Assembly: GCF_019655435.1 (NCBI RefSeq)
Contig: NZ_BPFH01000004.1
Coordinates: forward strand, 248,001 to 312,000
Direction: 5' to 3'
From: Jannaschia pagri
GTDB lineage: Bacteria; Pseudomonadota; Alphaproteobacteria; Rhodobacterales; Rhodobacteraceae
DNA: 64,000 nt
Notes under the pieces: generated by a model
Database searches by the model: none
The model's input: the letters and a program-made list of their open reading frames with translations, nothing else
Told to the model about the DNA's origin: nothing
Made by a program: the position numbers and the translations under genes
In this document: positions 1 through 64,000 of the stretch, one piece after another
Layout: each line of letters opens with the position of its first letter
Position numbering within the stretch: position 1 is the first letter of the stretch

Positions 1-333
1 GCCCTGCGGGATTGCTTGGCCGCTCTGTCCGGCACGGGCGCGCAGTTGTCATCGGTCATTGCCATGGGCGGTGGCGCGCGGTCCCGGTTCTGGTTGGAGA
101 CCCTGGCCAGCACCCTCAACCTGCCGCTGTCGATCCCCGCAAGCGGAGAGTTCGGCGCGGCCCTCGGCGCCGCCCGTCTGGGGCTCGCCGCTGCGACGGG
201 GGCCGATCCTGCGGAGATTATGTCACCGCCACCCATTGCCGAGACAATCGACCCGCGCGCCGACCTCTTGGAGCGCTACGCCGAGGGGTGGGACCGATAC
301 CGTGGTCTCTACGGATTGGTGCGGCCCCAATGA
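1..333 (+). CDS. xylB: Xylulokinase, C-terminal fragment (gene continues off the left edge)
   Basis: The frame is open from base 1 and ends at 333, giving about 110 residues. The stretch GGGARSRFWLETLAS followed by LNLPLSIP, and the GAALGAARLG segment after it, match the ATP-binding C-terminal half of FGGY-family kinases. Xylulokinase phosphorylates D-xylulose to xylulose 5-phosphate after xylose isomerase. The family call alone would allow other pentulose kinases, but the adjoining ROK repressor, xylA and xylFHG make xylulokinase the best reading. It converges on the repressor gene, with 10 bp between the two stops. The N-terminus lies outside the window. Confidence 0.88.
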   Translation, partial: ALRDCLAALSGTGAQLSSVIAMGGGARSRFWLETLASTLNLPLSIPASGEFGAALGAARLGLAAATGADPAEIMSPPPIAETIDPRADLLERYAEGWDRYRGLYGLVRPQ

Positions 334-343
334 CGCCGCTCGC

Positions 344-1570
344 CTAGGGGGCGCCCAGATCCTCGACAAGCAGATGGGTCAAACGCTCGATCCCATAGGC
401 CGCGGCCCCCTTGGCCCACATGCGGTCGCCCCAGTTGTGGACGACAATCTCGGGCGGGGCGACATCCACCTGAACGACCTTGCTGTGAACCGCTTCCACA
501 ATTTCCGGTTGGCAGAGCGGGTGGTTGCCGGCCGCCTCAAAGGCCAGGATGATCAGCTCCGGGTCGAAAATGTTGATCAAATTCGCCAAACCCATGGAGA
601 AGTATTCCCCGGCCGCTGACAGAAGGTCTGCGATCCCCGCGTCGCCTTGCGCCGCTGCCTCTTGCAAGGCGGCCATGTCGGTGAAGGTCCCCGCGCCCAC
701 CTCCTCCGCTTGTCGGAGCAGGGCGTATTCGCTGGTGTAGGCCTCTAGACAGCCGCGTTGTCCGCACTGGCACGCCGCGCCGTCCCCCGGGGCGACCTTT
801 GTATGCCCGAACTCCGCGCCACAGCCGCGCGCACCCCGGTAGAGTTGCCCGTCGATCACGACCCCCAGACCGATCCCGTGCTGAATGGTGACGACAAGGA
901 AGGTGCGCAGCGCCTGACCACGACCAAAGAGATGCTCCGCCGTGGCCACAAGGTTGGCGTCGTTATCGATGAACACCGCGTAGTGGACACGCTGGGACAA
1001 CAGATCCGCCAAGGGGACGTTGCGCTCGGTCAGGGCCGAGGACCAATGGACCAACCCTCGCAACCCATCCACATATCCAGCAAGCCCAACACCCACCGCC
1101 GAGACCCGCGCGGGGTCGAGGCCGATGGCATGACAGGCCCGGTCCACGGCCAGCGCAATCTGATCGACCAAGGCCGCCGCGCTGCTGCGGCGTTCGGCGC
1201 GCGGGATCTCCTGCGTGCCCAACTCCCGGCCCTCAAAATCCACCAAGAGGACGGTGATCGCCCCTTGGGAGACCTTGACCCCGGCAACCAGGTGGGCCGC
1301 ACCTCGGATCTTCAGGGCCTCGCGCGGACGGCCCCGGCTGGTCTTTGGACGCTCACCTGCGTCGGGGCTGATCCGTTCTATCAAGCCTTCGGACAGCAAG
1401 TCCGCTGTGATCGCCGTGACCGTGGCCGGACTGATCCCGGTTTCGCGCGCGATGTCGACCCGCGCAACTTGGGTGTGCTGCCGGATCGTGCGCAGAACCC
1501 GAGCGCGCCCAGGCCGTCGCGCCTCTATGCCGCCCCCCCGCGCGGCGGTGGGCGCTCCACTGTCATCCAT
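344..1570 (-). CDS. xylR: ROK-family transcriptional regulator, probable xylose repressor
   Basis: This 408-residue protein has an N-terminal winged helix-turn-helix ([20 protein letters not shown], then a wing) and a ROK sugar-kinase-like domain. The zinc motif is intact (EFGH, then [10 protein letters not shown]). ROK repressors of this shape bind a sugar and release their operator. The ATG at 1570 was chosen because GGGAGG lies just upstream. A longer open frame reaches 1756 but would run into the xylA coding region. It is divergent from xylA across 127 bp that contain an inverted repeat, so it probably controls xylA and itself, and perhaps the xylFHG genes. Assignment to xylose rests on neighbours. 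Confidence 0.88.
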
Positions 1571-1619
1571 ATCTGCCTCCCATCGGAGCGCCCCAAACGC
1601 GACCACTCCAGGCATTAAT

Positions 1620-1648
1620 TTGACAGAAAAAATAATTCTGTCTAGCGT
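1620..1648 (+). promoter_or_regulatory. Candidate xylA promoter with overlapping inverted-repeat operator
   Basis: TTGACA at 1620-1625 and TAGCGT at 1643-1648 are separated by 17 bp. The spacer region contains a perfect inverted repeat: GACAGAA (1622-1628) and TTCTGTC (1636-1642), arms 7 bp, spacer 7 bp. A repressor bound there would cover the promoter. It lies between the divergent ROK regulator and xylA, so it is the natural operator candidate. The role is inferred from position and symmetry. Confidence 0.6.
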
Positions 1649-1697
1649 CTTCCGCAGGGACGGAGATCGCCCAAGCCAGAGGAGAGGCAAGAGGCAC

Positions 1698-3005
1698 ATG
1701 ACCACAGGATTTTTCGACGGGATCGCCCCGGCGACCTTTGAAGGCGTCGACAGCAAGGACCCGCTGGCCTTTCGCCACTACGACCCCAACGCGACCGTGA
1801 TGGGCAAACGGCTCGAAGACCATTTGCGCTTTGCGGTGGCCTATTGGCATTCCTTCGCCTGGGAGGGCGGGGACCCGTTCGGCGGCCCCACGTTTCAGCG
1901 CCCTTGGCACCCGCAGGACGATATGGGGCGCGCCAAGATGAAGGCCGATGTGGCGTTTGAGATGTTCGACATCCTCGGCGCGCCGTTCTTTTGTTGGCAC
2001 GACGCGGACCTGCGCCCGGAACAGGGCAGCTATGCCGCCAACCTCGCCACGCTGGAGGAAATCACCGACTACCTTGGCGAAAAGATGCAGGCCTCTCGCA
2101 CCAAGCTGCTGTGGGGCACGGCCAATATGTTCTCGGACCGCCGCTGGATGGCGGGCGCATCGACCAACCCGGATCCGGATGTCTTTGCCTATGCGGCGGC
2201 CACGGTGAAAGGCTGCATGGATGCGACCCATAAGCTGGGCGGTCAGAACTACGTGCTCTGGGGCGGGCGCGAAGGATATGAAACCCTGCTCAACACCGAT
2301 TTGGGCCGCGAGTTGGACCATATGGGTCGGTTCCTGTCTATGGTCGTCGATTACAAGCATAAGATCGGGTTTCAGGGCCAGATCCTCGTCGAGCCGAAAC
2401 CACAGGAGCCGTCGAAGCATCAATACGATTTCGACGCCGCCACCTGCATCGGGTTCCTCCGCAAATATGGGTTGGAGGATGAGGTGAAGCTGAACCTGGA
2501 ACAGGGCCATGCGATCCTTGCGGGGCATAGCTTTGAGCATGAGATCGCCGTCGCCGCGGCCGAAGGAATGCTCGGTTCTATCGATATGAACCGCAACGAC
2601 TACCAATCGGGGTGGGACACGGACCAGTTCCCGAACACGGTGCCCGAGGTCGCGCTTGCCTATTATCAAATCCTGAAGTCGGGCGGCTTCACCACGGGCG
2701 GCACCAACTTCGATGCGAAGCTGCGGCGGCAGTCCTTGGATCCACAGGACCTGATCGCGGCCCATGTGGGCGGTATGGACGTCTGTGCCCGAGGTCTCAT
2801 GGCTGCAGCCGCCATGATCGAGGACGGCGGCCTGGAGAAGGCACTATCGGCGCGCTACGCCGCCTGGGAGGACGCCGCGGCCCAAGCGATGCTGACCAGT
2901 GACCTCGCCACGATCCAAACGCGCGTGATTGACCAGGGTGTGAACCCGCAACCGAGGTCCGGGCGGCAGGAGATTCTTGAGGCTTACGTGAACCGGTTCG
3001 TTTGA
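1698..3005 (+). CDS. xylA: Xylose isomerase
   Basis: The 435-residue product has the usual length for class II xylose isomerases. It contains [11 protein letters not shown] near the N-terminus, the metal and substrate segments [17 protein letters not shown], and [19 protein letters not shown]. It interconverts D-xylose and D-xylulose in the cytoplasm with divalent metal. The ATG at 1698 follows a purine-rich GGAGAGGCAAGAGG stretch. The longer frame back to 1215 would overlap the regulator and is not used. With xylB and xylFHG in the window, a full isomerase route for xylose is encoded. Confidence 0.96.
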
Positions 3006-3235
3006 CTGATCGCCGATGCCAGTGAGGTGGCAGTTGACCGTTTAGGGCTTGGCGCCTTTGACGGGGACTGCCGCCCGCCTCACGGTCGGACAGGCATATT
3101 TTTGGAACATCGAAGCGGGGGGCGTTAACCTTAAGCAGAGATTAACGGGGGGCCCGATCGGTTGTCGTCGGCGTTGGGGCGCGGTTTCGATTGACGTTCT
3201 GTAGATCTGAGGTGTGTGGCCGTGGTATCTTATGG

Positions 3236-4786
3236 TCACTCCCGGTGCGGCGTTAGGATTTGTCCCGCATCGACCTGGCGCCAGGGGCCGACGGTGCCAT
3301 CTGGCCAAGTGATCCGCACCTCTGCGCTCTCGTCTGCGCCAAGGCCGAAGTGGAGCGGCGCCGCGGTGCCGCTGACATGGCCGCCTCCGACGGTACGTTC
3401 TTGGATCTGGGTGCCTGTGCTGGTGCGCACCTCAACGAAGGCCCCGATGGCGCGTCGGTTGCCCTCTGCCTGGCGGGGATCCACGGCGAGCCACTGTCCC
3501 GCCTCTGTCGTGTTTTGCCAAACCTCCAGGGGCGCGCGGCGATTGACCACGACCAGATCCAGGCGGCCATCCCCGTTCAGATCGGCAAGGGCGGCGCCCC
3601 TGGATCGGTGCGGCGTTGCGATGCCAGCGGTCGCGCCACGTTCCGCAAAGGTGCCATCGGCCTGTTGCATCAACAGGGTGTTGGGATCCTCCATGGCCAT
3701 GCCCGGCATCTGATCGACATTGCCTTTCGCGATGAACAGATCCGGGCGCCCGTCGTTGTCCACATCCCCGAACTGGGCGTGCCAGCCCGTGGAGGGACGA
3801 CCGTCGTCGCCCACGTGGGGACGATGGGCCGTGGCCCCGATGGCGAAGGGGGCAGCAGCGAACCCCGTCCCCTCGTTCATCATGAGGAGTTGGTCGCCCA
3901 TGGAGGTCAACATCACTTCTGGCAGCCCATCGCCGGTCAGATCCTGGCTTGCGATGCCCATCCCCCACAATTTGAGTGGTGCCCAGCCGTCGCCTTCGCC
4001 CAGTTCGCGCAGGGGGTCGAGGCTCCACATCTGTTCGCGACCGTCATGGAGGTAGTAGTGACGGTCGTTGGACACGCGCAGCATGGGGCGACCGTCGCGG
4101 CGCCAATCGGAGAAGAGCATGGACAGGGGGCAGAAACCCGGATCGAGCACGATGGGCCGGTCGTATCCGTCCCCGCTTGGACGAAACATCCGGTTTGCGT
4201 CGCAGGCGCCAAATGGCCCGTCGGGATCGTCCGCATCGACGTAGTTGCCGATCGCCAGCGTCGGCCAGGTCTGGCCTGCCTCCCAGGTGGCGGAGAAGGC
4301 GGTGGACCACGCGTCGCCCACATCTAGACCCCAGGCGGTTGTCACATCCTCGAATTGACAGTCACCCAATCCGCGTAAGACGACGTTTGGTCCGTTCCTC
4401 AGGACCATGAGGTCGAGCACATCGTCGCCGTCCATATCCAGAGGGTAGGCACCGGTCACCCGGGAGACTGCAGGGCCATCCGCTTGAGAGAGCCGAATGT
4501 CAGCGCCAGGTGTGCTGTCGTTCAGGAACAACCGACTGTCTGCGGCGCCACCGGCGGCGAAGATCTCCGGCAGGGTGTCCCCGTTGCAATTGAAGACCGC
4601 TACGCCGCCGCCCACAAAGAAGTCCCAACCGCCTACGTAGCTGTGGGAGCCGACGACGTCTTGGGCACGACTCACAAAGCGGGGCTCTGCCTGGGCGAGG
4701 GCGGCGCCCGACGCCGCGCCTGCCGCACAGGACAGACCTGTCGTCCAGGTGCGAAGAGCGGACAGAGACAGATTGAACATCGCCAT
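3236..4786 (-). CDS. Secreted FG-GAP/VCBS repeat protein with C-terminal ASPIC/UnbV domain
   Basis: The 516-residue product starts with a signal peptide (hydrophobic stretch ending AALAQA). It then carries several FG-GAP/VCBS-type beta-propeller repeats of the form D-x-D-x-D-G followed by L/F (for example DMDGDDVLDLMV, DLTGDGLPEVML, DVDNDGRPDLFI, DLNGDGRLDLVV), each a likely calcium-binding loop. The C-terminus (IGAFVEV, ITWPDGT) matches the ASPIC/UnbV module. Such proteins are extracytoplasmic, and their role is generally unknown. ATG 4786 was chosen for the AAAGG upstream; ATG 4780 is an alternative. It lies convergent to xylA and divergent from xylF, with no evident link to xylose use. Confidence 0.82.
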   Translation of the reverse strand: MAMFNLSLSALRTWTTGLSCAAGAASGAALAQAEPRFVSRAQDVVGSHSYVGGWDFFVGGGVAVFNCNGDTLPEIFAAGGAADSRLFLNDSTPGADIRLSQADGPAVSRVTGAYPLDMDGDDVLDLMVLRNGPNVVLRGLGDCQFEDVTTAWGLDVGDAWSTAFSATWEAGQTWPTLAIGNYVDADDPDGPFGACDANRMFRPSGDGYDRPIVLDPGFCPLSMLFSDWRRDGRPMLRVSNDRHYYLHDGREQMWSLDPLRELGEGDGWAPLKLWGMGIASQDLTGDGLPEVMLTSMGDQLLMMNEGTGFAAAPFAIGATAHRPHVGDDGRPSTGWHAQFGDVDNDGRPDLFIAKGNVDQMPGMAMEDPNTLLMQQADGTFAERGATAGIATPHRSRGAALADLNGDGRLDLVVVNRRAPLEVWQNTTEAGQWLAVDPRQAEGNRRAIGAFVEVRTSTGTQIQERTVGGGHVSGTAAPLHFGLGADESAEVRITWPDGTVGPWRQVDAGQILTPHRE

Positions 4787-4915
4787 GGAAGCCTTTGACC
4801 TTTCAGTGAAGCGCGGTCCGTATCTGAGCCAAGACTGCGATGAGTGCCCTAACGTCAGACCCGGATCGTTCCGTCTTTGAGGTACACGGTCTGCGCCCTT
4901 TGGGAAATATTTTCT

Positions 4916-4944
4916 TTGACAAATTAAATCGGATCGCCTTAGCC
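4916..4944 (+). promoter_or_regulatory. Candidate xylF promoter
   Basis: TTGACA at 4916-4921 and TTAGCC at 4939-4944 are 17 bp apart, about 64 bp before the xylF start. The AT-rich sequence around it (AAATATTTTCTTTGACAAATT) is imperfectly symmetric. The -35 box sits in the same TTTGACA context as the xylA candidate, so common control by the ROK regulator is plausible but not shown. Confidence 0.5.
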
Positions 4945-5007
4945 TTTTCCCAGCGGAACGCGGTCGCCCGAGGGCGATTGAGGACTGCGACAAACGGGAG
5001 GAAAATT

Positions 5008-6036
<1,029 letters not shown>

Positions 6037-6058
6037 GCCAGCGCAACCCACTTAAGGG

Positions 6059-6094
6059 GCCCCACCTTCGACAACCGGGGGTGGGGCTTTTTTT
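6059..6094 (+). terminator. Intercistronic terminator-like hairpin between xylF and xylH
   Basis: GCCCCACC (6059-6066) pairs with GGTGGGGC (6080-6087) and is followed by seven T residues, the classic intrinsic-terminator form. Because xylH follows on the same strand, it probably acts as a partial terminator that sets the xylF to xylHG ratio. A second small hairpin, CCCGTCT and AGACGGG (6108-6122), lies just before xylH. Confidence 0.75.
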
Positions 6095-6142
6095 CTGGAA
6101 AAAAAGACCCGTCTCAGACGGGCACCACGGGGAGAGAGACCG

Positions 6143-7408
6143 ATGGGCGCGGGCCTGGGGAAATTCATACGGACGTTGCAGCTGGATACGCGGCTGTTGG
6201 GCATGATCGGAGCGTTTCTGCTGATCGCTCTGGTGTTTAACGTTGCGACGGGCGGGACGTTTCTGACGCCGCGCAACATCTTCAACCTGACGCTTCAAAC
6301 AGCTTCGGTTGCGGTGATGGCTACGGGGATGGTTTTCATCATCGTGACACGCAACATCGATCTGTCCATCGGATCCATGGTCGGTGTCATCGGCATGGTC
6401 ATGGGGCTGGTGCAGGCGTTCTGGTTGCCTGAAATCGTCGGCTTCGGCAGCCCGGTCATCTGGATTGTCACGGTCATCATCGGTGTCGCGCTCGGGGTGG
6501 CCATCGGCGCGTTACAAGGTTGGATGGTCGGGTATCTGATGATCCCGTCCTTCATCGTCACCCTAGGCGGTCTGCTGATCTGGCGCGGCGCGGCCTGGTG
6601 GGTGACGCGCGGCACGACCGTCTCTCCGCTGGATCCCACGTTCATCAAGCTGGGCGGCGCGTCGGGCACCATTGGTGTGACGGCAAGCTGGATCTTGGCG
6701 GGCGTGGCCATCCTGGCCACCGTTTGGTTCCTGATCCACACCCGGCGCAGTCACTTGTCCCACGGTTTCGCGGTTAAGCCGCTGTGGGCCGAATACACAC
6801 TGGGCGCCATCCTGGTCGGCGCGATTGCGGGGATTACCGCTGTCATCAACGCCTACGAGGTGCCCACCCGCGTCTTGCAGCGCCGGTTTCAACGCGAAGG
6901 CTTGGAGATGCCAGAAGGCTATACCGAGGCCTATGGGTTCCCCATCTCCGTTCTGATCGTGATCGGTATCGCCATCGCCATGACGATCGTGGCCCGCAAG
7001 ACGCGGTTCGGACGCTATGTCTTTGCGATGGGGGGCAACCCGGACGCGGCGGAGCTGTCGGGGATCAATACCAAGATGCTGACGGTGAAGGTTTTCGCGC
7101 TCATGGGCGGCTTGGCTGCCGTGGCCGCTGTGATCGCCTCGGCGCGTCTGGCCTCGGCTGGGAATGACCTAGGCACTCTGGACGAGCTGCGTGTGATCGC
7201 CGCCGCGGTCATCGGGGGCACCGCTTTGGCTGGCGGCGTCGGCACGATCTATGGCGCGCTGCTGGGAGCGTTCATCATGCAGTCGCTGGTCAGTGGCATG
7301 GGCATGGTTGGGGTCGACGCCCCGTTTCAGAACATCATCGTGGGCGCTGTCCTGATCCTCGCCGTATGGGTCGACATCGTCTATCGCCGCCGCACGGGAG
7401 ACGCCTGA
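6143..7408 (+). CDS. xylH: D-xylose ABC transporter, permease
   Basis: This 421-residue, strongly hydrophobic protein has about ten membrane segments. It has features of the branched-chain/ribose-type sugar permeases: VMATGMVFIIVTRNIDLSIGS near the N-terminus, and FAMGGNPDAAELSGI followed by IGGTALAGGVGTIYGALLGA near the C-terminus (the cytoplasmic coupling loop and last helices). The start at 6143 is preceded by GGGGAGAG. It ends 1 bp before xylG. It would form the inner-membrane channel used by XylF and XylG. Confidence 0.94.
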   Translation: MGAGLGKFIRTLQLDTRLLGMIGAFLLIALVFNVATGGTFLTPRNIFNLTLQTASVAVMATGMVFIIVTRNIDLSIGSMVGVIGMVMGLVQAFWLPEIVGFGSPVIWIVTVIIGVALGVAIGALQGWMVGYLMIPSFIVTLGGLLIWRGAAWWVTRGTTVSPLDPTFIKLGGASGTIGVTASWILAGVAILATVWFLIHTRRSHLSHGFAVKPLWAEYTLGAILVGAIAGITAVINAYEVPTRVLQRRFQREGLEMPEGYTEAYGFPISVLIVIGIAIAMTIVARKTRFGRYVFAMGGNPDAAELSGINTKMLTVKVFALMGGLAAVAAVIASARLASAGNDLGTLDELRVIAAAVIGGTALAGGVGTIYGALLGAFIMQSLVSGMGMVGVDAPFQNIIVGAVLILAVWVDIVYRRRTGDA

Positions 7409-7409
7409 T

Positions 7410-8168
7410 ATGACCACGCCACTTCTGGAAATGCGCAACATCTCGATCCACTTTGGCGGGATCAAGGCCGTGGACGATGTCAGCATCGACGTCATGCCGG
7501 GTGAGGTCGTGGGTCTGCTGGGCCACAACGGCGCCGGGAAATCCACGCTGATCAAGATCCTGTCGGGGGCCTACAAAAAGGATGCGGGCGAGATCTACGT
7601 CGACGGCAAGAAGGTCGAGATCAACAGCCCGCGCGACGCTCGCACCCATAACATCGAGACGATCTATCAGACGCTCGCCCTATCCGACAATCTGGACGCG
7701 GCCTCCAACCTGTTCCTGGGCCGCGAGATCGTGACGAAGTTCGGTCTGGTGGACGACACCAAGATGGAGAGTGAGAGCCGCAAGATCATGGCGCGGCTCA
7801 ACCCAAACTTTAAGCGCTTCAATGAGCCGGTGCGCTCCCTGTCGGGCGGGCAACGGCAGTCGGTCGCGATTGCGCGCGCCGTCTATTTCAACGCGCGCAT
7901 CCTGATCATGGACGAGCCGACGGCGGCGCTCGGCGTGCATGAGACGGCCATGGTTGCGGACCTGATCAAGGAGTTGAAGGCCCAGGGTCTGGGGATCTTC
8001 CTCATTTCCCACGACACGCGGGAGATGATGGAGCTTTGTGATCGGGTGTCTGTGATGAAAAACGGGCAGTTGATCGGGACCGAGCGGGTGGAGGATGTGA
8101 CCGAGGATGACATTCTGTCGATGATCATCATGGGCAAAAACCCGAAGCGCGAGGCCGCGACGGCCTGA
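7410..8168 (+). CDS. xylG: D-xylose ABC transporter, ATP-binding protein (single domain)
   Basis: The 252-residue ATPase has Walker A GHNGAGKST, signature LSGGQRQ, Walker B ILIMDEPTAALG and the switch histidine in LISHD. Enteric XylG and RbsA have two fused ATPase halves of about 500 residues; this protein has one, so it should act as a homodimer. It follows xylH after 1 bp and ends just before an intrinsic terminator, closing the transport operon. Confidence 0.93.
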   Translation: MTTPLLEMRNISIHFGGIKAVDDVSIDVMPGEVVGLLGHNGAGKSTLIKILSGAYKKDAGEIYVDGKKVEINSPRDARTHNIETIYQTLALSDNLDAASNLFLGREIVTKFGLVDDTKMESESRKIMARLNPNFKRFNEPVRSLSGGQRQSVAIARAVYFNARILIMDEPTAALGVHETAMVADLIKELKAQGLGIFLISHDTREMMELCDRVSVMKNGQLIGTERVEDVTEDDILSMIIMGKNPKREAATA

Positions 8169-8174
8169 GCCAGA

Positions 8175-8200
8175 ACGCCCCCGCCGGTCGGGGGCGTTTT
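8175..8200 (+). terminator. Intrinsic terminator after xylG
   Basis: ACGCCCCC (8175-8182) pairs with GGGGGCGT (8190-8197) around a 7-base loop and runs into TTTT. It ends the xylFHG unit before the Kelch gene. Confidence 0.8.
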
Positions 8201-8219
8201 CACGTCTTGAGGGATATGG

Positions 8220-9149
8220 ATGTCCGGTTGGATCACGCTCGATTGCCACGGCGCGCCCCATTGTCGGCATGAGAACGGCTTTGCCGAGCTTGGCGGGCTG
8301 TTCTACCTGTTCGGCGGGCGACGCGTGCAGCCTGTGGATATCTTTGATCCAGCCACGAAGACCTGGACCCACGGCGCGCCGCCGCCGTTGGAGATCCACC
8401 ACTTCCAACCGGTTATCGTAGGGCAGGAGATCTGGCTGCTCGGGACGATGACCGGAGCCTTTCCGCGCGAGACGCCCTTGGAGACGGTGTTCATATACAC
8501 CCCGGCCACGGACAGTTGGTCCGAAGGGCCGACGATCCCGGAAGATCGGCGGCGTGGGGCCTCGGGCTGTGCGCTGCACGCCGATGGCTGGATCTATGTG
8601 GTTGGCGGGATCGTCGATGGGCACCACTCCGGGACCCAAGCGTGGTTTGACCGCATCCACCCGGAGACGGGCGAGTGGCAGGTTCTGCCGGATGCGCCCA
8701 ACAAGCGGGACCACGCGCCCTGCGCGATTGTGGGGGATAACCTCTATGTCTTCGGAGGCCGCGAGACGGGGTGGCACAACGGGACCGACTATGAGGCGCT
8801 GTTTCACGCGACCATCGGGGATGTGGACGTCTGGAACTTCATGCGGTGCGAGTGGTCCGTCCATCCCGCGCCTTTGCCGATCCAAACAGCGGCGGGCGGC
8901 GCGGGCGTGATCCGGGACCGCATCCACTACGTCGGTGGGGAGGCGGGGCGGATGGAGGCGTTCGCCGAGATGCAGATCTTCGATGCGGCATCCGGGGCTT
9001 GGTCCTTGGGGCCGGGGCTCAACCGCGCCCGGCACGGGACGAACTGCTGCGTCTATGACGGCAAGCTGTGGATCGCCGCAGGCAGTGGCGCGCGGGGTGG
9101 AGAGCCGGAATTGACCTCCATCGAATGTATCGAGGTCGAAGGGGCCTAG
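8220..9149 (+). CDS. Kelch-repeat beta-propeller protein
   Basis: The 309-residue product has no signal peptide and at least five Kelch-type blades. They are seen as hydrophobic-GG pairs (FYLFGGRR, IYVVGGIV, LYVFGGRE, IHYVGGEA, LWIAAGSG) followed by conserved W residues in T-W or S-W contexts. The fold is clear but the activity is not: cytoplasmic Kelch proteins include sugar epimerases and scaffolds. It lies between xylG and a sugar dehydrogenase gene on the same strand, so a role in carbohydrate metabolism is possible. It follows the xylG terminator, so it may depend on read-through or on its own promoter. Confidence 0.75.
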   Translation: MSGWITLDCHGAPHCRHENGFAELGGLFYLFGGRRVQPVDIFDPATKTWTHGAPPPLEIHHFQPVIVGQEIWLLGTMTGAFPRETPLETVFIYTPATDSWSEGPTIPEDRRRGASGCALHADGWIYVVGGIVDGHHSGTQAWFDRIHPETGEWQVLPDAPNKRDHAPCAIVGDNLYVFGGRETGWHNGTDYEALFHATIGDVDVWNFMRCEWSVHPAPLPIQTAAGGAGVIRDRIHYVGGEAGRMEAFAEMQIFDAASGAWSLGPGLNRARHGTNCCVYDGKLWIAAGSGARGGEPELTSIECIEVEGA

Positions 9150-9177
9150 CGCCGCCCTACGGATTGCCGTATCGCTT

Positions 9178-9193
9178 TTGCAACCGGTTGCAA
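9178..9193 (+). promoter_or_regulatory. Perfect 16-bp palindrome of LacI-family operator type
   Basis: TTGCAACCGGTTGCAA is a perfect 16-bp palindrome with central CCGG flanked by TTGCAA half-sites, the classical shape of LacI/GalR-family operators. It ends 11 bases before the dehydrogenase ATG and abuts the ribosome-binding site. No LacI-family gene is in the window, so the regulator must be encoded elsewhere. Confidence 0.75.
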
Positions 9194-9204
9194 GGAGGGG
9201 CGCC

Positions 9205-10206
9205 ATGACCAGATTCGGAGTTCTCGGTGCGGGCCGCATTGGTCAGGTCCACGCGCGTGCCATCGCCGCAACACCTGGCGCTGTTATGACTGCGATTGCG
9301 GACCCGTTGGAGGCCGCGGCCCAAGCCGCCGTCGATGCCTATGGTGGTGAGATCCGAACGCTCGATGCGATTATCGACGCCGGTGACGTGGATGCTGTCG
9401 TGATCTGTACCCCCACCGACACCCACGCGGATCTGATTGAACGGGCTGCGCGTGCTGGTAAGGCGATCTTTTGCGAGAAACCCATCGACCTGGATCTGGC
9501 GCGGGTGCGCGCCTGTTTGGGCGTCGTGGAGGAGACGGGCGCGACCCTGATGCTCGGCTTTAACCGGCGGTATGATCCCGATTTCATGGCGCTCAAGGCG
9601 ATCGTCGACGGCGGTCGGATTGGGCCGGTTGAGACGGTGACCATCACCAGCCGCGACCCCGGCCCGCCACCGGGGGAATACATCACCCGCTCCGGTGGCA
9701 TGTTTCGTGACATGACGATCCACGACTTCGATATCGCCCGTTGGATGCTGGGGGAGGAGCCGGAAAGCGTCTTGGCTGTCGCTTCCAACCTCGTGGACCC
9801 GGAGATTGGCGCCCTGGGGGATATTGACACGGCGACCGTGATCCTGCGTACGGCCACGGGCAAACAGACGGTTATCCAAAACTCCCGGCGCGCGGCCTAT
9901 GGCTACGATCAGAGGATCGAAGTGGCGGGGGCGCTCGGTGCGGCCTCCGCGCAGAACCAGCACACCGCGCGGATTGAGGTGGCGACGGCAGAGGGATTCC
10001 AACGCCCGCCGCTCCAAGATTTCTTTATGACACGCTACGCCGAGGCCTATGCCGCGGAAATCGCTGAGTTCACGACCGCTTTGGCGGCAGGCCGCCCGCC
10101 GCGTACGGGGGGACATGACGGGTTGATGGCCCTGGCCCTGGCCGATGCGGCCGTTCGTTCGGTGGCCGAGGGCAGGGCGGTCGCCATGGCAGAGATCATG
10201 GGCTAA
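9205..10206 (+). CDS. Gfo/Idh/MocA-family oxidoreductase, inositol 2-dehydrogenase-like
   Basis: The 333-residue protein has an N-terminal Rossmann fold (FGVLGAGRIGQVHARAI), the AVVICTPTDTHADLI segment, and the family signature AIFCEKPIDLDL with its catalytic Lys. It also has GLGF-type FNRRYDPDF and GGMFRDMTIHDFDIARWM, typical of myo-inositol 2-dehydrogenase and relatives. It would oxidise a cyclic polyol or sugar with NAD(P). The start at 9205 follows AAGGAGG. The exact substrate cannot be fixed from sequence. A LacI-type operator immediately upstream suggests sugar-inducible control separate from the ROK repressor. Confidence 0.85.
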   Translation: MTRFGVLGAGRIGQVHARAIAATPGAVMTAIADPLEAAAQAAVDAYGGEIRTLDAIIDAGDVDAVVICTPTDTHADLIERAARAGKAIFCEKPIDLDLARVRACLGVVEETGATLMLGFNRRYDPDFMALKAIVDGGRIGPVETVTITSRDPGPPPGEYITRSGGMFRDMTIHDFDIARWMLGEEPESVLAVASNLVDPEIGALGDIDTATVILRTATGKQTVIQNSRRAAYGYDQRIEVAGALGAASAQNQHTARIEVATAEGFQRPPLQDFFMTRYAEAYAAEIAEFTTALAAGRPPRTGGHDGLMALALADAAVRSVAEGRAVAMAEIMG

Positions 10207-10215
10207 GCTCTCAGG

Positions 10216-10398
10216 ATGTTGGACCCCGACCATCCCTTCTTTGCCCCCGTCTGGCGGCGTTGGGCTGTGATCGGGGTTTGCTTTGGCTGGGCGCTGTTTG
10301 AGCTGTCGAATGGCGCGACGCTCTGGGCCGGGGGCTTTGCCGGGTTGGGGGCCTATGCGTTCTGGGCGTTGATCCTGGGACCTCGGATCAAGCGCTAA
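10216..10398 (+). CDS. Small hypothetical membrane protein
   Basis: The 60-residue product begins 10 bp after the dehydrogenase stop. It has two hydrophobic segments (WAVIGVCFGWALFEL, and WAGGFAGLGAYAFWALILG) and a basic end (RIKR), consistent with a two-pass inner-membrane protein with its C-terminus in the cytoplasm. Its even residue composition and tight spacing support a real gene. The function is unknown. Confidence 0.6.
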   Translation: MLDPDHPFFAPVWRRWAVIGVCFGWALFELSNGATLWAGGFAGLGAYAFWALILGPRIKR

Positions 10399-10413
10399 CG
10401 TCATGGTGTTGCC

Positions 10414-10435
10414 ACGTTTCTTCTGGAAGAAACGT
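10414..10435. repeat. Intergenic palindrome with TTC-TG-GAA core
   Basis: ACGTTTCTTC (10414-10423) pairs perfectly with GAAGAAACGT (10426-10435) around TG, a 22-bp near-perfect palindrome. It lies between the small membrane gene and the pyruvyltransferase gene. It has no T-run, so it is more likely a protein site or dispersed repeat than a terminator. A palindrome with the same core lies at 6087-6106. Confidence 0.6.
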
Positions 10436-10457
10436 CGCAAACGCAGAGGGCAGCGCT

Positions 10458-11630
10458 TTGAAGATCACGCAATTCGGTCTCCGGTATTCCCCAAACCTTG
10501 GCGATGGCGTCATCGCGGAGTGCGTTGCCCATGGGGTACGCACGCGAAAGCCCGGCGTCGACCTGACCCATGTGGACCTGTCCGGGCGCGGTGATTTTGG
10601 CGCTGTCACCGTGCGCAATCGAGAGATGTTGTTGGCCATCTTGGACAGGCTTCCCCTGTGGCTGCGGCAGCGGTTGACGCTTTGGAAGCTGGGTAAGCTG
10701 ATGGATCGGCTTGAGGCGGACTGGCGCGCGGCGGCGCAGTGCGACTTGGCCGTGATCGGCGGGGGGCAGATCCTGTCCGATGCCAATTTGAATTTTCCGA
10801 TCAAGGTCGGGCAGGCGGCACGTCTCTTGCGCGAAGCAGCGACGCCGACGGCGATCTATGCCGTTGGCGTCTCCAAGAACTGGACGCCGAAGGGGCAGGC
10901 TTTGTTTGCACGTCTGTTGGAGACGGACCTGCGGATGGTGGGGCCAAGGGATGCCCATTCGCTGACCGCTTGGACCGACCAAACCGAGGGAGGACCGACG
11001 CCAGAGGTTCTGTTGGATCCCGGCCTTTTGGCGGCTGAGTGTTATGGCCCGGCCAAAGCTGTGTCGGGCCGGATTGGGCTATGCGTGACGGATTTCAACC
11101 TGCTCGGTCATCACGCCGATGGATCTGTCGCCGGGGGCGCGGTTGGACCGGTGGAGTTTTATGTGGGCATCGCCGAAGCGTTGATCACCAAGGGCTTCGA
11201 CGTCTGCTTGTTTACCAACGGCGCAGCCGAAGACCGCGCCCTGCGCGCGCGGGTGGCGGCGGCGCTCGGACAGCGGGACGGCGTGCTCGTGCCGGAAGAC
11301 CCCGTTCGTCCCGATGATCTGGTCTCTCAGATTGGCGCCTGCGAGGCGGTGGTGGCCCATCGGCTCCATGCCTGCATCGTGGCCTATAGCTATGGTCGTG
11401 CGATCGTCGGTCTCGGATGGGATCGGAAGCTGCAGTCCTTCTTTGAAACGGTGGATTTGGCCGCAGGCTTCACCGCCGCGCCCGAGATCACGGGAACAGA
11501 TGTGGCGCGTTTGGTGGACACGGCCTTGGCACGTGGCGTGGATGCCAGCAAACGAGCTCAGATCCTCGACCGGGCCTGGGCCGGGATTGATCGTTTGTTG
11601 GACTGCGCTACTCCACCAACCGAAGGGTGA
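10458..11630 (+). CDS. Polysaccharide pyruvyltransferase family protein
   Basis: The 390-residue protein opens with KITQFGLRYSPNLGDGVIAE, the N-terminal strand-loop of the polysaccharide pyruvyltransferase family. Further matches are LAVIGGGQILSDAN and, near the C-terminus, EAVVAHRLHACIVAYSYGRAIVGL with the conserved H-R-x-H. The family transfers ketal pyruvate from phosphoenolpyruvate to exopolysaccharide sugars. The start is TTG at 10458, preceded by AGAGGG. It is the first gene of the surface-polymer island, and its last 23 bp overlap the convergent hydrolase gene. Confidence 0.82.
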   Translation: MKITQFGLRYSPNLGDGVIAECVAHGVRTRKPGVDLTHVDLSGRGDFGAVTVRNREMLLAILDRLPLWLRQRLTLWKLGKLMDRLEADWRAAAQCDLAVIGGGQILSDANLNFPIKVGQAARLLREAATPTAIYAVGVSKNWTPKGQALFARLLETDLRMVGPRDAHSLTAWTDQTEGGPTPEVLLDPGLLAAECYGPAKAVSGRIGLCVTDFNLLGHHADGSVAGGAVGPVEFYVGIAEALITKGFDVCLFTNGAAEDRALRARVAAALGQRDGVLVPEDPVRPDDLVSQIGACEAVVAHRLHACIVAYSYGRAIVGLGWDRKLQSFFETVDLAAGFTAAPEITGTDVARLVDTALARGVDASKRAQILDRAWAGIDRLLDCATPPTEG

Positions 11631-13278
11631 AGCGATAGGCGGTGACGTCGCCTCGGGCTGTCTCGCCCGGGCCGACGGCGATGTCTAACTCTTGTCCGGC
11701 CTGCATTTCGATGCGCGTCAGACGGTGGGACATGTCGCTTCGTCCCGCCCAATCGAACAGTGGGTCCCCGTCCAGGGTTACGGAAAGCGTCACGCCATCG
11801 CTGCTGCGCGCTGCCGGGGACAGGGTCAGATCGAGCGCCAAAACCATGTCATCTGGGGCTGTGAAACGATGTAACACCTCTTGCGGGAAGGCCGCGGTGC
11901 CGCTCGGCAGCATGCTCTGGGACAACAGCCGCACCGAAGGGTCGTCATCGCGCCCGAGGTACGGCGTCCAGGGCACGCCAGGACGTCCTTGGCCCGGCTG
12001 GACCGTCATGGGCTCTGTGCCATTTGGTGAGCGGGTCAAACGAGCAAACGGGCCCTGTGTAGTAGGGGTGTCCCCATAGAAAAGATGCCAAAAGCTATCT
12101 GCAACAAGGTCTTGTGGTGCGATCTTCAAGTCTTCTGCGACCCTGATCGGACGTTCGGACACCACTATCAGAGGGGTGCTCTCTGACAGGGTGAAGGTCC
12201 TGTCGGGCAGGGCCCTGCCATCGGGTGCAATGGCGCTGACCTCCCGTGAGGTCAGGTCAATCTGGCGTGGTGCGCCCCAAATCACCAACAGGCTCTCCCC
12301 AAACAGACAGGCAGGTGTTGCCGCATCCGGGGAGACATCGCGAACCGGTTTGCCTGCCGCCAAGGATTGCGCTTCGGCATAGGCCAGACCGGTCGCTGTC
12401 GGGATCCCACCGCGTGTGAGCAAGGGCACGTAATCATCGCCGCGCGGGTGGAGCGGATACCAGACCAAGCGGGACACCCCGGCGAGCGCCGATTTACACA
12501 GCCCCCGCCACAGCAGGCCTGGGGCGGCGTCCGGGCTCTGGGTTCCGAACTCCGTCAACTCGATGGGCATCTCTGCCAAGGCAGAGGCGCGGCGGAGCAC
12601 CTCGATCTGGCGATCAAGCATGGCAACTGGGGTGTCATAGGGATGCAGCGCGATGGCGTCGACGGGCGCCAAGCCACCCGCAGCTGCAACCTGTGCCAGG
12701 TATCCTGTGGGCACCGAATGCACCCCCGCGCCAATGATGCGCACTTCCGGTCGGACGGCGCGCACCTGTTCGGCCACGCTGATGGTGAGGGCGGCATGGG
12801 CCTCTGCCCTGGCGGTCAGGCCCGCGTCGCGCAACGGGCCTGAGACGAAGTTCGCACTGTTGAACTCATTGCCGACCTCTACGCCCGTTATGGCGGGAAA
12901 GGCTTCGACCACGCGGGCCGCATGGGCGCCGAACGCATGCACGGCGTCCGGTCCCACGGGGGTCGCGCCGCCCTCATAGGCAGGATGCCCGTTATTGACC
13001 GTCAGGGTCATCTCCGCCCCTTGGCGCGGCAACCAACCCGGCCAGCGCGTCGTCGGGGTCGTAAAGCGAAAGCGACCGTCGGGGCCTTCCACGCGGTCCC
13101 AATAGACGGCATCGCGGAAATCGAGGATCCCCAGCGTCTCCGCCCCCGCGAAGAGGCCGCGCGGCACGCCTTGGCCGAAGTTTGACGCCGCGGCCAAGGT
13201 GGGCGCCCGCAGGTCTTGCGCCCAAGCCCCCGGAGCGGCCATCAAAAGGCCAAGGATCAAAGCTATCGTCCTGAGCAT
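11608..13278 (-). CDS. Secreted glycoside hydrolase-like protein (clan A TIM barrel)
   Basis: The 556-residue protein has a signal peptide ending APGAWAQ. A TIM-barrel region of about 330 residues contains GVEVGNEFNSA (Asn-Glu of the acid/base site) and EMPIELTEFG (probable nucleophile Glu), the arrangement of clan A families such as GH5 and GH39. The C-terminal part is beta-rich and ends in a jelly-roll-like module. The start at 13278 follows AGGGAG. It lies antisense between the pyruvyltransferase and polymerase genes. PslG-type hydrolases accompany some exopolysaccharide loci and trim the polymer in the periplasm, and this protein could do the same. Family membership below clan level is uncertain. 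Confidence 0.72.
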   Translation of the reverse strand: MLRTIALILGLLMAAPGAWAQDLRAPTLAAASNFGQGVPRGLFAGAETLGILDFRDAVYWDRVEGPDGRFRFTTPTTRWPGWLPRQGAEMTLTVNNGHPAYEGGATPVGPDAVHAFGAHAARVVEAFPAITGVEVGNEFNSANFVSGPLRDAGLTARAEAHAALTISVAEQVRAVRPEVRIIGAGVHSVPTGYLAQVAAAGGLAPVDAIALHPYDTPVAMLDRQIEVLRRASALAEMPIELTEFGTQSPDAAPGLLWRGLCKSALAGVSRLVWYPLHPRGDDYVPLLTRGGIPTATGLAYAEAQSLAAGKPVRDVSPDAATPACLFGESLLVIWGAPRQIDLTSREVSAIAPDGRALPDRTFTLSESTPLIVVSERPIRVAEDLKIAPQDLVADSFWHLFYGDTPTTQGPFARLTRSPNGTEPMTVQPGQGRPGVPWTPYLGRDDDPSVRLLSQSMLPSGTAAFPQEVLHRFTAPDDMVLALDLTLSPAARSSDGVTLSVTLDGDPLFDWAGRSDMSHRLTRIEMQAGQELDIAVGPGETARGDVTAYRFTLRLVE

Positions 13279-13351
13279 TCGAATCTCCCTGGGCGCGCAT
13301 CCGGTCCAGAGCAGTTGACCAGTCCCGCCGTTCCGAGGCCAGCCCGACACC

Positions 13352-14773
13352 ATGCAGTTCTTTCCCACGTCGGCCATCGTGCTCATCGCCATCGGCATTC
13401 TGATGGTCCACGGTCCGCGCCGGGCGTTTTGGGCGTTTCTGGCCTTAACCCCGCTGGCGGCCACTGCGGCGTTCAACCTTCCGGCGGTGGGCGGGGCGTC
13501 GATCCTGTTGGCGGATCTGGCGGCTATCGCGATTTTCTTTCTGATCGCGCTTCGGGACAAGGGGTTTGCGGCGGTCTTGGGCACTGTGCGGATCGGGCAG
13601 CCCGGGTTTTGGCTGCTGCTGCTGACGCTCTATGCGATTGTCGCGACGATGCTTTTTCCTCGGCTCTTCGCCGGTGAGACCTTTGTGTTTGGCATCGCGC
13701 GCGACGGCAACGAGGAAGGGATCGTGTCGATCCCGCTGCGTCCGTCGAACGGAAATCTGACCCAGTTGTTCCGCCACCTGTTGGGGGTCTGCGTGTTTTT
13801 GGCCGCGGCCACGCTGTTTCGTTTGGCGCCGGACCCGCGCCCCGCGCTGGTGGCGGTGGCGGCGGCAACTGGGCTCAACGCGGTGCTCGGGTGGGCGGAT
13901 GTGCTGACCTACGCCGTCGGGCTGTCCAACCTGCTGGAGCCGATCCGGACCGCGAATTACGCGATCCTCTATGACGTGCGGATGGTCGGCATTAAGCGCA
14001 TGATCGGCGGGTTCCCGGAGGCCAGCAGCTTTGGCTACTACAGCCTTGGGCTGTTTGGGTTTTGGCTCCACTACTGGATCTTTGGCCCGCGGGATCGCCT
14101 GGGCACCATCATGCTGGCCCTGACGCTGATCTGTGTCGTGCGCTCCACCTCGTCGGCGGCCTACGTGGGGCTTGTGGCGTTCTTGGGCCTCTATGGAACA
14201 GTCGCCTTGGTGGCCAACCTGGGGGGGCAGGTCTCGCGCCGGGGGGCGCGGATCGCAGGTCTGTCGGTCGTGGCGGTTTGGTTGCTAGGGGTGGCGATTT
14301 TTGCGGCCTATGAATTGGTGCAGCCGGTCACCGCGTTTTTGGACCGCGCGTTGTTCACCAAGCTCGACAATGAGTCTGGCGTCGAGCGGTTTAGCTGGAA
14401 CGCCCAAGCCATGGTAAACTTCTACGACACGCTGACGTTGGGCGCGGGCCTGGGCAGTGTGCGGGCGTCCAGTTGGCCCTTTGCTGTTTTGGCCAGCTTG
14501 GGATCCGTTGGCGGGCTGCTCTATGCCGGGTTCCTCACGAGCGTCATCGCGGGCGGCGGGGCATGGGGTGGGCGGCTTGGCGACAGCGTTGTCGCCAACA
14601 GCGCGCGGGTTGGATGCGTAGCCTTCCTCGTGTCCGCGACCCTGACGGCAGCGACGCCTGACCTGGGTCTGACGTTCTATGCCTTCGCCGGGGTTGCGGT
14701 CGGTTTGACGCGGGGCGCGGTCTTGCTGCACCGCAGGGGGCAGAGTAGACAGATCGCTGTAACGGCTGCGTGA
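13352..14773 (+). CDS. O-antigen ligase/polymerase-like membrane protein (Wzy-like)
   Basis: The 473-residue protein is very hydrophobic, with about 11-12 predicted membrane segments and a large loop around residues 110-230, the topology of Wzy polymerases and WaaL ligases. Segments such as IGGFPEASSFGYYSLGLFGFWL and LTLICVVRSTSSAAYVGLVAFLGLY fit the O-antigen ligase family. Polymerase is preferred over ligase because the adjacent genes encode a Wzc-like chain-length kinase and glycosyltransferases. It starts 73 bp from the divergent hydrolase gene. Confidence 0.75.
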   Translation: MQFFPTSAIVLIAIGILMVHGPRRAFWAFLALTPLAATAAFNLPAVGGASILLADLAAIAIFFLIALRDKGFAAVLGTVRIGQPGFWLLLLTLYAIVATMLFPRLFAGETFVFGIARDGNEEGIVSIPLRPSNGNLTQLFRHLLGVCVFLAAATLFRLAPDPRPALVAVAAATGLNAVLGWADVLTYAVGLSNLLEPIRTANYAILYDVRMVGIKRMIGGFPEASSFGYYSLGLFGFWLHYWIFGPRDRLGTIMLALTLICVVRSTSSAAYVGLVAFLGLYGTVALVANLGGQVSRRGARIAGLSVVAVWLLGVAIFAAYELVQPVTAFLDRALFTKLDNESGVERFSWNAQAMVNFYDTLTLGAGLGSVRASSWPFAVLASLGSVGGLLYAGFLTSVIAGGGAWGGRLGDSVVANSARVGCVAFLVSATLTAATPDLGLTFYAFAGVAVGLTRGAVLLHRRGQSRQIAVTAA

Positions 14774-14988
14774 TAGGGGCCCTGCTGGAAACAGTGTTTC
14801 TTGCAATTTAGGCGCCTTATCCGCTTAAAATTCGACTATGGTTCAAGGAATGGACATGGCCCCGCTACGGGTGATTCCGCACCGCAGCATGTCTGCACGG
14901 GCAGGGCGTCAGGCCCAGCCGGTCAAGTGGGGTGTGGTGCGACGGGGTCCCGCTGGGTGGGCCAACGGAACCATGAGGGTGGATCAGT

Positions 14989-17205
14989 ATGACCCACAGC
15001 GGCACGGAGATGCCTCGACCGCTTCAGGGGCTCGCTAATTTGCGCCCCGCGGCCGAGGATCTGTTTGACGGGATTGACCCGCGAGAGGTGTTGCGCGGCA
15101 TCTGGCAGGGCAAGTACGTCATCTTAGGGGCCGCGCTGGTCTGCGGGGCGCTGGCCTACGGGGCCGTCTCACAGATCACGCCGACCTATGCGTCCATGGC
15201 GAAGGTCCTGCTCGATCCGCGCGAACGGACGTTTGTGACCGAAGACCAGGTGGTGTCGGACCTAAACCTCAACAACGAGGTCGTGGCGTCCGAGATTTCG
15301 ATCATGACGTCGAATGTCCTGCTGAGCGAGGTCGTGCGGGAGTTGCAGGAAACGCGGCCCGATTTGGCCGAGATCCTGTTGCCATCGGTGGCGGAGCCGT
15401 CTTTGCCGCGCAAGATACTTGGGATGGTCGGTATGGGCGGTGACGCAGACGAGGCGCCCGCCGAAGAGCTTGACCCCGAGGTGGCGGAGGCGGTGCGGAT
15501 CGACGGCCTCGTCTGGGCATTGCGGCGCGCCACGGATTTCTGGCGGGATGGGGATGCCTATATCATTTCCATCCGGGCGGAGACGGAGAGTCCCGTCTTG
15601 TCCGCGTTGATCGCGGAAACCATTGTCGATCAATACATTGAACAGCAACTTGAGGGCCGCCGCCAAACGGCCAATCAGGCAACCGCCCAGATCGAGGCGC
15701 GGGTGGCGGATCTACGTGAACAGGTCCAGCAGGCCGAGGCCGCTGTCGAGGACTTTCGCGACCAAACCATCGCCCAGCATGGAAGCAGCCTGGAGATCCT
15801 GTCCCAGCGTGTCTTGGATCTGAACGAGGAAGTGGTGCAGGCCCGCATCGAACGGGGCGCTGCCGAAGCGCGCTATTCCGAGATGGAGCGTGCCGTGGCC
15901 GAAGACGGCATCGAAGCCCTGGGCGGCATGGTCTCCACCGATGCCATTCGCGAATTGACCGCCCGCCGTTTGGAGCTGGAAGCGCAGGATGCTCAATGGG
16001 CTGCCCGTTTCCGCGACGACCACCCCGAACGGCGCAAAATCCTGTCCCGCTTGTCTGAGGTGGACCGGTCTCTCTCGGTGGAAATCGCCCGGGCCTTGGA
16101 TGCCCAACGGAACGAACTGCAAATCGCCCGCGTCCGGGAAGAGACGATGGAGGCCACCTTGGCCGATGTGGAGCAGCGGTTCCAAGACGCCTCCCGCTCC
16201 AGCTTGGGCCTCCGCCAGTTGGAGCGTGAGACGGAAGCCGTCCGCTCCGTCTATCGCGACCTGCTGACGCGTGTGGCGCAGACCCGAACCCAGCAATCGT
16301 TTCAGGTTGCCGACGCTCGGGTCATTGAGCGCGCCACTGTCGCAGGCCGACCATCCGCCCCGCGGCCCAAGTTGATGACCGTCTTGGGTATCATCGTGGG
16401 GGCGGCCCTGGGCTTTGCCCTGGTTCTCCTGCGCCGCCTGACCAACCGCACCTTCCGCGACCTGTCCGAAGTGGAGCGTGCGAGCGGTCTAGACGTCGTG
16501 TCCGTCATGCCAGAACAGACCTGGCGCAATGCGGAGCAGGCGCTGGCCGAGCTCGACAAGAATCCCATGGGCCCCACCGCCGAGAGCGTGCGAGCCCTGC
16601 GCAATCATCTTGGCAGCGGTGCCCAGACGGCTTTGACCCGCAGCGTCTCATTGCTGTCTCCTCTGAGCGGTGACGGTAAGACCACGGCGACACTGCTCCT
16701 CGCGGCGCTTGCGGCCAAGGCAGACGAGATGGTCGTCGTGGTGGATTTCGACCTCCGGCAAGACACTCTCGCCAAGGAGTTGCGCCTGGGTCGCAGGCCG
16801 GGTGTCAGCGACATTCTCGCCGGTGAGGCGACGGTGGACGAAGCGGTCACGACCCTGCCGGAGCATGGCTTCGACATCATCACCGCAGGTGAGATGGGGG
16901 CCATGGGCGCCGATGGTCTGCGGACGGAGGCCATTCGCAGTGTCCTCGACGAGTTGAAAGAGAACTACGACTTGGTGTTGGTGAACACGCCTGCCATGTT
17001 GCAGGTCCCCGACGCGTCCTTGATCGCCCGCTCCGTGGATCAATGCGTCCTCTTGGTGCGGCACGGGTCCACGTCGCGGATTGCTTTGAAGCGGTGCCTG
17101 TCCATGCTCTCCGCGCAGCGGGCCCCATTGGAAGGCCTCGTCATGACACGCGCCGACAGCGAAGGGCTGCAATCTGGATATTTATTCAGTTACGGCTATG
17201 CCTGA
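14989..17205 (+). CDS. Exopolysaccharide chain-length determinant and bacterial tyrosine kinase (Wzc-like)
   Basis: The 738-residue protein has a Wzz domain: a membrane helix near residues 43-61, a long periplasmic coiled-coil part rich in Q and E, and a second helix near 464-482. A cytoplasmic BY-kinase domain follows, with Walker A SGDGKTT near 556-563, Walker A' VVVVDFDLRQ near 583, Walker B DLVLVNTP near 661, and a C-terminal cluster of three tyrosines (SGYLFSYGYA) as the likely autophosphorylation site. It controls polymer length and export in Wzy-dependent pathways. No partner phosphatase or Wza-type outer-membrane gene is in the window. It overlaps the next gene by 8 bp. Confidence 0.88.
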   Translation: MTHSGTEMPRPLQGLANLRPAAEDLFDGIDPREVLRGIWQGKYVILGAALVCGALAYGAVSQITPTYASMAKVLLDPRERTFVTEDQVVSDLNLNNEVVASEISIMTSNVLLSEVVRELQETRPDLAEILLPSVAEPSLPRKILGMVGMGGDADEAPAEELDPEVAEAVRIDGLVWALRRATDFWRDGDAYIISIRAETESPVLSALIAETIVDQYIEQQLEGRRQTANQATAQIEARVADLREQVQQAEAAVEDFRDQTIAQHGSSLEILSQRVLDLNEEVVQARIERGAAEARYSEMERAVAEDGIEALGGMVSTDAIRELTARRLELEAQDAQWAARFRDDHPERRKILSRLSEVDRSLSVEIARALDAQRNELQIARVREETMEATLADVEQRFQDASRSSLGLRQLERETEAVRSVYRDLLTRVAQTRTQQSFQVADARVIERATVAGRPSAPRPKLMTVLGIIVGAALGFALVLLRRLTNRTFRDLSEVERASGLDVVSVMPEQTWRNAEQALAELDKNPMGPTAESVRALRNHLGSGAQTALTRSVSLLSPLSGDGKTTATLLLAALAAKADEMVVVVDFDLRQDTLAKELRLGRRPGVSDILAGEATVDEAVTTLPEHGFDIITAGEMGAMGADGLRTEAIRSVLDELKENYDLVLVNTPAMLQVPDASLIARSVDQCVLLVRHGSTSRIALKRCLSMLSAQRAPLEGLVMTRADSEGLQSGYLFSYGYA

Positions 17206-18352
17206 ACACCGTCGAGCGCCCCGTGTCGCGCTGATCCACTATTGGCTTGTTGGGATGCGCGGCGGGGAAAAGGTCCTTGAAGCGCTCTGTCGGATGTATC
17301 CGGACGCTGACATCTTCACCCATGTCGCCGATCGCGACGCCCTGTCTGACACCCTCCGTCGCCATACGATCCACGAAACATGGATTGGTCGGCTCCCTGC
17401 GGCGCGCCGGTTGTATCAAGCCTACCTCCCGCTGATGCCGCGCGCGTTAGAGGGTTTGGATTTGAGCGGCTATGATCTGGTAATCTCATCCGAGGCTGGT
17501 CCCGCAAAGGGGGTCATCGTGCCGCCGGATGCGTTCCATCTGTGCTACTGCCATTCCCCGATGCGCTACCTCTGGGATCAGTATCATGTCTACCGCGCGG
17601 GGACGGGATCGGTGCAACGGGCAGCCATGTCTGTTTTTGCCCATGGTCTCCGCCAGTGGGATGTGACGTCTGCGGCGCGGGTCGATGCATTTGCCGCCAA
17701 TTCCCACCATGTGGCGGACCGCATCAAGAAATACTGGCGGCGCGATGCCAGCGTCGTGCATCCGCCCGTCGCCGTCGAAGACTTCGCGCCTGTCCCACCG
17801 GCGGAGGTCGGCGACAGCTATCTTTGGCTTGGCGAGTTGGCGCCCTACAAACGGCCAGACATGGCGGTCGAGGCGTTTAACCGCCTCGGTCTGCCACTGA
17901 CGGTGATCGGCGGGCCGCAAAAGACGGTGGACCGTTTGGCGGCGGAGGCAGAGCCGAACATCACCTTCCTTGGAAAGACGGATTTCGACACGCTGCGCGA
18001 TCACCTGTCGCGCTGTAAGGCATTGATTTTCCCCGGCGAGGAAGACTTCGGCATTGTTCCCGTTGAGGCCATGGCGGCTGGGCGACCCGTGATCGCCTAT
18101 GGGCGCGGCGGGGCCTGCGATACGGTTGTGGAGGGGCAGACAGGCTTGCTGTTCCCCGATCAATCGGTCGAGGATTTGGTCGCTGCCGTCCTCAAGTTCG
18201 AGGCGTCGCACTTGGCGCAGGCCCCGTCCGAGGCCCTGGTGCGCCACGCGGCGGGCTTTTCGGAAGATGTGTTCCGACAGGGGATCCGAGCGCTCCTGCC
18301 GCCGCACTTGCGGGATGCCGAGGCGCCCATGCGCCTTGCTGGCTCCGCTTGA
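17198..18352 (+). CDS. Family 4 glycosyltransferase
   Basis: The 384-residue protein has the GT-B fold of GT4 enzymes: N-terminal ALIHYWLVGMRGGEKVLEAL, a YLWLGELAPYKRPDMAVEAF donor-domain start, and the EX7E motif in PGEEDFGIVPVEAMAAGRPVIAYGRGG. It transfers a nucleotide-activated sugar to a lipid-linked acceptor at the membrane. Its start overlaps the Wzc-like gene by 8 bp, so the two are translationally coupled. The sugar is unknown. Confidence 0.88.
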   Translation: MPEHRRAPRVALIHYWLVGMRGGEKVLEALCRMYPDADIFTHVADRDALSDTLRRHTIHETWIGRLPAARRLYQAYLPLMPRALEGLDLSGYDLVISSEAGPAKGVIVPPDAFHLCYCHSPMRYLWDQYHVYRAGTGSVQRAAMSVFAHGLRQWDVTSAARVDAFAANSHHVADRIKKYWRRDASVVHPPVAVEDFAPVPPAEVGDSYLWLGELAPYKRPDMAVEAFNRLGLPLTVIGGPQKTVDRLAAEAEPNITFLGKTDFDTLRDHLSRCKALIFPGEEDFGIVPVEAMAAGRPVIAYGRGGACDTVVEGQTGLLFPDQSVEDLVAAVLKFEASHLAQAPSEALVRHAAGFSEDVFRQGIRALLPPHLRDAEAPMRLAGSA

Positions 18353-18355
18353 CCG

Positions 18356-19057
18356 GTGCCTGATGCGCCCGTTCGCCTTTACGTTTGGCATCTAACGTCA
18401 CCCGATGAGGCGACCGCGCTGTCGGCTCACCTATCGGACGCTGAACTGGCGCAGGCCCGCCGGTTTGTGAAGCCGGCTGATGGGGTGGCCTATCGTCTGG
18501 GTCGGGGTCGGATGCGCGAAATCCTAGGGGCTTGGGTTGGCACGGACCCTGCTGCGCTCTCGTTTGTCGTGGGACCGTCGGGGAAGCCCTGCCTCTGTCC
18601 CGGACCGCACTTCAACTTGAGCCATTCCGGCGGTCTCGCCTGCCTTGCGGTTCATCCCAACATGCCCCTGGGCGTGGATATCGAGGCGCCCCGCCCGGTG
18701 GAGCCATCCGTGGCGCGTCGCTTCTTTTCCGCCGCAGAACAAAAGGATCTGTCGGCGCTCCCCCAGACAGAATGGCGGGAGGGGTTCTTTCGCTGTTGGA
18801 CGCGCAAGGAGGCGGTGGTGAAGGCGCTTGGCCTCGGCCTGGGCGCCGATCTCGCTGCGTTCGATGTCACCCTCGCGCCTGGTCATCCCGCCGCCGTGAC
18901 GCGTTGCGATCTCGAGTCTGCTCAGGATTGGAGTCTGACTCACTTCGAGCTGACCCCGGGCTGGATTGGGGCCCTGGCAATGCCCGGGCGCAAGGAGCGA
19001 CCCCGTATCGAAGTCGCCCTATGCCCCCCAGACGTCGACATTCACTGCGGGGCGTGA
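18356..19057 (+). CDS. 4'-phosphopantetheinyl transferase, Sfp type
   Basis: The 233-residue protein has the Sfp-type signatures LGVDIEAPRPV (magnesium-binding Asp and Glu) and FFRCWTRKEAVVKALGLGL (W-x-x-KEA-x-x-K). It also has the FNLSHSGG motif. It would transfer phosphopantetheine from CoA to the carrier-domain Ser residues of the adjoining NRPS-PKS proteins. The start is GTG at 18356, 3 bp after the glycosyltransferase stop, in the same operon as the polysaccharide genes. Its end overlaps the convergent C-T-TE gene by 16 bp. This physically joins the polymer operon to the assembly line. Confidence 0.93.
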   Translation: MPDAPVRLYVWHLTSPDEATALSAHLSDAELAQARRFVKPADGVAYRLGRGRMREILGAWVGTDPAALSFVVGPSGKPCLCPGPHFNLSHSGGLACLAVHPNMPLGVDIEAPRPVEPSVARRFFSAAEQKDLSALPQTEWREGFFRCWTRKEAVVKALGLGLGADLAAFDVTLAPGHPAAVTRCDLESAQDWSLTHFELTPGWIGALAMPGRKERPRIEVALCPPDVDIHCGA

Positions 19058-21696
19058 CGCGCCAAGAAGGCATCCATAGTCTCGGCAAAACTCTCGATCC
19101 CCGTCCGGGAAATTTCCGACAGGACCACCTCGGGCATCCAATGGGTTTCCAGTTTGTCCGGTGCCACAACATCTTCCCAGCCCATGGAGGTCTTCCAAAG
19201 CCGCCCCCGTGGCGTGATCGGTGTGATCACATGGAGCACGGGAAAATCGATAGGCTCGGGCCGGTAACGGTCCCGCGCGCGCGACATCCGAGAGATGAAA
19301 CGCTCCATCTCCGCTTCCATGTCGGTCCATTGGGTATGTTCGATCAGGCGCAGGCGGTGCAGCGCCCGGATGACGCCCGTGCGATGGAAAATGCCGTAGC
19401 TGCCCAAAAGCGCTGCGGTCGATAGGTGGCCCGACCGCCAGTCCTTGAGACGCAGGCGCAAGGCGAACCATCGATCTTGCGACCGCAGGCGCCGGTCTGA
19501 GTGGACCTTTTGGGCAAAGCGCGGCTCCCACACGTCGCGCATGGCGACACCTGCGATGGTCTCCCCTTCGGATTGCAGGATGCGGGCGGCTTCCAACGCC
19601 AGGTTGCCGTGCACGCAATTGCCATAGAGCAGGTACGGCCCCCGAGGTTGCGCTTGACGCACCCCATCGGCACAGCGTCGGGCCACCTCCAGAAAGTCCG
19701 TATTTTCGTCCAGGGCTGACGTGATTTCGAACAGACGAACGCAGGAGATCGGTCTGTCTTGCCCCGGCAACGTCGACAGGGCGACCGCCGTCGCGGCGTT
19801 GTTCACGGCCACAAACGGTTGCCCGGGCCCATCCCGGCGCAGCCGCATGATCCCCGGTTCATCGCCCGTTGTCGCAACGGGCGGCGCAAGCGGCGGGGCG
19901 GTGCGCGACACCAAAGCGGCCAATCCACCCAGGGTAGGGGTTTCGTATAGGTCGATAAGCGTCACGGGTGCGGACCACCGGTCGCGGATCCTGGCCAACA
20001 GACGGATGGCCAGCAAAGAATGGCCGCCCAGGTCGAAGAAATGCGCATCCGCAGGCAAGGTCTCCGTCCCCAAGACCTCGGACCACATCTCCGACATTTC
20101 CGTGAGTGTGTCTTGGCTCGCGTGCCCGGTGACCGGCCCGGGAAGCTGCTGAACAACGCTGATCGCTGTGATCTGTCCCGCAAGCGTGTCTGACAGATCT
20201 GACATCAGGCGCCCTGGCAAGGTTTCCAGCGGAAAGCTCCCGGTTTGGGCGGGTGTGACGTAGGCTTGGGACCCCGTCACGCAGGCGGTCTCCACCATGG
20301 GATGGCCGGTCAGAACGGCTACGGAATCCACGGTCGGCTGGTCTGTCGGGCGACCTTTGGTCAGGTCAGCGACCGGGGTCTCCGGCTTATCGAGGGAGAG
20401 ATGGAGCGCCGCCACGGTCTGCGCCAGCACATCCTCCGCCGTGGCCCCATCATAGAGCGTAGCGTCATATTCCAGCACGATCTGCCAGCCATCAGGCCGT
20501 TCCATCACGGCCAAATCCAAGTCGTTGATCGCCGCCGGCGCGTGGGACGCCGTCGACCGCAGGGACATCTCCCCCGAGGTGCGCGACTCCATGAAAACGG
20601 TCTGCAAGCCAAAGTTGATGGAGGTGAAGGGGGGCTGTCCCGGGCGTCGAGCCGGGTTCAACTCGGCCACCATGTGATCAAAGGGCAATTGTTGATGGGC
20701 CAGTGCGCCCTCGACCACGGGGCGCGCGGCGGCGATCAATGCGGCAAGGCTCTGGGTCGGCTCCACCTCGAAGCGGAGGACGAGGTTGTTGATGAACATC
20801 CCGATCAGCGGCTCAAGCTCCGGCTCGATCCGGCCCGTGGATTGTGTGGTCATCAGGATGTCGCGGATGCCCGTGCGCGCGTGCAGGACGGCCGCGAAGA
20901 CTGCGGCGCCATGGGTGAACGGGGACACGCCGGCTTGACGTGCCGCGGCCCGCAATCGCGCCCCGAACCCCGGCGGCAGGTCGTGGGAGACGGTGGCGAT
21001 CTGACGTCCAGTGCGGACATTGCGGGGGCGATCCCCGGGCAGCTCGAATGGTGCGGCATCCTGCAACTGCTTGCGCCAATACGCCCGTTCAGGGTCGAGC
21101 GCGCCGGTCGCGGACAGCTCCGCCTGCCACAGGCAATAGTCGCCATATTGCAGCGGCAATGGCGGCAAATCGTCGAAGGTTCCGTCCAAGGCCGCCCCGA
21201 TCTCCCGGCCCAAAACCCCGATGGAGGCGCCATCGAAACAGCGGTGATCCACGACAAAACACAGCACCGCGCGTGTCCCGCTCAACCGGATCAACGTGGC
21301 GCGGATCAGACCTGGTTGGCGCGCGTCAAACGGGTCTGCCGCGGTTTCCCGGGCAATGGTCTCGATCCGCTCCTGCTGATCCACGTCGGGGACGGGCCGC
21401 AAGTCGACGGTCGAGAATTGGAACGGCGCATCTTGATGGACGCGCTGCACGGGCGTTCCATCGGGCGCGACGAAGGAAGACCGCAGAATCTCATGTCGAG
21501 CGATGACCTTGCGGAAGGCTTCTGCGATGGCGTCCCCGTTGATTTGGCCCTCCAGCGACCATCGCACGGCCACGTTCAGAACCGGCGCGCCAGGGTCGGC
21601 TTCGGCCATGATCCAGCAGCGCGTCTGACCGGCGCTGAGCGGAAAGGTAGCCAGGATCTCGCTCGCGGCCGCAGGCGTGGGTTGCGTCGGGCTCAT
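19042..21696 (-). CDS. NRPS termination protein: C - relic A - T - TE with Cys nucleophile
   Basis: The 884-residue protein has four regions. A condensation domain (about 15-435) carries DHRCFDG at 150-156: the catalytic second His is present, but the first is Asp. Residues about 455-530 resemble the C-terminal subdomain of an adenylation domain (GHPMVETACVT, AYVTP), but the NGK lysine motif is gone and there is no A core. A carrier domain follows (FFDLGGHSL, Ser560). An alpha/beta-hydrolase thioesterase (about 615-884) has YGNCVHG where GxSxG is expected, so the nucleophile would be Cys694, with candidate partners Asp721 and His852. It overlaps the upstream NRPS-PKS gene by 4 bp. It should accept the final intermediate and release the product, probably by cyclisation or hydrolysis. 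What loads its carrier domain is not evident. Confidence 0.85.
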   Translation of the reverse strand: MSPTQPTPAAASEILATFPLSAGQTRCWIMAEADPGAPVLNVAVRWSLEGQINGDAIAEAFRKVIARHEILRSSFVAPDGTPVQRVHQDAPFQFSTVDLRPVPDVDQQERIETIARETAADPFDARQPGLIRATLIRLSGTRAVLCFVVDHRCFDGASIGVLGREIGAALDGTFDDLPPLPLQYGDYCLWQAELSATGALDPERAYWRKQLQDAAPFELPGDRPRNVRTGRQIATVSHDLPPGFGARLRAAARQAGVSPFTHGAAVFAAVLHARTGIRDILMTTQSTGRIEPELEPLIGMFINNLVLRFEVEPTQSLAALIAAARPVVEGALAHQQLPFDHMVAELNPARRPGQPPFTSINFGLQTVFMESRTSGEMSLRSTASHAPAAINDLDLAVMERPDGWQIVLEYDATLYDGATAEDVLAQTVAALHLSLDKPETPVADLTKGRPTDQPTVDSVAVLTGHPMVETACVTGSQAYVTPAQTGSFPLETLPGRLMSDLSDTLAGQITAISVVQQLPGPVTGHASQDTLTEMSEMWSEVLGTETLPADAHFFDLGGHSLLAIRLLARIRDRWSAPVTLIDLYETPTLGGLAALVSRTAPPLAPPVATTGDEPGIMRLRRDGPGQPFVAVNNAATAVALSTLPGQDRPISCVRLFEITSALDENTDFLEVARRCADGVRQAQPRGPYLLYGNCVHGNLALEAARILQSEGETIAGVAMRDVWEPRFAQKVHSDRRLRSQDRWFALRLRLKDWRSGHLSTAALLGSYGIFHRTGVIRALHRLRLIEHTQWTDMEAEMERFISRMSRARDRYRPEPIDFPVLHVITPITPRGRLWKTSMGWEDVVAPDKLETHWMPEVVLSEISRTGIESFAETMDAFLARHAPQ

Positions 21697-24600
21697 GCGC
21701 CACCCCCTTGTCCGCCGCGCCGCGCGCCACCACGGAAGGCGCTCAGCTTTGGCTTGGAGGGGGCGGTCCCGGACGCCGCGCGCGCATCATGATGGGCCGC
21801 CAGCGCGCGCACGGATGGGTGTTCGAAGAGATCACGGGCCTCAAGCTCCAGCCCCTCGGCCAGCATCCGCGCGGCGAGACGGAAAACCGTCAGGCTGTCG
21901 GCGCCCAGGTCAATGAGCGTGGCAGTCACGTCAGAAATGTCACGGTTCAACACTTCGGACCACAGGGCCGTCAGCCGCCGCTCCGTTTCGGTCGCGGGCG
22001 GGTTGCCCGTTTCCACGGCACGCGGGGTGGCCTCGGGCGCGGGGAGGGCCCGGCGGTCCAGCTTGCCGTTGGCCGTTTGGGGCAGGGCGTCCAAGGCCAT
22101 CCACGCCGTTGGGATCATATAGTCGGGCAAATCGCGCGCCAGCGCCTGTGCCAACGCCGGGCCGTTCAGGTCGCCAACGACGTAGCCCACCAGCTTCGCG
22201 TCCCCATTTGCGCCTGTTTGCAGGGCGACGGCGGCCCGTGCTACGCCTGGTTGCGCGCGCAGGGCGGTTTCGATTTCTCCCAGGTCAATTCGGAAGCCGC
22301 GCAGCTTCACCTGCGCGTCCCGGCGGCCCAAAACTTCGACCTCACCGGTCGGCGTCAGGCGCGCAAGGTCGCCCGTTGCATAGAGCCTGCGCATATCACC
22401 ATCCAAAGGCATTTCACGGAAGGCCGCCGCAGTCTTCTCCGGCTGCCCGGCATAGCCAATGGCCAGACCCGCGCCGCCGATGTTGAGCTCCCCAACGACG
22501 CCGGTGGGACAAGCCCGACCGTTGTCATCCAGAATATGCAACGTCGTGCGCGCAATCGGTCCGCCGATGGTGATCGGACCACTGCCCGTCACATGTTTCA
22601 CCGCCGACCAGATCGTCGTTTCGGTCGGACCATAGAGGTTCCAGACCGTGGCCCCCGTTGCCAGCAGGTCCCGCGCCAGATCGCTTGGCAGTGGTTCTCC
22701 GCCCGTCCACGCGCGGAAGTGTAGTGGGGGCGTCAGACCTGCCGTCAAAAGGATCGACCAGAGGGTCGGTGTCGCCTGCATGACCGTGATGTCGCCCCGG
22801 TTCACCCGGTCAGCCAGTTGGAAGCCGTCGATCACCTCGTCCGAGGGGGCGACAACGACAGTCGCACCCGCCAGCAGCGGGCCAAACATCTCAAGGATGG
22901 AGATGTCAAACATGGCTGTGGTCACGGCCAAGAGGCGATCCTCGGCGGCGAGCCCCGGCGTCTCGATCATCGACGTCAGTAGGTTCGTCAGCGCGCCGTG
23001 GGGGATTTCGACCCCCTTCGGCTGGCCCGTCGACCCAGAGGTATAGATGACATAGGCCGGATGCGAGGCGGTGACCGTTGTTGGCGCGGGCGTCGCAGGA
23101 TCGATTGCATCAGGTGTGATCACAACGCGCCTAGAAAATCGGCCCGGCTGATCTGTGATCACAGCGCTCGGCTTGGCATCGTCCAAGATTTTGATCAGGC
23201 GCCCGTCCGGTTGTTTGGGGTCCAGCGGTACGAAGGCGCAACCAGCCCGCAGAACACCGAGCAACGTGGGGATCAGGTCGCCCCCCCGTGGCAGGCTCAC
23301 CGCAACCCGGCCCTGGATGCCTTGCGCCTGCAAACGCGCCGCAACGGCCCCGCTCCGCGCCCAGAGGTCCGCATACGTTTGGGCACCCTCACAGGTTTCA
23401 ATCGCGGTCTTGTGGGGTTGCGCGGCACAAACCTCGGCCAAGCGGCCCATCATGGGGGCAAGGTCCCCGTCATCCATGGGTGCTTCGTCGTTCGTCTCAA
23501 AGGACGCGGTCAAAGGCAGACCGGAGATCGCGGCGTCCGGCGTTTGCGCCATCGCGACAATCAGCGCCTCATAGCTCCGGGCCCAGGTCCTCACCGTCTC
23601 GGCGTCAAAGAGATCGGTCGCGTAATGCGCCTCGATCCGGAGACCCGCATCCGTGGACACGAGGTTGAAGAACAGATCGAAGGTGACGGCGGCCTTGCCG
23701 TTTGCTTCGAAGTCGGCGGCAAGACCGGGCCAGGTCAGATCGGCCGGTTCCTCCAGATTGAACTCGATCTCCGTCAGGGGCAGACGGTCAAGACGGCGCG
23801 GCACCTGGGCGGCCTCTAGGATTTGGCTGAATGTTAGGCCGTCGTGGTCCAGGGCGGCAAAAACCTGATCTCTCACCGACGTCAGATGATCGCTCGCGGA
23901 TGCCATCGGATCAGCGCCGCTGCGGATCGGGAGCAGGTTCACGCAATGGCCGACGAGGTCCATGGGCGCCGTGCTCTGTTGTGCGGCTGTGGGCACCCCG
24001 ATTGTCATATCCGTTGCACCAGAGAGCCGATGGACGAGCGTTTGCATGGCTGCGAATGCCGCCGTGAAGAGTGTGCATCCGTGGCGCGCCCCAAACGTCT
24101 TCAGGTCCTCAACCAGTTGACGCGGGATCTCATGCACGACGGTCGCGCCGGGACGATCAGCGCACATCTTGCGCGGGCGATCGGTCGGCAGTTCCGCCAA
24201 GGGCGGCGCGTCGGAAAAGGTCTCTTTCCAGAACGCGCGGTGATCCGCTGGCGGGGCGGCAATGCGGCGCGCGTGATCGGCGAAGGCGGGTGCCTCCGGC
24301 AAATCGGCCGGGGTGCCCTGGCGCGCGGCCCCGTAAAGCGCGGCCAGATCATCCAGGATCAGGCCGAACGACCAGCCATCAAGCACGATGTGATGTGCAG
24401 TGATAACAAGGGCATGTCGGGCGTCGTTCATCTCGAACAGGCGGACACGGATGGGGGCGGCATCGGTCAGATCGAAGGGCGTCTCCGCCTCTTCGGCGAG
24501 GGCCGCATCAAGGGTGTCGCCGGGTTCAACGGGCAGGGTGAGCTGCGGGCCATCCGCGACGGTGAAGCCCGACCCGTCCCGCGCGAACCGCAGGCGGAGC

Positions 24601-27600
24601 GCATCGCGCCGCGCGATCAGCTGGCTCACCGCCGTCTCTAGGGCTGCTCGGTCGAGGTCCCCCTCCAGATAAAGCGTCCCACTCTCGTTAAACGCCACCG
24701 CTGACAGACCACCCAACTGGTGCCGCATCCAGATTTCGCGCTGGCTGGGCGTCAGAGGGATCGGCCGGGTCGCTGGCGTCAGGGGTGGGGCATCGGACCG
24801 CCGCACCTCCGCCAGGATGCCAGTGGCAAGCAGGGTGTCCAGCGCGGATTCAAAGGCCTCGACCACGCGGTCCACCTCCGCCTGCCCGTGCTCTGTCGTG
24901 AGGAACCAGCAGAACCCGTCCATCACATGCACACCCGCCAGACGCATCAGCGGGTAAAGCAGCGTGGCGCGGGGGTCTTGTTCGGTCAGGTCCACGACCA
25001 ACCAGGAGGAGTAGTCCTCGATCACATCTGGCAGACCACGGACCTCCAGGGCCGCGCGCATCCGTTTGGCCATTTGCGACAGCAGCTTAGGCGTCTCAAC
25101 CCAGAGCCTGTCACCCGCCTCGGCCATGTGGTCGAGCGTGGCTTCCACCGCCGCCAGAACCAGCGGGTGCCGCACGAAGGTGCCAGCGACAAAGGTCGGC
25201 ATCGCCTCCGGTCGGCTGTCGTCACCATATTGCCAGCTGCCGCCATCCAGCGCGTCCATGTATGCGGCCGCACCCGCCACGACACCGATGGGGAGGCCGC
25301 CGCCCACCACCTTTCCGTAGATCGCCATATCCCCTTGCAGGCCCCAAACGCCCTGCATCCCGCGCGCGTCCGTGCGGAAGCCGGTGACGACTTCGTCGAT
25401 GATGAGGGCCGTGTGAACGTCGTCCGTCAGGGCCTTGATATCACGCACGAACTGCTCGGGTCGCGTGGCTGGATAGCGGCTGCGGACTGGTTCGATCAGA
25501 ACAGCCGCCAAGTCATCGAGGTTGTCGCGGATGTAGTCCAAGGCTTCGGCGCTGGCGAAGGGCAAAACGACCACATTGCCAAGGGCGCCCCGGGGAATCC
25601 CGGGCGCGGAGGGAAGCGCACCGGCCTTGGCGCCGGGCTTAACAAGCACCTCATCGTGTTGGCCGTGGTAGGACTTGTCGAACAGAACGACCTTCTCGCG
25701 ACCCGTGGCCGTGCGGGCGGCGCGGACGGCGGCGATGACGGCCTCGGTCCCCGTGTTGCAGAAACTCACCCGCTCGTGCCCAACGGCCCTGGCGAATTTC
25801 TCTGCCAAAGGACCTGCGCGCTCGGCTTGTGGACCGAGGGCATAGCCCAACTCAAGCTGTCGGGCGACCGCCGCGTTCACGAAATCCGGGGAATGGCCGA
25901 ACGCCGTTTGGCCAAAGCCGTTGACCAGATCCACCAGATCATTGCCGTCCAGGTCATGGATGTAGGCGCCCTTGGCCCGTTTGGCGACAATGGGAAAGGC
26001 CAGTTCCTTCCAATCCGCGTGAAACCCAGCAGCGGTTCGTGGATCCGCCAAGACCGGGCGATGGGCGTCGGTATAGGCTTTGGAGCTGGGGAACTTTGCT
26101 GAGTATCGCTCCGCCAGATCACGGGCGAAGACGCGCTGGTCGTCGGTCAACTCCGCATTGGAAATCATCTTGATCCGACGACCACCGCCCTCGGGCTTCG
26201 GCGTTGGCGCGACCTTCTGCGTATCTGGCGGAAGGGCAACCGGAGCCGGGGCCGCAGCGGAGGGGACGGCGGCGGCGGTGGCCGGTGCCGCGCCCAACGC
26301 CGCCAATTGTTGCGTAAACAGGGCCTGCATCGTCGCCATCTGCGCCTGCATGACGGTGCCGAGATCGCCGCTCACCGCTGGTATTTGTGCTGGGGCTGTG
26401 GGGACGACCGCCGGTGCCACGGCGGCGGGTGGCGCGACGGTTGCAGCGGGCTCCGGCGCGACAGCGGGGGAAGCGCTTGGGTTTTCGCTCAGGATGAAAT
26501 CCGCCAGCAGGCGCGGTGTCCCCAGGTCCGTCGTCAGACGGCGAAAGCCAAACTGGACCTTGAACGTGCGCGCGATCTCTTGCGTCAACTGGCCCAAGAA
26601 AAGCGAGTCGAGCCCAAGTTCCAGGAAGGTCACCTCCGCATCGGCTGTGGACACCTCCATCCCCGACATATCGCTGATGGTATCGAGCAGTTGGGGCAGA
26701 ACAGTCGGCGCGGTTTGGGTCATGGGGGCACTCGGAACGTCAGTAACGGAAGGAGAAGGGGCGTCATGGGCGGCTGGCGGATCCACCCAGCAGCGGCGCC
26801 TTTGGAATGGATAGGACGGCAGGGGTACCTTTCGGGCGTCGGGCGAGACCCCGTCGGACAGATCGACGTCTAGCCCCGCTGCCCAAAGGCGCAGCGTGGC
26901 CTGTGCCAAGACCTCCGGCGCTGTGTCGGCCTGGGCCGGGTCCGGCAAGCTGGGCACGGCGGTCACATAGCTGTCGGGTGCCAATGTTTGGGCGGCCAAG
27001 GCCGTCAAGGTGCGGCCAGGGCCGACCTCCAGAAGGGCTCGTGGACCGTCCCTCTGGGCCAGCGTCTCTAGCGCAGCGTGGAAATCCACGCAGGCGCGGG
27101 CTTGATTGGCCCAATAGGCGGGATCGGTGGCCTGCGCCTCGGTCAGGATGTTCCCGGTCACCGTGGACAGGATGGGGCGGTCAGGCGCCCGCAGGGGCAT
27201 GTCCTGCGCGACGGCCAAGAGGTCAGGCACCACGGCGTCCATCATCTGGGAATGGAACGCATGGGAGGACCGGAGGCGACGGTACGACAGCCCAGCCTGG
27301 CTCAGGCGTGTTTCGAAGGCGTCTAACGCGGCCGCTGGTCCCGCAACCACCTGCTGATCCGGGGCGTTGCGCGCGGCCAGGTCCAGCGTATCGTCCAGGA
27401 GCGGAAGCAGTTCCTCCGGGCGGGCAGTCACGGCGGTCATGCCGCCCGGGGCCTGCGCTTGCATAAGCGCACCCCGCCGCGTGACGAAGTACAAGGCATC
27501 GGGCAGGGCCATGACCCCAGCCAAGACCGCGGCGGCCAATTCCCCAACGGAATGCCCGATGAAGAGGTCGGGTTCAGCGCCCCGCGCTTGCCACAGACTG

Positions 27601-30600
27601 GCGAGCGCGACTTCGGTCAACAGCAGGCTCGGCTGCGCGAGGCGGGTTTGGGCCAGCGTCCGCGCGGCGTCTTCAAAGGGACCCTCTGGGCGGAGGAGCA
27701 GCCCGCGCAGCGTGTCGGAAAGGTCATCCGCCAACAGCGATAGCCCCTCGTCCAAGGCGTCCGCGAAGTGTGGCTGCGCGGCATAGAGGGCGGCGGCCAT
27801 ACCAGGGTACTGCGCGCCTTGTCCGGGGAGCAGTGCCACAAGACGGGGTGCCTTTGCCGCCGTTGTGGAACCGCGCATTCGGCGCAGGGCCGTGGCGGCG
27901 GTCTGGGGCGTTCGGGCGACAACGCCCGCGCGGTGAGGCCATATGCGTCGACCGGATTGCAGCGTTCTGGCGACATCCTGCAAGTCCAGGTCCGGCGCCG
28001 CGTCCAGCGCCTCGGCAAGATCGCTGGCCATTGCGGCGAGGGCTTCGGGCGTTTTGGCGGACAGAGGCAGGGCGACTGGGGCGTCGGGCCTCTGCCGCTC
28101 CGGCAGATCCGGCGCGGCGCCCAAGACCACGTGCGCGTTGCTGCCGCCGACGCCAAAGGCGCTGACACCCGCGCGCCGGTCGTCGCCGGTCCAGGGCTGT
28201 GGCGCGGTCGGCACGGTAAAGCCGCTACCCGACAGGTCAATTTTGGGATTGATGCGTCGATGGTGCGCGATCGGCGGGATCATTCCCCGCTCCAGCACCA
28301 GCGCCGTCTTGATCAGCCCGATGATACCCGCCGCCGCGTCCAAATGGCCCGTGTTGCCCTTGACCGCGCCTAGGGCACAGGGCGTGTCAAACGGGCCGAA
28401 CGCTTGCTTGAGGCCCGCAATCTCAACCGGGTCACCCAAGGGCGTCGCAGTGCCGTGGCATTCCACGTAGCCGATGTCGTGCGCGGTGACGCCTGCGTCT
28501 CGGTGGGCCTCCGTGATGGCTTCGGCCTGGCCGGTAACCGAGGGCGCGGTGTAGGACATGCCCCTGCCACCGTCATTTCCGAGGCCGGTGCCCTGGATCA
28601 CCGCATGGATCGTATCGCCCTCGGCCAGGGCATCCGACAATCGTTTCAGCACCACGACACCCGCACCATCGCCGAACACCGTTCCGTTGGCATCGGCATC
28701 GAAGGGGCGGCATGTGCCGTCGAGAGAGACCATGCCCCCTTCCTGTGCCAAATATCCGCGCCTTTGGGGGAACGTGATCGAAACGCCCCCGGCAAGGGCC
28801 GCATGCAGCCGTCCGGCGCGCAGGGCCTCGACCGCTTGGATGACTGCGACCAAGCCAGTGGAACAAGCCGTTGTCACGGAAAGGGCGGGTCCCGTCAGGC
28901 CCAGCTTTTGCGCCGTGCGAGAGGGGATATCGTCCCCCACATTGCCCGCCAGGTTCGTATAGTCGATCTGAAACCCGGATGTGAAAGCGCGCCGTTCCGT
29001 GTCGTCCGTCAGAAGGTTTTCAAGCAGATACGTGGACATGGATGACCCGGCAAACAGCCCGACGCGCCCAGAGGTGCGGGTTGGGTCAAGCCCTGCGGCG
29101 TCCAATGCCTGTTGGCAGACCTCTAGGAAAATGCGGCCCTGGGGATCGATGCGCGCGGCCTCGGCGGGTAACATCCCAAAGAAGGCCGGGTCGAACTGAT
29201 CCACGTCCCGCAGGATGGCACGGGCAGGAACGTAGTCAGGGCGCGCACGGGTGGCTGCATCAAAGGTGTCGGTCAATGCGTCGGGCGCGAACCGCTCAAC
29301 CAGGCCGCGACCTTCAACGATGACGTCCCAAAATCCATCAAGTGTTGTGATCCCGCCGGGCAGCCGTGCGGCCATGCCAACGATTGCGATGGCGGTGTCG
29401 TCGGTTGGTTTGGGCGCATCCTGCGGGTGCTGGTCGGGGCTTTCGCTGAGGCGTGCCGCCAGGTCGCCCAGACGGGGCACGTCGAACATCAGAGCGATAT
29501 CGAACGGGCTGTCGAGGCTGGCCTCCATGCGGGCATGGGCCTCGATCAATTGCAAAGATGTGCCGCCCAGGTCGAAGAAGCTGTCTTCGTCGCGCGGCGT
29601 CTGGCCCAACAGATCCCGCCAGATGGCGGCAATCTGACCACGGACATCCGAGGTGGCTCTGTCCTGCGCAAGCCGTGGTGCCTCCAGCCGGTCGCGCAAG
29701 GCCGCCCGGTCGATTTTGCCGTTCTTGGTCAGTGGCATGGCGTCCACGGCGATAAGGCGGCGGGGAAACACATGGGGATGAATGTCGCGCAGTTCAGCTC
29801 TGAGCAGCCTCTCCACCGCCTGAACATCCTGCGAGGGATCCGCCCGTTGGACGAACGCCACGAGATGTGTGCCAGCCCCAGCCCCCGACGGCTCCACCAC
29901 GGCTTCGATCAGGGTGTCGGACGCGCGGAAAGCGGCTTCGATCCCATCTAGCTCCACCCGGCGACCGGCGATCTTGCACTGCCGATCTTCGCGACCGTGG
30001 AACAGAAAAACGCCATCGGCCCGGCGCGTCGCCAGATCCCCTGTGCGATAGACCAACCCGTCCTCTCCGGAACGCGGATCGGGGATGAAGGCCGCGGCGG
30101 TCAACTCCGGCCGATTGTGATAGCCCAACGCCAAGCCGGCACCGCCTATGGCCAAGATGCCTTGGGTGCCGTCCGGCACCGGGCGGTTGTCGGTGTCCAG
30201 CACGATGGCCCATTCGTTGGCCAAGGGCGTTCCGATGGGAACGCTTGTCGCCGCCAAGTCGGAGCGCGTGACCACATGGGCGAGGCTCGCGATGCAGGTT
30301 TCGGTCGGTCCGAACTCGTTGACGACCGTTACCGATGGGCAGGCATCGAGCAACTTTTCGACGCGCGACGGAGATATGGACTCGCCGCCAGTCAAGATCA
30401 GACGCAGGGGGCCGAGCGCCTTTGGGTCGACGTCGATAATGAGGTTCAAGAGGCCGGTGTAGATCGGCAGGACCGTCGCATTGTGGTCGGTAATGGCCTG
30501 ACGGAGAACCGAGACCGACACCGGGTTTGCCCCGACGACGGCCACCTGGGCCCCGCGGATGAGGGCGCCGAACACCTCGGGCAGCATACCGTCACAGGCG

Positions 30601-31184
30601 GGTGTGGAGGTATGGAGGACGACGTCGTCCGTGCCCACGGCCAAGTCGCCGGGTCCGAACTCATAGCTTGTGACGGCCCGGTGGGGGATGCGCACGCCCT
30701 TTGGCCGCCCTGTGGTGCCTGACGTGTAGAGTAGGAATGCGGCCGCGTCGGACGAGACCTCGCGATTGGCGCCGCGATCGTCGTTGCTATCGGCGGTCTC
30801 ATTGGTCTGGATGACGGTCAGGTTCGGGGCTTGGTCCCGGGCGGCCTCCGCCAAGTCTGGCGATGTCACGACGACATGAACGCCCGCGTCTTGCAGGATG
30901 AAGTCCGTCCGCTCCGCCGCAAAGTCGGGGTCCAGTGGCACCGCGGTTGCGCCCGTCGACAGAACGGCCAGCATGGCGACTACGGTGTCCGCCGACCGAC
31001 CGCCATAGACCGCAACGGCGTCGCCGGGTGCCACGCCCGCTTGTCTTAATGCAGCCGCCAGCGTGCCCGTCCGATGGTGAAGGGTCGCACGGGTGTATGT
31101 GGTATCCCCGTGTCGTAGGGCGACCGCCTCGGGCCGCGGAGCGGCCTGGGCCGCGATGGCCCCGTGGATTGTTCCACCGATCAT
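21693..31184 (-). CDS. Hybrid NRPS-PKS: A-T-KS-AT-T-aminotransferase-C-A-T
   Basis: The 3163-residue synthase has these domains, numbered from the ATG. A1 is about 12-500 (LLYTSGTTGRPKG, Asp198, TKNGKID). T1 has Ser543. KS is 595-1025 (Cys774, His910, His947 all present). AT is 1114-1420 (GHSVGE, Ser1212; HAFHS at 1308-1312 indicates malonyl-CoA). T2 has Ser1527. An Ala/Pro/Gln linker is followed by a class III aminotransferase, 1675-2125 (IIDEVVTGFR, PLP Lys1958). C is 2140-2560 (HHIVLDG at 2264). A2 is 2575-3050, with code D-I-L-Q-W-G-L-I-W-K, close to glycine. T3 has Ser3097, before a basic tail. No ketoreductase is present, so the beta-keto group should go straight to transamination. ATG 31184 follows GAGGG; a TTG at 31208 is the alternative. 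The layout matches iturin-type synthases. Confidence 0.93.
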   Translation of the reverse strand: MIGGTIHGAIAAQAAPRPEAVALRHGDTTYTRATLHHRTGTLAAALRQAGVAPGDAVAVYGGRSADTVVAMLAVLSTGATAVPLDPDFAAERTDFILQDAGVHVVVTSPDLAEAARDQAPNLTVIQTNETADSNDDRGANREVSSDAAAFLLYTSGTTGRPKGVRIPHRAVTSYEFGPGDLAVGTDDVVLHTSTPACDGMLPEVFGALIRGAQVAVVGANPVSVSVLRQAITDHNATVLPIYTGLLNLIIDVDPKALGPLRLILTGGESISPSRVEKLLDACPSVTVVNEFGPTETCIASLAHVVTRSDLAATSVPIGTPLANEWAIVLDTDNRPVPDGTQGILAIGGAGLALGYHNRPELTAAAFIPDPRSGEDGLVYRTGDLATRRADGVFLFHGREDRQCKIAGRRVELDGIEAAFRASDTLIEAVVEPSGAGAGTHLVAFVQRADPSQDVQAVERLLRAELRDIHPHVFPRRLIAVDAMPLTKNGKIDRAALRDRLEAPRLAQDRATSDVRGQIAAIWRDLLGQTPRDEDSFFDLGGTSLQLIEAHARMEASLDSPFDIALMFDVPRLGDLAARLSESPDQHPQDAPKPTDDTAIAIVGMAARLPGGITTLDGFWDVIVEGRGLVERFAPDALTDTFDAATRARPDYVPARAILRDVDQFDPAFFGMLPAEAARIDPQGRIFLEVCQQALDAAGLDPTRTSGRVGLFAGSSMSTYLLENLLTDDTERRAFTSGFQIDYTNLAGNVGDDIPSRTAQKLGLTGPALSVTTACSTGLVAVIQAVEALRAGRLHAALAGGVSITFPQRRGYLAQEGGMVSLDGTCRPFDADANGTVFGDGAGVVVLKRLSDALAEGDTIHAVIQGTGLGNDGGRGMSYTAPSVTGQAEAITEAHRDAGVTAHDIGYVECHGTATPLGDPVEIAGLKQAFGPFDTPCALGAVKGNTGHLDAAAGIIGLIKTALVLERGMIPPIAHHRRINPKIDLSGSGFTVPTAPQPWTGDDRRAGVSAFGVGGSNAHVVLGAAPDLPERQRPDAPVALPLSAKTPEALAAMASDLAEALDAAPDLDLQDVARTLQSGRRIWPHRAGVVARTPQTAATALRRMRGSTTAAKAPRLVALLPGQGAQYPGMAAALYAAQPHFADALDEGLSLLADDLSDTLRGLLLRPEGPFEDAARTLAQTRLAQPSLLLTEVALASLWQARGAEPDLFIGHSVGELAAAVLAGVMALPDALYFVTRRGALMQAQAPGGMTAVTARPEELLPLLDDTLDLAARNAPDQQVVAGPAAALDAFETRLSQAGLSYRRLRSSHAFHSQMMDAVVPDLLAVAQDMPLRAPDRPILSTVTGNILTEAQATDPAYWANQARACVDFHAALETLAQRDGPRALLEVGPGRTLTALAAQTLAPDSYVTAVPSLPDPAQADTAPEVLAQATLRLWAAGLDVDLSDGVSPDARKVPLPSYPFQRRRCWVDPPAAHDAPSPSVTDVPSAPMTQTAPTVLPQLLDTISDMSGMEVSTADAEVTFLELGLDSLFLGQLTQEIARTFKVQFGFRRLTTDLGTPRLLADFILSENPSASPAVAPEPAATVAPPAAVAPAVVPTAPAQIPAVSGDLGTVMQAQMATMQALFTQQLAALGAAPATAAAVPSAAAPAPVALPPDTQKVAPTPKPEGGGRRIKMISNAELTDDQRVFARDLAERYSAKFPSSKAYTDAHRPVLADPRTAAGFHADWKELAFPIVAKRAKGAYIHDLDGNDLVDLVNGFGQTAFGHSPDFVNAAVARQLELGYALGPQAERAGPLAEKFARAVGHERVSFCNTGTEAVIAAVRAARTATGREKVVLFDKSYHGQHDEVLVKPGAKAGALPSAPGIPRGALGNVVVLPFASAEALDYIRDNLDDLAAVLIEPVRSRYPATRPEQFVRDIKALTDDVHTALIIDEVVTGFRTDARGMQGVWGLQGDMAIYGKVVGGGLPIGVVAGAAAYMDALDGGSWQYGDDSRPEAMPTFVAGTFVRHPLVLAAVEATLDHMAEAGDRLWVETPKLLSQMAKRMRAALEVRGLPDVIEDYSSWLVVDLTEQDPRATLLYPLMRLAGVHVMDGFCWFLTTEHGQAEVDRVVEAFESALDTLLATGILAEVRRSDAPPLTPATRPIPLTPSQREIWMRHQLGGLSAVAFNESGTLYLEGDLDRAALETAVSQLIARRDALRLRFARDGSGFTVADGPQLTLPVEPGDTLDAALAEEAETPFDLTDAAPIRVRLFEMNDARHALVITAHHIVLDGWSFGLILDDLAALYGAARQGTPADLPEAPAFADHARRIAAPPADHRAFWKETFSDAPPLAELPTDRPRKMCADRPGATVVHEIPRQLVEDLKTFGARHGCTLFTAAFAAMQTLVHRLSGATDMTIGVPTAAQQSTAPMDLVGHCVNLLPIRSGADPMASASDHLTSVRDQVFAALDHDGLTFSQILEAAQVPRRLDRLPLTEIEFNLEEPADLTWPGLAADFEANGKAAVTFDLFFNLVSTDAGLRIEAHYATDLFDAETVRTWARSYEALIVAMAQTPDAAISGLPLTASFETNDEAPMDDGDLAPMMGRLAEVCAAQPHKTAIETCEGAQTYADLWARSGAVAARLQAQGIQGRVAVSLPRGGDLIPTLLGVLRAGCAFVPLDPKQPDGRLIKILDDAKPSAVITDQPGRFSRRVVITPDAIDPATPAPTTVTASHPAYVIYTSGSTGQPKGVEIPHGALTNLLTSMIETPGLAAEDRLLAVTTAMFDISILEMFGPLLAGATVVVAPSDEVIDGFQLADRVNRGDITVMQATPTLWSILLTAGLTPPLHFRAWTGGEPLPSDLARDLLATGATVWNLYGPTETTIWSAVKHVTGSGPITIGGPIARTTLHILDDNGRACPTGVVGELNIGGAGLAIGYAGQPEKTAAAFREMPLDGDMRRLYATGDLARLTPTGEVEVLGRRDAQVKLRGFRIDLGEIETALRAQPGVARAAVALQTGANGDAKLVGYVVGDLNGPALAQALARDLPDYMIPTAWMALDALPQTANGKLDRRALPAPEATPRAVETGNPPATETERRLTALWSEVLNRDISDVTATLIDLGADSLTVFRLAARMLAEGLELEARDLFEHPSVRALAAHHDARAASGTAPSKPKLSAFRGGARRGGQGGGA

Positions 31185-31435
31185 ACAACGCCCTCGGTCC
31201 GCATCCAAGCGGCACGGCCACCACGGTCGGTGCAGGGGGGCAGGGGCAAAACGAACGGCATAATTGCTTATATCCTAACATAGTCGTGCCGGTACTGGAC
31301 GCGTAGGCGGCGACCAAACGGCACACGTTTGCGTAGGGTAGCCATTAAATCGGGCCAGAATTGGCCACGTCGGGGCCTTTAGCGTCAACGATCTATCAAA
31401 AAACGGATGAATGGTCACCGGGAGGGGACATTCGG
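31185..31435 (-). promoter_or_regulatory. AT-richer leader between methyltransferase and NRPS-PKS, probable promoter region
   Basis: This 251-bp gap separates two genes on the same strand and includes a terminator-like hairpin near the methyltransferase stop. A locally AT-rich stretch at about 31261-31290 (reading TATGTTAGGATATAAGC on the minus strand) is the most promoter-like part. No clear -35/-10 pair and no lux-box-like palindrome were identified. The NRPS-PKS gene is therefore probably transcribed on its own. Confidence 0.35.
31398..31433 (-). terminator. Probable intrinsic terminator after the methyltransferase gene
   Basis: On the minus strand GAATGTC (31427-31433) pairs with GACCATTC (31409-31416), allowing one bulge. 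A T-run follows (six A residues at 31398-31403 on the plus strand). It begins 3 bp after the methyltransferase stop. Confidence 0.45.
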
Positions 31436-32227
31436 TCACGCGCCCATGCGCGGTCTGAGGACAAAGCCCCAGCTTTCACTCTCACCGTGCTGTGGGTGCG
31501 TCGGGATCCGGTGGCCCAAGTCGTAGATTTGCCAGCGATCCACGACCTCATACCCCAGCGCTGAGAGTTCAGCGCGCCAGTCGTCCCAACTGCGGATCTG
31601 GTATGGCGTCTGAACGGGGCCCAGACGTTCTAACGTGAACAGAGCCGGACCGTGGCGCAGCGCCACCTTGTTGAGCAAGATCGCGGCGGGGCGCTCGGGC
31701 AGGGCGTCCACAAGCTCCGTCAGGGAAATGTCCAGGTATTGCAGCAGACCGGAAGCCAACAGGATGTCGGTCTCAGGCAAAGCGGTCAGATCATCCACAA
31801 AGCGCAGGTCGCTGGGCAGGGTGCCGGCGATTTGGGACTTCTGGGCTGCGCCGATGATGGCTGGTGTGTCGTAGACGGTCCATTGTGCGCGGTTAAGGTC
31901 GATCAAATCGGAAAAGGCGATGTATTTCGTACCCATATGGCCGCCCGCGTCCAGAACGCGGGACCCGTTTGGCAGCAGCCGATCCAACCAATGGAGGAGG
32001 GGATAGTCCCAGACCTCCCGCTGGCACATCTCGGGGAAAGACACCTCAGCCGCGGCTGGGTCATTGTACCCGCGACCGCCGCTTGGGGGGATTGCCGCAA
32101 GGGCCGCCGTGCGGTTGCTATAGGCGCCTGAAAAGCGCGGCGCGCGGCCCAGTCGAACGCTCAAACGTGCGCCCATGGCCCGCGCGACATCGCGCAGCCG
32201 CCGCAGGGTCCGCCGAAGCCCGCCCAT
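31436..32227 (-). CDS. Class I SAM-dependent methyltransferase (TIGR04325-like)
   Basis: The 263-residue protein has the SAM-binding motif SRVLDAGGHMGTKYIAF, then QWTVYDTPAII and DILLASGLLQYLDISL, the pattern of methyltransferases found in surface-polysaccharide loci. ATG 32227 was chosen because it lies 4 bp after the flippase stop with GAGAAG upstream. The target could be a sugar of the repeat unit or the NRPS-PKS product. Its transcription with the flippase gene favours the polysaccharide, but the point is open. Confidence 0.72.
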   Translation of the reverse strand: MGGLRRTLRRLRDVARAMGARLSVRLGRAPRFSGAYSNRTAALAAIPPSGGRGYNDPAAAEVSFPEMCQREVWDYPLLHWLDRLLPNGSRVLDAGGHMGTKYIAFSDLIDLNRAQWTVYDTPAIIGAAQKSQIAGTLPSDLRFVDDLTALPETDILLASGLLQYLDISLTELVDALPERPAAILLNKVALRHGPALFTLERLGPVQTPYQIRSWDDWRAELSALGYEVVDRWQIYDLGHRIPTHPQHGESESWGFVLRPRMGA

Positions 32228-32231
32228 CTTC

Positions 32232-33713
32232 TCAGGCCTCCGCCGTGGGCGCGCGCCCGCGGCCCGTAAGCCGCGTCCATAGCTCGGGCGCGAAGACGGC
32301 CAGCGCAGCGGCATAGGCGATCATCGCAACCATGCCTTCAAGAATGGCGGCGACGAGCGAGGGAAGCCCACCAAAGGTGCCCAGACCCATATCCGCCAGC
32401 AGGAGCGCCGCGACCCCAATTGTGAGGGGGCCAATGACGCGCCGTAGATCCGATATGATCTCGCTCGCCCCCACATCGGCAAACCGGCGGAACAACCACA
32501 CCGTCACGCCCAGAAGGACTGCTGCTGCGACGATCTGTGCCCATGCGACCGCATATAGGCCGAAGGGAACAGCCGCCAGCGTGGCGATCACGGTAACGGC
32601 GAGGGTCGCCAACGACAGCTTTGGCAACTGCTTGGATTGGTCCAACATGGATAGCAGCGGCTCAATGGCGATGCCAAAGCTGCCGAGCAACCGCGCCACA
32701 GCCAGCAGCAGCACCAGGGGCACGGCGGGCAGCCATTCCGACTTCAAGAGCGTTTCGATAAGCGCATCGCTTGCAACCATCAGCCAGACAAAAACGGGTA
32801 CGCTAATCGCAACCAACAGGGTCAGAAACAGCCGCAACTGGGCGCGCAGCCGGTCGTTGTCCGGCGCTTCGGTGTCGGCGTCGCGCGCCTGTTTAAACAG
32901 CGCCCAACCTAGCATTTGGGCCGGAACGGCGATGACTTCGGTCACGGCCCCCACAAGCCGCTCGGCCACGCGGTAGTATCCGACCTCCTCCGGGCCAAGG
33001 GCGCCGCCAACGATAAAGGTGGCCACATAGAGGCGGATGTTCGAGAGCATGCGACTGAAAAAGAAGTGCTGCGAGAAGACCCAAAGATCGGCGAGCATCT
33101 TCCCTTCGAAGCCGAAGCCAGGCGCGGTGCGGGTCACCACAAAGCTGATCGTCAGATGTGTGATCTGATAAGCCAGCCGTCCGAACACAATGGACAAGAT
33201 CCCCCAACCCGCAAGCAACGTCGACAGGGATACGGCGAGCCCGGCCAACTCGCCCAAGATCTCGCAAACGGCCGAGGATCTCAGGGATTTCTGCCAGATC
33301 ATCATGCCCTTTTGTGCCGAGGACACCGTGGCCAAGACGATCCAGAGACTAAACAGCTGGACGAGAACAACGATCTCCGTGTCCAACCCCCAGATTGAGA
33401 TGCCGGAGGACGCCACGAGGCCGATCAAGCCGAAGAGCACACCACAGATGATCGAGAGCGTGAGCACGCGGCGGGGCACCTGAACATCCCCGGCCCAGCA
33501 CATGATATAAGGGGCCCATCCGCCTTCGGACGCCCGAAACAACAGGATCGCGCAGGCCGAGACCAGTGCGTAGATGCCGAAATCCGCCGGACCCAGGATG
33601 CGAGCGGCTACGACAAAGACGGCGAACTGACAGAACTGAGCGATGATGCGCTCCGCTGCGGTCAGTGCCCCGGCGCCGACCAGTTTCTGGGCTTTTTGAT
33701 CTGTCTCAGACAC
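32232..33713 (-). CDS. Oligosaccharide flippase family protein (Wzx-like)
   Basis: The 493-residue protein has 12-14 predicted membrane segments. Its N-terminus resembles MOP-superfamily polysaccharide transporters (ALTAAERIIAQFCQFAVFVVAARILGPADFGIYAL), including the ARxLGPADFGxYxL signature. It would flip an undecaprenyl-diphosphate-linked repeat unit to the periplasm for the Wzy-like polymerase at 13352. It is the first gene of the minus-strand set and is divergent from the ExoY gene. Confidence 0.85.
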   Translation of the reverse strand: MSETDQKAQKLVGAGALTAAERIIAQFCQFAVFVVAARILGPADFGIYALVSACAILLFRASEGGWAPYIMCWAGDVQVPRRVLTLSIICGVLFGLIGLVASSGISIWGLDTEIVVLVQLFSLWIVLATVSSAQKGMMIWQKSLRSSAVCEILGELAGLAVSLSTLLAGWGILSIVFGRLAYQITHLTISFVVTRTAPGFGFEGKMLADLWVFSQHFFFSRMLSNIRLYVATFIVGGALGPEEVGYYRVAERLVGAVTEVIAVPAQMLGWALFKQARDADTEAPDNDRLRAQLRLFLTLLVAISVPVFVWLMVASDALIETLLKSEWLPAVPLVLLLAVARLLGSFGIAIEPLLSMLDQSKQLPKLSLATLAVTVIATLAAVPFGLYAVAWAQIVAAAVLLGVTVWLFRRFADVGASEIISDLRRVIGPLTIGVAALLLADMGLGTFGGLPSLVAAILEGMVAMIAYAAALAVFAPELWTRLTGRGRAPTAEA

Positions 33714-34004
33714 CTGGCCGTCCGTCCGTAGGGATCCGACCGGCGGTCAGATTCGGGAAGTTCCCGCAGACCCTAGTTCATCCAGTCACCTGACTTGAAC
33801 ACATTTCGTCGGCGGCTGCCTGCCGAAATAAGTGGCTAACCGTCAGAACGGTTGTCAAAAAAATTATCAACGCACTGGTTCGGTTCGCGAAACACATCGT
33901 GGCTAAAATGTTCTGTGATTTTGACGAGATTTTGTCCTAAAGGTGACCCGGGTGGAATGAATGTGTTCTAATTTGGGGAGGGAGCGTACCGCTCCCTGGT
34001 TACT
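33714..34004. promoter_or_regulatory. AT-rich divergent promoter region between flippase and sugar transferase genes
   Basis: This 291-bp stretch is clearly lower in GC than its surroundings and must hold the promoters of both divergent transcripts. It contains a small inverted repeat, AACCGT (33838-33843) and ACGGTT (33848-33853), next to an A-rich run. Confident -35/-10 assignments were not possible. The end nearest exoY carries a separate hairpin, listed on its own. Confidence 0.5.
33980..33996 (+). promoter_or_regulatory. Leader hairpin holding the purine-rich sequence upstream of the sugar transferase start
   Basis: GGGAGCG (33980-33986) and CGCTCCC (33990-33996) form a perfect 7-bp stem with a TAC loop, ending 8 bases before the ATG at 34005. 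The only strong Shine-Dalgarno-like bases (GGGGAGGG, 33976-33983) lie in and next to its left arm. No other ribosome-binding site is evident. Confidence 0.5.
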
Positions 34005-34706
34005 ATGCCGATTACAGTTTCTGCTAAGTCTGCCGACCTGCGTCGGTTCAAAACCCGCGCGGCTCTTCCCTCGCTGACACGCCAGAAGGAGCGCTTGGCT
34101 GATTTCGCCAAGGTGTTCCTGGACCGCGCGACCGTGGGGCTCGGTCTTCTTGCTATCGCCCCGCTCCTCCTCGTCATAGCGGCTGTCATCTTGATCCTGG
34201 ACGGGCGGCCCATCTTCTTTGGACATGAGCGTGTCGGGCGCGAAGGCAAGTCTTTTAAGTGCTGGAAATTCAGAACCATGGTTCGGAACGCGGAGGAAAG
34301 GCTGCAGTTTGTACTGGAGAACGACCCAAAGGCGCGGGCGGAGTGGGAGGAGACCCAGAAGCTGAAAAACGACCCCCGCATCTTGCCGTTTGGCCGTGTG
34401 CTTCGCGACCTCTCCATCGATGAACTGCCGCAGCTCTGGAACGTCCTCCGCGGGGATATGTCCCTGGTCGGTCCGCGTCCTGTGACCCGTGGCGAGTTGG
34501 CAAAGTATGGACCCGACAGAACGTCGTATTTGGCGGTTCGTCCTGGCCTGACCGGAGAGTGGCAAGTGAGCGGTCGTAGTTCCGTCTCCTTCGAAGAGCG
34601 TGTCGCGATGGATGTCGAATATGTGGCAAAACGAAGCCTTGTGCGCGACCTGACCATCTTGCTCCGCACCCCAGCGGTCGTAGTCAAGAAAACGGGCGCG
34701 TGCTAG
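34005..34706 (+). CDS. exoY: Undecaprenyl-phosphate sugar-1-phosphate transferase (ExoY-type)
   Basis: The 233-residue protein has one N-terminal membrane segment (TVGLGLLAIAPLLLVIAAVILIL) and the bacterial sugar transferase domain: GRPIFFGHERVGREGKSFKCWKFRTM, LRDLSIDELPQLWNVLRGDMSLVGPRP and VRPGLTGEWQVSGRS. It starts repeat-unit synthesis by moving a sugar-1-phosphate to undecaprenyl phosphate. Its short length and sequence fit ExoY rather than the five-helix WbaP type. It is the first gene of the plus-strand operon that continues with two glycosyltransferases and an acyltransferase. Confidence 0.9.
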   Translation: MPITVSAKSADLRRFKTRAALPSLTRQKERLADFAKVFLDRATVGLGLLAIAPLLLVIAAVILILDGRPIFFGHERVGREGKSFKCWKFRTMVRNAEERLQFVLENDPKARAEWEETQKLKNDPRILPFGRVLRDLSIDELPQLWNVLRGDMSLVGPRPVTRGELAKYGPDRTSYLAVRPGLTGEWQVSGRSSVSFEERVAMDVEYVAKRSLVRDLTILLRTPAVVVKKTGAC

Positions 34707-34748
34707 GAAACCCCGACCTTACGAGACACGGGTCGAAGGGATTTTGGA

Positions 34749-35624
34749 GTGGCCACGCCGGTAGTTATCGCGATCGCCTCCGCAAACCGCGGCGGTATCC
34801 TTGACCAAACACTTTCTGTCCTTCGCGATATGGAGGACCAACCGGATGGCATCTGCGTCTGTCTTCCAGACAGCAGCGTAGGAACCGGAGACACGCCAGA
34901 TTTCGGGGCGGATGTTAGGGTTCTCACGTCACCTATGGGGCTCTGTGCCCAACGAAACACTGTGATTGCGGCGCTGCCGCAGGACGCAATCGTCTTATTT
35001 CTGGACGATGACTTCTTGCTTGGTGATGGCTCCGTCTCAGCGGTGCGCAAATTGTTTGACGACCGCCCGGATGTTGCTGTGGCCACGGGGCGTGTGCTGG
35101 CCGATGGGATCGGCGGGCCAGGACTGACCCACGACGAAGGGCTGTCGATTCTAAATCAAGCGCCCCCGGCGGCGGGTGTCATGACCGACACCTACAATGC
35201 TTACGGATGTAACATGGCCATTCGCGTGGCCACGGCCAGCGAGAATGACCTCTGGTTTGACACGGACCTGCCGTTCTACGGCTGGTTGGAAGACGTGGAC
35301 ATGTCTCGGAAACTGGCCGCCCACGGGGCCGTGGTGAAGATCGACGGGCTTTACGGTGTTCATCTGGGCACCAAGAAGGGGCGGTCGCGCGGTGTGCCCC
35401 TTGGATATTCACAGATCGCGAACCCCCTCTACCTGGTCAAACGGGGAACCATGTCGCGGCGGAAGGCGTATCGCTTGATGGGTCGCAACATTCTGGCGAA
35501 TGTCGCACGCACCCCTCGGCCCGAAGCCTGGATTGATCGTTTTGGCAGGTTGCGGGGGAACATTCTGGCTTTTGTCGATCTGCTGCGCGGGCGCATGTCC
35601 CCCACGCGGATCCGCGATCTATGA
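34749..35624 (+). CDS. Family 2 glycosyltransferase
   Basis: The 291-residue protein has the GT-A fold: TPVVIAIASANRGGILDQTLSVL at the start, the metal-binding acidic run IVLFLDDDF, and GWLEDVDMSRKLAAHGA, the catalytic-base region. The start is GTG at 34749, preceded by GAAGGGA. It overlaps the next gene by 4 bp (ATGA). It adds a sugar to the growing repeat unit; donor and acceptor are unknown. Confidence 0.85.
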   Translation: MATPVVIAIASANRGGILDQTLSVLRDMEDQPDGICVCLPDSSVGTGDTPDFGADVRVLTSPMGLCAQRNTVIAALPQDAIVLFLDDDFLLGDGSVSAVRKLFDDRPDVAVATGRVLADGIGGPGLTHDEGLSILNQAPPAAGVMTDTYNAYGCNMAIRVATASENDLWFDTDLPFYGWLEDVDMSRKLAAHGAVVKIDGLYGVHLGTKKGRSRGVPLGYSQIANPLYLVKRGTMSRRKAYRLMGRNILANVARTPRPEAWIDRFGRLRGNILAFVDLLRGRMSPTRIRDL

Positions 35625-36871
35625 CGGTTATGCCCGTGCCCAAGGCCCCTCACGTGGTAATTGTGAATGACGCCAGTGTTGCCCGGGGCGGTGCGACGGG
35701 TCTGGCGCTCCTCAGCGCGCGGCTGTTGGCGCAGCGCGGGTGCCGGGTGACCTTCGTAGCGGGCGACGCAGGGGATGACGGCGCGCTCGCCAAGGCGCGG
35801 GTCGAATTGATCGCCCTGGGCGGACAGCCCCTGTTGTCCAGGGGGAAGGCGGCCGCCTTGCGAGAGGGCGTCTATGACCGCGCCGCGAAGGACCGGCTGG
35901 GCGACTTCCTTCGGCGGATCGACAGTCCCGAAACGGTCTATCATTTGCACGGGTGGGCCCAGATCCTGTCCCCTTCGGTGTTCGATGCCCTGGCGCCGGT
36001 GGCCGCAAAAACCTTTGTCCACGCCCATGATTTCTTTTTGGCCTGTCCGAACGGGGCATATTTTCATTACCCCAAGGCGCAGCTTTGCGACCGGACGCCC
36101 CTGTCGCTCAGCTGTGTAGCGACCAACTGCGATCGACGGTCATACGGACAAAAGCTGTGGCGCGTCGCACGGCAGCGCCAGGTGCGTCGGGGCCTGTCAT
36201 CCGCTGCGCCCTGGGCGGGCATCCTCCAAATCCATCCTGGGTTGTCTGATCGGCTTGCTGCGGGTGGGGTCGATCCGGCCTCCATCGTGACGGTCCGAAA
36301 CCCGGTCGAACGGATCATAGCGGAACGCATTCGCGCCGAAGACAATCGAACCCTTGCCTACGTGGGCCGGACCGAGCCGGGGAAGGGCGTGGCCCTATTG
36401 TGCCAAGCGGCAAAGCAGGCAGGCGTTCGATTGAAGGTTATTGGGTCCGTGGACAAGCGCCCGGACCTCGTATCCGCCCACCCGGAGGTGACCTTTACCG
36501 GCTGGACCCAGCGCGGGAGCTTGGGGGACGCGCTCTCCGATTGCCGCGCCATCGCCATGCCGTCGCGCTTCCCGGAGCCGTTTGGCCTTGTGGCCGCCGA
36601 GGCGTCGCTCGCTGGCCTGCCGGTCGGGATTTCGCGCCATGCGCTTTTGTCGGACGATGTTGTGTCCGCCAAGTTGGGCATGGCCATAGACGTGTCGTCC
36701 GTTGAAACGTTGGCCGCCGATTTGCGCAGGTTGATGGCGTTGCCCGATGATGAGATCGCCTCCATGAGCAAGGCGGGCTTTGATGGCGCAGTGTCTGTCG
36801 CGCAAACGCCCGAGGCGTGGATCGACCAACTCATGGCGCTGTATGATCGCGCGCGGGTGGCAGCGCAGTGA
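35621..36871 (+). CDS. Family 4 glycosyltransferase
   Basis: The 416-residue protein has a GT-B fold. It starts HVVIVNDASVARGGATGLALLSA and carries YVGRTEPGKGVALLCQAAKQAGVRLKVIG plus the EX7E motif in PSRFPEPFGLVAAEASLAGLPVGIS. Cysteines and histidines around residues 140-170 (HDFFLACPNG, CVATNCDRR) match a subgroup with an extra loop. It is coupled by ATGA to the gene before and by GTGA to the acyltransferase after it. Confidence 0.85.
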   Translation: MTVMPVPKAPHVVIVNDASVARGGATGLALLSARLLAQRGCRVTFVAGDAGDDGALAKARVELIALGGQPLLSRGKAAALREGVYDRAAKDRLGDFLRRIDSPETVYHLHGWAQILSPSVFDALAPVAAKTFVHAHDFFLACPNGAYFHYPKAQLCDRTPLSLSCVATNCDRRSYGQKLWRVARQRQVRRGLSSAAPWAGILQIHPGLSDRLAAGGVDPASIVTVRNPVERIIAERIRAEDNRTLAYVGRTEPGKGVALLCQAAKQAGVRLKVIGSVDKRPDLVSAHPEVTFTGWTQRGSLGDALSDCRAIAMPSRFPEPFGLVAAEASLAGLPVGISRHALLSDDVVSAKLGMAIDVSSVETLAADLRRLMALPDDEIASMSKAGFDGAVSVAQTPEAWIDQLMALYDRARVAAQ

Positions 36872-37929
36872 GTGGCGGTCCGGCAGATCGCTTCGCGGCC
36901 GTCGATGGCCTCAGAACCTTCGCCATCCTCTGGGTTGCGCTGTACCACTATGCGGTGTTCTGGACGCCTGCAGGCCGCGGGTTGGATCTGGTCCCTTATG
37001 GTGATGCCTTAGCGTGGATCCCCTTGGCCAGTGTCGGGGATTTGGGCGTCTCGCTCTTCTTTATCGTGTCCGGTTTCGTCATCTCGCTCAGTCTGGAGCG
37101 GTCCCGCAGCATTTTGGCCTTTGCGGCCCTTAGGCTTCTCCGCCTCTGGCCAACCTTGTTGGCGTGTGGGGCCCTCACGTTTTGCGCGACCAGCCTGCTG
37201 GGCCCGCCTGAGTTGCAGCGCAGCTTTGTCGAAGCCGGGATCAGCCTGCTGTTTCTCCCGCCGGAGCACGTCGGGCGCGCCCTAGGGATCGGCCAGTTGG
37301 AGTGGCTGGACGGGGCCTATTGGTCGCTTTGGGTCGAGGTCCGGTTTTATGGGATCGCCGCGATCCTCTATTTTGCCTGGCGGCGCATGTTCCTTCTGGG
37401 CTGGACCGTTTTCGCCCTTGGGTCCTGGGCCTTGCACACTGTCATCTTGGGGCCAGACCACCCCTTGAGTGGGCTGCTGTTCACGGAGCACCAGCCCTAT
37501 TTCACGATGGGCATTGCCCTCGCCGCATGGCGCCAAGGCGGACCGCGTCCGGGTCACACGTTGCTTTGGGCGCTCGGCGCGATCCAGGCGCTGACCTATG
37601 CGGACCCGGAGTTGACCAATGGGATCGGCACGGTGATCGTCATCTTCTTGGCGACGGCTGTGATCCTGTGGCGCCGCCCCGTCCCTGTGCTGAGCGCCAA
37701 ACCCATGGTGCGCGCGGGGCAGGCGTCTTACGCCTATTACCTGCTGCACCAGAACCTGGGTCTGGCGCTGCTGACGGCGTTTGGCCCGCTCAGCGTCCCC
37801 ATGGGCATTGCCCTTATGTTGGTGATCCAAGCTGCCCTGATTGCGGTATCCATCTGGTTCACGGAACGGGTGGAGGCACCGCTGCGTGCCCGTCTGAGGC
37901 AGTACGTTGGCCGATCCGCTCCGGCCTGA
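36868..37929 (+). CDS. Acyltransferase family 3 membrane protein
   Basis: The 353-residue protein has about ten membrane segments. It has acyltransferase-3 motifs: the N-terminal catalytic His in FAILWVALYHYAVFW, the SLFFIVSGFVISLSL segment and the RLLRLWPTL arginine motif. It would add acetyl or another acyl group to sugars of the polymer. The GTG start at 36868 overlaps the previous stop by 4 bp. It is the last gene of the exoY operon. Confidence 0.85.
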   Translation: MSGGPADRFAAVDGLRTFAILWVALYHYAVFWTPAGRGLDLVPYGDALAWIPLASVGDLGVSLFFIVSGFVISLSLERSRSILAFAALRLLRLWPTLLACGALTFCATSLLGPPELQRSFVEAGISLLFLPPEHVGRALGIGQLEWLDGAYWSLWVEVRFYGIAAILYFAWRRMFLLGWTVFALGSWALHTVILGPDHPLSGLLFTEHQPYFTMGIALAAWRQGGPRPGHTLLWALGAIQALTYADPELTNGIGTVIVIFLATAVILWRRPVPVLSAKPMVRAGQASYAYYLLHQNLGLALLTAFGPLSVPMGIALMLVIQAALIAVSIWFTERVEAPLRARLRQYVGRSAPA

Positions 37930-37959
37930 GGTGGGGCCGTGCGGGATCGCAGACTTCGA

Positions 37960-38106
37960 TTGACTTGGCGGCAGGTCAGATTCTAGCGTCCCGCATGTCA
38001 TAAGACATACGTTTCTGTGACATGTGCCATGGCGCGGTGCCCACAATTGGGGGGACGGGCAGCGCGCGGTTGTGGCAGCCGTGACTTGCTGAGCGTGACG
38101 CGTCAC
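37960..38106 (+). promoter_or_regulatory. Promoter and repeat-rich leader of the RTX gene
   Basis: TTGACT (37960-37965) and TAGCGT (37984-37989) are 18 bp apart. Just downstream lie nested copies of one half-site: CATGTCA (37994-38000) inverted against TGACATG (38018-38024), with a third GACAT at 38004-38008. A perfect 12-bp palindrome, GTGACGCGTCAC, lies at 38095-38106. These suggest control by a symmetric DNA-binding protein. The identity is unknown. Confidence 0.4.
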
Positions 38107-38210
38107 CGGGCGTGTTCGCTGCCTGGGCAAGCCAATTGCCACGTCTCTCCGAACGATATGACCGCGCGCAGCCTTCCCTCGGCGTGCCTCAGACCTGTGA
38201 AAGTTATTCC

Positions 38211-41200
38211 ATGTCCGAAGTTTTGACCCGTGCCGCCGCCTTTGAGGCAGGCCTTTTGACCGATGCCCAGCGGACGGCCCTCGAAGGTATTCTGGAGCAG
38301 GGCAGCGGAACAGACCTGGCTGAGTTCTTCGCCACCGAGATCGAAGCCGCTACGGGTGTCGCCCTCAACGACGTCTTTGACCTGCGCGTCGTTGATTTCG
38401 AAGGGCGGTTCGACGTCGATTTGGCGGGGGATACGCCATCGGTTGAACTGGTCGCGCTCGGGACGGAGCGGCTGGATTTTCAAGTCGTCGCCACCGGCGT
38501 GACCGACCCGGAGCCCAGAGCCGAGGGGACCGATTTCGAGATCGATGTGCGAAAGGCCGTGCGGGACGCGAAACTGCCAGAGGACCAATCCTGGACCGGC
38601 ATTTATTCGGGCCTGATTGAGGGCCAACCTGGTGACACCATCGCATTGCGGATCGACGGGTTGGAAGAGAACGTGACCATCCGCGTTGGCGAATTTGAGG
38701 TTTTCTCGGGAACGACGGGCACGGCACTCTTTTCGGTTCCCGAAGGCGCCGCGCGGGAGATCGAGATCGCCGTGGTTCTGCCCGCCAACGACCGAACGCC
38801 CCCGTCTTTGCAGATCGAGATGCTGCGGCAAGACGCCGATCCCCTCGACATTATGGAGGTGGTTCGGACCCGGGCAGTGGATGCGGTGGAGGCGGTGTTT
38901 TCATTCGCCAATGGTGCGCGGCAAGTGCTCGTCTTTGAGAGCGACGCGGAGATGACCGCTTGGTTGGACGGAGAACTGCTGTCCCTCGATGGGCCCGTCT
39001 CGGTCGCGGTGCGCGGTGCGCTTATCGTGGACCGCGAAGGCGACCACCTCTTCCGCGAGACGGGGCTGGCCCGAGACCTTGTGGTTGGGGAGACCGCCGT
39101 GCCCCGCGGGGACGCGGGCGTTCGTTTGACGCTGGACCCAGGCGTGCTCAGCTACAGCTACGCGTTTGATGTTGATCCCCAGCAGCAAACCAGCGTCTCG
39201 GGCACCCTGGGCCTGGATTGGGATGGCGGCAGCACCGACGGAGAGCGACTGCCGCTTGGGACCCAGGCGTCTGCAATCACGGATAGTGTGTTCCAAGGCA
39301 TCGCCCAGGGCCTCGCCACCGTGGCCAATTCCGGGGTTCAGATTGTCGATATGTTCGACAGCTTCGGGCCCGTTGGTTTTCGCTCAATCTTAGACCTGAG
39401 CGTGGGCATTGACGCGGAATTTGCCTGGGATTTGAACTTGGGCAGTTTCGGCCTCGCGGCGGCCACGCAACCGGTCAGTTTCGACATCCTCCATGGTGGC
39501 GATATCGCAGTCGGGGGCCAGATTGCCGTCACGCTGGACAACCTGACGTTCTCAGATGGCACGCTGCGGATCCTGGAACCTGAGGTCGCGGATCTGTCGA
39601 TCTTTGCCAACTTCTCGGGGCCGGAAACCGTGCTGCGGGACGTGGGGGTCCGCGTGAATACCCAGGCGCTCGTCGATGCGGACTTGGTGGAGGCCGTCTT
39701 TGGAAGCGACAGCGGGCTGGCCAACTTTGCCAACGCCCTGGAAAACCTCGCTGTTCTAGAGTTGCAACTGGACGCGGACATTACCTTGGACGACGCCCAG
39801 GATATCGTCCGCGAGTCGGCCTTTGCCCTTGGTCTGAACGGGTCGATTTCTGGGCTTCGCGGGTTTCAATCCCTGACCAAAGGCCTGTTGAACGACCCCA
39901 ACGGGCTGACCTCTGGCCTGGGCAAGATCAACGCCCTGTTCCAAGCCGGTGACCGGGACGGCGCATTGAAAGAGTTCGCGAAGTTCGCGGGCAAAGGCGC
40001 GGCTAGCTCGGCGGCGGCAGCCTTCGTCAAAAGCAAGCTGCCCAGTGGGGAAGAAGTCGAGGTCAGTTCCGACGCGCTGCTGCCGATCTTGGCCGAAGCG
40101 CTGGTCGTGGGGCCGGACGGCCTTGTCGAGGTGGAGGATCAGGACGGCAACATCGTCGAGATCGAGGTCGCGGAGATCGTTCGCTTTTCCCAAGAGAACG
40201 GGTTGGACGAACTGCTGAACACCTTCAGCGAGGTTTTTCTGGACCCGGTGGAAGTCTTTCCGGGCCTGCGCCTTGCCCTATCGGGCCCGCCCGTCACGGC
40301 GAGCGTGGTCACCAATGGCTCCGGCCCGCAGTCCTTGCCAGCGCCCATTGTCGCGACGACGACCACCACCCTGGCCGAGGCCGAACTGGATGTGGTCGAA
40401 TTTGGCGCGGCGGCGTCTGAGACGGCGATTGACCTGCTGCTGTCGGTTCCGGGCCTGCCGCCGAACGTCAAGGCCAAGCTGCTGGCCGCTCAGATTGGCT
40501 TGGCGCTGCGGGAGCAAATCACCGACGCCATCGAAGACGGCGCTAGCGCAGAGCTGACCCTCGACCCGGCGCCGGTTCTGGTCGAGGCGCTCACTGGCAT
40601 CTTTTCGATCTTCGACGGGTTCGTGGACACGTTGAACTTGATCCCCGGCGTTGAGATCACGCCGCCGTCCGAGGTTTTTGGCGCAGATGAACTCGCGGCG
40701 CTTTTGCGCGATGAGGACGCGCTGCGCGAATATATCGGGTCGATCATCCTTCCGGTGGCCGATGCCGTTGGCGGTGGGATCTCTGCCGCTTTGGATTTGG
40801 TCGTCGGCCTTGTCGAGGGAAGCCTTAACTTCATTCAGGAAACCGTAAACGGGCTTGTCTCGGTGGTCGAAGGGGCATTCGACGCCATCCGCGAAGGGGT
40901 TGAGGGTGTCCGCGCGGGCCTCGAATTTCTGCAAACAAATCTGGGCGATCCCCTGGCCGAGGCGGGCGCCCTCACCTTTGACAACATTGCATCCACGCTC
41001 TCGACAGCCGAAGATTTTTTAAGCGGGGAGCTGGTTTCTGGTGCGATCGACAGTCTGGAAACGACAATCACCAATATCAAAGACGGGATCAGCGGGGCGT
41101 TCAAAGACTTGCTCGACTCCATTGATCGGGACTTTGGCGCATTTGGCAATCCGGCAGATATCGTGAAGGGGGTGCTGAGCGGGCTTCAGATCTTCACGAC

Positions 41201-43037
41201 CAGCACCAACGAGGTTGATTTCAGCCGCGGTCTTTTTGCGCTGTTCGATGGTGCGGGCGACTTCGTCTTCGATGCAGGGCGTTTTGTCGACAGTTCCGTT
41301 GCCTCCATCGGCAGTGCACTTGGCTCGATTGGCACGATTTCGGAAAACCTGTCCGAAGCCCTAGAGTCCCTTCAAGGCGATGATGGCCCCTTCGGCCTGG
41401 TGTCGAAAGCCTTGGTAGATGTCGAGGTTGGCCTGGAAGGGTTAGGCAAGGGCGCCGGCGCCCTCAGGGACTCAACGTCGGGGCTGTTCACGAATATCCA
41501 GCAAAGTATTGGCGATTTTGTCTCGGTCGACTTTAGAACGCCCTTCCTGGAATTGGCGGACAGCTTGGCCCGAGATCTGGCGAGTGTCGTCCAGGGGATC
41601 GACATTCGCGCCGACCTGGACCTGCGCCTGTTTGAGATGCTGATGTCCCTGGGGCTGGACCTGGAACAGACCGTGACGTTCACCCCGTCCGAGGTTGAGG
41701 TGCGCCATAGCTTTGGAGGCGAGACCGTTGTCACCAGCCCTGACGCCGTCGTGGTCTTTGACGTGCCCTTGGACGCTGGCACATCCGAGGCCGTCGAAAC
41801 CGAGCTTCTGCTGAACGGGACCTACGACTACGAATACGCGATCCGACCGACGGCAGACATTGATCTGGAATTCTTGGCCATTGAGATCTTCACCTCGCTT
41901 GGCTTCGGCGCGAATGAGCCGTTTACCGAGGTGTTCGACTTGTCGCTCCTGTCCTTCGTGACGGGCGCTTCAACTAACGTAAACGGGTCGGATGGGTTGT
42001 TGGAACTGCCCTTGCAAGGACTGCTCGACGGTCTGCTCGGCGGCCTTGCGACGTCATTGCAGGGACGGCTGGGCAACGATCTGCGCGCCGGTCAAAATGA
42101 CGGACTGGTGGAGGGCAGCATCGATCTCTTCTCAATCCGGGACGTGCCGCTGGACACCAGTGGAAACGGGCTAGGCTTTGTCCCTGTGGGCACGACTGTC
42201 GATTTGGCCATCGACGGGGGCAGCGATTCACCGGCGACCATTGGTGACGACGATCTGGATGGCACCGATGACGCGGACTTCCTGGACCTGCTCGCAGGTG
42301 ATGATCTGTTCCAGGCCCTGGGTGGAAATGACACCGTCCTGGGCGGTGCCGGCAATGACACCCTTGAGGGCGGTGCCGATGACGATGACCTGCGCGGGGG
42401 TGCCGACAACGACTCCCTTGATGGCGGCCAGGGCAATGACACGCTCGCCGGAGAGGCCGGTGAAAACACCCTGGTGGGCGGCGCGGGGGATGATCGATAC
42501 GAGATCAGTGCCTTGGATACAATCATCGAAATCGCAGGTGAGGGCCAAGATACGGTCGTGTCCTCTGGGTCGCTGTCGCTGGGCACCAATGAGATTGAGC
42601 GCGTCATCCTCACGGGCGCCGAGGATCTTTCCTTCTCGGGCAACGTCGGGGCGACGTCGGTGACGGGAAACGCAGGCGACAATCTGATCATCGGCGGCGG
42701 GGGCGCCGATACGCTCGAAGGCGGGGCAGGGGCCGACACCTTTGCGTTCTTCCAACGGGATTTGGCTGGACCTGGCGCGCGCATCGTTGATTTCTCCGAC
42801 GGAGACCGGATTGCGCTTGATGATCAATTGTTTGGCCTCAGCGGTCGGGTGAATCCCCGTCAGGCAACGGCGGAGCAAATCCGCGACGCCTTGATCAGTG
42901 GGTTGGCTGGGTTCGACGGACAGACCGGTGCGCTCACCGTAGACATCGACGGGCGAGATGGGCCCGAGGCACCGCAACTCCTGCTGACTCTCGAAGGAGT
43001 TGGCCGGATCACGGCAGAGGACGTCCTGTTGTTTTGA
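38211..43037 (+). CDS. Large RTX (calcium-repeat) secreted protein
   Basis: The 1608-residue, acidic protein has no signal peptide. It has a long, poorly conserved N-terminal and central part with extended helical stretches, and nonapeptide RTX repeats near residues 1349-1428 and again near 1490-1510. It ends in an acidic domain whose last residues are EDVLLF, a typical type I secretion signal. The start ATG 38211 was chosen at the head of the acidic, regular coding part; its ribosome site is weak and the frame is open further up. No type I secretion ABC or membrane-fusion gene is in the window. Its place at the end of the polymer island suggests a surface or matrix protein. No enzymatic domain was recognised. 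Confidence 0.82.
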   Translation: MSEVLTRAAAFEAGLLTDAQRTALEGILEQGSGTDLAEFFATEIEAATGVALNDVFDLRVVDFEGRFDVDLAGDTPSVELVALGTERLDFQVVATGVTDPEPRAEGTDFEIDVRKAVRDAKLPEDQSWTGIYSGLIEGQPGDTIALRIDGLEENVTIRVGEFEVFSGTTGTALFSVPEGAAREIEIAVVLPANDRTPPSLQIEMLRQDADPLDIMEVVRTRAVDAVEAVFSFANGARQVLVFESDAEMTAWLDGELLSLDGPVSVAVRGALIVDREGDHLFRETGLARDLVVGETAVPRGDAGVRLTLDPGVLSYSYAFDVDPQQQTSVSGTLGLDWDGGSTDGERLPLGTQASAITDSVFQGIAQGLATVANSGVQIVDMFDSFGPVGFRSILDLSVGIDAEFAWDLNLGSFGLAAATQPVSFDILHGGDIAVGGQIAVTLDNLTFSDGTLRILEPEVADLSIFANFSGPETVLRDVGVRVNTQALVDADLVEAVFGSDSGLANFANALENLAVLELQLDADITLDDAQDIVRESAFALGLNGSISGLRGFQSLTKGLLNDPNGLTSGLGKINALFQAGDRDGALKEFAKFAGKGAASSAAAAFVKSKLPSGEEVEVSSDALLPILAEALVVGPDGLVEVEDQDGNIVEIEVAEIVRFSQENGLDELLNTFSEVFLDPVEVFPGLRLALSGPPVTASVVTNGSGPQSLPAPIVATTTTTLAEAELDVVEFGAAASETAIDLLLSVPGLPPNVKAKLLAAQIGLALREQITDAIEDGASAELTLDPAPVLVEALTGIFSIFDGFVDTLNLIPGVEITPPSEVFGADELAALLRDEDALREYIGSIILPVADAVGGGISAALDLVVGLVEGSLNFIQETVNGLVSVVEGAFDAIREGVEGVRAGLEFLQTNLGDPLAEAGALTFDNIASTLSTAEDFLSGELVSGAIDSLETTITNIKDGISGAFKDLLDSIDRDFGAFGNPADIVKGVLSGLQIFTTSTNEVDFSRGLFALFDGAGDFVFDAGRFVDSSVASIGSALGSIGTISENLSEALESLQGDDGPFGLVSKALVDVEVGLEGLGKGAGALRDSTSGLFTNIQQSIGDFVSVDFRTPFLELADSLARDLASVVQGIDIRADLDLRLFEMLMSLGLDLEQTVTFTPSEVEVRHSFGGETVVTSPDAVVVFDVPLDAGTSEAVETELLLNGTYDYEYAIRPTADIDLEFLAIEIFTSLGFGANEPFTEVFDLSLLSFVTGASTNVNGSDGLLELPLQGLLDGLLGGLATSLQGRLGNDLRAGQNDGLVEGSIDLFSIRDVPLDTSGNGLGFVPVGTTVDLAIDGGSDSPATIGDDDLDGTDDADFLDLLAGDDLFQALGGNDTVLGGAGNDTLEGGADDDDLRGGADNDSLDGGQGNDTLAGEAGENTLVGGAGDDRYEISALDTIIEIAGEGQDTVVSSGSLSLGTNEIERVILTGAEDLSFSGNVGATSVTGNAGDNLIIGGGGADTLEGGAGADTFAFFQRDLAGPGARIVDFSDGDRIALDDQLFGLSGRVNPRQATAEQIRDALISGLAGFDGQTGALTVDIDGRDGPEAPQLLLTLEGVGRITAEDVLLF
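42256..42495 (+). repeat. RTX nonapeptide repeat array (GGxGxDxLx) in the large protein
   Basis: The translated repeats include LGGNDTVLG, GAGNDTLEG, GADNDSLDG, GQGNDTLAG and GAGDDRYEI, about eight in a row. A shorter second block (GGGGADTLEGGAGADTF) lies near 42690-42740. These form calcium-bound beta rolls after export. Confidence 0.9.
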
Positions 43038-43044
43038 TCTGGGC

Positions 43045-43082
43045 GCCCCCTGCCGTGCGCGCGTCTGCGCACGGCAGGGGGC
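43045..43082. terminator. Strong hairpin after the RTX gene
   Basis: A perfect 16-bp stem (left arm 43045-43060, right arm 43067-43082) with a 6-base loop starts 7 bp after the stop codon. There is no T-run, so it may act as an RNA-stabilising or non-canonical terminator structure. Confidence 0.65.
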
Positions 43083-43457
43083 GGGCCCTCTTTCCGGTTG
43101 GTCTAGCCGCTGTCAGGCTGAATCGGGCCGTGATGCGCGCGGACCTCTCCGACGGATCGCGTTAGACGCGCCGTCCGTCGCGGTACGCACTGTAAATCCT
43201 AATTCAAATCGTCGAATGGGTAACCCGCTCGTCAGACAGCTAGGCGACGTCTGAGGACGTCCGACCAGTTTCATGCGCGACATCATCACGCGCGCGGGTA
43301 GCACCCAAGGCCCCTCAAGACCGGGCGTACATCGCGTCCGATGACGTTAAGTTTTGGCAGTACTGAGACGGATGGCGATGAGGAGATGGGGCCGGTCGAC
43401 GAGGGCGCGAACCGACTTCGCTCAATGGACGGACAGTTACCGAAGGGAAGAAGGAAG
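43083..43457. other. Gene-free stretch between RTX gene and tRNA-Ser
   Basis: No convincing coding region, RNA gene or repeat was seen in these 375 bp. The short open frames show no ribosome sites or family features. The only locally AT-rich patch is around 43193-43215. Confidence 0.5.
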
Positions 43458-43547
43458 TGGCGGACAGGAAGGGATTCGAACCCTCGAGACGGTCTCCCGC
43501 CTACGCACTTTCCAGGCGCGCGCCTTCGACCACTCGGCCACCTGTCC
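43458..43547 (-). tRNA. tRNA-Ser (anticodon GGA)
   Basis: On the minus strand the sequence begins GGACAGGTGGCCGAGTGGTC and has the anticodon loop CTGGAAA (GGA), a long variable arm typical of class II tRNA-Ser, and GGTTCGAATCC for the T arm. The 5' GGACAGG pairs with CCTGTCC, and G then CCA are encoded at the 3' end. It reads UCC and UCU serine codons. Confidence 0.96.
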
Positions 43548-43555
43548 GCTGGCGG

Positions 43556-43584
43556 GTCTAAGGCAAGCAGGCGGGCGGGTGCAA
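43556..43584 (-). promoter_or_regulatory. Promoter of tRNA-Ser
   Basis: On the minus strand TTGCAC (43579-43584) and TTAGAC (43556-43561) are separated by 17 bp, and the -10 box ends 8 bp before the tRNA 5' end. Confidence 0.6.
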
Positions 43585-43742
43585 GGCCCAAACCCGAGGT
43601 TTTGCGCGGTTTCTCGGATTTGGCATCGGTTGGGACCTGTCACGATGCCAAGGTCGTGAAGGGCGCGTGCTTGTGGTCCCGAGACCCGCAAGCCAGACAA
43701 GGCGCATCGTCCAACACCCCGTCCAAGCCCAAGGGTTCCGCC

Positions 43743-44219
43743 ATGATGAAACGTCTGCTTCTCGCCTGTCTTCTGGTCGCTCCGACGATGGCCTGGGCCC
43801 AAGCGGTGGCGGATGTTGCGCCGCGTCCAGGTTGGGTTGTGATGCCAACCGCCAAGACGTTTGAGACGCTCGTCGCGGACACCAGGGCGGCTGCGGGCGC
43901 TGGCGGGTTGGCCGTGGTGACAATGGCGGGCCCGACCGGTGCTGCGGCACGTCGGGGGATCGACATCCCGGGAAATCGCGTGATCGGGTTGTATAACAAC
44001 GACTTCGCCGTGCGTGTGTTGCGGCTGTCCACCGCGGCGATGATCGAGGCCCCGATCCGCGTCTATGTGACGGAAAACGCCGATGGAACCGCCACACTCA
44101 GCTATAAGCTCCCGTCCCAGATTTTTGCGCCTTACATGGCAGAGGCCCCCCGGTTGCAGCCCATTGCACTCGAGTTGGATGCCGCGTTTGAACAGGTTTC
44201 TACGGCTGCCGCCCGTTAG
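43743..44219 (+). CDS. Periplasmic DUF302-family protein
   Basis: The 158-residue protein has a signal peptide (KRLLLACLLVAPTMAWAQA) and a DUF302-like domain: VADTRAAAGAGGLAVVTMAGPTGAAARRGIDIPGNRVIGLYNNDFAVRVL, then PIRVYVTENADGTATLSYKLPS. The family forms a small alpha/beta fold; its function is not established. AAGGG lies upstream of the ATG at 43743, and a second ATG follows directly. Its end overlaps the convergent LysR gene by 4 bp. Confidence 0.78.
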   Translation: MMKRLLLACLLVAPTMAWAQAVADVAPRPGWVVMPTAKTFETLVADTRAAAGAGGLAVVTMAGPTGAAARRGIDIPGNRVIGLYNNDFAVRVLRLSTAAMIEAPIRVYVTENADGTATLSYKLPSQIFAPYMAEAPRLQPIALELDAAFEQVSTAAAR

Positions 44220-45082
44220 CCGCATTGTGGGTCCGGCCAAAGGCCCGTCGGGTTGTGACCGCAGATCGCGCCCGCCAACCGGTCCCCATGGAGGTCCAGC
44301 GTGCTGCCTTGGCGCGTCACCAGGACCAAGTGCCGTTCCGCCGAAAGCACTCGCCGTTCAAGCGGCACGCCGACGCGGTTCAGATCAACCTCCGGCAGGA
44401 TCGTGCGCCCGACACCGTCGGCCAGACAGGCCAGGATGGTTTCCACATGATCCAGAACCAAGCGCGGCGCGGCGCGCAGGATAGGGTGATGGGCCAGTTC
44501 GGCGGCGATTAACCGACCGATCCCCGTGGTAGGCGCAAAGTGCAGAAATGGTAACGACGGGTCACCACCTACTGGCCCCGCGATGACCAATCGGTCTTGG
44601 GCGATAACGCGTTGACGCAATCCCCCTGGGGGGACGCCCGTAGCGGTGAGAACGGCCGCGTCCAACGCTCCCGTTATCACAAGGGTTTGCAGGTTTTCAG
44701 AAAGGCCGGTCTGCACATCAAAGCGACTGTGCGGCAGTGCGTCCGGGAGCCGTCGCAAGAAACCTGGCAGAAGGCGGGGACCCGCGCTTGCAACAAGGCC
44801 CAAGCGGAACCGGCCAGCCAAGGGCGTCTCTGGCCCGACCAGAGCCCGCAGGGCGGTTTCCTTTGCCAAGACGTCCCCGGCGGCGTCCGCCACGCGGCGG
44901 CCCAGCGGGGTCAGGCGCGGGGGGCGGGTTTTGCGGTCAAAGAGGGCCGCATCGAGATCCCGCTCCAACGCTTTCATCTGCATGGAGACGGCGGAGAGCG
45001 TCATGTTCAACCGCTCCGCCGCGTCACTGAAGGATCCGAGCCGCGCAATCTCTTGCAGGGTGCGCAGGTCACGGTTCTGCAT
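44216..45082 (-). CDS. LysR-family transcriptional regulator
   Basis: The 288-residue protein has the N-terminal winged helix (LRTLQEIARLGSFSDAAERLNMTLSAVSMQMKALE) and a periplasmic-binding-like effector domain. ATG 45082 is preceded by AGGAAG at a good distance; a TTG two codons upstream is less likely. It is divergent from the acyl-CoA dehydrogenase operon over 90 bp that hold a clear inverted repeat, so it most likely regulates that operon in response to a pathway intermediate. Confidence 0.92.
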   Translation of the reverse strand: MQNRDLRTLQEIARLGSFSDAAERLNMTLSAVSMQMKALERDLDAALFDRKTRPPRLTPLGRRVADAAGDVLAKETALRALVGPETPLAGRFRLGLVASAGPRLLPGFLRRLPDALPHSRFDVQTGLSENLQTLVITGALDAAVLTATGVPPGGLRQRVIAQDRLVIAGPVGGDPSLPFLHFAPTTGIGRLIAAELAHHPILRAAPRLVLDHVETILACLADGVGRTILPEVDLNRVGVPLERRVLSAERHLVLVTRQGSTLDLHGDRLAGAICGHNPTGLWPDPQCG

Positions 45083-45099
45083 CTTCAAGCTTCCTGGAT

Positions 45100-45136
45100 A
45101 TAAATTACAATCTAATTCGCTTGTTATGTAATTTAT
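45100..45136. promoter_or_regulatory. Inverted-repeat operator between LysR gene and acyl-CoA dehydrogenase operon
   Basis: ATAAATTAC (45100-45108) and GTAATTTAT (45128-45136) are perfect 9-bp inverted arms with 19 bp between them, in the middle of the divergent intergenic region. AT-rich symmetric sites in this position are typical LysR-family targets. Confidence 0.7.
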
Positions 45137-45172
45137 CCAGCGTCACCCTGTCCACAGTCACCGGAGGACAGG

Positions 45173-46318
45173 ATGTTGGATTATCTTTCTCGCGCGAATG
45201 CTCTCTTGCCCCGCCTCCGGTCGCGCGCAGCGACCTGGGACAGGGAGCGGCGGTATTGCCATGAGAACGTTTCGGACCTGGTGGCAGTTGGTCTGATGGG
45301 GATGTCGATCCCGAAGGCCTATGGTGGCCCGGGGCTTTCCCTTGCTGAGATCGTGCCAATCGTGGAAGCCGTGTCCGGCGCCTGCACATTGACCGGACGC
45401 ATCCTCGTCGAGGGCAACATGGGCGCGCTGAGCGCGGTTATGGCTTACGGGACAGATACGCAGAAGGCGCGCGCGGCGGCCCTGGTTTTGGCAGGGGACA
45501 AGCCCGCCATCTGCATCACAGAGCCAGGCGCCGGGTCCGACGCACAAGCCATGGTGACCCGAGCAACGCCGGTCCCGGGTGGTTGGCGCCTGGATGGCAT
45601 CAAGCACTGGATCACAGGCGGAGGGGTGTCGAAGCTTCACTTGGTCTTTGCCCAGACGCGCGACGGCATTCGCGGTTTTCTGGCGGAGCCTGGTCCGGGT
45701 CTGCGGGTCGCGCGGTTGGAACGGACGATGGGTCTGTGCGGGATGCCTGAGGCGGAACTGCGGTTTGAAAACCATTTCGTCCCCGCTGACATGGCCTTGC
45801 CCGAGGTTGGGTTTTCCCAGTTGATCGACGCCTACAACACCCAGCGCGTGGGCGCCGCAACCATCGCTTTGGGTGTTGCCTCCGAGGCCACCAGGCTCGC
45901 CCAGGCCCACCTGACGGACCGGCAGCAGTTCGGCCGACTGCTTGCGGAGTTTCAGGGCTTGCAATGGATGCTGGCCGATATGGACACGGAGTTGGCGGCG
46001 GCTCGGCTGTTGGTCAAAGACGCGGCGGCCAGTGCGGACCCTTTCCCGGATCGGACCAAAGCCGCGCGGGCGAAATTGCTGACGTCAGAGACGGCGGTGC
46101 GCGTCGTGGACCGAGCGCTCCAGATGCATGGCGCGCGGGGCTATGGTGGCGACACACCGCTCGAACGGATGTACCGCGATGTGCGGATGTTCACCATCGG
46201 TGGCGGCACGGCGCAGGTCCTGCGGACGCAAATCGCAAGTCACGTTCTCGGGAGAAAACTGCCCCAGGGGCGCCCTGCCGTTGACCAGATACGTGGGGCT
46301 GATATGGCCGCAGAATGA
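45173..46318 (+). CDS. Acyl-CoA dehydrogenase family protein
   Basis: The 381-residue protein has the family signatures ICITEPGAGSDAQAM, TRATPVPGGWRLDGIKHWITGG and, near the C-terminus, LQMHGARGYGGDTPLERMYRDVRMFTIGGGTAQV. The IGGGT form replaces the YEGT catalytic-Glu motif of medium-chain enzymes; other subgroups place the base elsewhere. It would oxidise an acyl-CoA with FAD. GGAGG precedes the ATG. It overlaps the ThDP enzyme gene by 4 bp. Confidence 0.9.
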   Translation: MLDYLSRANALLPRLRSRAATWDRERRYCHENVSDLVAVGLMGMSIPKAYGGPGLSLAEIVPIVEAVSGACTLTGRILVEGNMGALSAVMAYGTDTQKARAAALVLAGDKPAICITEPGAGSDAQAMVTRATPVPGGWRLDGIKHWITGGGVSKLHLVFAQTRDGIRGFLAEPGPGLRVARLERTMGLCGMPEAELRFENHFVPADMALPEVGFSQLIDAYNTQRVGAATIALGVASEATRLAQAHLTDRQQFGRLLAEFQGLQWMLADMDTELAAARLLVKDAAASADPFPDRTKAARAKLLTSETAVRVVDRALQMHGARGYGGDTPLERMYRDVRMFTIGGGTAQVLRTQIASHVLGRKLPQGRPAVDQIRGADMAAE

Positions 46319-47922
46319 CTACTATTCGCGCCGCCGACGCCCTTGCCCGTCGCCTTTTCGCCGCCGGCTGCCGCCGTGCCTTTGGGATGCCGGGGGGCGA
46401 GGTCCTGACCCTCGTCGACGCGCTCGAAGCCGCCGGGATCGAGTTTATCCTCAGCCATCACGAAAACGCAGCCGGGTTCATGGCTGAAGGTGCGCACCAC
46501 TTGGATGGCGCGCCCGCTATCCTTGTTGCGACCGTGGGGCCCGGTGCCATGAACGGCGTCAACGTCGTGGCCAATGCAGACCAAGACCGCGTACCCATGA
46601 TTGTGTTGACCGGCTGCGTGGACCCGGACGAGGCCGAGACCTACACCCACCAAGTGCTGGACCATCGCGCTGTCTTTGCGCCCATCACCAAAGCCACCTT
46701 TACCCTGACGCCAAAGGCGGCCGCGATCCAGGCGGATAAGGCCGTGCGCATTGCGACGGGCGGGGCAGGGGGGCGCGCAGGTCCCGTGCATATCGACGTC
46801 CCGATTTCGGTCGCCGACGCCGCTGTCAGTGACGCAGCCGTCCTTGTCCCTCCGACCGCGCCTGCCGCCATTGGGGCGGAGGCCTTGGCCACGGCGCGGT
46901 CCTGGCTGGCCCAGGCGAAGCGGCCCATCATGCTGGCTGGTCTGGATGCCGTCCGGGATGAGGCGGGCGCGGCCATTCAAACCTTCTGCGAGGCGCACGG
47001 CGTTCCGCTTGTCACCACCTATAAAGGTAAGGGATTGGTCCCCGAGGGGCATGACCTCGCCCTCGGCGGTGCGGGGCTTTCGCCATTGGCCGACACGCAC
47101 CTTCTGCCGCTCTTCCGGGAGGCAGATCTGATCCTGCTGGCGGGCTACGACCCCATTGAGATGCGGACCGGCTGGCGCGAGGTTTGGGACCCCGCCACGC
47201 AGCACGTCATCGACATCTGCCATGAGGCCAATACCCACGGCATGCACCGGGCTGGGCTGGAGGTCATCGCCCCCACCGGCACAACCCTCGAAGCCATTGG
47301 CACCGGCATATCGCGCGGCGAGGTCTGGGACGTGTCGCAAACCCGCGCGAGCCTGAAGTCCGCGTTTGAGGCGCAAGACTGGGGCCCCGATGCCGTGATT
47401 GATGTCTGCCGCGCGGTGGCGCCCGAAGGCACGGTCGCAACAGCGGATAGCGGCGCGCACCGAATCTTGCTCAGCCAGATGTGGGATTGCGATGGCCCCC
47501 GGCAGTTGTTGCAATCCTCCGGGCTATGCACCATGGGCTGCGCACTCCCCCTGGCGATTGGCGCCAAGCGCGCAGCGCCAGACCGGCATGTAGTCGCCTT
47601 CATGGGCGACGCAGGGTTTCTGATGGTCACCGGAGAGTTGGCCTCGGCCGCCGCCCTTGGACAGCCCGTTGTTTTCGTGGTCTTCGTCGACCGCTCCCTT
47701 GCCTTGATTGAGTTGAAACAACGGCAACGCCAAATGGCCAATGCGGGGGTCGATTTCGCCCGGTTTGACTACGCGGCCATCGCCCAAGGCTTTGGTGGCA
47801 ACGGCGTCACCGTCTCGGACCGAGAGGGCCTGCGCGTCGCCATGACAGAGGCATTGGCCGCAGACACCTTCACCGTTATCGCCGCAGAGATCGACCGGAA
47901 AGCCTATGACGGACGCATCTAA
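46315..47922 (+). CDS. Thiamine-diphosphate-dependent enzyme (acetolactate synthase / 2-hydroxyacyl-CoA lyase superfamily)
   Basis: The 535-residue protein has the N-terminal PYR domain with the cofactor-activating Glu (LSHHENAAGFMAEGAHHLDG), a central domain, and the C-terminal ThDP-binding motif starting VVAFMGDAGFLMVTGELASA. The family includes acetolactate synthase, oxalyl-CoA decarboxylase and 2-hydroxyacyl-CoA lyase. No acetolactate synthase small subunit is adjacent. Being between an acyl-CoA dehydrogenase and a CoA-transferase favours a CoA-ester substrate. It overlaps both neighbours, by 4 and 17 bp, so the three are translationally coupled. Confidence 0.8.
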   Translation: MTTIRAADALARRLFAAGCRRAFGMPGGEVLTLVDALEAAGIEFILSHHENAAGFMAEGAHHLDGAPAILVATVGPGAMNGVNVVANADQDRVPMIVLTGCVDPDEAETYTHQVLDHRAVFAPITKATFTLTPKAAAIQADKAVRIATGGAGGRAGPVHIDVPISVADAAVSDAAVLVPPTAPAAIGAEALATARSWLAQAKRPIMLAGLDAVRDEAGAAIQTFCEAHGVPLVTTYKGKGLVPEGHDLALGGAGLSPLADTHLLPLFREADLILLAGYDPIEMRTGWREVWDPATQHVIDICHEANTHGMHRAGLEVIAPTGTTLEAIGTGISRGEVWDVSQTRASLKSAFEAQDWGPDAVIDVCRAVAPEGTVATADSGAHRILLSQMWDCDGPRQLLQSSGLCTMGCALPLAIGAKRAAPDRHVVAFMGDAGFLMVTGELASAAALGQPVVFVVFVDRSLALIELKQRQRQMANAGVDFARFDYAAIAQGFGGNGVTVSDREGLRVAMTEALAADTFTVIAAEIDRKAYDGRI

Positions 47923-49090
47923 GGGACCGTTGTCGGGTGTCCGCGTTCTCGACCTCAGCCGCATCTTAGCGGGGCCGACCTGCACCCAATTGCTGGGCGA
48001 TTTGGGTGCAACCGTCTTGAAGGTGGAAAACCCGGCGACGGCGGGCGACGACACTCGCCAATGGGGTCCGCCTTACGTGAAGGACGGTGACCAAGACACA
48101 GATCTCTCAGCATATTTCATGTGTGCCAACCGCAACAAGCTGTCGGTGGCCATTGATATCACGACGCCAGAGGGTCAGTCAGACATCCGACGGTTGGCAG
48201 GGTTGGCTGATATCGTGATCGAAAACTTCAAACCCGGCGGGCTGGCGAAATACGGCCTCGACGCCTCGTCGCTCCTGTCGGAGTGTCCTCGGCTCGTCTA
48301 TTGCTCCATCTCCGGCTACGGCCAGACCGGTCCAAACGCCGCCAAGCCGGGCTACGATCTGATGGCCCAAGGCTACGGCGGGGTCATGTCGCTGACCGGT
48401 GCGCCCGAGGGAGAGCCCATGAAAGTGGGCGTCGGCATCGCGGATGTCATGTGCGGGATGTATGCCACCGTGGGGATCCTGGCGGCGTTGCGCCACGCTG
48501 AGGCGACGGGCGAGGGACAGCATATCGACATCGCACTAGTCGACAGCCAGATTGCCTGGACCATCAACGAAGGCGTCAACACGCGCCTGTCGGGTCAGAC
48601 CCCTGTGCGGCGCGGCAACGGGCATCCCAATATCGTGCCCTATGGCGTCTATGGGACGGCGGATGGCCACGTGATCGTGGCCGTGGGCAACGACGCACAG
48701 TTTACGCGCTTCTGCGATGTGTTGGGTCTGTCGGACCTGCCGGAAGACCCGCGCTTCGCCACCAATCCCGCCCGGCTCGTGAATCGCGAGGCGTTGGCCC
48801 CGTTGCTGGAACCAGCCGTCCGCGCGCGGACCACGGATGCGATCATCGCAGAGCTGGAGGCCGTGCGCGTGCCGGTGGGACCTGTCCAAACATTGCCTCA
48901 GGTATTTGCCAGCGATCAGGTGGCGGCGCGGGGCATGGCGCTTGATATGATTGCGGAGGGTTTGACCCTGCCTTTGTTGGGAAACCCGCTGAAGCTTTCG
49001 CGCACCCCTGTCACATATCGGCATGCGCCGCCGCGCTTTGGGGCCGACACCGCGCGTCTGACCAAGGACGATCCGTTCGAAGACGTTTGA
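47906..49090 (+). CDS. CaiB/BaiF-family (class III) CoA-transferase
   Basis: The 394-residue protein has the class III signatures LSGVRVLDLSRILAGPTCTQLLGDLGATVLKVE, NRNKLSVAIDITTPEGQ, and the catalytic Asp in AKPGYDLMAQGYGGVMSLTG. It would move CoA between organic acids. As the last gene of the LysR-controlled operon, it could activate the acid used by the ThDP enzyme and acyl-CoA dehydrogenase. The actual acid is not predictable from sequence. Confidence 0.9.
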   Translation: MTDASKGPLSGVRVLDLSRILAGPTCTQLLGDLGATVLKVENPATAGDDTRQWGPPYVKDGDQDTDLSAYFMCANRNKLSVAIDITTPEGQSDIRRLAGLADIVIENFKPGGLAKYGLDASSLLSECPRLVYCSISGYGQTGPNAAKPGYDLMAQGYGGVMSLTGAPEGEPMKVGVGIADVMCGMYATVGILAALRHAEATGEGQHIDIALVDSQIAWTINEGVNTRLSGQTPVRRGNGHPNIVPYGVYGTADGHVIVAVGNDAQFTRFCDVLGLSDLPEDPRFATNPARLVNREALAPLLEPAVRARTTDAIIAELEAVRVPVGPVQTLPQVFASDQVAARGMALDMIAEGLTLPLLGNPLKLSRTPVTYRHAPPRFGADTARLTKDDPFEDV

Positions 49091-49155
49091 TTGGCGGTAA
49101 AACGCTGCTTTTTCGGCGAAATCGGCGCTTTTCCGATCACCGCAAGCTGACAGGG

Positions 49156-49173
49156 CGTCACGTGTCCGTGACG
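49156..49173. repeat. Inverted repeat CGTCACG / CGTGACG upstream of the TPR gene
   Basis: Arms 49156-49162 and 49167-49173 are perfect 7-bp inverted copies with a 4-bp centre, 81 bp before the next start codon. The same GTCAC/GTGAC half-site recurs upstream of the RTX gene and of the rhodanese gene. Confidence 0.5.
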
Positions 49174-49253
49174 GGACCGCTCTGCGTATAGGCGCGCCTG
49201 GCTTCCGCAGCTAAGCCAAAGGGAACAGTCGCCCCCCCGTGTCAGGAGTTCCG

Positions 49254-50615
49254 ATGACCCGCACCGATGTTTTTGACCAACCGGTCAGCTTGACGGACGC
49301 CGATGCCGTCCAGGAATGGAACGCCATGTGCCTGGCGTTCCTGGCCCATGGGGCCGCAACACCGGTTCACCTGGGCAGGCTCTTGGATTTGGCGCCGGAC
49401 TATGCCGCCGCCTATGCGGTGAAGGGTTTGTTCTATGCCCTATTGGGGCGCCGAGAGGTCATGGCGGAGGCCGAGGCCGCCTGCGCAAAGGCCGTCGCCT
49501 TGGAGGCCGGGAACGCCCGGGAACGCGCCATGTTGACGGCGCTGCAAGCGGTGCTGGCCCGGGCGCCATCGCGGGCAATCATGGCTTTGGAAGCGATTCT
49601 AGAGGACGCGCCCTCGGACACGCTTGCCATGAAGTTGAGCCACGCGGTTCGTTTCGTCATCGGGGACGCCAAGGGCATGCGGCAGTCCATCGAACGGGTG
49701 ATGCCAGCCCACGGCGAAGATCACAAAGGCCGCGGATACCTGCTCGGGTGCCATGCCTTTGCGCTGGAAGAAACCGGTGACTATGCCGCCGCCGCCTTGG
49801 CGGGCCGGTCGGCCCTGACGCTGGCACCGGACGATGCCTGGGGGCTGCACGCGGTGGCCCATGTCCACGATATGACGGGCGATGCCGCCGGGGGGCTGGA
49901 CTGGCTGACGGGGCGCGAGGCGGCCTGGGCCCATTGCAACAACTTTCGGTTCCACGTCTGGTGGCACAAGGCTCTGATGCTGTTGGACTTGGGTCATTAT
50001 GACGAGGCCATGGCGCTCTATGACGCGGAAATCCGGGCCGAGAAGACCGACGACTACCGTGATATTTCCAACGCAACCTCGCTTTTGTCTCGATTGGAGT
50101 TGGACGGCATCGACGTCGGCCACCGGTGGGAAGAACTGGCGGATCTGTCGGAAAAGCGGACGGAGGATGGCTGCCTGATCTTTGCGGATCTGCATTACAT
50201 GCTGGCCCTGACGAACGATGGGCGCGACGCGGCTGTTGCACAATTGCTGGCGCGTTTGTCCCAAGATGCGGAGCGGAGCCGCGATGAGGTCGACAGCCGT
50301 ATGGCAGTCCCCGGGTTGGCCGCTGCGCAGGGTCTAGAGGCCTTTGGCGAAGGCGAATACTCAAAGGCCTTCACACAGCTTCTGGTCGCCCGTCCTGCGA
50401 TGCAGGGCGCGGGCGGCAGTCACGCGCAACGGGACGTCTTTGAGCGGTTGACCATCGATGCCGGTATCCGCGCCGGGCGATTGACCGAGGCCGAGCAGGT
50501 TCTCGCCGACCGCACGACCCGCCGAGGCGGCATCGAAGACGGTTATGCGGCGGCGCGGCGCCAATTGATTGCACGCGCAGCAAAGGTCTCTTGCCCGCAG
50601 GGAGCCAGCGCCTAA
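49254..50615 (+). CDS. TPR protein of the TTC38 type
   Basis: The 453-residue protein is helical, made of TPR-like repeats. It shows the TTC38-like centre: WGLHAVAHVHDMTGDAAGGLDWL, then NNFRFHVWWHKALMLLDLGHYDEAMALYD. No signal peptide or membrane segment is present, so it is cytoplasmic. Its molecular role is unknown. ATG 49254 follows CAGGAG; an upstream GTG at 49239 is less likely. It precedes opgC by 27 bp on the same strand. Confidence 0.75.
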   Translation: MTRTDVFDQPVSLTDADAVQEWNAMCLAFLAHGAATPVHLGRLLDLAPDYAAAYAVKGLFYALLGRREVMAEAEAACAKAVALEAGNARERAMLTALQAVLARAPSRAIMALEAILEDAPSDTLAMKLSHAVRFVIGDAKGMRQSIERVMPAHGEDHKGRGYLLGCHAFALEETGDYAAAALAGRSALTLAPDDAWGLHAVAHVHDMTGDAAGGLDWLTGREAAWAHCNNFRFHVWWHKALMLLDLGHYDEAMALYDAEIRAEKTDDYRDISNATSLLSRLELDGIDVGHRWEELADLSEKRTEDGCLIFADLHYMLALTNDGRDAAVAQLLARLSQDAERSRDEVDSRMAVPGLAAAQGLEAFGEGEYSKAFTQLLVARPAMQGAGGSHAQRDVFERLTIDAGIRAGRLTEAEQVLADRTTRRGGIEDGYAAARRQLIARAAKVSCPQGASA

Positions 50616-50642
50616 TTTGGCTGCAGCTTTCGAAGGATAGAG

Positions 50643-51968
50643 ATGACTACGACGTCCCCACCCGCCGCCTTTGCCACCGCGCCCACCGTGGCGCGGACCA
50701 GCCCGGCGGCCACCGTTCGCGATCCGCGGCTCGACTTTTTCCGCGGCATTGCGATGTTCATCATCCTCCTGGCCCATACTCCGGGCAATGCTTGGACGCT
50801 GTGGATCCCGGCGCGCTTTGGCTTTTCCGATGCCACGGAGATCTTTGTGTTTTGCTCCGGCATGGCCTCAGCCATCGCCTTCGGGCGATCCTTTGATCGG
50901 GCCGGATGGACACTGGGCACCGCACGGGTGGGGTTCCGCGTTTGGCAAATTTACTGGGCCCATATCGGCATGTTCTTCGCAATCGCGGGCATGTTGGCCG
51001 CCATCGACGCCACGGGCTGGCATGAGAAGACCTACATCAACACGCTGAACTTAGTGCCCTTCTTTGAAGGCGTCGTGCGCGGCGGTGAGGTTGTATCGAC
51101 GACGGCGGATCAGATGCTGGGGCTGCTGACGTTGTCCTACGTCCCGAACTATTTCGATATTTTGCCCATGTATATGGTCGTGCTGATCCTGATGCCTGTC
51201 TACATGGCGCTGGCGCGGGTGTCGCTGCCTGCCTTGGCCGTGGTGGTCGTCGGCATGTGGGTCATGGCACAGGACAGCCTGATGACCTGGCTGGGACTGG
51301 GTCATCTGCACTTGGCATTCCCGGCGGAGCCTTGGTCGGAGCGGACTTGGTTCTTTAACCCCTTCGGCTGGCAATTGCTGTTCTTCACGGGGTTCGCCTT
51401 CATGCGCGGTTGGATTCCCGCGCCCCCGGTCAAGCCATGGCTGCTGGGGCTGGCCTTGGCGGTGGTGATCGTGTCGTTCTTTCTGTCGTCGGTCGGCTTT
51501 CGGCTGTTCCAGACCGATCTGGTGCGCGACGCCTACATCGCGATGACCGGCTGTACTGAGACGGCCTTTGGCCGTTGCAATCCGGTGTTTGACTGGCGTC
51601 AGGCCAACAAGGCTTGGTTTGACAAATCGGACCACGCGATTTTGCACTACGTCCACTTTCTGGCGCTGGCCTATTTGGCCTGGGCCGCCGCAGGGGACGG
51701 GGGCCGCCGGTTGATCGCCACAGGTCAGGGTCTGGCCGCACGCATTTGGGACGAGGTCGTCACCATCGTGATGAAGGTCGGACAGCAAAGCCTCGCTGTG
51801 TTCATCTTCTCCATGGTGTTGGCCCGGGTGAACGGCTACCTGCTCGACATCATCGGGCGGTCGGCGGGGACCTGGGCGCTGATTAACCTGACGGGCTTTG
51901 GCTTGCTCATCGCTTGCGCCTATGGCGCCGGTTGGTTCAAGTCCCAGCCATGGCGGGTCAAGAAATGA
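50643..51968 (+). CDS. opgC: OpgC-family membrane protein, glucan succinyltransferase-like
   Basis: The 441-residue protein has about ten membrane segments and the OpgC domain: RDPRLDFFRGIAMFIILLAHTPGNAWTLWIPARFGFSDATEIFVFCSGMASAIAFG. The family adds succinyl groups to osmoregulated periplasmic glucans. It overlaps opgG by 4 bp and opgH follows, so the backbone synthase, the periplasmic factor and the modifying enzyme form one operon. Confidence 0.88.
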   Translation: MTTTSPPAAFATAPTVARTSPAATVRDPRLDFFRGIAMFIILLAHTPGNAWTLWIPARFGFSDATEIFVFCSGMASAIAFGRSFDRAGWTLGTARVGFRVWQIYWAHIGMFFAIAGMLAAIDATGWHEKTYINTLNLVPFFEGVVRGGEVVSTTADQMLGLLTLSYVPNYFDILPMYMVVLILMPVYMALARVSLPALAVVVVGMWVMAQDSLMTWLGLGHLHLAFPAEPWSERTWFFNPFGWQLLFFTGFAFMRGWIPAPPVKPWLLGLALAVVIVSFFLSSVGFRLFQTDLVRDAYIAMTGCTETAFGRCNPVFDWRQANKAWFDKSDHAILHYVHFLALAYLAWAAAGDGGRRLIATGQGLAARIWDEVVTIVMKVGQQSLAVFIFSMVLARVNGYLLDIIGRSAGTWALINLTGFGLLIACAYGAGWFKSQPWRVKK

Positions 51969-53476
51969 AGCGCCGCGCCTTCCTGATGGCGTCGGTCGCC
52001 GCCCTGGCGCTGCCTGCGGCGGCTGACATGCCGCGGTTTCTGTCGTCGGAACCTTTTGGGCCAAACACGGTCATTGAACTGGCCCGCGCCTTGTCGAAGC
52101 AGCCGTTTGTCTTGCGCCCCTCGGTGCCCGAAGCGTGGCGCAATTTGACCTATGACGAGTATCGCAAGATTTGGTTCAACACGTCAAAGGCCGTGTGGGT
52201 TGAAAACGACCTGCCGTTCCAGATGGATTTGTTCCACCCCGGTTTGTACTTTCCGAGGGCTGTCGAGGTGGATGTCGTCCGCGATGATATGGCGAACCGG
52301 CTGGCCTTTGACTTCGCGCTCTTCGACGCGACCGACGATGCGCCCCAGCTGCCCATAGACGAATCCATGGGCTATTCCGGCCTGCGCCTGCGCCATCAAT
52401 TCGCCGGAGAGACAAACCATCGGGAGTTCGCCGTCTTCCAAGGCGCCAGCTACTTCCGAGCAATTGGCGCGGCCCAGAACTATGGGCTGTCGGCGCGGGG
52501 TCTGGCTCTGCGCACGGGCGACGCGGAGGGGGAGGAGTTTCCCGACTTCACCCGCCTTTGGGTGGAGGAGCCGGTCATGGGCGACGACAGCATTGTCGTC
52601 CACGCGCTTCTCGATAGCCCGTCGGTCACGGGCGCCTATCGCTTTGTAATCCGCCCGGGCGAGACATGCGATATGGATGTGGAGGCGACGATTTTCCCAC
52701 GGGTCGACCTGGATCATGTTGGGATCGCGCCGCTGACGTCCATGTTTCTGTACGATGAAACCAATCGCCCGCGCTTCGAAGATTTCCGCCCGGCGATCCA
52801 TGACAGTGACGGCCTCTTGGTTTGGAACGGACGCGGTGAGATGCTGTGGCGTCCCCTGGCAAACCCAACCACGCTCCAAGTCAGCAGTTTCGTGGACGAT
52901 ACGCCGCGCGGCTTTGGCCTGATGCAACGGGCGAACAAACTGTCGGACTTTGCCGATCTGGAAGCGCACTATCACAAGCGCCCTTCGCTTTGGATCGAGC
53001 CGGGCGAGGACTGGGGGCAGGGTGTCGTGCGTTTGGTGGAAATTCCGTCAGACGAAGAAATCTACGACAACATCGTCGCCTATTGGCGGCCCCGCGATGT
53101 GATCCCGGCGGGCAGCGAGGCGCGCTTCACCTACCGCATGACCTGGGGCGATGCCGCGCCAGAACGGCGGGACGTAGCCCGGGTGTTGAACACCCATATG
53201 GGCAAGAACTTCACGCGGGATCGGTGGCTGGCGGCGATCGACTTCGCGGCGCATCCCGCCCTGGTGGGTGACCTGGATGATGTCACGATCCAGGTGTCCT
53301 CGGGCAGTGCGGATGTCTCCGAAGGCATTTTGCAGCGGAACCCTGAAACCGGCGGGGCGCGGCTGGCGTTCACCTTCGACCCGGGCGACCGACGGGCGGT
53401 CGAGTTGCGGGCGCAATTGCGGAAGGACGGCACCACAGTGTCCGAGGTTTGGCTTTATCGGTGGACCGCCACATGA
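51965..53476 (+). CDS. opgG: Periplasmic glucan biosynthesis protein OpgG/OpgD family
   Basis: The 503-residue protein has a twin-arginine-like leader (MKRRAFLMASVAALALPAAA). The MdoG domain has LTYDEYRKIWFN, FFHPG-like FHPGLYFP, and SMFLYDETNRPRFEDFRPAIHDSDGL. It works in the periplasm in the synthesis or branching of osmoregulated glucans. The ATGA overlap with opgC and with opgH decides both ends. OpgD is the alternative name, given the twin-arginine leader. Confidence 0.9.
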   Translation: MKRRAFLMASVAALALPAAADMPRFLSSEPFGPNTVIELARALSKQPFVLRPSVPEAWRNLTYDEYRKIWFNTSKAVWVENDLPFQMDLFHPGLYFPRAVEVDVVRDDMANRLAFDFALFDATDDAPQLPIDESMGYSGLRLRHQFAGETNHREFAVFQGASYFRAIGAAQNYGLSARGLALRTGDAEGEEFPDFTRLWVEEPVMGDDSIVVHALLDSPSVTGAYRFVIRPGETCDMDVEATIFPRVDLDHVGIAPLTSMFLYDETNRPRFEDFRPAIHDSDGLLVWNGRGEMLWRPLANPTTLQVSSFVDDTPRGFGLMQRANKLSDFADLEAHYHKRPSLWIEPGEDWGQGVVRLVEIPSDEEIYDNIVAYWRPRDVIPAGSEARFTYRMTWGDAAPERRDVARVLNTHMGKNFTRDRWLAAIDFAAHPALVGDLDDVTIQVSSGSADVSEGILQRNPETGGARLAFTFDPGDRRAVELRAQLRKDGTTVSEVWLYRWTAT

Positions 53477-55329
53477 CGGAGGCTGCACCCTCTGCCACGG
53501 TTCCCGCGCCACGGCCATTGGCCCATCCACGCCAGGACCTGGGTGCGCGCTTTCGGGATGATGCGGCGCCCAGACCCGTGCGCGATGCGGCTGCGGCCTA
53601 TTGGCGGGCCCTTGTATTTCTACCAGCGGCGCTGGCGACCGGTGCCCTCCTGTGGGGGTTTCTGGCTTGGTTTGCGACCGACGGCACGACCTGGGCCGAA
53701 GGGTTGCTCGCCGTACTGATCGGCGTTGGGTTCTTTTGGATCGCGCTGACCTTCGTCACCGTGGTTGGGGGCGCCATCTCCATGGGGCGGCGCTTGGCAC
53801 CGGAGACGGGAGTCGTCGCGCCACTGGATGTGGCGTTGTTGATGCCCGTCTACGAAGAGGCCCCCTGGGACGTCTTCGGCAATGCCGCCGCCATGTTGGA
53901 GGCCTTGGCGAGGCGCAGCGGGCCCCATCGCTACGCGCTCTATATCTTGTCGGACACCCGCGACCCGGACCGCGCCGCCCAGGAAGAGGCCGCCTATGAT
54001 GCCCTGCGCGCCCGCCTGCCCAGCGCGTCCATCTGGTATCGCCGCCGCGCGCAGAATACCGACCGCAAGGTGGGCAACCTGGCCCAATGGGTGGAAACAT
54101 GGGGCGGCGGCCATGACGCGATGCTGGTGCTGGATGCCGATAGCCTTATGTCGGCCCATGCCATCGGTGCCCTCTCGGATGCTCTGTCCCGCGATCCGGG
54201 CGCGGGCCTGATCCAGTCCTTTCCGCAGCTCATCGGTGCGCGCACCCTATTCGCCCGCAGCCAGCAGTTCGCCAACGCGATCTATGGCGTGGCCTTGGCC
54301 GAGGGGCTTGCCCGCTGGACCGGGCGCGAGGGGAATTATTGGGGTCACAACGCCATCATTCGCATCGCGGCCTTCGCCAGTTCCGCGGGATTGCCGCGCA
54401 TTCGCGGCCTGCGCGGGCGCGACCAGTTGATCCTGTCCCACGATTTCGTCGAGGCGGGGCTGTTGCGCCGGGCCGGCTGGTCGGTGCGCTTTTTGCCCCG
54501 TGTGCAAGGCAGCTACGAAGAGACGCCGCCGTCCCTGATCGATCACGCCCTGCGGGACCGCCGTTGGTGCCGCGGCAACCTGCAACACCTAGGTTTGCTG
54601 GGCACGCGCGGGTTCCACGCGCTCAGCCGGTTTCATCTGTTCCATGGGGCCGTGGGCTACTTGCTGTCGCCGCTTTGGTTCATCTTGCTGACGATCTGGG
54701 CCGCCATCGGGGTCAGCGAAGATCGTTCCGTCATCAATTACTTCTCGCCCGAGAACCCGACCTTGCCCAACTGGCCAGAGATGTCGCCGGTCAACCACGT
54801 CTGGCTGATGGTTGTGCTCTACGGCCTTCTGCTGGCGCCCAAGCTGATCGGGGCAGCGGCCCTGGTGCTGACCGGCACGCCCCTGGCGCGGCTGGGCGGG
54901 GCAGGGCGGTTCGGGACGTCCTTGGTGGTAGAGATCGCCATGTCCATCGCCTACGCGCCCATTTTGATGGTGCAACAGACCCGCGCCGTGGCCGAGTCGC
55001 TGCTGGGAATTGGCCTGGACTGGACCCCGCAATCGCGCTCGGGTGGGCGGTATAGTTGGTGGATCCTGCTGCGGTTCCATTGGGTGGAGACGACCATCGG
55101 TGCCCTTTTGGCCGTGGGCATGGGCAGCGGCTACGTCTCTCCCTGGCTTATCCCCGTGATGGTGAGCCTGCTGTTGGCCGTGCCGCTGTCGCGCCTGTCG
55201 GCCTGGGCCGTGCCCGGGACGCTGGCCACTCCGCAGGAGGTCCGCGCACCCCTCGTCGCCACACGGGCCGCAGCTTGGCGGCAAGAACTGCGGGACGTGT
55301 TGGGGGCCGGGCGGCTTCCGGCAGAATAG
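53473..55329 (+). CDS. opgH: Glucan beta-glucosyltransferase
   Basis: The 618-residue membrane protein has two N-terminal helices, a cytoplasmic family 2 glycosyltransferase domain (VALLMPVYEEAPWDVFGN, metal motif LVLDADSLMS, and the R-x-x-RW-like DRRWCRGNLQH near residue 359), then about five to six helices. It makes the glucan backbone from UDP-glucose and exports it. It is shorter than enteric OpgH, lacking much of the long N-terminal tail, as is usual in alphaproteobacteria. It starts by ATGA overlap with opgG. Confidence 0.92.
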   Translation: MTEAAPSATVPAPRPLAHPRQDLGARFRDDAAPRPVRDAAAAYWRALVFLPAALATGALLWGFLAWFATDGTTWAEGLLAVLIGVGFFWIALTFVTVVGGAISMGRRLAPETGVVAPLDVALLMPVYEEAPWDVFGNAAAMLEALARRSGPHRYALYILSDTRDPDRAAQEEAAYDALRARLPSASIWYRRRAQNTDRKVGNLAQWVETWGGGHDAMLVLDADSLMSAHAIGALSDALSRDPGAGLIQSFPQLIGARTLFARSQQFANAIYGVALAEGLARWTGREGNYWGHNAIIRIAAFASSAGLPRIRGLRGRDQLILSHDFVEAGLLRRAGWSVRFLPRVQGSYEETPPSLIDHALRDRRWCRGNLQHLGLLGTRGFHALSRFHLFHGAVGYLLSPLWFILLTIWAAIGVSEDRSVINYFSPENPTLPNWPEMSPVNHVWLMVVLYGLLLAPKLIGAAALVLTGTPLARLGGAGRFGTSLVVEIAMSIAYAPILMVQQTRAVAESLLGIGLDWTPQSRSGGRYSWWILLRFHWVETTIGALLAVGMGSGYVSPWLIPVMVSLLLAVPLSRLSAWAVPGTLATPQEVRAPLVATRAAAWRQELRDVLGAGRLPAE

Positions 55330-55460
55330 TCGAGAACGATTAGACGCCACGGGCAGGCGGAGCCTGTTGTATCTCAGGATAGAGGAAACTGGGAAATCGG
55401 TGGCCTTCCGTGCAAATCGGCACCGCCCAGCACACGAAGGGCGGCGCCAATCAGAGCGTT

Positions 55461-56297
55461 TTACTCAGCGTCGACCGTGACGGCCTCGAACCACTCGATC
55501 ACCATATCCGCCCAACCTTCGGGCACGCCATGCCCGCCGGGAAACAGCGCAAATTCCAATTCGCTGCCCGCCGCGCAATCCCAGTGCCGACGTTGGAACG
55601 CCCCGGTTGTCTGATAGCCGTCTGGATCGGGCCAGTTGCACTGATTGGTCTCTCGCCACAGGGCCAGGCCTGCAAAGATATCACCTTGGAGCCAGAGCCC
55701 ATCGCGCAGCGGACGTCCCTCCAACGGAACGGTTGAGTCCCGAAAGCCATGGGTGTGGAACAATTTCACCGGACCCGCACAGGCTTCGGGGAGGGGTGTC
55801 CAGAAGCCACCAGAGACCGGGGCATAGGCGGGAAAGGCGTCTGGCGTCTCGCAGGCCAGATAGTTCACCATGAAACCGCCGGCGGAGAACCCGGCCAAAA
55901 GGACACGGTCCGGATCGACTCCGTGGACTTCAGCGGCATCCGCAATGACCTCGGCGAAGAAGGCGCCCTCATCGCGCAGGGCCGGGCGTTGATCATCGGG
56001 TAGAAACGACCAGATGCCGCCCGATTGCCCCGTCCGCCAGGGCAGCCCGTCCGGTGCTATGACCGCATAGCCCCGTGCCGTCAGGGCCGATACCGTGCCG
56101 GTCATCCTCAGCACACCCCGGCCAGTCCCGCCGGCGCCATGTAGGAAGAGAACGGCGGGATGGAGGCTCTCTGCGGTTTCAGGCAGGGCGATCCGATAGG
56201 TGCCCAGCGGAGTGTCGCAAGCGGGACCATCGCGGCCACAGGCCTGACCTGCCGCAGGCAGAAGTGCGAGCGCGAGCGCTGGAACGAGCCCCCTCAT
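55461..56297 (-). CDS. Secreted alpha/beta-hydrolase, PHB-depolymerase/feruloyl-esterase-like
   Basis: The 278-residue protein has a signal peptide (LVPALALALLPAAGQA) and the oxyanion segment AVLFLHGAGGTGRG. The nucleophile motif is LLAGFSAGGFMVNYLAC, and the likely catalytic His is in LFPGGHGVPEGW. This pattern is shared by LpqC-type esterases and polyhydroxybutyrate depolymerase relatives. The substrate is unknown. Its ATG overlaps the upstream rhodanese stop (ATGA), so the two are one operon. Confidence 0.82.
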   Translation of the reverse strand: MRGLVPALALALLPAAGQACGRDGPACDTPLGTYRIALPETAESLHPAVLFLHGAGGTGRGVLRMTGTVSALTARGYAVIAPDGLPWRTGQSGGIWSFLPDDQRPALRDEGAFFAEVIADAAEVHGVDPDRVLLAGFSAGGFMVNYLACETPDAFPAYAPVSGGFWTPLPEACAGPVKLFHTHGFRDSTVPLEGRPLRDGLWLQGDIFAGLALWRETNQCNWPDPDGYQTTGAFQRRHWDCAAGSELEFALFPGGHGVPEGWADMVIEWFEAVTVDAE

Positions 56298-56752
56298 GGT
56301 TGCACAACGGGCAAACCGCGGGCCAACCATCCGGGACCGGCCGCGGATCCGAGCATCCCTTCGGGGACGTCAATGATGCGGGTAAACCCGGCCTCCTCCA
56401 GGCGGGCGCTCATCCGGTCGGATCGCACACCGCGTGCACAGATCAGCGCGACCGGAGTGTCTGTGGCCCCGCCGGTCAAGTCGGCCAACGCCTCGACAAA
56501 GTCGTCCCGCCGCATGTCCAACGGCTTTGCCCCTTCGGCGATCCCCGTGCGGGCCCATTCGTCCGGGCGGCGGATATCGATCATCAGGATCTCCCCCGCG
56601 CGTATGGCAGCCAGCGCATCGGGGGGTGTCACCTCAGACCCCTCGAAGCGATCGCGCCGTCCATAGACGACCCCTGCGGCCGTCAAAGCGAAAGCTGCGC
56701 CAGCCCCGCCAACCAAAATCTGCCTGCGGCTCAATGGGATCTGTTTCAACAT
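56294..56752 (-). CDS. Exported rhodanese-like domain protein
   Basis: The 152-residue protein has a twin-arginine-like leader (SRRQILVGGAGAAFALTAAG) and one rhodanese domain with IDIRRPDEWARTGIAEGA and the active loop ALICARGVRSDRMS, keeping the catalytic Cys. It would handle sulfane sulfur or redox chemistry in the periplasm. It is the first gene of a two-gene operon with the esterase. Confidence 0.85.
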   Translation of the reverse strand: MLKQIPLSRRQILVGGAGAAFALTAAGVVYGRRDRFEGSEVTPPDALAAIRAGEILMIDIRRPDEWARTGIAEGAKPLDMRRDDFVEALADLTGGATDTPVALICARGVRSDRMSARLEEAGFTRIIDVPEGMLGSAAGPGWLARGLPVVQP

Positions 56753-56811
56753 GGGGGCCTTCCAACGACTGACTGCCTCGCTGTCTAAGCCGATCCCACC
56801 TGCCGCCCCAA

Positions 56812-56837
56812 GTCACGTTCCGGTGACGCACCGTCAC
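56812..56837. repeat. Triple GTCAC/GTGAC half-site array
   Basis: GTCAC (56812-56816), GTGAC (56823-56827) and GTCAC (56833-56837) alternate in direction at 11- and 10-bp steps, about one helical turn each. The last two form the perfect palindrome GTGACG-CAC-CGTCAC. The array lies in the 220-bp divergent region between the rhodanese gene and cheD. Confidence 0.5.
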
Positions 56838-56972
56838 GGCGCGGGGCCGAAAACCCCGGCGCCCCATTAAGTCAATCTTCAGCATCAGACGCCATGAAAA
56901 GAGCCACCATGTGGTCGGAGCCCTATATGTCGCCGTTTGGCCCCAAACTGATTCCCGAGTGGGGCCGCTAGC

Positions 56973-57521
56973 ATGGTCCCATGTCCTTCGTTGCCAAGTG
57001 ACCTCCGCCCGGACGACAGCGTGACCCATCAGATCGAGGTGGCGCAGGGGGCCATGCGTATTTCGAACGATCCGCAGCTTGAGTTGGTCGCCACGCTCGG
57101 ATCCTGCGTTTCCGTTTGTCTGTTTGACATGTGCGGCCAGTGGGGTGGCATGAACCACATCTATAAGAACGTCTCGACGGAGCCTTTGGGCGACGCCGCC
57201 GTCATTGCGGAAGCGGAACGCCTGGTGAATGCCCTGATGCAAAAGGGCGTCTCACGCCGTCGGTTGGGGGCACGGATAACCGGTGGGGCGCATGTGCTTT
57301 TGCGGGGCAAGCGCCACGGCCTGGCCATCGCGGAGGCGTGCATGGGGTATCTGACGCGCGAGGGGATCCCTCTGCTTGGGGTGAGCATCGGAGGCGAAAG
57401 TGCGCGGCGCATTCGCTTCCATCCGGTGACGGGCCGATTGGTTGTCGCAGCCCTGGCGAAGACGCGGATCACGGGGGCGCCTGCCCCGGCGAGCAACGGG
57501 AACGCGCCGGAGTTGTTCTAG
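56973..57521 (+). CDS. cheD: CheD-family chemoreceptor glutamine deamidase
   Basis: The 182-residue protein matches CheD: the motif LVATLGSCVSVCLFD with the catalytic Thr and Cys, the following GGMNHIYK with the catalytic His, and ARITGGAHVLLRGKRHGLAIAEACMGYLTREGIPLLGVSIGGESARRIRFHPVTGRLVV. It deamidates Gln residues of chemoreceptors. No other chemotaxis gene is in the window, so it stands alone here. The His-Ile-Tyr-Lys context differs from the usual His-x-Leu-Pro. Confidence 0.85.
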   Translation: MVPCPSLPSDLRPDDSVTHQIEVAQGAMRISNDPQLELVATLGSCVSVCLFDMCGQWGGMNHIYKNVSTEPLGDAAVIAEAERLVNALMQKGVSRRRLGARITGGAHVLLRGKRHGLAIAEACMGYLTREGIPLLGVSIGGESARRIRFHPVTGRLVVAALAKTRITGAPAPASNGNAPELF

Positions 57522-57755
57522 GCGTTGTCCTCTGCCGCCTGGAGCGGCTGCGGTAATGTACGAGGCTAGCAGGCTCGGCGCGTCAGTCGGGCATTGGATG
57601 GCTCCCACCCATGTTGCCCTCATCCCCGGGACAGGCGGGTCGCCTAGCTGGACAGCTCACCCGCAATTGCTGGGTGAACGGCGATGGACAGGTCATGGAC
57701 GGTCGCTACACTCCGTCAGGCGGCGGTTTTCCCGCCAACCTCAAAGGAGTACCCC

Positions 57756-58922
57756 TTGGCCCTTCTCTCCCAGTTCGACGATTGGCACGACGACATCACA
57801 GCTTGGCGCAGGGACCTGCATGCACACCCAGAACTGAAGTATGACACCCACCGCACCAGCGCCTTTGTGGCGGACCGACTGCGTGCCTTCGGTTGCGATG
57901 AGGTGGTCGAGGGGATCGGTCGCACCGGTGTTGTGGGTCTGATCCATGGGCAGCAAGGTCTCCAGGCCCGCACCATTGGTTTGCGTGCGGATATGGACGC
58001 TTTGCCAATCCAAGAGGCCACTGGCGCACCCCATGCCTCCGTGGTTCCGGGGAAGATGCACGCGTGTGGCCATGACGGTCACACGGCGATGCTGCTGGGT
58101 GCGGCCCGGTACTTGGCCGAGACACGGGCTTTTTCGGGCACCGTCGCAGTCATCTTTCAACCCGCCGAAGAGGGGGGTGCAGGCGCTGCCGCCATGGTCG
58201 AGGATGGCCTGATGACCCGTTTCGGGATCTCCGAGGTCTACGGTCTGCACAACTCTCCGCTGTTGCCCTTTGGTCAGTTCGCCATCCGATCGGGCCCTTT
58301 CTATGCGGCGGTCGATAGCTTCCGCATCGATGTGCGCGGACGCGGCGGCCACGCGGCGCGCCCCCATCAGACAGTGGATACGACCCTGGCGGCATCGGCG
58401 ATTGTGATGGCGTTGCAGAGCATCGTTGCCCGGAACACGGACCCGCAGCAGCCTGTCGTTGTCTCTGTCACGGCCTTTCACACCGAAGGGGACGCGTTCA
58501 ATGTCATTCCCGACGGGGCGACCCTGCGTGGCACCCTGCGCAGCTTTGACGGCACCGTGCGCGACGCAACCCTGACCCGCATGGCGGAGGTCATCGAAGC
58601 AACGGCCCAAGCCTACGGCGCCACGGCCCGTTTGCACCAAGAAGAAGAGCCATACCCCGTGATGGTGAACCACGGGGCGGAAACGGAACACTGCGTCGCG
58701 GCAGCAACCCAAGTGGTCGGCACCTGCGACGACAACGCCCCGCGAACCACCGGCGGTGAGGATTTCGCCTATATGCTAGAGGCTTGTCCGGGCGCATACA
58801 TCCAACTTGGCATTGGACATGGTCCGGGCCTTCACCATCCCGCATATGACTTCAATGACGCGATTATCCCCATCGGATGCTCCTATTGGGTCACCTTGGC
58901 CGAGGCGCGCTTGGCCCCGTAA
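57756..58922 (+). CDS. M20-family amidohydrolase (hippurate hydrolase-like)
   Basis: The 388-residue protein has the M20D signatures WRRDLHAHPELKYDT, GLRADMDALPIQE, HACGHDGHTAMLLGAARYLA, FQPAEEGGAGAAAMVEDGL and, in the dimerisation part, GRGGHAARPHQTVD. It cleaves N-acyl amino acids using two metal ions. TTG 57756 was chosen because AAGGAG stands 7 bases upstream and the family start falls there; upstream in-frame ATG codons lack ribosome sites. The substrate is not defined. Confidence 0.9.
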   Translation: MALLSQFDDWHDDITAWRRDLHAHPELKYDTHRTSAFVADRLRAFGCDEVVEGIGRTGVVGLIHGQQGLQARTIGLRADMDALPIQEATGAPHASVVPGKMHACGHDGHTAMLLGAARYLAETRAFSGTVAVIFQPAEEGGAGAAAMVEDGLMTRFGISEVYGLHNSPLLPFGQFAIRSGPFYAAVDSFRIDVRGRGGHAARPHQTVDTTLAASAIVMALQSIVARNTDPQQPVVVSVTAFHTEGDAFNVIPDGATLRGTLRSFDGTVRDATLTRMAEVIEATAQAYGATARLHQEEEPYPVMVNHGAETEHCVAAATQVVGTCDDNAPRTTGGEDFAYMLEACPGAYIQLGIGHGPGLHHPAYDFNDAIIPIGCSYWVTLAEARLAP

Positions 58923-58994
58923 TCGGCGGGCATCTGCCAGGCTATACCTTTGCTCGTCTTGTGACATCCGGCCCAGGCAGGTTACAGGGAAGCT

Positions 58995-59672
58995 ATGGGG
59001 ACGGGGGTTTCGTATTCGAGCAGGCCGTGGGTTGGCCGTGTGATCGCACTGGCCTGCGCTGCCTGGAGCAGTCCCGCCCTGGCCCACCCCCATGTCTTTG
59101 TCGATGGTGGCGTAGACATCGTCTTTGACGAAGCCGGCCAGATCACTGCGCTCGAGATCACATGGGTCTTCGATCCGCTGGACTCGCTCTATCAGGTCGC
59201 AGCCCATGGAGTGTCTCCGCTTCCAGACGGGACGCTGAGCGATGAAGACACAGCGCGGATGACAGAAGCGCTTCAAATGTTTCCCGATGATTTCGACGGG
59301 TCTGCCCATGTCTCCGTCGTGGGCGTGCCCGTTGCGCTGTCCTGGCCCGAAGACGTGGAGGTGAGCATGGTCGACGGTCGCCTCCGACAGGCTTTTCGGC
59401 GGGCGTTGGAGACACCCTTAGATGTGACAGACCTGCCGGTGGAAATCGGGTTCTACGAACGGACGTACTTTTTCGACTTTTCGATCACGCAACAGCCAGA
59501 GTTGCGTTCTGCGCCGTCGGGCTGTAACGCGGCGGTTGTTCCGTTTGTCCCGGAAACGGCAAGCCAGGCGGTTCTGGATATGCTGGCGCGTCTGGCGAGT
59601 GATACGGCGCCCGAGGATGCAAATGCCGGGGCGCTCGTGGCAGATAGGATTGTGATGACATGCGTGCCTTGA
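58995..59672 (+). CDS. Periplasmic DUF1007-family protein, partner of the nickel/cobalt transporter
   Basis: The 225-residue protein has a signal peptide ending SSPALAHPHVFVDGG. The mature N-terminus begins with histidines (HPHVFVDG), the hallmark of DUF1007. Segments DEAGQITALEITWVFDPLDSL and GFYERTYFFDFSI also fit. These proteins are usually encoded next to NicO/RcnA-type transporters and probably bind metal in the periplasm. It overlaps the transporter gene by 13 bp. Confidence 0.85.
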   Translation: MGTGVSYSSRPWVGRVIALACAAWSSPALAHPHVFVDGGVDIVFDEAGQITALEITWVFDPLDSLYQVAAHGVSPLPDGTLSDEDTARMTEALQMFPDDFDGSAHVSVVGVPVALSWPEDVEVSMVDGRLRQAFRRALETPLDVTDLPVEIGFYERTYFFDFSITQQPELRSAPSGCNAAVVPFVPETASQAVLDMLARLASDTAPEDANAGALVADRIVMTCVP

Positions 59673-60541
59673 TGTGGTCGGTCGGCGGGTTGGTTGCGGT
59701 TGTGGGCGCCATCTGGTTGGCGACCGAGATCCTACCCGATGCGACCGCTTGGATCCTGCTGCAACAGCGTGCCTATCAGGGCGACATCGCCGAGGCCGTG
59801 CGCGCGTTGCAAGGCGGCGCCCCTGGGGCTTGGCTCACGCTGATCGTGGCCACAGGTGGGTATGGCCTGATCCATGCGGCGGGGCCTGGGCATGGGAAGT
59901 ACCTGATCGGGGGGACCGGGCTCGCCTCGGATGTGTCCGCTAAGGCGCTGCTGTCCTTGGCGGTCCTCTCCAGCCTGTTGCAAGCGGCTTGGGCGGTGGT
60001 GCTCGTCTACGGGGGGTTCTGGATCTTTGGGTTGATCGCCCCGCAGGTGACGGATCTGGCAGAGACCGTTTTGGCCCCGGCAAGCTATGCCGCCATTGCG
60101 GCGATCGGAGGCGTGTTTGCCTATCGCGGGGCCAAGGGGCTGTGGCGGGTCACACAACCTGTGCCTCAGACCACGTGCGGGTGCGGCCATGCCCATGGCC
60201 CGAGCGCCGAAGAGGTCGCGCGCCTGACCGGCTGGCGGGATGCCGTGCCCCTGGTGCTGAGCGTTGCGATCCGGCCCTGTACGGGCGCGATATTCCTGTT
60301 GGTGATTGCCTGGCAGTTGGACCTGGCCCTTGCGGGCATTGTCGGGGTGGCGGCCATGGGCCTTGGGACAGCCATCCTGACATCGGGTGTGGCGGTGTCG
60401 AGCGTCGCTGCACGGGGTCTGGCGCTGCTGTCGAGCGGCGGGACGGGGCAGTTGTCGCTGGTTGCCCCGGCCCTGCAAATCGCGGCGGGTGTCGTGATCG
60501 CGGTCATCAGCCTGAGCCTCTTGCGAGCGGCCTTGGGCTAA
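59660..60541 (+). CDS. NicO/RcnA-family nickel/cobalt transporter
   Basis: The 293-residue protein has about six membrane segments, the signature HAAGPGHGKYLIGG, a Cys/His cytoplasmic loop (CGCGHAHG), and the second signature SVAIRPCTGAIFLLVIAW. The family exports or imports Ni and Co; the short His loop and pairing with DUF1007 do not settle direction or metal. It is translationally coupled to the DUF1007 gene. Confidence 0.85.
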   Translation: MRALMWSVGGLVAVVGAIWLATEILPDATAWILLQQRAYQGDIAEAVRALQGGAPGAWLTLIVATGGYGLIHAAGPGHGKYLIGGTGLASDVSAKALLSLAVLSSLLQAAWAVVLVYGGFWIFGLIAPQVTDLAETVLAPASYAAIAAIGGVFAYRGAKGLWRVTQPVPQTTCGCGHAHGPSAEEVARLTGWRDAVPLVLSVAIRPCTGAIFLLVIAWQLDLALAGIVGVAAMGLGTAILTSGVAVSSVAARGLALLSSGGTGQLSLVAPALQIAAGVVIAVISLSLLRAALG

Positions 60542-60745
60542 GGTTGCCGTATTGCGGTCGGTGCCGACGGCCCGGGACGTCACCGCCTGGCGCGGCGCCC
60601 CTGCTGATGCGGAGACCATTGGGGCAGACTGAGTGATCCAGGTCTCCTGATGACGGTCTGCTTGTGTTCCTTCCTCCGTTGAGACCGCGCCCTCGCGGCT
60701 CTTCAAGTCAAGCGTGTCCCAGAACCAGTCGGCTACCCGAGTGTC

Positions 60746-60991
60746 TCACCTGAGAGCTGTGGCAGGGGCAGGTGTTTGCGCTGCTTCGCCATCGTTCTCG
60801 ATCTCCACATCTGGCACCGTGACGGTCCGGTCGTCATGCAAGACCTCGCCAATGTCGGCTTCAAACGTCGACGGCTGGTCATCAATCACCAAAGGTGCTG
60901 CGCGACCGCTTTGGTCCGGCTGCGTGATCCATAAGCTCGCCAAGAGAACGAGCGCGCTGATGAGGATTGCAAGGGTCGTTCCAACCTTCAT
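60746..60991 (-). CDS. Small membrane-anchored hypothetical protein, probably stress-induced
   Basis: The 81-residue product has one N-terminal hydrophobic segment (TTLAILISALVLLASLWI) and an acidic periplasmic tail. A strong ribosome site (GGAAAGGAG) precedes the ATG at 60991. A GGAAC-N16-TGTT element lies directly upstream. No family was recognised. Confidence 0.7.
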   Translation of the reverse strand: MKVGTTLAILISALVLLASLWITQPDQSGRAAPLVIDDQPSTFEADIGEVLHDDRTVTVPDVEIENDGEAAQTPAPATALR

Positions 60992-61017
60992 AGCTGTCTC
61001 CTTTCCTATGGAAGGAG

Positions 61018-61042
61018 AACACGTCGCAGCGGCCTATGTTCC
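61018..61042 (-). promoter_or_regulatory. EcfG-type (general stress sigma) promoter for the small membrane gene
   Basis: On the minus strand GGAAC (61038-61042) and TGTT (61018-61021) are 16 bp apart, and the start codon is about 27 bp downstream. The alphaproteobacterial EcfG consensus is GGAAC-N16/17-CGTT. Confidence 0.65.
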
Positions 61043-61101
61043 GCCTCTCGGGTGCTGCGTACGAGCCTATGCGGATCTGCGCCGGGACAGGCACCGCAGT
61101 C

Positions 61102-61272
61102 TCAGGCGGAATCGTCGGTCATGATCCCCAGGGCAACGGACACTGCGGACAAGGTCATGAAGATGACGAACAGAATTTGCGCGATCCCGGCGGAGGCGCT
61201 GGCGATCCCACCAAAGGCGAACAGCCCGGAGATCACCGCGATTGCGAGGAATGTGGCGGCCCAGCTGAGCAT
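61102..61272 (-). CDS. DUF1328/UPF0391-family small membrane protein
   Basis: The 56-residue product ([20 protein letters not shown], then a Gly/Ala hinge and [20 protein letters not shown]) matches the DUF1328 two-helix membrane family. Members are often stress-induced in proteobacteria. ATG 61272 follows AAGGATC; a longer frame to 61311 would overlap the promoter. A perfect EcfG-type promoter lies upstream. Confidence 0.88.
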
Positions 61273-61301
61273 TGGTTGATCCTTACTGCGTCTGACCACT
61301 G

Positions 61302-61326
61302 AACGGACCAAAGCGTTCTTTGTTCC
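61302..61326 (-). promoter_or_regulatory. EcfG-type promoter for the DUF1328 gene
   Basis: On the minus strand GGAAC (61322-61326) and CGTT (61302-61305) are exactly 16 bp apart, a perfect match to the consensus, 30 bp before the ATG. Confidence 0.8.
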
Positions 61327-61345
61327 GCAGCCCGTGTCGGGGCAC

Positions 61346-61699
61346 CTAGAGCAGCGACAGGCGGCGGAAGACGGCCATCAAGTCGCGCTCCCGAAAGGGT
61401 TGCTCCAATCGGTACACGCGACGCGCGTCGTCGTGTTCCGCCGGTTGGCCGTTCAGGATCACAATCGGCACGCCGGTCGCCATCCACGTCACGACTGTGG
61501 GATGATCCAAGATCGCAGTGCTGTCGCCCTCCACAATCGCGAGGCTGGGCCACAGCTTGGTTGCGTCATCGAGCGTTTGAAAGACACGCACATCCGTGAT
61601 GCCGCACCCATTCAGGACTTCCTCCAGATCGTCAGCCACCAGGGGGCTTTTGTTTACAATGACCGAGAGACCCCGCGCGGGGGAGGATCCAGTGTCCAT
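61346..61699 (-). CDS. Degenerate receiver-domain protein
   Basis: The 117-residue product has the size and strand-helix pattern of a response-regulator receiver ([51 protein letters not shown]). The phosphorylation-site Asp of the third strand appears as Glu (IVEGD), and the usual acidic pair and Lys are altered (VNKSP; LEQPF for KP). It is probably a non-phosphorylated receiver-like partner. ATG 61699 was chosen at the start of the fold; its ribosome site is weak. It is divergent from the Crp/Fnr gene beside PhyR-controlled genes. Confidence 0.65.
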
Positions 61700-61723
61700 C
61701 GAGTTGTCCCATATCAACGGCCC

Positions 61724-61748
61724 GGAACGATTCTCGCCCGGCTGCGTT
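61724..61748 (+). promoter_or_regulatory. EcfG-type promoter for the Crp/Fnr gene
   Basis: GGAAC (61724-61728) and CGTT (61745-61748) are exactly 16 bp apart, a perfect consensus match, 64 bp before the start codon. Confidence 0.75.
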
Positions 61749-61812
61749 GGGCCACCATGCCCACGCCTGCACCTTGGGGCATTAAACTGTGACATAGCTG
61801 ACAACGGAAATC

Positions 61813-62541
61813 ATGGTTACGAACTGCACGCACTGTCCGCTGAGAAAACTGGACATCTTCGAAAGCCTTACGGCAGACAGCATCTCCTTCCTCCAACGGT
61901 TCAAATCGGGTGAATTGAAAGTCGACGCGGGTACGCCGCTTTTGATGGAGGGATCGAACAGCCCACAATTGTTCACCGCGCTCAAAGGGATGGGGGTACG
62001 CTATAAGCTGCTGCCTAACGGTCGTCGGCAGGTGGTGAACTTTGTGTTGCCCGGTGACTTCGTTGGTTTGCAGGCGGGCGTCATGGGTGAGATGAAGCAT
62101 TCCGTGGAGGCGACCACACCCATGGTCCTATGTGTATTCGACCGGTCAGAATTGTGGACGCTGTTTAAAACACAACCGGAACGCGCCTTTGACCTGACTT
62201 GGGCGGCAGCCATGGAGGAGCATTTCTTGGGGGAGGCGCTGACCTCTATCGGACAGATGTCCGCTATGGAGCGCATTGCCTGGGGGCTCGTGCGGTTCCA
62301 CGGGCGATGCGAGAACCTTGGTTTGATTGATGGGACGAAATGTCCATTTCCCTATCGTCAACAGGATCTGGCGGATGCTTTGGGGTTGTCCCTCGTCCAT
62401 ACCAACAAAACCCTGATGAAACTGCGGGATAGGCAAATCCTATCGATCAACGATGGGATCTTGCAGATCATGGACATCGAAGAAGCGAAGACCGTCGCCC
62501 TTCTGCCCATCGATCTCCCTGGTCGGCGGCCACTCATTTGA
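61813..62541 (+). CDS. Crp/Fnr-family transcriptional regulator
   Basis: The 242-residue protein has a cyclic-nucleotide-binding-like beta-barrel (LKVDAGTPLLMEGSNSPQLFTALKGMGVRYKLLPNGRRQVVNFVLPGDFVGL), a dimer helix, and a C-terminal helix-turn-helix (YRQQDLADALGLSLVHTNKTLMKLRDRQIL). Only two Cys are near the N-terminus (CTHCPL), not the four expected for an iron-sulfur FNR. The effector is therefore uncertain. It is preceded by a perfect EcfG-type promoter. Confidence 0.88.
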   Translation: MVTNCTHCPLRKLDIFESLTADSISFLQRFKSGELKVDAGTPLLMEGSNSPQLFTALKGMGVRYKLLPNGRRQVVNFVLPGDFVGLQAGVMGEMKHSVEATTPMVLCVFDRSELWTLFKTQPERAFDLTWAAAMEEHFLGEALTSIGQMSAMERIAWGLVRFHGRCENLGLIDGTKCPFPYRQQDLADALGLSLVHTNKTLMKLRDRQILSINDGILQIMDIEEAKTVALLPIDLPGRRPLI

Positions 62542-62623
62542 TTTGACTGCTATGCGCGCGCTTGGCCGAGGCTTCCGATCTTTCGAAGATACCAACTGTC
62601 ATACGAACACCCGCTGTCTGGTC

Positions 62624-62648
62624 GGAACCAATTGGGGCGCTTGTTGTT
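62624..62648 (+). promoter_or_regulatory. EcfG-type promoter for dps
   Basis: GGAAC (62624-62628) and TGTT (62645-62648) are 16 bp apart, 152 bp before the dps start. The leader would be about 145 bases. It differs from consensus at one base of the -10 box. Confidence 0.55.
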
Positions 62649-62800
62649 TCTTTAGTGCAAGCGCGCCCAAAAGGCAGCGCGCACCACGAAACCTGAGCGC
62701 CCGGCAGGGTCGATCATGGGGGTATCCACTGTCGATCAACAGTGGGGCGCCTCGATCATTCAGCCCGCACTTGGGCGCCTGAGACTAAATGGAGAGAGTT

Positions 62801-63298
62801 ATGACAAGCCCGCTGAACGTTGTGCCAAAGACCGAGCCCGTGGAAACGGGTGTTCGGGACGTTGAGGGGATCGCGAGCGGCCTCGCTGACGTGTTGGCAG
62901 ATACCTACCGTCTGATCTTCAAAACCCATGCCTATCATTGGAACGTGACGGGCCCGACTTTCTACTCGGTGCACAAACTCACCGAAGAGCAATATGAGGA
63001 TATGTTCACCGCCGCCGATGAACTGGCCGAGCGTATCCGGTCGCTGGGGCAGCTGGCGCCCATGCAAATGGCAGACATCATGGAGCGGTCCCGCGTGCAG
63101 GACCCTAAGGGCGTGCTATCGGCCGGCGAGATGGTCGAAGACTTGGCCGCTGATCATGAGAAACTGGCCCACCGTCTGCACGGCCTCGTCGATCTGGTCG
63201 AGGGGCGGAAAGACCCGGTGACAGAAGACCTCGCAACCGAGCGCTCGGCTTTCCATGAGCAGGCCGCCTGGATGCTTCGGGCGCTTGCCGCGCACTAA
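62801..63298 (+). CDS. dps: Dps-family DNA-protection ferritin-like protein
   Basis: The 165-residue protein has the Dps ferroxidase signature KTHAYHWNVTGPTFYSVHKLTEEQYEDMFTAADELAERIRSLG, a four-helix ferritin-like fold. It forms a dodecamer that stores iron and protects DNA in stress. ATG 62801 is preceded by GGAGAGAG; an in-frame ATG at 62789 is less likely. It is likely under PhyR-EcfG control. Confidence 0.93.
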   Translation: MTSPLNVVPKTEPVETGVRDVEGIASGLADVLADTYRLIFKTHAYHWNVTGPTFYSVHKLTEEQYEDMFTAADELAERIRSLGQLAPMQMADIMERSRVQDPKGVLSAGEMVEDLAADHEKLAHRLHGLVDLVEGRKDPVTEDLATERSAFHEQAAWMLRALAAH

Positions 63299-63308
63299 CC
63301 ATAAGTGT

Positions 63309-63336
63309 GCGCCCCGGTTCTCGCGAGCCGGGGCGC
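63309..63336. terminator. Hairpin terminator between dps and phyR
   Basis: GCGCCCCGG (63309-63317) pairs with CCGGGGCGC (63328-63336) between the convergent genes. No T-run follows. A second stem, GTGAGAG (63343-63349) and CTCTCAC (63359-63365), reaches the phyR stop codon; GGGCGCTACT occurs twice in the region (63331 and 63351). Confidence 0.6.
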
Positions 63337-63361
63337 TACTTGGTGAGAGCGGGCGCTACTC

Positions 63362-64000
63362 TCACGCAGGCTCGGATAGATGTTGCGTGGTCGCAAAGAA
63401 CATGGCCTGGCTAACAGCAGCGCGCACCTGTTCCTCCACATAAGGCTTTGTGATGAGGAAGGCAGGCTCCGGCCGGTCACCGGTCAGCAGCCGTTCCGGG
63501 AAAGCCGTGATGAAGATGACCGGCCGGTCCCCCAAGGCCTGCAACAGCGCGTTGACCGCATCAATGCCCGAGGACCGATCCGCCAGTTGGATGTCCGCCA
63601 AAATGAGATCCGGCGCTTTCGCCTTACCCTTAGCGATCGCTTCATCACATGTGCGCGCAATGTCGACCACCGTGTGTCCCATGGTGCTCACGATGGACTT
63701 TAGGTCCATCGCGATGATGCCCTCGTCCTCGATGATCAGAACATCGCCCGTCACCATCTCGCCCATGTCGGCCAGGGCACGGGCGTGCAATTCGGTAACC
63801 TCATCATTGCTGAGGTTTGTGATGGCCGCGATTTCGTCGATGCTGAACCCCTCCACCGTATGCAGCAGCAGCACTTCGCGGGTGTTGGCGGTCAGATGCT
63901 GAAGGCGCCATTGTGCGCGCGCCTCCAAAAGGTCGGCGATCTCATCCTGGGTATCGATGGGGGCGCCAGCGCTGGCCCAGATGCCATGGAAGGTCCGGAA
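63362..64000 (-). CDS. phyR: PhyR-type general stress response regulator (N-terminus outside window)
   Basis: The frame is open to the window end, giving 212 residues. The visible part has the end of the sigma-factor-like domain, including a sigma4-type helix-turn-helix (GFSIDEIAAITNLSNDEVTELHARAL). A complete receiver domain follows: DVLIIEDEGIIAMDL, phospho-acceptor Asp in LILADIQLADRSSGI, Thr/Ser in VIFITAF and Lys in FLITKPY. When phosphorylated, PhyR binds the anti-sigma factor NepR and frees EcfG. nepR and ecfG would be expected just beyond the right edge. Confidence 0.92.
   Translation of the reverse strand, partial: FRTFHGIWASAGAPIDTQDEIADLLEARAQWRLQHLTANTREVLLLHTVEGFSIDEIAAITNLSNDEVTELHARALADMGEMVTGDVLIIEDEGIIAMDLKSIVSTMGHTVVDIARTCDEAIAKGKAKAPDLILADIQLADRSSGIDAVNALLQALGDRPVIFITAFPERLLTGDRPEPAFLITKPYVEEQVRAAVSQAMFFATTQHLSEPA

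Follow-up and report, generated by a model that had tools for sequence, protein, structure and literature searches.

A predicted amino-acid-started PKS-NRPS assembly line with in-line beta-amination in a recurring alphaproteobacterial exopolysaccharide locus

The window analysed here, a 64,000-nucleotide stretch of the Jannaschia pagri contig NZ_BPFH01000004.1, contains a single open frame on the minus strand (21693-31208; ATG at 31184, stop at 21693) that encodes a synthase of 3163 aa. Pfam matches (AMP-binding twice, PP-binding three times, ketoacyl-synthase, Acyl_transf_1, Aminotran_3, and Condensation) combined with motif reading give the order A1-T-KS-AT-T-AMT-C-A2-T (Table 1), the same coordinates and domain order that the original prediction had read from the letters alone. 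The KS motifs (TACSTG, HGTA, and NTGH), the AT motifs GHSVG and HAFHS, the PLP lysine (YGK), the HHxxxDG motif, and the carrier serines are all present. The HAFHS motif, which had likewise been predicted, we take to be malonyl-type. As had also been claimed, the synthase lacks a ketoreductase: no KR, DH, ER, or methyltransferase family is matched within it by Pfam at E ≤ 0.001.

Table 1. Features of the synthase and of the surrounding polysaccharide locus (positions within the window).
Feature	Position	Strand	Evidence and remarks
Polysaccharide pyruvyl transferase	10458..11630	+	Pfam
Glycoside-hydrolase-like protein	11608..13278	-	Signal-like N-terminus (by eye); best profile match PslG, weak (E 0.0026)
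Multi-helix membrane protein, possible Wzy-type polymerase	13352..14773	+	Hydropathy; 473 aa
Wzc-like chain-length determinant / tyrosine autokinase	14989..17205	+	Model matches
Glycosyltransferase family 4	17198..18352	+	Pfam
4'-Phosphopantetheinyl transferase (PPTase)	18356..19057	+	Pfam; adjoins the synthase/C-T-TE pair
Partner protein C-(adenylation remnant)-T-TE	19042..21696	-	Start overlaps the synthase stop (ATGA)
Thioesterase	19045..19779	-	Cys-containing motif GNCVHGN at 19623; lacks the usual catalytic His
T3 carrier domain	21792..21980	-	Pfam and motif
A2	22062..23378	-	Glycine-like code DILQWGLIWK
C domain	23490..24761	-	HHIVLDG
Class III aminotransferase domain	24804..26141	-	YGKVVGGG holds the PLP lysine; closest solved structure is that of MycA (6kfm)
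T2 carrier domain	26460..26700 (ends approximate)	-	LGLDSL, motif at 26618
AT	26952..27830	-	GHSVG, HAFHS
KS with C-terminal extension	27927..29393	-	C-H-H triad intact
T1 carrier domain	29440..29650 (ends approximate)	-	LGGTSL, motif at 29570
A1 loading adenylation domain	29679..31184	-	Start ATG 31184; code DGPPLGEIAK; residue 198 = Asp235 equivalent
TIGR04325-family methyltransferase	31436..32314	-	Model match
Oligosaccharide flippase (Wzx type)	32232..33713	-	Pfam
Initiating sugar transferase (Bac_transf)	34005..34706	+	Pfam
Glycosyltransferase family 2	34749..35624	+	At Pfam cut-off
Glycosyltransferase family 4	35621..36871	+	Pfam
Acyltransferase 3 family protein	36868..37929	+	Pfam

The genes around the synthase include a Wzx/Wzy-type core (flippase, initiating sugar transferase, and Wzc), and the locus shares these components, together with its glycosyltransferases and pyruvyl transferase, with Wzx/Wzy-type exopolysaccharide loci; unlike those loci, it holds a complete PKS-NRPS line and its own PPTase. 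This context is the larger finding, and the original prediction missed both parts of it, the overlapping C-T-TE gene and the exopolysaccharide locus. The product of 13352-14773 has no match in Pfam or the PDB and a structure model of pLDDT 48; a multi-helix membrane protein, it may be a Wzy-type polymerase. Wza (PF02563) is missing from the locus, with the genome's two copies lying elsewhere, on contigs C1 and C6, and no obvious peptide-to-glycan transferase is seen among the locus genes. The sole export-type Pfam match among the window genes between ~1 and 55 kb (one ORF per place) is the flippase; an ABC transporter encoded at 6143-8168 belongs to an uptake type. No RNA family exceeds its gathering score between 10 and 40 kb.

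The loading domain A1 was claimed to be an amino-acid adenylation domain instead of a fatty acyl-AMP ligase, and this assignment is supported by model scores and orthologues. On TIGR01733, a curated model of amino-acid adenylation domains with a cut-off of 317.4, A1 reaches 347.5 bits, and the A1 domains of three relatives score 333.9, 317.8 (barely above the cut-off), and 409.8 bits. Two loading domains with an acyl-AMP ligase motif served as controls: L014 reaches 168.4 bits on TIGR01733 versus 448.4 on a model of acyl-AMP ligases, whereas the matches of G067 are to acyl-AMP/CoA ligase models, with TIGR01733 absent from them at E ≤ 1e-40. Set against these controls, the model scores led us to reject an acyl-AMP ligase reading of A1. 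Asp235 and Lys517 are retained in all 25 recovered orthologous A1 domains (14 and 11 in two sets), with no A1 recovered from L010 (contig edge) or G346. The Asp at residue 198 had been read correctly, and was put forward as the mark of alpha-amino binding; its diagnostic value by itself did not hold up, since in both L014 and G067 the H-D-[MF]-G motif contributes an Asp to the same column, and Asp235 alone was therefore dropped as proof of an amino-acid substrate.

Recomputation in GrsA numbering, with the GrsA letters checked against 1amu, gives the A1 code DGPPLGEIAK, exactly as it had been read by eye. This code has Pro at two pocket positions, and its sole close match among the codes compared here is DGPPLGEIGK from another Jannaschia locus. 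To our knowledge it matches no amino-acid code, and it resembles those for Asn and Leu at some positions only. Several of the other A1 codes look like those for branched-chain amino acids, namely DAFWLGGTFK (G667; Val-like) and DALFLGAVFK (four Rhizobium loci). Across 12 orthologues, mean identity over the eight variable code positions is 26.5% for A1 versus 79.4% for A2, compared with whole-domain mean identities of 41.4% and 56.8%, respectively; the first residue therefore seems to vary with the strain, the second residue to stay the same.

Amongst solved structures, the best relative of the window's aminotransferase is that of mycosubtilin synthase (6kfm; 334.8 bits, E 6.5e-99), and the next-best family is glutamate-1-semialdehyde aminomutase at 169.8 bits. 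The PLP lysine is kept. Neither outcome that the original prediction had named as refuting it, A1 grouping with acyl-AMP ligases or an aminotransferase short of the residues for beta-keto thioesters, was thus observed. The synthase shares with MycA and ItuA the order KS-AT-T-aminotransferase-C-A-T, the lack of a ketoreductase, and a homologous aminotransferase with the PLP lysine; it differs in loading through an amino-acid adenylation domain, where theirs is an acyl-AMP ligase, in having its aminotransferase in a separate clade, and in lying in a polysaccharide locus. The tree behind this separation holds 68 domains, 67 from the loci plus MycA as the single MycA-type reference, and the loading domain is determined for part of its rows only. 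Eighteen family rows, the window included, form one clade (100/100). A branch of moderate support (95/77) sets this clade and thirteen other rows off from the rest; among those thirteen, the determined loading domains are all amino-acid-type. MycA and the two FAAL-labelled rows lie across that branch, in a set of 33 rows (99/98) to which the 18-row clade does not belong, the exception to this split being G196, an amino-acid-loaded row on a long branch on the MycA side. The term "iturin-like" is thus apt for the domain order and the aminotransferase homology, but in this tree, with its one MycA-type reference, the aminotransferase itself does not group with MycA.

Of the 27 loci, 26 have a glycine-like DILQ...WK code in A2, the glycine code being DILQLGLIWK; G017, with a non-glycine code, is the exception. 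Glycine is very probably the second residue. The window's C-T-TE protein lacks an adenylation domain, and a third one was found in just one of the 27 loci, that of G667, which branches deepest in the tree: G667 retains an intact third-module A domain whose code, DILQLGMIWK, is one letter off its own A2 code. Amongst four orthologues tested, an AMP-binding_C remnant between C and T passes the Pfam cut-off in two (L012 and G007) and falls short of it in the other two (L009 and L008); others have a linker of 66-76 residues there. A direct search of the window copy against A domains gave nothing significant, the remnant being visible only through the orthologues. The window's genome contains two condensation domains, both at the synthase locus, and A2 used as a query against this genome recovers A1, A2, and then two further matches only (86 and 84 bits), which we take for acyl-CoA ligases. 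The most economical reading, to which we give about even odds, is that both T3 and T4 now receive glycine from A2; given the 86- and 84-bit matches, T4 may instead be loaded by another ligase.

The thioesterase of the partner protein has, besides its Cys, an Asp 27 residues on, and V occupies the usual His column. The usual His is likewise missing in 10 of 26 aligned thioesterases, an alignment from which L151 (motif CVH) was removed by a length filter. SulM and ObiF1 are cysteine thioesterases (PMC11298585), and the window's enzyme shares with them a Cys as nucleophile within the fold of an NRPS thioesterase; unlike them, it is without the Gln-Cys-Asn motif and its clade without the usual catalytic His.

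A close aminotransferase (at least 52% identity) occurs in 13 of 394 family genomes, including the window's own. At class level, 5 of 385 genomes match at E ≤ 1e-90, two of which (G000 and G667) fall in the window clade. Plasmid records add eleven loci besides that of Jannaschia, from Rhodobacter, Loktanella, Rhizobium, Sinorhizobium, and Ensifer, representing 11 of the 18 family-like matches H3-H20 (H4, H7, H10, H13, H17, H18, and H19 were left out), and the scan of named genomes gave at least 77 loci. The sole near DNA match to the window in the plasmid collection is in Jannaschia sp. M317. Marker genes were counted by tblastn (at least 60 bits) over 27 loci with flanks of 17 to 80 kb, excluding G139, G091, and G022 (contigs below 6 kb). 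The C-T-TE protein is present in all 27, the PPTase in 25, Wzc/Wzz in 24, the sugar transferase and the flippase in 23 each, the Wzy-like protein in 22, the methyltransferase in 19, the pyruvyl transferase in 16, and Wza/SLBB in 13. These loci are partly non-independent (e.g., G006 and L153 share an A1 code and thioesterase tail, and A1 codes are common within L155/L156, L157/L158, and L159/L160).

The linkage of synthase and polysaccharide genes recurs in Rhodobacterales and Rhizobiaceae, where the gene order is reshuffled and the set is kept together, and it is seen directly on annotated plasmids of Jannaschia, Rhodobacter, Loktanella, and Rhizobium. Of 12 family genomes, 11 have a sugar transferase (PF02397) no more than 25 kb from the aminotransferase, versus none of seven comparison genomes, in which the aminotransferase is more distantly related; with at most five such genes per ~4-Mb genome, we estimate the chance of finding one that near at a few per cent. 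The comparison group is weakened as a clean negative, as some of its contigs end near the synthase (e.g., G295) and L162 and L057, which also have a more distant aminotransferase (46% identity), likewise sit in polysaccharide loci, so that the association is not exclusive to the window clade. Within this group, G196 is 64% complete with no PF02397 at all, and G120 has one 35 kb off. In the family genome G346 the synthase stands without a recognisable polysaccharide locus: the nearest sugar transferase on the contig is more than 100 kb away, and 3 of 16 markers are found over 80 kb.

Taken in order, the domains suggest a pathway in which A1 would activate an alpha-amino acid and load it on T1, KS-AT would extend it with one malonate to a 4-amino-3-ketoacyl thioester on T2, and the in-line aminotransferase would convert the ketone to an amine, yielding a 4-substituted 3,4-diaminobutanoyl chain. 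C-A2-T3 would append glycine, and the C-T-TE protein would take over the chain, perhaps adding a second glycine loaded by A2 on the adenylation-less T4, before the cysteine thioesterase releases or transfers it. An amino-acid start followed by beta-amination is highly likely on these domains, and the 3,4-diamino acid unit foreseen by the original prediction is supported by A1, KS-AT, and the aminotransferase, the product itself being read from the domains. The peptide would then serve as a building block or decoration of the polysaccharide and be exported on the glycan. Since the whole set travels with the flippase/sugar transferase/Wzc locus, attachment to the polysaccharide is the most likely fate, a step for which the gene linkage tips the balance slightly, and the flippase being the only export-type match fits export on the glycan. 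As a whole, the favoured product, at a probability of roughly 0.58, is a beta,gamma-diamino acyl-Gly(-Gly) unit that would be built from an amino acid and used on an exopolysaccharide.

The chief alternative is that the synthase makes a small peptide (a signal, chelator, or antibiotic) that is secreted in free form, the polysaccharide genes being mere neighbours in a co-inherited biofilm island. Such an island is plausible because twelve of the examined loci lie on plasmid records and curli-type genes occur near two of them (CsgG, CsgF, and CsgH in L152; CsgG/HfaB in L153), and G346 has retained its synthase without polysaccharide genes. Against it, the linkage persists across two orders despite the reshuffled gene order, and the flippase and the uptake-type ABC transporter leave no other export-type match among the window genes compared with Pfam; we regard a free peptide as unlikely. 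The chemistry of the first residue bears on a less probable alternative, in which the window's A1 loads an acid without an alpha-amino group (e.g., a hydroxy or aryl acid) and the product is a plain beta-amino acid unit. The unfamiliar code, with its two prolines and one close match, speaks for this improbable reading, and the retention of Asp235 and Lys517, here and in all recovered orthologues, together with a score above the TIGR01733 cut-off, speaks against it. The lost third adenylation domain and the missing thioesterase His could also mean that the assembly line is decaying and makes no product, which is very improbable given one open 3163-aa frame with intact motifs; the domain is missing in 26 of 27 loci and the His in 10 of 26, and being this common among orthologous loci, both losses appear shared and tolerated.

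Assembly-line biosynthesis is known for secreted antibiotics and siderophores. If the favoured reading of a glycan-borne diamino acyl peptide is correct, marine and root-nodule bacteria also use such lines to make substituents for a structural polymer of the cell surface. This would open an enzymatic route straight to 3,4-diamino acids and point to a cause, open to testing, of the chemical differences among biofilm polysaccharides. More tentatively, these could be conserved "peptidyl-polysaccharide" loci of Alphaproteobacteria, in which a PKS-NRPS vicinal-diamine peptide with an A1-varied first residue is handed to a glycan repeat unit by a non-standard cysteine thioesterase; together with the pyruvyl transferase, this would make the surface polymer zwitterionic and give it a strain-specific identity. 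The open-licence literature searched (titles and the starts of abstracts) yielded no description of such a locus, nor did the available parts of PMC13101523 and PMC4359443, and the locus is thus presented as new within that literature: an amino-acid-started relative of the aminotransferase-containing PKS-NRPS kind inside a recurring polysaccharide locus.

The same A-KS-AT-T-aminotransferase arrangement with A-type loading codes is found in more distant synthases (Aliiroseovarius, Tabrizicola, Pedobacter, and Xenophilus), where C-A follows in the same or a further frame; we know of no product for any of them. Their second A code is VDW[LV]FSLADK, which we take to be beta-alanine-like, in L042, L053, L057, and G120; those of G144, G196, and L049 are different and likewise not glycine codes. 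Of the distant loci checked, some with short flanks, only L162 and L057 are surrounded by polysaccharide genes.

Across the family of orthologous synthase loci, the thioesterase of the C-T-TE protein, the product of the synthase's overlapping partner gene, varies jointly at three sites, with a His at Cys+2, the usual His lost and a His gained in VLH. In an alignment of the window copy and 25 relatives (n=26), all three changes occur together in 10 sequences and none occurs in the other 16. The C-T-TE protein of the family member G017 seems, by eye, to contain an additional carrier domain between its C and T domains.

Among the more distant amino-acid-started aminotransferase synthases, those of L042, L053, L057 and G120 have the ten-letter specificity code VDW[LV]FSLADK in their second adenylation (A) domain, which we take to resemble a beta-alanine code, and DALWLGGTFK or DAFFLGCTFK in their first; to our knowledge, none of the four has a known product. 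Both A domains of the L162 synthase read DALWLGGTFK. At the locus of the family synthase G346, 3 of 16 markers were matched across 80 kb. In the window itself, the genes from the sugar-binding protein to the oxidoreductase look like a set for sugar uptake and catabolism.

Features of the window, of family loci and of more distant synthase loci
Feature	Location	Strand	Remark
Sugar-binding protein, permease, ATPase, Kelch/NanM-like protein, Gfo/Idh/MocA oxidoreductase	4840-10206	+	
Thioesterase of C-T-TE protein	19045-19779		aligned with 25 relatives
RTX calcium-binding repeat protein, 1641 aa	38112-43037	+	adjoins synthase/polysaccharide locus
OpgC, MdoG, glycosyltransferase	50643-55329	+	periplasmic glucan genes
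CsgG, CsgF, CsgH (curli-type)	L152 2.7-5 kb		close to synthase locus
CsgG/HfaB (curli-type)	L153 1-204		close to synthase locus
Family synthase G346	G346:C15 around 219971		loading A domain (A1) not recovered
Amino-acid-started aminotransferase synthase, more distant	L162 18-29 kb		within polysaccharide locus
Amino-acid-started aminotransferase synthase, more distant	L057 10-21 kb		within polysaccharide locus
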